Of a DNA stretch of 23,432 nt, positions 1-23,432 are shown piece after piece. How positions within the stretch are numbered: position 1 is the first letter of the stretch; every line of letters begins with the position of its first letter. Both the position numbers and the translations under genes were made by a program. The stretch spans positions 1 to 23,432 of the IMG/VR virus record IMGVR_UViG_3300031873_000725; one strand, given 5' to 3'. The notes under the pieces were generated by a model. That model did no database searches. It worked only from the letters and a program-made list of their open reading frames with translations, and was not told where the DNA came from. This DNA comes from a virus.

Positions 1-1
1 G

Positions 2-634
2 CTTATCACAGCTGTCAGGGCACTCTATAAAGACGAAGTTCTCGAATGGGAACCTGAATCTTTGTGGCTCTCTTTAGAGCGTGATGGTTTTGTTCTCCAC
101 AATCCTGAGAGAGACAAAATCCAAGCAGCCATTACGCTGCTTAAGAAGCCTTCCTTCTATTGGGACAACTTAACGTTTCAACGCACAGTACAGGCGCTCA
201 ATGACCAGCCATTCAGTATGGATGTTATCCAAGAAACCCATACAGCGCACATGGCGTGGGGCGTGTTCGAGGCGTCTGTCATTCGTAACTTGGACCCAGA
301 CGAGCAGACGGTTCCTGACTTCGACGAAGATGTTCAGCAGTACGCAGCCGTGTGTATGTTTCGTGAAGGACTTGTTCTCCCTCCAGAGAACTTAAAGTTT
401 GCCGAAGATAGTTTGGACAAGCTTCAACCTAAAGAGGCGCAGTCTACCGGGCTAAAAAAAGAGGTGTCCCAAGCTTGGGGACACCTCAACAAGAGCAAGC
501 TAGAGCACACTGAGTTCGCGGAGAACGCCGTGGGTGTGCAGCTAGCTCGTCTTGCGGCTGCTTATTTGTACGTTAAGGACAGGTCAGACCATCTCGCGTC
601 AGCGTTGACACGTCTAAGCGTGAAACTTATTTGA
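2..634 (+). CDS. unrecognised protein, 3' end of gene (N-terminus outside window)
   Basis: The frame is open from the first complete codon at position 2 to the TGA at 632-634, giving at least 210 residues, so the true start lies upstream of the window. The TTG at 62 is in frame but the frame is open 20 codons before it, so it need not be the start. The visible part is acidic, mostly helical in appearance, and has no Cys cluster, nucleotide-binding motif, signal peptide or membrane segment. I do not recognise a family. Its strand and its position near the terminase suggest a late or structural role, but that is inference only. The last 8 bases overlap the end of the convergent MoxR-like gene, and its coding sequence contains a terminator-like hairpin that faces the opposite strand (454-487). 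Confidence 0.7.
   Translation, partial: LITAVRALYKDEVLEWEPESLWLSLERDGFVLHNPERDKIQAAITLLKKPSFYWDNLTFQRTVQALNDQPFSMDVIQETHTAHMAWGVFEASVIRNLDPDEQTVPDFDEDVQQYAAVCMFREGLVLPPENLKFAEDSLDKLQPKEAQSTGLKKEVSQAWGHLNKSKLEHTEFAENAVGVQLARLAAAYLYVKDRSDHLASALTRLSVKLI
454..487 (-). terminator. intrinsic terminator for the MoxR-like gene, inside the convergent gene
   Basis: Bases 461-487 form a 10-bp perfect stem (GAGGTGTCCC with GGGACACCTC) around a 7-base loop containing AAGCTT. On the - strand this hairpin is followed directly by seven T residues (A-tract at 454-460 on the + strand). That is the classic intrinsic terminator arrangement. It lies about 140 bases beyond the stop of the - strand MoxR-like gene, within the reading frame of the + strand gene at 2-634. 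Confidence 0.8.
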
Positions 635-1862
635 GTTTGTCTTCGATGCTCTTGTGGGCATCTTCCATCCTCTTGTTGAACTCAATGAAAGCCTTCTGGT
701 TGCGCAAGCCCTTCATGAGCTTGCTGAGGTACGGTTGAGCGCGGTTGGTTGCTGCGACTGCCGGTATCTGCTGCATCGCAGCAATGCTAGCGTCGTTGGG
801 GATTATCTGTAGGTACTTGATGAAATTTTCAGCCGTACGGTCAGTGTTGGCGGGCTCGTTGATGAAGATATATTCGAGTACGTCATTGGTGAGCCCGACG
901 AGCTTTTCGAGGGCGCCATTCTCCACAATCTTCTCGAGCTTTGGTCGCACCTTCTCGAAGTTGAGAACGACATCGTCAGCGCTGACGAACGCAGATTTGT
1001 CCTGGATGTACCCAGAGAGCTGCTGCGCCATGGTCATGCCAATGGACCCCGCGAACCTGATGCGCGCGAAGTCGCCAGTCAGTGGAATGCCTTCTACTTC
1101 CATGACGTAGCTGTCCGTGCTGACCTTCTGCCAGGTGGCCGGGCATGGGTACTGCTTGTTGTTGTCCCTTGCCTTGCCGTCTTCGATGCAGCTCGGGGAA
1201 GACTCCAAGAACTCCAGAACCGATGGGTGACAGGGTTTGCTTTGAGGCCCAATCGCCTTACAGACCATGTCGGTGTAGTGGAACTGGCTCGTGCGCGCGT
1301 GGGTGAGGAAGTCTTTGGAGTTGGACACGACGTACATGAACTTGAGACGCCGCCGGATAGCCGCGTTGCTCTCAATGTTTTGCACCACATATTGGGCCGT
1401 GTTGGGGTTCATGGCCGCGATGATGCTGACTTTGTTCCCGAGCTCGTAATCGTAGATGCGCCGGTCCTCAATGAGGCTGAAGAACATGCTGATGGCATGG
1501 CTCATGCCTTGGTTGATTTCATCAAAGAAAATGAGCGCGGATTCGTCTTCATTTGGAAACTGAGGAGGAAGCAGGATGTTGAAGAACCTGTCGTTATCTC
1601 CTTGGAGTTTGGGAACGCCACCACCAAGAATACTGAAATGAGCTGTCCGGACGTCTGCCACCTTGCTGAGCTTCATATCGCGCGCAACTTGGTGAATGAT
1701 TTGTGATTTTCCTACTCCTGATTGACCCACAAGGCAGATGACACTGCCGAACTGGTCATACTTTATGCCTAACTTTATCTGTTGAATGGCTTCTGCAGGA
1801 GACACACGAGGGATGTCATATTGGTCTGCATAGTGGATAATTTCTTTTTTCTCTTTTGACAT
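627..1862 (-). CDS. MoxR-like AAA+ ATPase
   Basis: 411 residues. A Walker A motif GQSGVGKS lies at residues 46-53, a Walker B motif (ALIFFDEI) near 109-116, a sensor-1-like segment with AAMNPN about 35 residues later, and an Arg-rich segment (AIRRRLKF) that fits an arginine finger. This order is that of MoxR/RavA-type AAA+ ATPases, which remodel or activate partner proteins using ATP. MoxR genes often sit beside a VWA-domain partner, but none is visible here. The ATG at 1860-1862 is preceded on the - strand by a purine-rich Shine-Dalgarno region (AAGGAAA). Its stop overlaps the end of the convergent gene by 8 bases, and a strong terminator follows at 454-487. It stands alone on its strand, flanked by + strand genes. 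Family call is firm; the phage role is unknown. Confidence 0.85.
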   Translation of the reverse strand: MSKEKKEIIHYADQYDIPRVSPAEAIQQIKLGIKYDQFGSVICLVGQSGVGKSQIIHQVARDMKLSKVADVRTAHFSILGGGVPKLQGDNDRFFNILLPPQFPNEDESALIFFDEINQGMSHAISMFFSLIEDRRIYDYELGNKVSIIAAMNPNTAQYVVQNIESNAAIRRRLKFMYVVSNSKDFLTHARTSQFHYTDMVCKAIGPQSKPCHPSVLEFLESSPSCIEDGKARDNNKQYPCPATWQKVSTDSYVMEVEGIPLTGDFARIRFAGSIGMTMAQQLSGYIQDKSAFVSADDVVLNFEKVRPKLEKIVENGALEKLVGLTNDVLEYIFINEPANTDRTAENFIKYLQIIPNDASIAAMQQIPAVAATNRAQPYLSKLMKGLRNQKAFIEFNKRMEDAHKSIEDKLK

Positions 1863-1890
1863 TTTCCTTTTCTTTCCCTATGTTTACCTT

Positions 1891-3543
1891 ATGTCAGGTA
1901 AAGTTGAAGCAACGTTGAGTGAGGTTGCCGAGTCTTGGATAAAGCTAAACGGTAAACAGTTCGATTTAACGAATTGGCCTATGCACCGCGCTTTCTACGA
2001 TTGTAGGTCCAGACGCACCTTATTTAAAACAGGACGACAAGTTGGTAAGTCCACCACCTTAGCCAGCTTCGCAATTACTGAGTGTAGTGTTATACCACAT
2101 TTCTCCGTAATGTTTATAAGTCCGACTAAGGAGCAGACAGTCCGTTTTTCTAACACACGTGTCGCCAAAACAATGAGGTACTCTCCTCATATTAGCCGCA
2201 CCTTCTTACGTTCTGGTTTAGCAGACCGTGTTTTCCATAAGCAATACCGAAATGGTTCGGAAATGCTTTTCACTTACGCCCTAGACGATGCAGACCGTCT
2301 TCGTGGTCCGTCAACGGATAGGAACATGTATGACGAGGTTCAGGACATTCTTTACGACCCGGTCATCATCGTAGGAAACGAGTGCCTTTCTCACTCTAAA
2401 TATGCTTTCGAGACATATGCTGGTACACCCAAGACAATGGAGAATACCATCCAGTACTTGTGGGAGAACAGCAGCCAGACCGAATGGGTGATGCAGTGTG
2501 ACGGTTGCAAGACGCATCAGTACGTAGACTCTGTTAAGTCCATTGGTAAAGAAGGAATAATCTGCCTTAAATGCGGGAAGTACCTAGACCCTTTCATAGG
2601 CCAGTGGGTTGATTTCAACGACTTTAAGAATTCGGCTGTTGAAGCGGAATTTCATATCAAGGGTTTTCATATCAGTTCCCCGCTTATGCCTGAGTACAAC
2701 CCTCATTCTATGGCGAAGCATGACTACGCTTTGTACGATGAGGCGCGCATTAGATGGAAACGCATCCTAACCAAATTTGAATCTTTTCCTGAGTCAAAAT
2801 TTAAGAACGAGGTATTAGGAGTTTCTGATGATGTAGGTTCGCGTATGATTTCAAAAGAAGAAGTCGAGCGCCTATGTGTTGGAAAACAACTCCAGCAATA
2901 TCCTGATACCAAACAACACACTGATATATCAACTATTGTTGCTGGTGTTGACTGGACAGGTGGGGGTACTACGGGCGTATCCAGAACAGCTCTTTGGATT
3001 TGGGGTTACCGTCCGAGGGACAAAAAGCTTGTTTGCTTATTTTATAAAACTTACCCTGGAGTTAATCCCGTAAATAATATTGAAGAAATTGCCAACGTGT
3101 GTCTGTCTTATAAGGTTGGCCTTATAGTCGGTGACGCAGGTGAGGGTCACGCACCTAATGACCTTCTACGTAAACGGCTAGGCGTACACAAGGTTACTCA
3201 GGCTCAGTATACCAGCCAAACGAAACCTGTAATTTGGAATCAAATTGACAGATACACCGTGGACAAGACCACGATTGTCGACAACTTTTTCCTTCTGTTA
3301 AAAAGGCAAGATGTCGAGCTGGGACCCATTCAGCAGATGAAGACAGCCATCGACGACATGATGAACGAGTACGAGGATATTACGGCCACTGGCCGTAAAG
3401 TCTGGACTCATGCCATGTCACTTCCCGATGACTGTCTTCACGCTGCAATATTTGGGTGGCTAGCTTTTAAGATTGTGACGAGTGATTTGCAGTTCTACTA
3501 TACGAGCGAGGATGAGAAAGCTAAGGCAAAAGCTACGGGCTAA
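1891..3543 (+). CDS. terminase large subunit (DNA-packaging ATPase/nuclease)
   Basis: 550 residues. The N-terminal ATPase shows a Walker A-type P-loop (TGRQVGKST, residues 47-55), Walker B with catalytic acid (MYDEVQD, around 146-152) and an AGTP coupling motif at 177-180. A zinc ribbon with C203, C206, C225 and C228 lies between ATPase and nuclease. The RNase H-like nuclease follows, with D354 in VAGVDWTGG, a second acid in VGDAGEG and a late acidic pair in LPDDCLHAA. The enzyme drives genome packaging into proheads and cuts the concatemer. The zinc ribbon recalls GpA-type terminases, but the P-loop and nuclease order fit the general TerL family. No small subunit is visible nearby. The start ATG lacks a Shine-Dalgarno sequence; the 28 bases upstream are pyrimidine-rich. 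The stop TAA overlaps by 4 bases the stop of the convergent polymerase gene. Confidence 0.92.
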   Translation: MSGKVEATLSEVAESWIKLNGKQFDLTNWPMHRAFYDCRSRRTLFKTGRQVGKSTTLASFAITECSVIPHFSVMFISPTKEQTVRFSNTRVAKTMRYSPHISRTFLRSGLADRVFHKQYRNGSEMLFTYALDDADRLRGPSTDRNMYDEVQDILYDPVIIVGNECLSHSKYAFETYAGTPKTMENTIQYLWENSSQTEWVMQCDGCKTHQYVDSVKSIGKEGIICLKCGKYLDPFIGQWVDFNDFKNSAVEAEFHIKGFHISSPLMPEYNPHSMAKHDYALYDEARIRWKRILTKFESFPESKFKNEVLGVSDDVGSRMISKEEVERLCVGKQLQQYPDTKQHTDISTIVAGVDWTGGGTTGVSRTALWIWGYRPRDKKLVCLFYKTYPGVNPVNNIEEIANVCLSYKVGLIVGDAGEGHAPNDLLRKRLGVHKVTQAQYTSQTKPVIWNQIDRYTVDKTTIVDNFFLLLKRQDVELGPIQQMKTAIDDMMNEYEDITATGRKVWTHAMSLPDDCLHAAIFGWLAFKIVTSDLQFYYTSEDEKAKAKATG

Positions 3544-6500
3544 CCGACATCTAGTAGACCTAAATCTGCATCCAAGTCTTCACGTATCTCAACCTCAATA
3601 AAGTCGTTTTCGTCTTCTGGATTAACAGGAGCTAGGAATTGTACGTTCTCTATGGTCTTTAAGTAATTAGGCACGGACATCAATTCGCCGTAAGAATTAC
3701 CCACTTCAACGTCCCATTGGAAAGGAACAGGTAGCCAAGGGTAACGGTCGGCTACGTAGTCTACGCCATACTTCTTAATGAAATCAGGTAGTTGACTCAC
3801 ATAATTCTTGGGACATTCAAAACCAATGGAGTCGTGCACCGTGAGCAGTAGTTCCCCGCGAAGGTCGTTATGTAGCGGTAACTCTATATGGTGCAGCACG
3901 TCCATAACGATGTCAGAGCTCGTACTTTGAATCTTGAAGTTGATGCTCTGACGCTCTGCCTTATTTCGCATGAAGAAGGGGAGGGAGTGCAGATTATTGA
4001 AGCGCCGACGACGCCCAATAAAGGTCTCGACAAAGTTGAAAGAGTTAAGCTGGTCTTTGGTGTCTTGAATGTAGCTCTTCATAGCTGGAAACATAGTGAA
4101 CAGGGTATTCACGATGACCTGTGCTTGGTCATCAGGAATGCTAACAACCGAAGACACCTTTGCCGGTGTTGCGCCGTAAAGAATTCCGAACACCACGCGC
4201 TTAATGATGCTGCGAAGGTCGCAGAGCTTTACTCCGTACTTAAACAAAGACGAGTTCTTGCCGTCAGGTAACTTTAATCCGTCATCTATGAAAGCATCTC
4301 GCTCACAGAAATCCTCGTAGGTCCAGGGGTGCTCATCATCTGTACCGACTGTAGCCAGAGTCTGTTTATGGTGCTCCGGCGCGATACCTTTAAGAATGTT
4401 TGCGGGAGAGTACACCAGCGACGCCACGAAGCTGTGAGGGTCTAGGCCATCGTTGAGAGCTTGTATGAGGTTCTTGTCATGGCTGTAAGCGGCATAGATG
4501 CGGACCTCCGCTGCTTTGGCGTCTGTGTTTACAAAAGCGAGGGAGGGATGCGAGGGTATAAAAATCTTCTTTATGTTGTGAATCCCTATTTTCTTAGGGA
4601 TATTCTGCATGTTTTCCATACTTGAGGACAAACGCCCGCTTGAGGTGCCGTGTTGGTGATAGTGCGTATGCATCCGGTCATCTTCACGTGTGAGAACCAT
4701 AATGTTCTCGATGAACGTGTTGCGGGCCTTCTGCATCGCTCGAAACTCCAACAGCGTCCTGGAGAACGGGCATTTGTGCTTAAGCGCCAGAAGTTTTAGG
4801 AACTTCGCGTTGGTTGATATAACCCCCTTCTCTGTTTTGGGCGGTTCTTCAATGCCCTCGTAGCAGACTAGCTTTCCAGTCTCAGGGTGAAGATACCCAA
4901 TGTTGTAAAGTATCTGGCGAATCTGTGGAGCGCTCGCAGGGTTAAAAGCGGTTGAGTAGCCTTTAGGTAGCATCGAGTTAAGGTTGATAACTGCCTCGCG
5001 AGAAGACTGCTCCATCTTAACTGCGAGTTGCTGTGTATAAGGCCGGTCTACACACACGCCACGGTCTTCCATCCTTGCTAGCGTTGTTAGCGTAGGGATA
5101 GCCCGTGTGGTGGTTAAGCGTATAAGTGGGTCCCAAGATGGTCCTCGGCCAATTACAACTGTGGGGTTTTCGTTAGTCCACAGTATCTCACCTTTTTTAC
5201 GTAGGTCTTCGTTTGAGTGATTATTGAAAGGTGCCCTAGCTTTAACGAACCTCTCAGTCTCTACTTGCATTGCTTTACGCTGGCGTACAGCAATCTGCCA
5301 AGTGACATCCGCATCGATAGCGCCGTATTTACTGAGGACATCTAGAGGTATACTTGCGTACCCATCATCAGCAAGAAGTAATTGTTCAGCTTTACTAAGC
5401 TTTTCACCTTTGTCCTTGGCTTCTTTCTTAGCATCAGCCATCACGTCTTTGTTGTACGCTTTTACGTCAGTTTCATAATTTCCATAGGCTGGTAAATACG
5501 AGCGAGTTAATTCCTTCAAACCATAAAAGCCCTTCTTGTCCTCAGCAAGAATATGCTCGCATACCATTGTATCCCAAATGATATTGTTGAGCTTAAAGCC
5601 TTTACGGCGTAAAACCTTGAAGTCGTACTTGATATTATGCCCCACCTTGGGGTTTTCGGAATTGAACAGGCGAATTAAGGCGTCTCTAACAGATTCCAGA
5701 GTGAGCGGTGAGTCCGCGTGCTCGATTGGAATAGAAGCCGCACACCCCGCGTCCCACGCGACAGTAACCGTAAGTAGTTTGAGCTTTTTCCGATGCGGGT
5801 AAAGAGTGTTCGTTTCTGTATCAATAGCAAGTAACTGTCGTCCAGGAGGCATCCCGTTAGGAGCGTAAGCGACGATTTTGTCAACAAGGTCGTTTACCTC
5901 TTGTACAGTTGTAGGAAACACGTAATTCGCTGCAATATTGTTTACGTTGGCCTGCAAAACAGGATGCTTACCTAGTTTGGACAGGAGCACCTGTTGCATA
6001 AAGGTGTTGATGTGCTGCGTAACGATGTCCACATAACCAGCTTTGACGACCATGTGTTTGAGAGAAATAGACGCGAAAACGTAGGCGTCTCGTCCTCTAA
6101 CTTTAATAGAGTGAAATTTACCCACAACGTCTGCGTGCTTTTGAAACTTAATCCCTAACGAGCGCAGTACGGTCGGACCAAAGGCCAGGACGATAATGGG
6201 TCGTCCTTCTGGCGTACAGCGTACTAACTGGCTCTCAAGAATGTCTGCGCATTTCTCTACTGCTATAGCTGGTGGCTTTTCAATTTCGCAGTGCACCGCG
6301 TACGTAAAGTACATTTCTATTTTGTTGTACGCTGGATTCTTTGTCCGGTAATCATTTAGCAGAATTTTAACGTTTTTTTCCAGCCCAGAACTCCAACCTA
6401 TATGTTTGTACACGTCGGCAGAGGGGCCTACTGTAGGTGACTCACAGACAATAAAACAGTCTGTTTCACTTGGGCCACCTGTGTGTATGAAGTGCTTTTG

Positions 6501-6662
6501 GCCATACAGGGGGCAGGCAGGGCAGCTGATTCCTGACCAGCCATTGGCACACATACCGCATTCAGTTGAGAGCATTTTTTTAGGCTGAGAAAGACTCTCC
6601 TCCACCGAGGGACTTGCTTTCTTCCTGGGTTTTTTCAACGTCGGTTCTTTCGTCTCCGTCAT
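3540..6662 (-). CDS. DNA polymerase family A with 3'-5' exonuclease and N-terminal UDG-like domain
   Basis: 1040 residues in three parts. Residues 30-225 look like a family 4-type uracil-DNA glycosylase fold: a Cys cluster (C35, C38, C47, C50), a degenerate GEAPG-like segment (CESPT) near 73, and AFGPTVLRSLG near 160. Key glycosylase residues look altered, so activity is doubtful. The exonuclease has D281/E283, N343/D347 and Y446/D450, all DEDDy positions, so proofreading should be active. The polymerase has motif A with D714, E719 and R721, motif B with R817, K821, F825 and Y829 in the same spacing as E. coli Pol I (754/758/762/766), and motif C with H943-D944, where the usual following Glu is Ser. 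The start at 6662 has AAAGGTG nine bases upstream but overlaps the primase gene by 83 bases. An alternative ATG (residue 30, 6575) lies 4 bases after the primase stop but lacks a near Shine-Dalgarno. It is the replicative polymerase of the block. Confidence 0.93.
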   Translation of the reverse strand: MTETKEPTLKKPRKKASPSVEESLSQPKKMLSTECGMCANGWSGISCPACPLYGQKHFIHTGGPSETDCFIVCESPTVGPSADVYKHIGWSSGLEKNVKILLNDYRTKNPAYNKIEMYFTYAVHCEIEKPPAIAVEKCADILESQLVRCTPEGRPIIVLAFGPTVLRSLGIKFQKHADVVGKFHSIKVRGRDAYVFASISLKHMVVKAGYVDIVTQHINTFMQQVLLSKLGKHPVLQANVNNIAANYVFPTTVQEVNDLVDKIVAYAPNGMPPGRQLLAIDTETNTLYPHRKKLKLLTVTVAWDAGCAASIPIEHADSPLTLESVRDALIRLFNSENPKVGHNIKYDFKVLRRKGFKLNNIIWDTMVCEHILAEDKKGFYGLKELTRSYLPAYGNYETDVKAYNKDVMADAKKEAKDKGEKLSKAEQLLLADDGYASIPLDVLSKYGAIDADVTWQIAVRQRKAMQVETERFVKARAPFNNHSNEDLRKKGEILWTNENPTVVIGRGPSWDPLIRLTTTRAIPTLTTLARMEDRGVCVDRPYTQQLAVKMEQSSREAVINLNSMLPKGYSTAFNPASAPQIRQILYNIGYLHPETGKLVCYEGIEEPPKTEKGVISTNAKFLKLLALKHKCPFSRTLLEFRAMQKARNTFIENIMVLTREDDRMHTHYHQHGTSSGRLSSSMENMQNIPKKIGIHNIKKIFIPSHPSLAFVNTDAKAAEVRIYAAYSHDKNLIQALNDGLDPHSFVASLVYSPANILKGIAPEHHKQTLATVGTDDEHPWTYEDFCERDAFIDDGLKLPDGKNSSLFKYGVKLCDLRSIIKRVVFGILYGATPAKVSSVVSIPDDQAQVIVNTLFTMFPAMKSYIQDTKDQLNSFNFVETFIGRRRRFNNLHSLPFFMRNKAERQSINFKIQSTSSDIVMDVLHHIELPLHNDLRGELLLTVHDSIGFECPKNYVSQLPDFIKKYGVDYVADRYPWLPVPFQWDVEVGNSYGELMSVPNYLKTIENVQFLAPVNPEDENDFIEVEIREDLDADLGLLDVG

Positions 6663-9600
6663 CGGTTATCACACCTTTAGTTGGAGGTTGCGGTATCGTA
6701 GAGACTTTACCGTTGTCCTGCATCCAAGACTTAGCTTTCAGCACCACCACGTTGTGCGGTTTTACGCCATGACCTAGTACAATGTAACTGCGGGGAATGA
6801 TACCGCTCTCTAACATCTCTTCAGTTGTTAAAGCGATGTTGCTACGCATAAGACTCTGGCGTAGTTGTTGACTCTTCATCCCTTGGCGTGTGTACAGCCC
6901 CGGTAAGAGTTCGGTGAGGGCTTGGTCAAGAAGGACGAGTAGCAGGTTTTTCTCTTCGTCGAAGTAGATTCCACAGGAAGCCGTGTTGATACGCTCACGA
7001 AGCGCGGGATTCGACAGAAGCTGCGCAATGGATGCTCTGCGTATCTGGCGGTCATCCTTATTGTCCGAGGGAACCACAACGACGGGGTTGTGCATCATGG
7101 CAGAGACCAGGGTTTCAGACTCGGTAATATTGGCAGCCCTGGAGATGTTGTCCGCGTTATCTTCTACGTAATTCTTCAGAAATCCTATCCAGTCTTTCTT
7201 TAAGTACTTCATGATAGCGAGTACTGGAAACAAGCTAGACGCATACCTGTATTCCATAACGACGCCTGTGTAGGTCTTGAAGTTTGGGAACTCCAAAGTT
7301 ATGTCTTCGTATGCTTGCAGAATAGCGGGTATATGCGGGTACAGACCTAAGGCTAAATCTTGAGCCAACTTCCAGGCGTATTCTTTACCAAAGGCCTTCT
7401 CAACAATGTTAATGGCGCTATCACGCCCGGCTTGCTTTTGCGTCTCAACGATGAGCATACGGTTGAAGTCTTGCGCTTTTTCCACGCCGCCAATGGCGCA
7501 GAAGATGACGGGACAAAAGATGTCGTTGGTAATGACACCTTGACTAGTCATAGAAGCGCGGACACGTGTACTTCCGTCGCCGTTAACCACACCGCGAAAC
7601 GTTTCTTGCACGGCTTTCACAGCAGAAGATTTGCTTGACCCTTCGTCTGCTTCAGCTTCGTCGAGAACCATGAGTAAACGGCAACCGTCAGCTAGACGGC
7701 TAACGCTGGCTTCCGTAAACCCCATGTGACCTTGAGCCATGTAGATAAGCCGGATGGACTTGTGACTGGAAATCTTGCTGAACACACCTGCGAGGGAGGA
7801 CTTGCCTGAGCTTGTTTCGCCCGTGACGTACATAATGTTTTGGCGTTTGAATGCGTTATTGATAGCGTAATAGATTGTTTGCGCCGCTAGCATTGGTGGG
7901 ACCGTGTTATTATTTTTGAAATAGAACCCAGTACTAAACAGAGCTTCAATCTTATCGAACACGTCTACTAAGTTGGTATCTTTGTGTTCATTCAGCTTTT
8001 CCACACTTATTCCACCAGGAAACCAAGGGTCTTCTACCCGCGCATCCCGTAAGTAACCTGTGTCGAATAAGACCCCTTGGTCACGCGGACCATCAAGTTT
8101 TTTGTACACAGTCCCAGATGCCTCACGTAGTATCTTGATAATCCGTTCTCCACACACAATGTATTCTCGGATGTCTGATTCTGTAACGTGGATACGGTGA
8201 TAACCCTGACGAAATAGTTTGGTTTCGTGTATGTCTGGCATACCCTTAGCAAGGTCAAGAACTGCTTCGTTCATGTAAAACCTTACTTTTTCGTCGGATA
8301 CTTTTAGTAGGCCATCACCTTCTTCAGTAGAAGGGTCGATAACAAATGGCGGATAACCAACGCGGTCATGGACGTACTCAGTGAGTCGTCCAGCAATAGG
8401 CGCTAGTTCCCTAGCGATAGCGCTAACACTGTCGAGTTTTATACGGTGTACAGTCTGAGTTTCTTTATCGAGTAAGAGTAGCTTTCTGTCGGCGCCACTT
8501 TCAGTACCTACGACATATAGATGCTCCATCAGAGATAGACGGCAGTTCTCGATAAAACCAGCTTCGGTTTTAACCAGACCTGCTATGCCGCGTTTAAGGG
8601 GTTCAGCTTTTATGGACGGAAAGTCATCAACGACGTTCGCTACGAAACTCTCTCGGTCTAGCGTATTCGTTAAAAACTGGCCGTACTCAGCTGCTTTTTC
8701 TATGAAGCGCCTGTAGTCATCTTCTCCAATTTCAGACAACTCAGTATACGCACACTGATACAGCCATTTACTAGTCGGACAAAAGTTCTCTTTTTGGTTA
8801 GTAAATAGCTCGTCGATAACGACATCCCCGCCAACTCTATGCACTGCTGAGTCAGGGTCGTCACCTGGGGCTAGTTTAGCCCAAGCGGTGGCCGTGAAGA
8901 CATATGAGTTAATATCTCCCATAGTCTCAATCCAACGTTTAACTACTTTGTCACCGCTTTCTGATGGTTTTAGGTCTCCTCCTTTGTTTGGGGAATCTCC
9001 AACAAAGTACAAGGAAGACACGGAACTTTCTTTTAGTATGTTCTTTAGAGTAGAAGTAGCAGACGAACCACTTACGCTAAGTACCGGGTAAGAGGTGTTC
9101 CCTGTCTTGGCCATGTGCGCCATAATGGACAGAGCGTCCATCTCACCTTCAACAAGGTAGACTGCGCGTTTGTCTTTCTTGTCTCCCCAGCAGTTTTTGT
9201 AGTAATCCCAGTTTAGCCCGAATAGACCTGAGTATTCGTCAAAAGGGTCGTCATGCACGTAGAAGGATTTTACACCTTGCGATATAGGTTTTCTAAATTT
9301 GAAACTACCTATGTTGTTAACGGAGCACGCGAGAGGGAAGACTATGGACCCTAAGAAGTCTCTGTCACCGCCTCCTCTGTTCATACTACTAAAGTACTCT
9401 ACGGCAGCATTAGCTACGTCAGGTGTATTTGGAATTGAGTTTATGTTCTGAGATTGTTCTGCTGCAACACGTGCTAGGAATTTATCGGAAAGTTTATTGC
9501 TAAGGTTAGCAAGCGTTGGATAAACCCCTATAGGTAACATATGTAAAATGTCTATGTCTATGCCGCGTTCTTCTGTGAGCCATTTAACGGCAGGTTTAAC

Positions 9601-10098
9601 GTACGCGTACTCTCCTTTATAGTCATTTGCGATAGCCTTGCACATCTCTTCATGGCACACCGTAAAGACGGCTGCCTTCATAGCGTAGTTTACACGTTGT
9701 TCTTCTAGCTTACCTGCAATGTCCCTAGGAATAAAATCGAGCTTATGGAGCTCGATTAACTCACCTAGACTCTCAGACAGAGTTTTTTGGGTAATTACGG
9801 AGTAAAGTTCAATGGGATTGTTGGTGTGGTATCCACATCCAAAGCAATAACAAAAACACTCGTCTGTATCTATTCCGAAAGAAGGGCTAGTCTCGTCGTG
9901 GTCAATTGTGGGGCATAAGGAAGTGACTTTAGAGCCTGAATGATAAGGCTCTAGAGTACTCTGAGCGTCTTTTATTATTTTGACCCAGGTCTCAGCCGGA
10001 AGATGACGCCAAATTTTTCGCTTTATTTCAGGTGTTAAGCCCCTTGATGGGTCCAATACACTCGACCCCGCCGAGGACTTTTTCTTGTTCTTGGTCAT
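6580..10098 (-). CDS. primase-helicase: CHC2 zinc finger, Toprim and C-terminal P-loop ATPase
   Basis: About 1172 residues from the ATG at 10096-10098, or 1175 from a GTG nine bases upstream. Numbered from the GTG: a CHC2-type primase zinc finger uses C65, H70, C88 and C91; a Toprim domain follows with E320 in LVEGEMDA and an acidic stretch YFVGDSP near 367-373. A C-terminal P-loop ATPase has Walker A GETSSGKSS at 763-771 and Walker B LLMVLDEAEAD at 811-821, followed by a segment with CAIGG and DFNRML that fits sensor positions. Together these fit a single-chain primase plus helicase-type motor. The ATPase is not a clear DnaB-type RecA fold and may be closer to the SF3/D5 or AAA+ type; a fold search would decide. 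The gene overlaps the nuclease gene by about 70 bases upstream and the polymerase gene by 83 bases downstream. The three likely act as one replication unit. Confidence 0.85.
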   Translation of the reverse strand: MTKNKKKSSAGSSVLDPSRGLTPEIKRKIWRHLPAETWVKIIKDAQSTLEPYHSGSKVTSLCPTIDHDETSPSFGIDTDECFCYCFGCGYHTNNPIELYSVITQKTLSESLGELIELHKLDFIPRDIAGKLEEQRVNYAMKAAVFTVCHEEMCKAIANDYKGEYAYVKPAVKWLTEERGIDIDILHMLPIGVYPTLANLSNKLSDKFLARVAAEQSQNINSIPNTPDVANAAVEYFSSMNRGGGDRDFLGSIVFPLACSVNNIGSFKFRKPISQGVKSFYVHDDPFDEYSGLFGLNWDYYKNCWGDKKDKRAVYLVEGEMDALSIMAHMAKTGNTSYPVLSVSGSSATSTLKNILKESSVSSLYFVGDSPNKGGDLKPSESGDKVVKRWIETMGDINSYVFTATAWAKLAPGDDPDSAVHRVGGDVVIDELFTNQKENFCPTSKWLYQCAYTELSEIGEDDYRRFIEKAAEYGQFLTNTLDRESFVANVVDDFPSIKAEPLKRGIAGLVKTEAGFIENCRLSLMEHLYVVGTESGADRKLLLLDKETQTVHRIKLDSVSAIARELAPIAGRLTEYVHDRVGYPPFVIDPSTEEGDGLLKVSDEKVRFYMNEAVLDLAKGMPDIHETKLFRQGYHRIHVTESDIREYIVCGERIIKILREASGTVYKKLDGPRDQGVLFDTGYLRDARVEDPWFPGGISVEKLNEHKDTNLVDVFDKIEALFSTGFYFKNNNTVPPMLAAQTIYYAINNAFKRQNIMYVTGETSSGKSSLAGVFSKISSHKSIRLIYMAQGHMGFTEASVSRLADGCRLLMVLDEAEADEGSSKSSAVKAVQETFRGVVNGDGSTRVRASMTSQGVITNDIFCPVIFCAIGGVEKAQDFNRMLIVETQKQAGRDSAINIVEKAFGKEYAWKLAQDLALGLYPHIPAILQAYEDITLEFPNFKTYTGVVMEYRYASSLFPVLAIMKYLKKDWIGFLKNYVEDNADNISRAANITESETLVSAMMHNPVVVVPSDNKDDRQIRRASIAQLLSNPALRERINTASCGIYFDEEKNLLLVLLDQALTELLPGLYTRQGMKSQQLRQSLMRSNIALTTEEMLESGIIPRSYIVLGHGVKPHNVVVLKAKSWMQDNGKVSTIPQPPTKGVITDDGDERTDVEKTQEESKSLGGGESFSA

Positions 10099-10921
10099 TA
10101 GTAGCACCGTTTACGTGAGTGGCAAATTCGGGACATAGCGCATAGTAGTCACACCAGCTACATAATACTCCCGTTTGCGTGTTATCCAGTTTAGACCCGT
10201 CGATAGTTTCAGTCGCGTCCAACATGAACTGTACGACTTTGTCCATAAGGACGTCAAGTCGGGATAAATCCATATCGGCACCGTTCTCAACCTGTTTATC
10301 TTGCACCCAATGTATTGCGGGTATCATACGCATAACATGTGGATAATTAGACTTAACTAAAAAGGCATAGAAGTCTAACTGATTTGCGTAATGGGCTATG
10401 CCTTTATTCTTTCCTGTTTTGTGGTCTATTATGATGGCTGTTGGTTTATCGAGGTAGATTAAACCAACATCTATTACACCACGTAAGAGGATGGTGTTCG
10501 TTGACCCCCACTTCTCAAAGAATGGTTTCTTGTCGCCGCTAAATCCAGCAGCTATCTTCTTTTCTGTTAGAAGTTCATGACGGTCACCCTGCCCTCGAAA
10601 GGCGTTAAAGGTCGAGATGAACTTCTCCGCAGCAGGACGTGATGCTTCAAGTGACTCTATTTCACGTGTCACCAACTTATTTTCTCGTGTGACAAACTGG
10701 ATGGCCGATTCCATTTTATGCCCAAGCACCAGCATCTCTAAAAGCTTGTGTACGGCCTTACCAACACGAGAATCAAAGTTGTCAGTCAGCTTTAACGCGG
10801 CCTTGTCGGGCTTGTTGACGTATCCGTATTTAAATTTGAGAGGACATTGCTTGACTGCTTCAACTTTGCTTAGTGACCACGGAGCATGCTGCAACAAAAA
10901 TGGTGTTAGGTCTTTTGGCAT
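10028..10921 (-). CDS. Cas4/RecB-like PD-(D/E)XK nuclease with Fe-S type cysteines
   Basis: 297 residues. An N-terminal Cys (C26, in KQCPLKF) and a C-terminal C254-x2-C257-x5-C263 (CSWCDYYALC) give the four-Cys arrangement used by Cas4, AddB and related nucleases to hold an Fe-S cluster. Catalytic features are H58 (GKAVHKL), D151 (RGVIDVG), D166-x-K168 (IIIDHKTGK) and Q181 (YANQLDFYAFL), in the normal RecB-family order. Such enzymes process DNA ends in replication or recombination. No cas1 or cas2 gene is in the window, so a role in phage DNA metabolism is more likely than CRISPR adaptation. The ATG at 10921 has AAAAGGTG just upstream. The gene follows a terminator at 10940-10977 and overlaps the start of the primase gene by about 70 bases. 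Confidence 0.85.
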   Translation of the reverse strand: MPKDLTPFLLQHAPWSLSKVEAVKQCPLKFKYGYVNKPDKAALKLTDNFDSRVGKAVHKLLEMLVLGHKMESAIQFVTRENKLVTREIESLEASRPAAEKFISTFNAFRGQGDRHELLTEKKIAAGFSGDKKPFFEKWGSTNTILLRGVIDVGLIYLDKPTAIIIDHKTGKNKGIAHYANQLDFYAFLVKSNYPHVMRMIPAIHWVQDKQVENGADMDLSRLDVLMDKVVQFMLDATETIDGSKLDNTQTGVLCSWCDYYALCPEFATHVNGATNDQEQEKVLGGVECIGPIKGLNT

Positions 10922-10939
10922 TGTGCACCTTTTAGCGAG

Positions 10940-10977
10940 AAAAAAGGGGAAAGCCTCTACGCCTTAAGCGTAGAGGC
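10940..10977 (-). terminator. intrinsic terminator between the ssDNA-binding-like gene and the replication genes
   Basis: Bases 10953-10977 form a perfect 10-bp stem (GCCTCTACGC with GCGTAGAGGC) and a 5-base loop. On the - strand it is followed by TTTCCCCTTTTTT (10940-10952), a T-rich tail interrupted by four C. It lies just after the stop of the 10999-12051 gene and about 20-30 bases before the start of the nuclease gene, so it should reduce transcription into the nuclease-primase-polymerase genes. Confidence 0.75.
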
Positions 10978-10998
10978 AATCCCACATAAACTACCGTC

Positions 10999-12051
10999 TT
11001 ACGGCTTCATGTTTCCGAAGTCACCCATGTTTTCGTCTGTAACTGTAGTTGGAGCATTGGGGTCAGGCGCAGTGGTCGCAGCGAGAGCAGGAGTGGAGTT
11101 GCTACCTTTTTGGGAATACTGGCGGGCCACACGAGGATAGAAGTAATCACGCTCTGCGACGGTGCACATTACGTCACAGAATTTCTGTAGGTCTTTGTCC
11201 ACTACTTCATCCGTGGGAGCGGCTTTGATAATGAACCACCGTTTGTCATTACCTTTGGTTTGAACTTCAGCTTCAAACTTGTACCACCGTGCCCAAGGTA
11301 CAGTGCCCCTCTTAGCAAACTTGACGAGCTGTGTACCAGCCGGTGTGGACGTGCGTTGGAATCGCAACATCGCAATTTCGTACGAGTCCTTGATGAGAAG
11401 GATGGCAGTGACGGTGTTACCGCAACGACTTGGTTTGTTGTCACGCCACGGGAGGTATGGGCACTGTTCACATGCGCCATAGTGGTCTCCCATATGGCGG
11501 TCTAGGGACGTGCACTCGGGTGTGTTTGGTCCCTTGGCGTCGTCGCCGCGTTGCTCCCACATCTGGCGTCCTTCCCAGATAAGAAGAGGTGTGGCAAGAA
11601 ACGACTTGCCTATCTTCTCCACACTGGAAAGATAGTAGTGACCGGACACGGAATCTTCAGGGCGATTTTGGTCGTTACCAGTTCCTTGATTGAGACGAAT
11701 CTCAAGGAAATCTGTTTGCCCGCTATCGGTAACAACTCCCTTCTTCTGCGGATTCATCTTAGCGATGATTGCGAAGAGTTTGTCTTGCATCTCTTCAGGA
11801 AGAGACCATAAAGTCTTGTCGACAACTTCGCTACTTACGTTCTCAGCCTCGATGCGCAAGAGCGGCTTACCGTAGCGCTCTACGAACGCAGGAATGTGCG
11901 CATACGCATCGATTATGCTGTGCCCAGTTGTAGCGATAGCTTCAGGCACTATTTTCTCGATGGCAGCGGGGACAGGGGTCTCTTCAGTCTTCGGCATCTC
12001 TTTCTCCTCGTTAGTTGTGTTTGTCTGGGATGGTTTGGACAGTTTTGCCAT
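10999..12051 (-). CDS. zinc-binding protein, possible single-stranded DNA-binding protein
   Basis: 350 residues from ATG 12049-12051, which has GGAGA nine bases upstream; the open frame extends further upstream to 12174, but that would run into the sigma factor gene. A further ATG at 11997 has GAGGAG at good spacing and is an alternative. A cluster of C180, H190, C194, C197 and C210 looks like a zinc site. After it comes a beta-rich region (TAILLIKD, RWFIIKA), then a low-complexity Ala/Pro/Thr tail ending in an acidic segment. A single zinc-stabilised OB-like core, an abundant-protein style terminator after the gene, and its place as first gene of the replication block fit a phage ssDNA-binding protein. 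The acidic end is not a classic SSB tip. The functional call is inference. Confidence 0.5.
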   Translation of the reverse strand: MAKLSKPSQTNTTNEEKEMPKTEETPVPAAIEKIVPEAIATTGHSIIDAYAHIPAFVERYGKPLLRIEAENVSSEVVDKTLWSLPEEMQDKLFAIIAKMNPQKKGVVTDSGQTDFLEIRLNQGTGNDQNRPEDSVSGHYYLSSVEKIGKSFLATPLLIWEGRQMWEQRGDDAKGPNTPECTSLDRHMGDHYGACEQCPYLPWRDNKPSRCGNTVTAILLIKDSYEIAMLRFQRTSTPAGTQLVKFAKRGTVPWARWYKFEAEVQTKGNDKRWFIIKAAPTDEVVDKDLQKFCDVMCTVAERDYFYPRVARQYSQKGSNSTPALAATTAPDPNAPTTVTDENMGDFGNMKP

Positions 12052-12148
12052 TTTTGTCTTCTCCGGTGAAAAGGGGTTAAAGGTTAACGCTCGGTCGTTG
12101 CGTTGTCTACTTCTTTCGATTACCCTTTTAGTACAGGAGGTGAGGTAA
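12052..12148. promoter_or_regulatory. divergent intergenic region between the replication block and the sigma factor gene
   Basis: This 97-base gap separates two outward-facing start codons and should hold promoters for both directions. The best - strand candidate is TAGACA, a 17-base spacer, then TAACCT; the -10 half matches poorly. No convincing + strand sigma-70 box was found. A GTTAAC palindrome lies in the left half. The exact promoters cannot be fixed by eye. Confidence 0.4.
12135..12143 (+). promoter_or_regulatory. perfect Shine-Dalgarno site of the sigma factor gene
   Basis: AGGAGGTGA is a full-length match to the 16S rRNA anti-Shine-Dalgarno and lies 5 bases before the ATG at 12149. 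It is the strongest ribosome-binding site in the window and fixes the sigma factor start. Confidence 0.85.
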
Positions 12149-13189
12149 ATGGATAATTTCTTTGAGAGTCGCACATTTAGGAGTTATTACGACGATGTGG
12201 GTAAGCATAAGGTACTCACACCAGCTAGAGAATATGAACTTCTTTTACGCTACAAAAGCTGTCCTAAATGTGCCAAGCGCTTACCCCACCTTACAAAAGT
12301 TAATAACTGCCCTGATTGTGGTGCGTCTACCCCAAAACGTATAACAAGTAAAGCCATCACTTGTACCGAATGTAGCGCCCGTTTTGATGCTTTTGCGCCA
12401 CCAGTTTACTGCGTATATTGCGGGTCTCCCAGAGACTCTGTGGCACGAGAAGAACTTATAGTTTCCAACTTACGCTTTGTAGTTACATCGGCTAAAAAGC
12501 TCGCCAAATCGGCAGAAGTCATACAGAAATTAATTTCTGCAGGCAATGTTGGGTTGCTAGTGGCGCTAGATAAATTTGATATGGCCCGCGACACACGGTT
12601 CTTAACGTACGCGTCCTGGTGGATACGCAAAGAAATGTTGGACGAGTTACACGCAAGTGGGATTGTTCACGTACCATCGCACAAACAAAAAGCAGTTAAG
12701 AAAAGTCAAAAACTAGGGTCGTATGAGTGTATCCATTGTGGTGTGCGAACAGATAACCCATTACGCACATTACAACCTAAATGTGTTAAGCTAGGAAGAA
12801 AGCGAAGACCCCACGATTTTAACGCCGTTAACGCCGAAGAGATTACGACGATGTCTTCTATTGTGCCACTAGAAGAAGCGATGAACCGACCAGGGCCAGA
12901 TGAGAACCTTGAAGACCTTACGATTAGTAACGATAACGCCATTCTACTCCGTAAGGTGCTCAATGACATGCCCATACGAGCTCGTGACCGGTTCATCCTT
13001 CTCCAGTATTACAATATTGCTCAGGACGAGCGAAAGACTGAACCGAAAACTCTTCCTCAGCTAGCAGCTGTAACAGGTGTGACCGTAGAACGGGTACGAC
13101 AAGTTAAGCTGGTAGTTTTGAAAAATTTACGGCGTCAATTAGTGGACAAAAGTCCGGTGGGGGTAGACGTGGTGGTAGTGAGCGTTTAG
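12149..13189 (+). CDS. sigma-70 family RNA polymerase sigma factor with inserted zinc modules
   Basis: 346 residues. A region 1.2-like segment (residues 9-36) is followed by two CxxC-CxxC zinc ribbons (C38/C41/C54/C57 and C72/C75/C88/C91). Region 2 runs from about 97 to 168, with DKFDMARDTRFLTYASWWIR closely matching the 2.3-2.4 core of primary sigma factors. A region 3 start (HVPSHKQK, 174-181) follows, then a third Cys group (C194, C197, C212). Region 4 ends the protein, with a helix-turn-helix TLPQLAAVTGVTVERVRQVK at 301-320. It should direct RNA polymerase, host or phage, to phage promoters. Zinc ribbons at these positions are not part of normal sigma factors. It has a perfect Shine-Dalgarno site, stands alone on its strand, and its stop overlaps that of the convergent ParB-like gene by 4 bases. 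Confidence 0.92.
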   Translation: MDNFFESRTFRSYYDDVGKHKVLTPAREYELLLRYKSCPKCAKRLPHLTKVNNCPDCGASTPKRITSKAITCTECSARFDAFAPPVYCVYCGSPRDSVAREELIVSNLRFVVTSAKKLAKSAEVIQKLISAGNVGLLVALDKFDMARDTRFLTYASWWIRKEMLDELHASGIVHVPSHKQKAVKKSQKLGSYECIHCGVRTDNPLRTLQPKCVKLGRKRRPHDFNAVNAEEITTMSSIVPLEEAMNRPGPDENLEDLTISNDNAILLRKVLNDMPIRARDRFILLQYYNIAQDERKTEPKTLPQLAAVTGVTVERVRQVKLVVLKNLRRQLVDKSPVGVDVVVVSV

Positions 13190-14196
13190 AACGTGTCGCG
13201 AAGACCGCTCAGGCGCTCCATACCAATGATGATGCCTTTGTAGTAATTCACACGGTCTTTGGTGTTGGCGGACTCAACCAACTCGTTGGCCTCTAGGAAG
13301 TACGCTCGGGCTTCTTTCTGAGAGACCAGTTTGAGAGACAGGTTTGCGTAGTCTTTGAGCTTGGGCTTGTTCTTGGTCGGACGCCCTGCCTTCTTCTTGT
13401 CTTTCTTCGTTCCGGCTGCCTTTGCTTTCTCAGCCTTTTTGTCCAAGTAGATGACGATAGCGTTCTCGGTATCTTCTGGTGTCCAGTCGTTGTCCACCGT
13501 GGCTTCAAAGACTTTGTCGTAGAACTTGATATCTTCTTCGTTGAAGACACGCAGCAGCGAGCGCAGGTGCGCAAACTTCAATTTTTCAGAGCGGGCATAT
13601 TTGATGGCTTCTGGCGGCAGCTTCAGAATGTTGAGGTGCTGAGAAACAAAAGCCTCACTCTTGCTACAAGACGCTGCGATGTTCTTGTTCTTCTTACCCG
13701 AGTCGACGAGATACTGGAATGACTCTGCAATCTCGATTGGGTTGTGTCCTTCCCGCGCGAGGTTAGTTAGCATCGAAGTCAGGTAAGCGTCTACGTCGTT
13801 GTCGTCATCCGTGAAAGTGACGAGTGCGTCTTTGACGCCTGCTTCAAGCATAGCGGCGTAACGGCGCCGACCATCAACGAGCAGAACTTTGCTGGGGTCT
13901 GTGGGGTCGATACGCACGAGGAGAGCGACCTTCTGGCCCACAGTTATGATGGACTGCACGAGACCCTTAATATCCCCAACCTTGTCTCGGTTATAGCGGT
14001 CAGGAAACGTGATGTCCTTCAAAGGAATACGCAGATTCTTTGGAATTTCGACTTTGGTTACCGACTTCTTTTCGGTCGAAGTCTTCGCGGTTTTCTTTCC
14101 TTTCTTCTCAGTCACAGGTTCTTTTTCTTCTACTACGTCGAGTGTCTCGTCGTTATCGTCGGGCGCAACCAGGTCTTGAGGGTCTGTTTCAAACAT
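13186..14196 (-). CDS. ParB/Srx-fold protein with helix-turn-helix
   Basis: 336 residues. After a Lys/Glu-rich leader (1-50) comes a ParB N-terminal domain, with IPLKDITFPDRYNR, DGRRRYAAMLEAG (the counterpart of the GERRxRA box) and a NLAREGHNPIEIAESF segment. A helix-turn-helix (KNIAASCSKSEAFVSQHL) follows. A Lys-rich linker and a helical C-terminal part finish the protein. ParB proteins bind centromere-like DNA and many are CTP switches; phage ParB-like proteins also include nucleases and regulators. No ParA gene is visible, so plasmid-like partition is not shown. A Shine-Dalgarno AAGGA lies 8 bases before the ATG. It is the last gene of the second - strand block and overlaps the sigma factor stop by 4 bases. 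I saw no obvious parS-like palindrome nearby. Confidence 0.82.
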   Translation of the reverse strand: MFETDPQDLVAPDDNDETLDVVEEKEPVTEKKGKKTAKTSTEKKSVTKVEIPKNLRIPLKDITFPDRYNRDKVGDIKGLVQSIITVGQKVALLVRIDPTDPSKVLLVDGRRRYAAMLEAGVKDALVTFTDDDNDVDAYLTSMLTNLAREGHNPIEIAESFQYLVDSGKKNKNIAASCSKSEAFVSQHLNILKLPPEAIKYARSEKLKFAHLRSLLRVFNEEDIKFYDKVFEATVDNDWTPEDTENAIVIYLDKKAEKAKAAGTKKDKKKAGRPTKNKPKLKDYANLSLKLVSQKEARAYFLEANELVESANTKDRVNYYKGIIIGMERLSGLRDTF

Positions 14197-14225
14197 GTTC
14201 TGTTCCTTCTGGGTGTTTCTGGTTT

Positions 14226-14453
14226 TTATTCTGACAGCGCCGTTAGCTCTGCTAGAACTTCTGACTTATCAATCTGATGCATGACAAGCCTCTCAGGAGG
14301 AGTTCCTTCGAGGATGTCTCCGAGTAAATGGAACAGCTCGGTAGCGCAAAGGAGGAGACTCTTTTCTGAGTTGTACGCTACCATGTACAGTGCGCGTATA
14401 GTCCGCAGCGTCTTGTCTGGGTCAATCTGCTTGCGTCTAACGCCACTAGTCAT
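14226..14453 (-). CDS. small unknown protein, 75 residues
   Basis: The start ATG overlaps the TGA of the upstream 57-residue gene (ATGA), which indicates translational coupling, and GGAG lies 8 bases upstream. The protein has a basic N-terminus and a helical middle (residues 15-48, with SLLLCATELFHLLGDIL) but no recognisable domain and no convincing membrane segment. It lies 29 bases before the ParB-like gene on the same strand. Function unknown. Confidence 0.65.
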   Translation of the reverse strand: MTSGVRRKQIDPDKTLRTIRALYMVAYNSEKSLLLCATELFHLLGDILEGTPPERLVMHQIDKSEVLAELTALSE

Positions 14454-14623
14454 TCGAATGGCTCCGTGCCGTGCTCAGGGCACTTTAACAGTCCGCCGAC
14501 AGTATCAAGGTCTTCAACTATGCGGTGACACCAAGGGCAGCGTTGTTGCACAACGACGGTCTCAGCAGTCTCAGCAGTCTCAGCCGTCTTTTCGACCTTC
14601 TCCTCTACTCCAAGCTTTTCCAT
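14450..14623 (-). CDS. 57-residue zinc-ribbon protein
   Basis: The ATG at 14621-14623 follows the stop of the 138-residue gene by one base and has GGAGG seven bases upstream. The TGA at 14450-14452 overlaps the next start as ATGA. An acidic N-terminal half with three AET repeats precedes CPWC at residues 29-32 and CPEH at 48-51, a CxxC/CxxH pair that fits a small zinc ribbon. The tight spacing on both sides argues strongly that it is a real gene. The target is unknown; small zinc ribbons of this kind often bind protein or nucleic acid. Confidence 0.75.
   Translation of the reverse strand: MEKLGVEEKVEKTAETAETAETVVVQQRCPWCHRIVEDLDTVGGLLKCPEHGTEPFE
14559..14585. repeat. three tandem 9-base repeats
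   Basis: The unit [A/G]GTCTCAGC occurs three times in a row on the + strand (first copy with G). On the - strand it encodes Ala-Glu-Thr three times near the start of the 57-residue zinc-ribbon protein. The unit is a whole number of codons, so copy number could change without a frameshift. Confidence 0.8.
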
Positions 14624-14624
14624 G

Positions 14625-15041
14625 TCACGCCTCCGCAGAAGCCCTGCTGGCTTCCATCTCGGCCTTTGTGCGGCGTTTCTTCTTGGGGATTTCGCCTTCG
14701 GTTTCGGTTGTGGTCGCAGGCTTTGCCTCGTGCTTAATGCGGAACATGAGGTCTTCCACCAGGTACTTCACACGAGCCTTGCAGCCCCTGTTGCGCTTGC
14801 CATCGAGCTCGCACAAGTCGTCAAGTGCTTCAATGTCATACTCACCATCATCGTTCTTTACGAGGATGAGTACGTCCGGGAGAAGTTTGCTGTCGTAATT
14901 ACGGATGCTTTCCGTGAGCTCTTTCAGAGCCGATGTCTTTTCTTTGTCGCCATTTACGATTTCGCTGGCACGGTCGAGGCTAACGCTCGTCTCACTCTTG
15001 CGCCCACAGCGCCCGCACTTGGTCTCAATCTTTACGTCCAT
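14625..15041 (-). CDS. unknown 138-residue protein with CxxC motif and basic tail
   Basis: A CxxC pair (C9 and C12, in CGRCGRK) opens the protein, and two more Cys lie around residues 77-87 (LCELDGKRNRGCKAR), which could complete a zinc site. The middle is acidic and helical. The C-terminal 30 residues are rich in Lys, Arg, Ala and Thr (KKKRRTKAEME), which suggests nucleic-acid contact. The ATG at 15041 has GGAGGT eight bases upstream, placed in the last codons of the endolysin gene. The next gene starts one base after its stop. It is part of a small-gene run between endolysin and ParB-like protein. No family recognised. Confidence 0.7.
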   Translation of the reverse strand: MDVKIETKCGRCGRKSETSVSLDRASEIVNGDKEKTSALKELTESIRNYDSKLLPDVLILVKNDDGEYDIEALDDLCELDGKRNRGCKARVKYLVEDLMFRIKHEAKPATTTETEGEIPKKKRRTKAEMEASRASAEA

Positions 15042-15047
15042 GTCGAC

Positions 15048-16250
15048 TTACCTCCAGTTGCTACCGTCTTTTTCGTATTGCTGGCTTGCTTCCAACAATG
15101 CTTTCGTTGTTTTGGGTCCGAGGATACCGTCGACCTTAAGTTCGGCCTCCGGAGCAAGATCCATCTTTTTGTGGTTCCACGCAGCTTGGAACATGGACAC
15201 CGCCTGTTTAAACGCCCAGTCGTAGATACTGGCAGGGCCACTTGTAAATCCCAAGTTATCAAGGTGAGGTTTTGCTTCTACCACGGAAAGGACGTGTTTA
15301 CCGAAGTCGGGTTCATCGTCCGTGTGCGTCGGAATTTTTACGCCGTATTCCGGGCTCTCAGCGTTGTCTTCCTCAATTTTCGAGTGGTCCTCAAGCTTCT
15401 CCGGCTTATTCAGGGGAGAATTTTCAAAACTCTGAATGATGGCAAGCTGGTCAACCGGGAACATACCCTCGTTAAACGCGCCAGAGTTACATTCAGCTGA
15501 GGGCCACATCGGACCCATGTCTGACTTGCCTTCACGCCAGTCAGAATGCTGAGACATACGCAAAGATGAGATGCGTTCGCCGAGAGCCATCTTTACCAGT
15601 CTTTTGAGTTTGATGTTAGTTGTAATTTGGTCGAGGGTAAAAGGTTGCAGGTACTCAGCGCCTTTGTATGGGGGAGTAATTGATGTAGGCGGTAGTTCGT
15701 TAAGCAAATTAAGTGGAACCTCACCCGCCCAGTACGCCCAATTTCCCTTATCGTTCTTAAACAAACGTCCTGCATTGACAGTTTCGACGCTAATACTGTC
15801 TCTGTTTTTTCGGGGCTCGTGCCAAGCTCCATTAGACAGTGATACCAGGTAGAGAGGGTCTCCGTGGTGGTCTGAAATGAAATGCGTTGACGCTCCGTTA
15901 AATTTGCCATTGGCATTCTTCCTAGAACTAAACCAGTTCACAGTTGACCACGCGTTGATGCCCGCTGTGAAGTGGTCCACCCACCAGAGGTCCTGAACTG
16001 TGCCTAGTGCGAGTGGGTAGCACTGCTGGGTTGGAAAAAACTTCTCGAGTCCTTTGGCTTGGATGCGCTGGTGTGTATAGAGGAACAGGTCGTTGAGGGC
16101 CTTTTGAGCCTCGGTATCCTTGAGGACTTTCCCACTTCCCACTTTTTCCCACGCAGCCAGGAAACGCTGCCTTGCTGCGTCTCCAGTTGCCTTCACCAGC
16201 GCCCAAAAGTCTTTTTGGGGCAAGCTGTTATAGTTCACGAGCATATTCAT
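15048..16250 (-). CDS. endolysin: N-acetylmuramoyl-L-alanine amidase with peptidoglycan-binding domain
   Basis: 400 residues from the ATG at 16248-16250, which overlaps the TGA of the upstream nuclease gene (ATGA) and follows GAGGG; the longer frame to 16304 would overlap that gene by about 58 bases. A central amidase-2 type domain shows VDHFTAG, then STHFISDHHGDP, AWHEP, ISVETVNAG and finally QHSDWREGKSDMGP, which supply the zinc His ligands and the late acid in family order. A C-terminal peptidoglycan-binding domain has VDGILGPKTTKALLEA. The N-terminal 80 residues are of unknown role. It should cut the amide bond between muramic acid and the stem peptide at lysis. No signal peptide is seen, so release needs a holin, and none is recognisable nearby. 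Unusually it sits among DNA-metabolism genes. Confidence 0.85.
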   Translation of the reverse strand: MNMLVNYNSLPQKDFWALVKATGDAARQRFLAAWEKVGSGKVLKDTEAQKALNDLFLYTHQRIQAKGLEKFFPTQQCYPLALGTVQDLWWVDHFTAGINAWSTVNWFSSRKNANGKFNGASTHFISDHHGDPLYLVSLSNGAWHEPRKNRDSISVETVNAGRLFKNDKGNWAYWAGEVPLNLLNELPPTSITPPYKGAEYLQPFTLDQITTNIKLKRLVKMALGERISSLRMSQHSDWREGKSDMGPMWPSAECNSGAFNEGMFPVDQLAIIQSFENSPLNKPEKLEDHSKIEEDNAESPEYGVKIPTHTDDEPDFGKHVLSVVEAKPHLDNLGFTSGPASIYDWAFKQAVSMFQAAWNHKKMDLAPEAELKVDGILGPKTTKALLEASQQYEKDGSNWR

Positions 16251-17116
16251 CTTTTCCCTCGGCACCTTCCGTAGTAACCACAAAACTTTGGGGTACACGC
16301 CCACGATGTGGGGTCACACCTGGGAAACACACCCTTCTTGATAAAGTCCGCAATCTCCTCAACGTCTTCTGTTAACAGCTTGATATCGAAAGCGTCCCTT
16401 ACCGACCTCTCCTGCTCGTACTTTACGCCAGTCTTACTGTCAATTAAGAAGTCGATTCTAACGCGACTGGTGCCTTCTGCAAGAGCATAAAACGTTAACT
16501 GAGGCGTAAAGCGCACTTTTTGTTCTGGCCACTTCTTAGCAGTGGTTTTCAAATCTGAAACAACTTCCACCATGCGAGGGTTGTCTGGGTCATTTTCTAG
16601 TGACATATCCGTATCTTGCACGCTGTCTACGAGGTCGATGACACCGCGCACCGGCACAACTCCAACTTTGATAGCGAAAGTTTTTTCCGCGCTGATAGGT
16701 TTGATACGAGGTACAGCGTGGCGATAGTACGCGGCATATCCGTTGACGGCCGCATCTTTGACTACGCCTGGAGAAAATCCGTCCCAGTTTTCAATAAAAG
16801 CTGACTCGGCGTCGAAACAGTTGGCGACGCTTTCAGCTCCTTTTTTGAAGTCCAAAGGCTTACCGGTCTCAATCATGCTCTTGTGGATTATTTCAGCCCC
16901 CTTGTGAATCGCAGTGCCTTTGACCATTGAAACCCCTGGTGGGTCCACCAACTCCTGTACGTAGCGATATTCATATTGGCGCGGGCAACGCTGGTACATA
17001 CCGACCTGGGAGGGCGACATGACTCCCTTGGGGAGGCCCATATCCATAAAGTTTTCAGGATAGTTAAACTTTTTGTCGGACGAACGCTCTTCTTTGACAT
17101 TGTCTTCTTCAGACAT
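16247..17116 (-). CDS. second Cas4/RecB-like PD-(D/E)XK nuclease
   Basis: 289 residues. C44 (YQRCPRQYEYRY) and a C-terminal group C267, C274, C279, C285 fit a four-Cys Fe-S site with one spare Cys. Catalytic positions are H71 (GTAIHKGAE), D161 (RGVIDLVD), D188-x-K190 (VSDLKTT) and Q206 (TPQLTFYALA). The order matches the nuclease at 10028-10921, but the sequences differ widely, so this is a distant paralogue rather than a recent copy. It probably processes DNA ends. AGGAG lies 7 bases before the ATG, and its TGA overlaps the endolysin start. It sits downstream of the SNF2 helicase on the same strand, which suggests a helicase-nuclease pair, although no contact is shown. Confidence 0.82.
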   Translation of the reverse strand: MSEEDNVKEERSSDKKFNYPENFMDMGLPKGVMSPSQVGMYQRCPRQYEYRYVQELVDPPGVSMVKGTAIHKGAEIIHKSMIETGKPLDFKKGAESVANCFDAESAFIENWDGFSPGVVKDAAVNGYAAYYRHAVPRIKPISAEKTFAIKVGVVPVRGVIDLVDSVQDTDMSLENDPDNPRMVEVVSDLKTTAKKWPEQKVRFTPQLTFYALAEGTSRVRIDFLIDSKTGVKYEQERSVRDAFDIKLLTEDVEEIADFIKKGVFPRCDPTSWACTPKFCGYYGRCRGKR

Positions 17117-17149
17117 GTGGTCTCCTGGGGCGAGTTTACGCCGTAAGGG

Positions 17150-17524
17150 TTAGCGAATTTTGTTCAGAATCTCTTGCATGAACTCAGCCGGGAACTCTTT
17201 GGACTCATCAGAAGCAAGTTGCGCGATTTGCTGGCTGGCCTTCATAACGTCGTCAAAGTTGTTAGCAGCGGGGGCTTCTTCTACGGGCTCATTGTGGTTT
17301 TCTAACCGTACCTCAGGAGGCAACCAGGTCGCTGGAATACGAGGGTTAGTGGGTTGTTGCGCTGTTTGGGTTGCTTGGGCTGCTTTGGTTATGGTCTCGA
17401 TAGAGACTTCAGTCAGCGTAACGCAATCGTCATCGGTGAAATGAATGTTTTCTGCTTGTATTCCGCAACCCAAAGCTTTGCTCAGAAGTTGAGCGAGTTC
17501 TTGAAGGTCGAAGGTGATATTCAT
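17150..17524 (-). CDS. unknown 124-residue protein
   Basis: The ATG at 17524 has AAAGGAG five bases upstream, so the gene is well supported. The N-terminal 50 residues look like a small alpha/beta fold, followed by a Gln/Thr/Pro-rich linker (residues 48-85) and an acidic helical end. There is no Cys cluster, catalytic motif or membrane segment. It lies between the SNF2 helicase (15 bases upstream) and the second nuclease (33 bases downstream), and may be an accessory to either. No family recognised. Confidence 0.65.
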   Translation of the reverse strand: MNITFDLQELAQLLSKALGCGIQAENIHFTDDDCVTLTEVSIETITKAAQATQTAQQPTNPRIPATWLPPEVRLENHNEPVEEAPAANNFDDVMKASQQIAQLASDESKEFPAEFMQEILNKIR

Positions 17525-17539
17525 TTGTGCTCCTTTAAC

Positions 17540-19615
17540 TTACTTTAAACCTTTGGTGCTAGTGAGGGCAACAGTTTTTGGTTGTGTTATGAGTCTATCC
17601 ATAGAAGAAGAATATTTACAGAGCGTTGTCCACGGTTCTATCCCTTTAACCGCACATGTCTCGTAGTTAGAACAGAGGAGGCAATCCATCTTGGTTGTTA
17701 GCATCTTACCAATATTCAACCTATTAGCCAAAGCTATCAGTTGCTGCTGTTCGACGGTATGCGCACCTACCAAGCGATAGACCACTGTTTTGGACGTCTG
17801 TCCGATACGGAAGTTACGGGCTCTTGATTGCAGCCACGCATCGGGCGACCACGGGCGACTGTAGTAAATTGAGTATTGCGCTGCTGTGAGGGTGATAGCG
17901 ATACCAGTGTTTACCTGCCCTAAATAAACACGGGTACCCTTATCATTTTGGAAGAGATTCTCATAGTGTTTTATGTTCTTGGTGTTGGAGCCATCAACAC
18001 GTACGTATCCGTATTTGTTCTTCTTTAAGAGTTCTTCGATGTGGTTTAGCTCAGCTGTGAAGTGCGCCCAGATGATAACTTTACGGTCTTCTGTATCCAG
18101 GATGTCTTCGAGCAAATCCTTTAGTGCTTCTAGCTTTGGGTTTTGAGCGTAAAGTAGGATTGTAGGAGGAGGATTTTTACCTAAAGAATCCTTCACGCAT
18201 TCTTTATCTCCTGGCGTTGTACCTGCGTCGAAACAAGCTTGCAATGATGGGCACTTGTCACACGGAGCGCTCTCGTCTTCTTTGGGCATATAGTAGAACC
18301 CACTACAAATCTGTAAAAGTTTACCCAAGCGTGTAGAGCCCTGAGACAGGTCAATCTTCGCCTCTTCACCTCCCAAGGAAAATTCTTTGACCGCCTTATT
18401 ATAATCTTTGGTCTGTCCTGGGCTTAAGTAGTACATAACATTTTGGTCACGCTGCTCAGGAAGTTGAACGCAGTCGAGTAACTTTCGTTCGCTAGATACC
18501 GAGTTAACCCTCGTATTGATAATGTGCATGTTCTTGTAGCCAGTTACTACGTGCTCATTCCACGGTGAATGTTCGCAGAATTTCTTTACGAAAGTGAACC
18601 ACTGCTCCGGCATAATCGCAGGATGAAGAATCTTTAGTTGCGTGTAGAAGTCTCGCGGGTCACCAATTGTGGGTGTACCAGACAGCATGTACCGGCGTGT
18701 GGCCTTTGCTGATAGCGCCGTTATGACTTTTGTTCTTTGACTCTTTATACTTTTGACTCTGTGCGCTTCGTCGAGAATGAGAACCTTGAAGTCCAGACAG
18801 GAAAGAAAAGGAGGTACAGGACCGACAATCTTGTCTACCTCCACGTCTATCTGTGCGGGTGTGAGGTTTCCGGCGTAATAGGCCGCAAGGTAGTGAATTT
18901 GTTGCTTATCTTCTGGGAGGGTGGCTACTTTGTCCACCACGTGCATGTGCCAGGGCGTACTACCCACGCGTTCTTTTTTCTTTAGCGCAGCAGCTTTTGC
19001 GCACAGAACAGGTACACCATAAAGACGAGCAGTGTCATAAGAGACAATAACAATATCTTTGTTTGCAGCTTCAAGGATTTTCTTTTCTTTTTGTTTTGCT
19101 GTTCCAGTAATTGTGATAGTCGAAAGCGTTCCGGAGGAGTGTATGTCAGTTTCGCGGACCCAGTTATCGACTGCGATAAGAGGACAAATAACAACTGCTT
19201 TCTCTCGTAAATGTTGCAGGGCATCAAGAACGACTTTTGTCTTTCCTGTCCCCATTTCCCATCTAAGATACCAGCGGTAATACGTAAGTAGTTCGGCCGT
19301 CCCGGTAAGCTGATGCTCATAGCTATTAAATTTCCCCCCCGTAGGGTGCTCACGGACGAAAGCATCCCAGTATTCCAATGGTTTTCCATTGTCTAATGCC
19401 TTCTGTTCTTCCTCGTCAGAGAGCGCACCTTCACAGATTTCTTTGATGTCACGTATGACGTTATCCCGGAAGGGAGGGTAACCAGGAAAAATCCAAGCTC
19501 GTTGTTGGGTTGCGTACTGACTTCCAAACACCCTTTCCCAAGAATCATGAGGTCCTCCTTGAACATAAAACGCAGGTGTTCCACCAATTTTGATGAACTT
19601 CACTTTAGATTCCAC
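17540..19615 (-). CDS. SNF2-family helicase/ATPase with two matching Cys modules
   Basis: 691 residues from a GTG start with AAAGGA about 10 bases upstream. SNF2 motifs appear in order: Walker A EMGTGKTK (120-127), DEAH at 282-285, SGTP (312-315), then the second RecA lobe with IIWAHFTAE (514-522), VDGS (540-543) and a motif VI region SRARNFRIGQT (597-607), close to the RAHRIGQ of the family. SNF2 proteins translocate on double-stranded DNA, remodelling or displacing bound proteins. Two Cys groups are unusual: C452/C455/C461/C473 between the lobes and C645/C648/C654/C666 near the C-terminus, both with spacing C-x2-C-x5-C-x11-C. The gene starts 32 bases from the divergent portal-like gene and leads the second - strand block. 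Confidence 0.88.
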   Translation of the reverse strand: MESKVKFIKIGGTPAFYVQGGPHDSWERVFGSQYATQQRAWIFPGYPPFRDNVIRDIKEICEGALSDEEEQKALDNGKPLEYWDAFVREHPTGGKFNSYEHQLTGTAELLTYYRWYLRWEMGTGKTKVVLDALQHLREKAVVICPLIAVDNWVRETDIHSSGTLSTITITGTAKQKEKKILEAANKDIVIVSYDTARLYGVPVLCAKAAALKKKERVGSTPWHMHVVDKVATLPEDKQQIHYLAAYYAGNLTPAQIDVEVDKIVGPVPPFLSCLDFKVLILDEAHRVKSIKSQRTKVITALSAKATRRYMLSGTPTIGDPRDFYTQLKILHPAIMPEQWFTFVKKFCEHSPWNEHVVTGYKNMHIINTRVNSVSSERKLLDCVQLPEQRDQNVMYYLSPGQTKDYNKAVKEFSLGGEEAKIDLSQGSTRLGKLLQICSGFYYMPKEDESAPCDKCPSLQACFDAGTTPGDKECVKDSLGKNPPPTILLYAQNPKLEALKDLLEDILDTEDRKVIIWAHFTAELNHIEELLKKNKYGYVRVDGSNTKNIKHYENLFQNDKGTRVYLGQVNTGIAITLTAAQYSIYYSRPWSPDAWLQSRARNFRIGQTSKTVVYRLVGAHTVEQQQLIALANRLNIGKMLTTKMDCLLCSNYETCAVKGIEPWTTLCKYSSSMDRLITQPKTVALTSTKGLK

Positions 19616-19647
19616 GATATACTATCCTTTCAACTAGCGGAGGCAAA

Positions 19648-21363
19648 ATGACGACTGACACCATGAGATTGTTTGACCCCTACCACGGGGGTATGGATGG
19701 GACTCATTCGAATCCTTATTACCAGTACTCGCAGCTCTATACGCCCAAGCGGCTGAAGGAACTGTTTGTCTGGTGTGAGTACCTCTTTTACCAAAGTCCG
19801 CACATTTTTGCGGCTCTCCGTAAATTCGGTGAATATCCAATCACCAAGATTACTTACGAGACCGTAAACGAACATCTCAAGCAGCGGCATAAAGATTTAC
19901 TAGAGAAAACACTCCGGGTAAGAGAGTTCCTTATTAAAGCGTCTCTGGACAAATATGTCTATGGGAATAGCTTCGTCTCTATGTACCAGCCTTTCGTCCG
20001 CTACTTAAAGTGCACGAAATGCAGCGCTCTTACGAACATCAAAAACACGGCGTATACCTTTGATGTTACCAACCTTAAGTTCACGTATTCGTGCCCTGCT
20101 TGTAAGGGAAAAGTAACAGCTTCTGAAGACCAAATTGAAGACAGAAAACTTCTGTTGGCTAAGGGAATCAACTTTATTAGGTGGGACGCCAAAGACCTGG
20201 ACATTGACCATAATCCGCTCACAGGAGAATCTGAATACTATTACAAGATTCCTCAGCAGGTTGTGAGCAGAGTTAACGCGGGCCACAAGACCCTTATAGA
20301 CACAATGCCTATTGGCTTCTTAAAAGCCATTAAGGCGCGTAAGCCGTTTAAGTTTGCACGCGATGCCATTTTTCACATGAAAGTTGGTGCTCCAGCGGGT
20401 ATCAATCCTCAGTGGGGTCTTCCTCCTATCTTGGCGGCGTTGGAGCGTTTTCACTTTACGCAGATTCTACGAAAGGCTAACGAGGCAATTGCGCTCGACT
20501 ATCTGGTACCATTCCGTGTTTTGCACCCAACTCAGTCATCTGGAGTCGCTGACCCCGTACAACAAATTAGTCTCTCAAAGTGGAAAGACGAGCTCGACCT
20601 CAACCTTCGATTACACCGTAAAGACCCACTGCATATTATGTACGCCCCCATCCCGGTGGGAATGGTTCAAATTGGTGGTCAAGGACGCGCGCTGCTCACC
20701 TTGGGAGAAATACAAGAGGCCGAGAAGAGTATCGTTGCCACCTTGGGAATTCCCATGGAGTTCCTCTACGGAGGACTCACTGGGCGTGGCATGGAAGCGA
20801 CTCTTAGAATGATTGAGAACCAACTCGCGACCCATATCGCGGACATCGTCGACCTTATGCAATGGATTGACGACAAGTGTTCTGAGTTCTTGGGTTGGGA
20901 AAAGATTACGGTAGGTCTGACACCTTTCCGTATGATTGATGATTTTGAAAAGCAACAGCTCATGTACAACGTGTGGCAGACAGGAAAGCAGACGGGCTCT
21001 CAAGTTCTGTCGGACACCACGATGTGCGAAATATTTGAGATTGACCCTCTCCGTGAAGAGACACGTATCAAAGAAGAGACACTACGCGGCGTTAGAATCA
21101 GTAACGCTATCCAGATTGAAATGCAGAAACAGCAAAACAACCTGGCGCAGCAGACGCAACAAGAAGCTTTGCAAGGTCCGTCCAATTATAACCAGCAACA
21201 GGTTATATCGAATGCGGACCAAATTGTTAACGAGCTGTCTCAAATGGAATACGGCGCCAAGAAGAGCCGGTTACACCAGTTGCAAGTTGAAGACTTTGTG
21301 TTGTACGCTGTTGTAGTCCAACGTATGGAACTACAAAACAAGCAGCAATCACAAGGAATGTAG
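19648..21363 (+). CDS. portal-like head protein with zinc ribbon
   Basis: 571 residues. GGAGG four bases before the ATG fixes the start. A segment LDKYVYGNSFVSM near residue 100 matches the YGN region common in portal proteins. A CxxC-CxxC ribbon (CTKC near 121 and CPAC near 150) follows. Later parts include GINPQWGLPPILAALERF, the long-helix-like region ending at DLMQWIDDKCSEFLGW, and a Gln-rich helical C-terminus, all as expected for the stem, wing and barrel of a portal. The portal is the dodecameric ring at the head vertex through which the terminase moves DNA. The terminase gene is 16 kb away on the same strand, not adjacent as in many phages. The assignment rests on length, local motifs and context; a profile search would settle it. 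Confidence 0.72.
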   Translation: MTTDTMRLFDPYHGGMDGTHSNPYYQYSQLYTPKRLKELFVWCEYLFYQSPHIFAALRKFGEYPITKITYETVNEHLKQRHKDLLEKTLRVREFLIKASLDKYVYGNSFVSMYQPFVRYLKCTKCSALTNIKNTAYTFDVTNLKFTYSCPACKGKVTASEDQIEDRKLLLAKGINFIRWDAKDLDIDHNPLTGESEYYYKIPQQVVSRVNAGHKTLIDTMPIGFLKAIKARKPFKFARDAIFHMKVGAPAGINPQWGLPPILAALERFHFTQILRKANEAIALDYLVPFRVLHPTQSSGVADPVQQISLSKWKDELDLNLRLHRKDPLHIMYAPIPVGMVQIGGQGRALLTLGEIQEAEKSIVATLGIPMEFLYGGLTGRGMEATLRMIENQLATHIADIVDLMQWIDDKCSEFLGWEKITVGLTPFRMIDDFEKQQLMYNVWQTGKQTGSQVLSDTTMCEIFEIDPLREETRIKEETLRGVRISNAIQIEMQKQQNNLAQQTQQEALQGPSNYNQQQVISNADQIVNELSQMEYGAKKSRLHQLQVEDFVLYAVVVQRMELQNKQQSQGM

Positions 21364-21365
21364 AT

Positions 21366-21896
21366 ATGGATGATTTCCGCTCCGTCGTACAAACTGCACA
21401 AAACTTTGAATTTACGAACGTCTTTGGCGACAATAAGGGAGGGAACCTTGTCGGCAAGAAGACCGAGCCGGAGCACGTTAGTGAGCCATTAAGGGTTTGC
21501 TATTTTTCCAAGGTGTACGTTATCTGGAGACCATACAACAGCTGCATACAATGTTCTGCAGCTCTTAATGCTGGCGAAGCAGTTCAGCCAGATGATTCCG
21601 CGTATACCTGTCCTCACACGAATAACCGTGAATACGAAGAGGTCATTAATCATTGTCTATCGGGTAAAGCGTTGCTACAAAAGCAGGACTTCATTGACCT
21701 TAAGGACGGCACGCGAATTGCGCATGTTATGTGGCTGATTGCCGACCCCAAACACATTGAAGAGCTTAAGAAGAAAAAAATAGCTGCAGAAAAAGACAAA
21801 GTCTATCCGCCTAACCCAGCAAAGGTATTTGCGGAAGAAGACAAAAAAATAGAAGCAGAGCCTGCGGTTAGCACAGGCTCTGCTGAAGACCGCTGA
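21366..21896 (+). CDS. unknown 176-residue Cys protein after the portal-like gene
   Basis: The ATG lies 2 bases after the portal-like stop and AAGGA sits 8 bases upstream, so the two are co-transcribed. A Cys group with CIQC near residues 60-63, a further Cys about 20 residues later in TCPHT, then a His-Cys pair, could bind zinc. A region with LKDGTRIAHVMWLIADPKH follows, then a Lys/Glu-rich tail with two A7 runs in the gene. Position suggests a head or portal accessory protein. No family recognised. A strong hairpin lies in the last codons (21855-21883). Confidence 0.65.
   Translation: MDDFRSVVQTAQNFEFTNVFGDNKGGNLVGKKTEPEHVSEPLRVCYFSKVYVIWRPYNSCIQCSAALNAGEAVQPDDSAYTCPHTNNREYEEVINHCLSGKALLQKQDFIDLKDGTRIAHVMWLIADPKHIEELKKKKIAAEKDKVYPPNPAKVFAEEDKKIEAEPAVSTGSAEDR
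21843..21883 (-). terminator. hairpin with T-tract, terminator-like on the - strand
   Basis: Bases 21855-21883 form a perfect 10-bp stem (GCAGAGCCTG with CAGGCTCTGC) with a 9-base loop. Read on the - strand the stem is followed by TTCTA and then seven T (A7 at 21843-21849). No - strand gene is upstream of it in the window, so it could stop antisense transcription, end a short antisense RNA, or act on the + strand mRNA. The + strand lacks a T-tract directly after it. Confidence 0.45.
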
Positions 21897-22045
21897 CAGC
21901 TGACAGAATTTTATAGGAGGAATAGAAGCGCTATTATAGCCAAATTCCTCTAACCTTTCCCCGCCCCATAACATTCTCTTGAGACACATTCAGGTATCTC
22001 ATAGACTTATAACAACGTTTTTCTCTATTTTCGAAAAGGAACTAG
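21897..22045 (+). promoter_or_regulatory. leader region of the RNA polymerase beta gene with candidate promoter
   Basis: These 149 bases hold no gene. A candidate + strand promoter is TTGAGA (21979-21984), a 17-base spacer, then TAGACT (22002-22007), each half matching 4 of 6 sigma-70 positions. A weak hairpin GAGGAAT/ATTCCTC flanks 21917-21950, and an orphan Shine-Dalgarno-like AGGAGG at 21915-21920 has no start codon after it. On the - strand TATAAT occurs at 21933-21938. The gene start itself has AAGGA at 22036-22040. Confidence 0.35.
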
Positions 22046-23432
22046 ATGACCACTCCGAACGATGTCCAGCCTGTCTTGGTTGATGCCGCCACAAAGCGTG
22101 ACCACATCCGGCAGAAGGTCATGGAGGGGATTATGGAATCCTTCCCCATCAAGTCGCGGAGTAAGACTATTGAGATTTCAGACTTGAGTTTCACGAAGAA
22201 GGACTACTCACCTTCTGAGCAGAAGACGGCCATCTTAGAAGGCAATTCTTTGTTCGAGCCTGTACAAGGTACAATACGCGTTCGGGATAATGCCTCGGGA
22301 GAAATTACGGACGAAGCCAAGAAATTTACGCTAGCCAAAATTCCATGGTTCACTCCTCGGCATACGCTCATCGTTGGTGGTAACGAGTACTCTGTTTCGA
22401 GTATGGTGCGTCCAAAGCCAGGTGTGTACGCACGTAAGCGCTCCAATGGAATTCTTGAAGCTAACTTCAATATGCAAGGTGCCGCTAACTTTAACGTCAC
22501 CATGGACCCTGAAAAGGGCGAGATGCAACTTGAGTACGGTGCGTCCAAGATTCCTCTTTACCCCATCTTAACTCGCGCAGGAGTTACGCACGAACAGATT
22601 GTGGCAAAGTGGGGCGACGCTCTTGCTGAGAAGAATCGGCAAATGGCGCCAAAGAATATCACAGGCGTTGTGGACCGTCTCTATAACAAAGTTGTTCCTA
22701 CTTATGGCCGGGAAGCTTTAAAGCTAACAACGCCAGAAGCAAAGATTCAAGAAGTCTTTAGTCGTTACGCTAAAGCCTCCATGAACCCTGACGTAAACAA
22801 AGCAACGCTAGGGCACCCATATGAGACGGTGACGCCACATGCTATCTTAGATGCGTCACACAAAGTATTAAAAATATTCAAGAATAACGACGAGGTTGAT
22901 GACCGAGACAGTTTGGACTTCAAGTCTCTGTATATGATTGATGACTTCTTTAAGGAGCGTATCAAGCTTGATGCTCGGGATATTACCCGTAAAGTAGCAA
23001 TTAAAATAGAGGCCAAGAAAGACCTTAAGAGTGCTATTGCCTCTGCGCCGTTTACGCCAGGACTTCTGAAGTTTATTAACACCTCTCAGCTCGTAGCAGT
23101 GCCCACGCAGACGAACCCCATGGAGCTTATTGATTCCTCCATGCGCGTCACGTCTCTAGGCGAAGGCGGCATCAGCTCGGAGCGCGCCATTCCTATGGAA
23201 GCCCGTATGGTTCATCCTACGCAGATTGGTGCGCTTGACCCTATGCGTACTCCTGAGTCTTTCCGTGCTGGCGTGGATGTTCGTGCTGCTCTTGCTATGC
23301 ACAAAGATTCAAAGGGGAATATTTACGTTCCTCTTGTGAATGTGCGTAAGGGAAAGAAAACTGAGTTTGTTCGCTCTGGAATAATACAAACCAGCACTGT
23401 GGCGTTTCCTCAACAGAAGCTAGAAGGTCAGG
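22046..23432 (+). CDS. DNA-directed RNA polymerase beta subunit homologue, 5' part
   Basis: 462 codons are visible and the frame is still open at the window end. ATG has AAGGA five bases upstream. The N-terminal part aligns by eye with bacterial beta: LFEPVQGT, then TPRHTLIVGGNEYSVSS and RPKPGVY match the TFVINGTERV and SPGVF region. Residues 345-385 match the rifampicin and fork-loop region (TSQL...TNP...MRVTSLGEGGISSER), followed by MVHPTQIG and RTPES, counterparts of VHPTHYG and ETPEG. S347 corresponds to E. coli S509, so about 160 residues of N-terminal lobe material are missing. This is a multisubunit-type polymerase subunit, not a T7-type enzyme. Whether it is full length or split as in phiKZ-like phages cannot be seen. 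It follows the portal-like and 176-residue genes on the same strand, suggesting late expression. Confidence 0.9.
   Translation, partial: MTTPNDVQPVLVDAATKRDHIRQKVMEGIMESFPIKSRSKTIEISDLSFTKKDYSPSEQKTAILEGNSLFEPVQGTIRVRDNASGEITDEAKKFTLAKIPWFTPRHTLIVGGNEYSVSSMVRPKPGVYARKRSNGILEANFNMQGAANFNVTMDPEKGEMQLEYGASKIPLYPILTRAGVTHEQIVAKWGDALAEKNRQMAPKNITGVVDRLYNKVVPTYGREALKLTTPEAKIQEVFSRYAKASMNPDVNKATLGHPYETVTPHAILDASHKVLKIFKNNDEVDDRDSLDFKSLYMIDDFFKERIKLDARDITRKVAIKIEAKKDLKSAIASAPFTPGLLKFINTSQLVAVPTQTNPMELIDSSMRVTSLGEGGISSERAIPMEARMVHPTQIGALDPMRTPESFRAGVDVRAALAMHKDSKGNIYVPLVNVRKGKKTEFVRSGIIQTSTVAFPQQKLEGQ

Follow-up and report, generated by a model that had tools for sequence, protein, structure and literature searches.

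A phage family that probably brings its own sigma-guided RNA polymerase into the host cell

The DNA analysed here (the window, i.e., the whole stretch of 23,432 nucleotides) is a piece of a phage from a large, mostly uncultured family with genomes of about 165–198 kb, and infection by this phage probably delivers a ready-made transcription apparatus, guided by sigma, to the host cell. In the usual view, a phage either supplies a polymerase itself or uses a sigma factor to divert that of the host; the widespread family described below seems to combine the two strategies in a single enzyme. In the proposed model, the phage's own bacterial-type RNA polymerase (RNAP) would depend on sigma. Its core would consist of two chains, a fusion of beta with the N-terminal part of beta' (beta::beta'N, starting at 22046) and the remainder of beta' (beta'C), and two phage-made sigmas would serve this single core. 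The shorter one, sigma-V, would be made alongside the structural proteins and packaged with the core, which on entry it would point to early promoters. Sigma-A, encoded in the window (Table 1) and made after infection, could then shift the core, whether synthesised in the cell or brought in by the particle, to later promoters. That a single phage core works with two phage sigmas, early genes being served by the packaged sigma and later genes by that of the window, is considered likely. The fuller picture is considered fairly likely: a particle carrying a complete sigma-dependent holoenzyme with a fused, alpha-less two-chain core, and an injected early sigma followed by a second phage sigma. 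If true, this would be the first case in which a multisubunit polymerase of a virus is shown to work with genuine sigma-70-family factors, and the sigma cascade would be entirely viral.

Table 1. Features of the window and candidate promoter sequences
Feature	Position	Strand	Remarks
Terminase large subunit (TerL), GpA-type ATPase	1891..3543	+	PF05876; indicates kinship with Arash
Sigma-A (window-type sigma)	12149..13189	+	346 aa; Pfam, PHROG and PDB matches
Portal protein gene	19648..21363	+	Immediately precedes RNAP; same order in Arash (gp204-gp206)
Small ORF between portal and RNAP	21366..21896	+	Position of Arash gp205
Candidate promoter element CTTATAAC	22006..22013	+	Upstream of beta; weak, putative
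RNAP beta::beta' N-terminal fusion chain, first 462 aa	22046..23432	+	PF04565, phrog_24349, PDB; chain cut by the window end
Candidate phage promoter sequence GGTATAAG			Named beside TAAAATA

The beta reading frame (22046–23431, open at the window end) matches PF04565 (1.5e-7, Pfam), phrog_24349 (5.2e-15) and bacterial beta chains in the PDB (down to 2.5e-15), which bears out the bacterial-type beta that the sequence-only reading had placed from 22046 to the window end. The record is an IMG/VR fragment; beta' lies beyond it, and the fusion is read from relatives, with contigs up to 94% identical extending past the window edge. In relatives whose beta is 78–94% identical to that of the window, which itself ends before the junction, one chain combines beta with the N-terminal half of beta', including the active-site motif, and the remaining ~600 aa of beta' (beta'C) form a separate chain after the fusion. 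Past position 23432, where the sequence-only reading had proposed to look for the rest of beta and a beta' gene, the frame of these relatives stays open (1452–1454 aa) and beta' is present. The clamp helices of beta' and the flap-tip helix of beta, the docking sites of sigma, are retained in all members with the catalytic NAD(F/Y)DGD. At Q513, F514, D516, H526 and S531, positions that bear on rifampicin sensitivity, the phage beta carries other residues. No alpha subunit was found in 30 records. A −1 frameshift (A_AAA_AAG) linking beta::beta'N to the next gene was considered and rejected: this sequence lacks conservation, and inteins account for the long frames. The adjacency of the portal and RNAP genes on one strand suggests that RNAP is expressed together with the head genes.

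Sigma-A matches Sigma70_r2 (8.8e-12, Pfam), phrog_351 'RNA polymerase sigma factor' (2.9e-26) and SigB, RpoS and SigA in the PDB (up to 3.5e-16, spanning regions 2–4), and the sigma-70 protein noticed earlier at this locus is thus a real member of the family. An r1.2-like start (merely 0.06, Pfam) is followed by the defining elements of the sigma-70 family, region 2 with the aromatic WW melting dyad and a region 4 helix-turn-helix (HTH; Sigma70_r4 at 3e-4, under the Pfam cut-off). Cys-rich, zinc-ribbon-like inserts occupy aa 38–91 and about 194–212. Region 1.1 was absent in the sequence comparison and a Cys-rich insert stands in place of region 3, so sigma-A does not belong to the primary (group 1) sigmas, and the earlier label 'primary-type' was too strong. 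The AlphaFold model of this protein reached a pLDDT of 62.8, and the claims are made without it.

Cultured relatives include Salmonella phage Arash (OQ632216, 'Arashvirus') and Vibrio phages D69 (OZ195729), D148 (OZ196545) and D181 (OZ196140); 102 IMG/VR contigs hold a relative. The cultured phages share with the window lineage the fused beta::beta'N, the separate beta'C, both sigma types, the portal–small gene–RNAP order and related TerL, portal and major capsid protein (MCP). Identity to Arash is 28% for the window TerL (3e-61), 31% for the window portal (1e-83) and 43% for the MCP of G001, a relative with a beta 81% identical to that of the window. The cultured phages differ in their beta, only about 30–36% identical to that of the window lineage, and in a sigma-A without zinc-ribbon inserts; a LigD-like gene between the RNAP chains is found in the window lineage only. 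Each of the 22 family records that reach 140 kb or more, Arash and D69 included, holds one beta, one beta'C, a sigma region 2 protein and a Gp10-type sigma. The association is seen from both ends: sigma is present in 17/17 large records found via beta, and beta in 10/10 records first found via the window-type sigma. Sigma-A precedes beta by 10.9–15.8 kb in 23 of 29 records, and the two are on the same strand in 28 of the 29. A single short metagenomic contig with beta cut at its end might raise the suspicion of an artefact, be it host DNA, a chimera or remnants of decaying genes, but this is extremely improbable: the gene order is repeated in many independent contigs, in the three sequenced Vibrio phages and in Arash, the frames are open for more than 1450 aa with the catalytic motif, and the window beta shares only ~25–36% identity with any beta of bacteria or of phage isolates. 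Contamination and chimerism were ruled out by the relatives.

The family could be compared with several known systems. Multisubunit RNAP-encoding Caudovirales (mReC) likewise have an RNAP that readily aligns with bacterial beta/beta'; they are characterized by a TerL in PF03237/VOG01069 and an MCP in PF07068 (Weinheimer and Aylward 2020, PMC7481178), and their description makes no mention of sigma (PMC7481178). Membership in mReC was rejected, as neither MCP nor TerL fits: the window TerL belongs to PF05876 (6.7e-14 vs just 0.019 for PF03237, Pfam), in Arash both TerL matches are weak, and the Arash MCP is Phage_capsid-like, matching PF05065 (0.0036) and phrog_2522 and giving no hit to PF07068, the MCP of the window phage lying outside the window. 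RNAPs of the phiKZ/AR9 type are also multisubunit phage enzymes with split beta' and no alpha, one of them virion-packaged, and provide host-independent transcription (PMC7598289, PMC9209446, PMC13282480); they comprise two separate RNAPs with no recognisable sigma, whereas the window family has one core and two sigma-70-family proteins. The earlier statement that phiKZ-like enzymes work without bacterial-type sigmas holds for recognisable sigma sequence and less so for structure, by which AR9 gp226 is recognisable as a sigma-like subunit (PMC9209446). Phages with phiKZ-type (group 1) RNAPs are defined by the lack of a sigma factor and a family B DNA polymerase (PMC7824862); here sigma is present, the DNA polymerase in the window is of family A (1.9e-69, Pfam), and instead of two paralogous RNAP sets one beta and one beta'C are found in 29/30 records. 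The RNAP of Yersinia phage YerA41 resembles that of the window family in that beta' is divided between an N and a C chain, but its beta is unfused and no sigma region 2 match was found. Sigmas of the T4 gp55/SPO1 type are phage-encoded as well but act on the host core, whereas in the window family a phage core is always present. In reviews, RNAP-encoding jumbo phages are without recognisable sigma and sigma-encoding phages redirect the host (PMC7598289, PMC7824862). The family provides a natural core reduced to two chains and lacking alpha, as well as a test of sigma–core co-evolution outside cells, and the cultured isolate Arash makes the model testable at once.

The virion proteome of Arash holds beta::beta'N (Gp206, the most detected protein, 128 unique peptides), beta'C (Gp216, 40) and the short sigma (Gp10, 24), and the window-type sigma Gp196 is missing from the virion table (PMC10585845). 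Per 100 aa, the published data give 8.4, 6.6 and 10.3 peptides for Gp206, Gp216 and Gp10, matching capsid (9.8) and portal (5.5) and not background proteins (0.2–1.4); these values come from one phage with a beta 36% identical, and for some entries spectrum counts diverge from unique peptides. The Arash authors listed the RNAP and sigma proteins, leaving the fusion, the promoters and the absence of the second sigma from the virion undescribed, and noted that abundant infection proteins may adhere to particles (PMC10585845). A virion-packaged polymerase, left open by the sequence-only reading, is supported by the core and one sigma in the Arash particle; that sigma is of the short Gp10 type with a diverged region 2 and a short region 4, and the window sigma is of the type absent there. 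The gene for sigma-V lies outside the window; in G001 it is found between gp8-like and gp12/13-like genes, and this locus is syntenic with that of Arash. By orthology and synteny, the Arash virion data would carry over to the window lineage. The sigmas would be injected into the host.

Features of the sigma–core interface are consistent with binding of the sigmas to the phage core. In the alignment, region 2.2 of sigma-A has lost Q406/E407, with Ala at the E407 position in every phage sigma-A aligned, and phage beta' has V/I/L/A, never R, at R275 where this position was extracted. Both sides of the sigma2.2/clamp-helix contact, as aligned, depart from bacteria together; structure models were poor (flap plus beta'N, 774 aa, pLDDT 34.6, unusable). 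Alternatively, the phage sigma(s) could redirect the host core, with the phage RNAP using another factor or none. The host core is the target of every phage sigma-70-family factor that has been characterised (PMC7598289), phiKZ-type RNAPs use a subunit without recognisable sigma sequence, and a D69 gene annotated as Srd anti-sigma factor suggests some handling of the host sigma. Nevertheless, such a division of labour is unlikely in view of the two-way co-occurrence of sigma and RNAP, the packaging of sigma with the core in Arash, the retention of both docking elements and the paired changes at Q406/E407 and R275. The promoters also argue against it: the host sigma-70 boxes TATAAT and TTGACA show no enrichment upstream of Arash and D69 genes. 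The sequence-only reading had proposed either that the phage polymerase has kept the use of sigma or that two programmes run, one on the host core and one on the phage core. The former is favoured by the core and two sigmas in all the large records; two programmes are retained, both on the same phage core, whereas a host-core programme is less likely because host-type boxes are not enriched.

In Arash and D69, the early-strand motif G[GT]TATAAG precedes 11/82 and 15/77 early-strand genes (0.14 and 0.29 expected from shuffles) and was not found on the late strand. A weaker late-strand motif, TAAAATA, precedes 3/42 and 8/35 late-strand genes (0.25 and 0.67 expected), i.e., few sites; it was obtained from k-mer counts, the EM search for the Arash late motif not exceeding shuffles at every width. 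Late promoters of T4 are −10-like without a visible −35, and TAAAATA resembles them in this respect. Each motif could be assigned to one of the two sigmas. With the same core and sigmas, the roles might be reversed, the window-type sigma reading early and the short one late promoters, or the packaged sigma might only keep the injected core competent. The window-type sigma retains the WW dyad and HTH that characterise sigmas able to open promoters, the packaged one being diverged in region 2, and in D69 the window-type gene is on the early strand. These arrangements are nonetheless quite improbable: since the window-type sigma is absent from Arash virions, it would be available to the virion polymerase for the first transcripts only if host RNAP produced it, and no excess of host-type promoters is seen. 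Under the preferred assignment, the packaged sigma would serve the early promoters and sigma-A the later ones.

The early motif, as TGnTATAAG, resembles an extended −10 element, which host RNAP could in principle read. The Arash/D69 motifs were not found in the window lineage (G010, G001), where the promoter search gave a late-strand motif only, TATACTT (G010), absent from the window. Upstream of beta, at a spot similar to that of the candidate element in Table 1, diverged relatives carry a CTTATA-type element.

In this 23,432-base IMG/VR virus fragment, the open reading frame at 12149-13189 encodes a sigma-70 family protein (Sigma70_r2, 8.8e-12; r4, 3e-4), which matches phrog_351 (2.9e-26) and PDB sigma factors (up to 3.5e-16). 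The sequence-only reading had named it a primary-type sigma-70; the family assignment stands, and the primary type is withdrawn, since region 1.1 is missing and a Cys-rich insert takes the place of region 3. A second Cys-rich insert lies between regions 1.2 and 2, the site of the sigma-70 non-conserved region. Zinc-ribbon-like CxxC inserts of the window sigma (aa 38-91 and about 194-212) vary in position between lineages (window versus the related G031/G032 sigma); the window-type sigmas of Salmonella phage Arash and Vibrio phage D69 are without them.

The reading frame that opens at 22046 encodes the first part of a bacterial-type RNA polymerase (RNAP) beta chain (PF04565, 1.5e-7; PDB beta chains, 2.5e-15), so the bacterial-like beta subunit proposed from there to the window end is borne out. 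The window itself covers the sigma and one third of one RNAP chain, the remainder being known from relatives; contigs with beta 79-94% identical to that of the window extend beyond its edge. In related contigs L004 and L005 this frame comprises 1452-1454 aa, and beta is directly joined to the N-terminal half of beta' (beta::beta'N), with the active-site motif NAD(F/Y)DGD or GADYDGD. Next in the 3' direction come a gene whose product combines LigD Prim-Pol and 3'-phosphoesterase domains and then a 601-aa chain, beta' starting upstream of the bridge helix. The LigD-like gene is found between the RNAP chains in the window lineage and is absent from this position in Arash and D69. Some relatives have longer frames (1790-2840 aa) with insertions at the active-site motif and the GDK(M/L) motif, which look like inteins. 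Large intein-like insertions follow NADYDGD in L003, L039, L040 and L042, several per gene in some cases, and GDKL in L041 and L042; a G026 frame with such insertions reaches 2842 aa. In six records (G016-G019, G022, G023) RNAP consists of three chains: beta with the first part of beta', the remaining beta'N, and beta'C. The alpha subunit (PF01000) was found in 0 of 30 records by a search positive in 13 of 14 control genomes; the beta-beta'N fusion may substitute for the scaffold role of alpha.

A profile scan revealed relatives of the beta chain in 102 IMG/VR contigs. Co-occurrence was assessed in 30 large records, 22 of them at least 140 kb long. All 22 contain one beta (PF00562), one beta'C (PF04998), a sigma region 2 protein and a shorter sigma of the Arash Gp10 type (sigma-V), although these counts are not independent events, since the records are related; beta identity among them falls as low as about 35%. 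Gaps occur exclusively in fragments shorter than 140 kb: the Gp10-type sigma is missing from G016, G018, G023 and G024 (100-134 kb), and RNAP from G006, a shorter fragment with about 5 kb between its sigma and the end of the contig. Beta was present in 10/10 further records first picked up via the window-type sigma (sigma-A). The sigma gene precedes beta by 10.9-15.8 kb in 23 of 29 records and shares its strand in 28 of 29. Yersinia phage YerA41 likewise has a split beta', but no sigma region 2 match was found in it.

Reviews report no sigma from phiKZ-type phages (PMC7824862), treat phages with an RNAP and phages with a sigma as unrelated groups (PMC7598289), and describe phage RNAPs as being without sigma homologues (PMC13282480). 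AR9 gp226 is a distant structural relative of sigma (PMC9209446). The mReC paper (PMC7481178) does not mention sigma, and the mReC capsid and terminase families are unlike those of the window family. Among the open-access journal articles searched, none was found to describe this combination of a phage RNAP with phage sigmas.

Sigma contact sites were read from an alignment of the phage core to E. coli RpoB/RpoC. The core retains the beta flap-tip helix region (the sigma region 4 site) and the beta' clamp helices (the region 2 site); none of the aligned phage cores has the beta' zinc ribbon (residues 70-88). The WW melting dyad of sigma region 2.3 is invariant among the aligned phage sigmas. 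Q406-E407 of region 2.2 and beta' R275 are sigma-core interface residues in E. coli. The former is replaced by X-A in every aligned member, and the latter by V, I, L or A in all cases extracted; at the sequence level, the loss of both is compatible with sigma having adapted to the phage core. Structure predictions were of too low confidence to be useful.

By tblastn, the fused chain has counterparts at 36% identity over 93-98% in Arash and in Vibrio phages D69, D181 and D148. For each of the Arash terminase, portal, capsid, DNA polymerase, sigma and RNAP, a counterpart exists in the window or in close relatives of it. Arash carries two sigma genes: gp196, which is positioned like the window sigma, and gp10, which is shorter and lies among the structural genes. 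In its virion proteome (PMC10585845), Gp206 (beta::beta'N) is the most detected protein (128 unique peptides), accompanied by Gp216 (beta'C, 40) and Gp10 (24); Gp196 is missing from the table. Computed from that table, unique peptides per 100 aa amount to 8.4, 6.6 and 10.3 for Gp206, Gp216 and Gp10, compared with 9.8 for capsid, 5.5 for portal and 0.2-1.4 for background-looking enzymes; spectrum counts are less reliable, because some proteins have two unique peptides yet hundreds of spectra. The Arash paper (PMC10585845) lists the RNAP subunits and names early transcription among the possibilities.

In Arash, the minus strand bears the early half of the genome and the plus strand the structural genes; there are 30 copies of GGTATAAG on the former and a single copy on the latter (longer form, GGTATAAGTAA..TGTAA). 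GTTATAAGTAATAT occupies the equivalent setting in D69. Motifs were counted within 70 nt upstream of genes and compared with dinucleotide shuffles; the figures are numbers of motifs rather than of mapped starts. On the early strand of Arash and D69, G[GT]TATAAG was observed 11 and 15 times versus 0.14 and 0.29 in shuffles, and on the late strand not once within this distance; TAAAATA on the late strand was observed 3 and 8 times versus 0.25 and 0.67. TATAAT and TTGACA were not enriched upstream of genes in either phage, and full sigma-70-type promoters were no more frequent than in shuffles. On the late strand of G010, a record of the window lineage, TATACTT occurs 6 times versus 0.13 expected, one copy lying 30 nt before the beta gene.

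In the favoured model, one phage core is used with two phage sigmas. Sigma-V would be a late product made together with the structural proteins, since its gene sits among theirs. Packaged and injected with the core, sigma-V would read early promoters, and sigma-A, not packaged in Arash, would replace sigma-V at a later stage. The two stages that phiKZ-like phages serve with two polymerases would be covered in the window family by a single polymerase with two sigmas.

SNF2-type proteins are encoded beside the portal gene of the window and next to beta'C in Arash, where the product is abundant in the virion (38 unique peptides). A possible parallel is RapA, a bacterial SNF2 ATPase bound to RNAP. 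One D69 gene bears the annotation Srd anti-sigma factor; its target may be host sigma-70.

Coordinates of further features in the window and its relatives
Feature	Sequence	Position	Strand	Remarks
Family A DNA polymerase	window	3540-6662	-	N-terminal weak uracil-DNA-glycosylase-like match, E 0.054
Primase-like protein, 1175 aa	window	6580-10107	-	CHC2 zinc finger, Toprim, possible AAA ATPase region
Two PD-(D/E)XK nucleases	window	10028-10921, 16247-17116	both -	same Pfam family PF12705, within 7 kb
ParB-like partition protein	window	13186-14196	-	3' end shares 4 bases with sigma gene end
SNF2-type helicase	window	17540-19615	-	
Candidate element CTTATAAC	window	22006-22013		position comparable to TATACTT before G010 beta gene
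LigD primase-polymerase/3'-phosphoesterase	L005	14350-15801		equivalents in window lineage
SNF2-type ATPase gp217	Arash (L018)	31094-32512		
Srd gene	D69 (L178)	23371-23910

Follow-up and report, generated by a model that had tools for sequence, protein, structure and literature searches.

Reviews describe phages with a multisubunit RNA polymerase as lacking a recognizable sigma factor, in whose place gp226 or gp68 is found, and sigma-bearing phages as lacking such a polymerase (PMC7598289, PMC7824862, PMC13282480, PMC9209446). At the sequence level, AR9 gp226 shows no discernible likeness to sigma factors, and phiKZ gp68 is sigma-like in structure only (PMC9209446, PMC13282480). The mReC phages were reported by Weinheimer and Aylward (2020) in a paper whose text contains neither the word sigma nor the word zinc (PMC7481178). 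A sigma chain that also carries a zinc finger domain is described for the ECF52 sigma factors of actinobacteria (PMC5826349), and archaeal TFB and eukaryotic TFIIB do the jobs of the bacterial sigma linkers (PMC6372665).

The phage lineage analyzed here carries both a sigma factor and a multisubunit polymerase, and its sigma factor has been rebuilt with predicted zinc modules at three different sites. The analysis followed up a sequence-only reading of one stretch of 23,432 nucleotides from IMG/VR virus record IMGVR_UViG_3300031873_000725, which as a whole is called the window below. That reading was incomplete, having missed the variation of the modules between clades and the RNA polymerase gene with which the window ends. 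The zinc-module sigma factor is a real and well-conserved feature; on balance, we lean toward reading it as a sigma factor of the phage's own polymerase whose structural zinc modules were gained stepwise.

Core regions and predicted zinc modules of the sigma factor

The open reading frame had been called a sigma-70 factor with its core motifs intact, and this held up. Region 2 of the window protein was clear (Pfam E value of 8.8e-12 over residues 103 to 167), the match to region 1.2 was weak, and region 4 of this protein alone gave an E value of 3e-4, under the curated Pfam cutoff; the region 4 model PF04545 was matched by 15/15 family members at an E value of 0.01 or lower (best, 3.4e-7). PHROG 351 (sigma factor) also matched the window protein, with an E value of 2.9e-26, and the nearest solved proteins were SigB, RpoS, SigA, and RpoD. 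The full-length model (mean pLDDT of 67) aligned with bacterial sigma factors, its residues 7 to 171 superposing on Thermus thermophilus SigA at 2.7 Å over 118 residues and its residues 3 to 172 on Escherichia coli sigma-70 at 3.1 Å over 113 residues; in solved holoenzymes, it is sigma-70 from residue 92 on that aligned with the model from residue 3 on. A complete region 3 domain is absent, helix 3.0 being followed directly by the putative Cys3His module. Group 4 sigma factors are likewise without region 3, so its absence does not exclude a protein from the sigma-70 family. The dN/dS ratio of the gene, modules included, was 0.01 to 0.09, as read only where synonymous change was unsaturated. 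The features are collected in Table 1.

Table 1. Positions of the sigma gene, its parts, and associated genes in the window
Feature	Position	Strand	Basis
Ribosome-binding site AGGAGG	12135..12140	+	8 nt upstream of ATG; read in sequence
Sigma-70-family factor, 346 aa, three zinc modules (predicted)	12149..13189	+	ATG start; Pfam, PHROG, and solved-protein matches
Region 1.2, residues 11-31	12179..12241	+	Weak Pfam match; model alignment with sigma-70
Zinc ribbon A (predicted), C38/C41/C54/C57	12260..12319	+	Invariant Cys; DZR/DZR_2 in members; AF2 pLDDT ~90
Zinc ribbon B (predicted), C72/C75/C88/C91	12362..12421	+	Same grounds as ribbon A
Sigma domain 2, residues 97-167	12437..12649	+	Pfam Sigma70_r2, E 8.8e-12; fold fit
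A131, at the site of E407 in sigma-70 region 2.2	12539..12541	+	Ala in 50/50 lineage sigmas
Helix 3.0, residues 174-189	12668..12715	+	Model helix 177-189; alignment with sigma factors
Zinc module 3 (predicted), C194/C197/C212/H222, replacing rest of region 3	12728..12814	+	Homologue motif; DUF7129
Region 4 with helix-turn-helix, residues 279-328	12983..13132	+	Pfam Sigma70_r4 in 15/15 members
Portal-like protein, marker of order sigma - helicase - portal - RNAP	19648..21363	+	
RNA polymerase β/β' fusion, N-terminal 462 aa, cut by contig end	22046..23431	+	

The window protein has 11 cysteines (residues 38, 41, 54, 57, 72, 75, 88, 91, 194, 197, and 212), exactly those listed by the sequence-only reading, and is otherwise Cys free. 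All 11 lie inside the modules (residues 38 to 91 and 194 to 222), which make up 83 of the 346 residues, an arrangement with a chance probability of about 1e-7. That reading had also placed two consecutive Cys4 ribbons where sigma-70 has its nonconserved region, and conservation, the Pfam matches of family members, and the model superposition all agreed with this. Each ribbon consists of two CxxC knuckles 12 residues apart, with the Cys invariant in 15 distinct sequences. The eight ribbon Cys were invariant in the three-module and two-ribbon sets and in homologues down to 42% identity, and the insert around them was as little as 32% identical to that of the window protein. Homologues that keep the insert and lose the Cys, which would have counted against the ribbons, were absent among the homologues compared. 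Zinc-ribbon models were matched within the family (DZR in 10/15 members, with a best E value of 1.4e-4, DZR_2 in 5, and others too), the window protein alone falling below the DZR cutoff and one member weakly matching the TFIIB zinc-binding model (E value of 0.0073). When the ribbon fragment was modeled alone with AF2, its mean pLDDT was 87 and no residue fell below 70; the structure prediction proposed earlier as a check thus speaks for confidence in the fold, not for Cys-Cys distances. None of the PDB matches to the ribbon model was significant (best Foldseek E value of 0.37; best Z score of 2.4, to a human RNAP I subunit), and the top-ranked ones were mostly zinc folds. Within the modules, dN/dS was 0.04 to 0.09 where measurable.

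Clustering of the Cys by chance was ruled out by the probability given above, by the invariance of the Cys, and by the sigma cores of about 80 cellular relatives, in which no CxxC pair was found; the sole CxxC among these relatives (L178) lies 188 residues past region 2 in an overlong frame. Given invariant Cys in a fast-changing insert, matches to zinc-ribbon models, and a confidently predicted fold, the modules very probably bind zinc.

The third Cys group was present as described (C194, C197, and C212) but had to be redrawn. The motif C-x2-C..C..H-[DE]-F was kept in 14/16 homologues, the remaining two (L007 and L008) having C-x-C instead, and since a H-[DE]-F follows the third Cys so regularly, module 3 is most likely a Cys3His module and not a three-Cys group. 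With H222 as the candidate fourth ligand, it would end at position 12814 and not at 12790. C194 and C197 were invariant wherever the module was present, whereas the third Cys shifted by a few residues. A match to DUF7129, which was found in 9/15 members, lay near residues 189 to 205 of the window protein. The earlier placement between regions 3 and 4 was too simple, because the module directly follows helix 3.0, where the zinc-free sigma factor of Salmonella phage Arash has the rest of its region 3 domain, and thus replaces the rest of region 3. Module 3 was poorly predicted (pLDDT of about 55 to 70).

Distribution and history of the zinc states

Two scans of IMG/VR gave 53 loci with relatives of the sigma factor. 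The three-module set comprised 16 sequences (15 distinct), and both ribbons without module 3 were found in 3 further distinct sequences. In 49 IMG/VR loci the sigma gene was orthologous and occupied one conserved place, in a lineage of phages of about 180 to 200 kb with the gene order PolA, primase, nuclease, ORF391, sigma, ParB-like, ..., nuclease, helicase, and portal. Cellular origin of the zinc sigma factor was considered and rejected, since a single-protein scan of genome contigs returned no relative and an alignment scan returned only ordinary sigma factors without a core CxxC.

The N-terminal part of the window's PolA-type DNA polymerase (3540 to 6662, - strand) is Cys rich (CGMC...CPACP) and resembles a fused family-4 uracil-DNA glycosylase domain. 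The terminase large subunit (1891 to 3543, + strand) and the portal-like protein have a CxxC...CxxC pair each, and that of the portal-like protein was kept in relatives, including G007, whose sigma factor is zinc free. Two PHROG 69 exonucleases (10028 to 10921 and 16247 to 17116, - strand) each have a C-terminal Cys cluster, and this pair of genes flanks the sigma gene in nearly all loci.

Five states of the sigma factor were observed: no ribbon (L034, L035, L037, and L042 to L048), one ribbon at the same place as in the window protein (L024 to L033), two ribbons (as in L016 to L022), two ribbons plus module 3, and one ribbon elsewhere. The last, a Cys4 ribbon between regions 2.2 and 2.3 (L036, L038 to L041, L049, and L051), sits inside domain 2, beside the -10 recognition helix. 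In a tree built from other genes, every state corresponded to one clade, except that the two-ribbon clade, in which module 3 is deleted, was nested within the three-module clade, and module 3 was thus lost there. When the tree was rooted with Arash and Vibrio phage D69, the earliest branches were zinc free, the clade whose ribbon sits at the other place split off next, and the one-ribbon and three-module clades were sister groups, with support values of 86 and 99, long outgroup branches, and a short tree search. With five states, a zinc-free root, and the minimum number of changes on the tree, the simplest history is stepwise: a zinc-free ancestor gained a first ribbon, to which another ribbon and module 3 were later added, and the ribbon at the other site was gained separately.

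The phage RNA polymerase and its probable sigma factor

The polymerase fragment at the end of the window was 80% identical to the RNA polymerase of G001 and 64% identical to that of G002, and it contained Pfam RNA_pol_Rpb2_3 (E value of 1.5e-7). PF00623 and PF00562 were found in one open frame in 13 of the lineage's 14 large records; the exception, a partial record of 113 kb, stops between the sigma and polymerase loci. In this architecture β is fused to half of β'. The fusion of G002 (1,450 aa) extends past NADYDGD, and the remaining β' lies on a separate 599-aa open reading frame with a C..C..CxxC site; a protein with LigD-type primase-polymerase and 3'-phosphoesterase parts is encoded between the two (L250:4088-5581, - strand). 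The phage polymerase matched solved bacterial β and β' with E values of 5.5e-71 and 7.3e-41, respectively. Some frames were oversized: that of G012 (L255:2739-9638, 2,300 aa) is interrupted just past NGDYDGD by an intein containing a LAGLIDADG domain and also has a split β domain, and those of G003 (1,793 aa), G005 (1,927 aa), and G013 (1,965 aa) are also longer. An RNA polymerase alpha subunit was not found in the lineage records (13/14 controls were positive), and a search for a T7-type polymerase gave no match, but its control likewise gave none.

The phage core is reduced at two places. In five phages with four sigma states among them, the β flap was 12 residues shorter, at its tip, than that of Clostridioides difficile, and the N-terminal zinc domain of β' was absent; the Arash polymerase sequence reads the same at both sites, and the β/β' open reading frames of G001 and G002 contain zero Cys. 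The clamp coiled coil of β' is retained. The coiled coil is the docking site of sigma domain 2, and the flap tip is the usual docking site of sigma domain 4. Since the tip is missing even though the sigma factor keeps domain 4, the fit between sigma and core appears imperfect. In region 2.2, Ala was present in 50/50 lineage sigmas and also in those of Arash and D69, at a position with Glu in 64/64 scored cellular sigmas and in nearly all other viral sigmas. We take this position to be that of E407 of sigma-70, a clamp-helix contact. The Arg matching R275 of E. coli β', a known sigma-binding residue, was absent from 5/5 phage polymerases aligned. It is mainly this Ala and the lack of an R275-type Arg that suggest a sigma factor tuned to the phage core and not to that of the host, and it probably serves the phage's own polymerase.

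The sigma gene product would then be the subunit through which the multisubunit RNA polymerase encoded by the phage recognizes its promoters. Domain 2 would dock on the β' clamp helices and open the -10 element, domain 4 would read the -35 element, and helix 3.0, like these two domains, would do its usual sigma work. During evolution, the loop that joins regions 1.2 and 2.1 would have gained two tandem Cys4 ribbons, and the Cys3His module would have come to occupy the site of the missing part of domain 3. The modules are most likely rigid extra surfaces that hold the sigma factor on the reduced core, touch the upstream promoter, or do both, extra contacts with the holoenzyme or the promoter being the reading that we favor for them.

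Repeated sequences were searched for in the genomes. In two three-module genomes, where intergenic DNA is 5 to 7% of the sequence, CTATACTT was intergenic in 6/8 copies (G002) and 4/4 copies (G001), and all four occurrences of CCTYGTR-17-STATAST in G002 were upstream of genes. We rely on neither as a promoter, because the pattern was picked post hoc, a two-block motif fit yielded no more hits than did shuffled or reverse-strand controls, and in the window CTATACTT did not precede any gene. In the zinc-free G007 (loci L275 to L284), a repeated element, CTTCATAAAT...CTGGTATAGGGTTTTAAC, ends 16 to 23 nt before several genes (upstream of those at about 104.4, 105.4, 105.9, 111.9, and 112.7 kb) and may be a promoter.

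Phage sigma factors usually act on the host core (PMC7598289, PMC7824862), and region 4 is conserved here despite a phage core without the flap tip. Both points fit a sigma factor that redirects the host RNA polymerase, as in other large phages, while the phage polymerase works with some other factor or without one and the modules contact host subunits or a phage coactivator. We consider this somewhat unlikely, given that sigma and polymerase co-occur wherever the locus was covered and that the change of the clamp contact from Glu to Ala is uniform in the lineage, was not seen in any scored cellular sigma, and is very rare among other viral ones. Moreover, only one region 2 sigma gene was found per record, which leaves the phage core without a second sigma-70 candidate among the genes found. 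Binding of the modules to a third phage protein (a coactivator, the sliding clamp, the ParB-like neighbor, or a nucleoid protein), which would couple sigma to replication or to the stage of infection, is unlikely. The modules do vary between clades, as partner-binding parts often do, and a ParB-like gene adjoins the sigma gene in many loci; however, this gene also stands beside zinc-free (L034) and one-ribbon sigmas, independently of the zinc state, and no partner was identified.

The sequence-only reading had also suggested that the modules might replace a missing polymerase contact. The phage does have a polymerase of its own without the β' zinc domain and the flap tip, but the zinc-free clades and Arash share these losses. 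Docking in itself does not require the modules, because cores reduced to the same degree are served by zinc-free sigmas. The ribbons might have taken over docking on a core without the flap tip, anchoring the protein like the ribbon of TFB or TFIIB, which we hold to be distinctly unlikely; if true, the sigma factor would work partly on archaeal or eukaryotic logic, evolved in one phage lineage whose intermediates are extant. It is very unlikely that the ribbons replace the β' zinc domain, the zinc element having moved from core to sigma. The domain is indeed missing from 5/5 aligned polymerases, and the G001 and G002 frames are Cys free, but the G007 clade and Arash also lack it and yet have zinc-free sigmas, and its loss preceded the gain of ribbons on the rooted tree. 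General compensation for the lost domain is thus rejected, and its simple replacement by the ribbons is not supported. A metal or redox switch that silences sigma under zinc starvation or oxidation might be read from Cys that are all paired or clustered in a protein without others, but it is highly improbable: structural zinc is what CPxCG knuckles typically hold, the strictly conserved set of four ligands in each ribbon fits structure better than sensing, and there is no known reason for a lytic phage to gate its transcription by metal or redox state.

Comparison with known systems

The order of regions 1.2, 2, 3.0, and 4 is the same in the window sigma as in bacterial sigma-70/RpoD, SigA, and RpoS. 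It differs from these in having two predicted Cys4 ribbons in the place of the nonconserved region, in a domain 3 that has kept its first helix alone, ahead of the putative Cys3His module, and in the change from Glu to Ala in region 2.2. Among the open-access literature on zinc-containing sigma factors, no description of a sigma core with inserted ribbons was found. The ECF52 factors are, unlike the window sigma, of the ECF type. Their zinc domain is fused at the chain end as an anti-sigma part and is not inserted in the core.

AR9 gp226 and phiKZ gp68 are likewise specificity subunits for a phage-encoded β/β' polymerase, but the window protein is an overt sigma-70 with zinc modules; the absence of a sequence-recognizable sigma factor, a trait of the phiKZ/AR9 type, is not shared by this lineage, in which a clear sigma-70 is present. 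The mReC phages are also metagenomic tailed phages with bacterial-like β and β'; their capsid marker PF07068 had no match in 14 records, and the control genomes were without a match too. Related phages are Salmonella phage Arash (OQ632216) and Vibrio phages D69, D148, and D181, whose polymerase is 36% identical over its full length and whose sigma gene lies in the same neighborhood. The sigmas of Arash and D69 have no Cys modules, and the region 3 domain of Arash is whole. The GenBank record of Arash annotates both a sigma factor and an RNA polymerase; their co-occurrence is therefore already on deposit, and no discussion of it was found in the open-access literature. The orthologues, whose module number runs from zero through one and two to three, form a natural series for the effect of the modules on core binding and promoter choice, and the cultured phages Arash and D69 put its zinc-free end within experimental reach. 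The lineage would show a sigma factor adapting to a core stripped of standard contact sites. Like the window sigma, archaeal TFB and eukaryotic TFIIB are main initiation factors with a zinc ribbon; outside the ribbon the folds are unrelated, and the likeness lies only in a possible mode of working.
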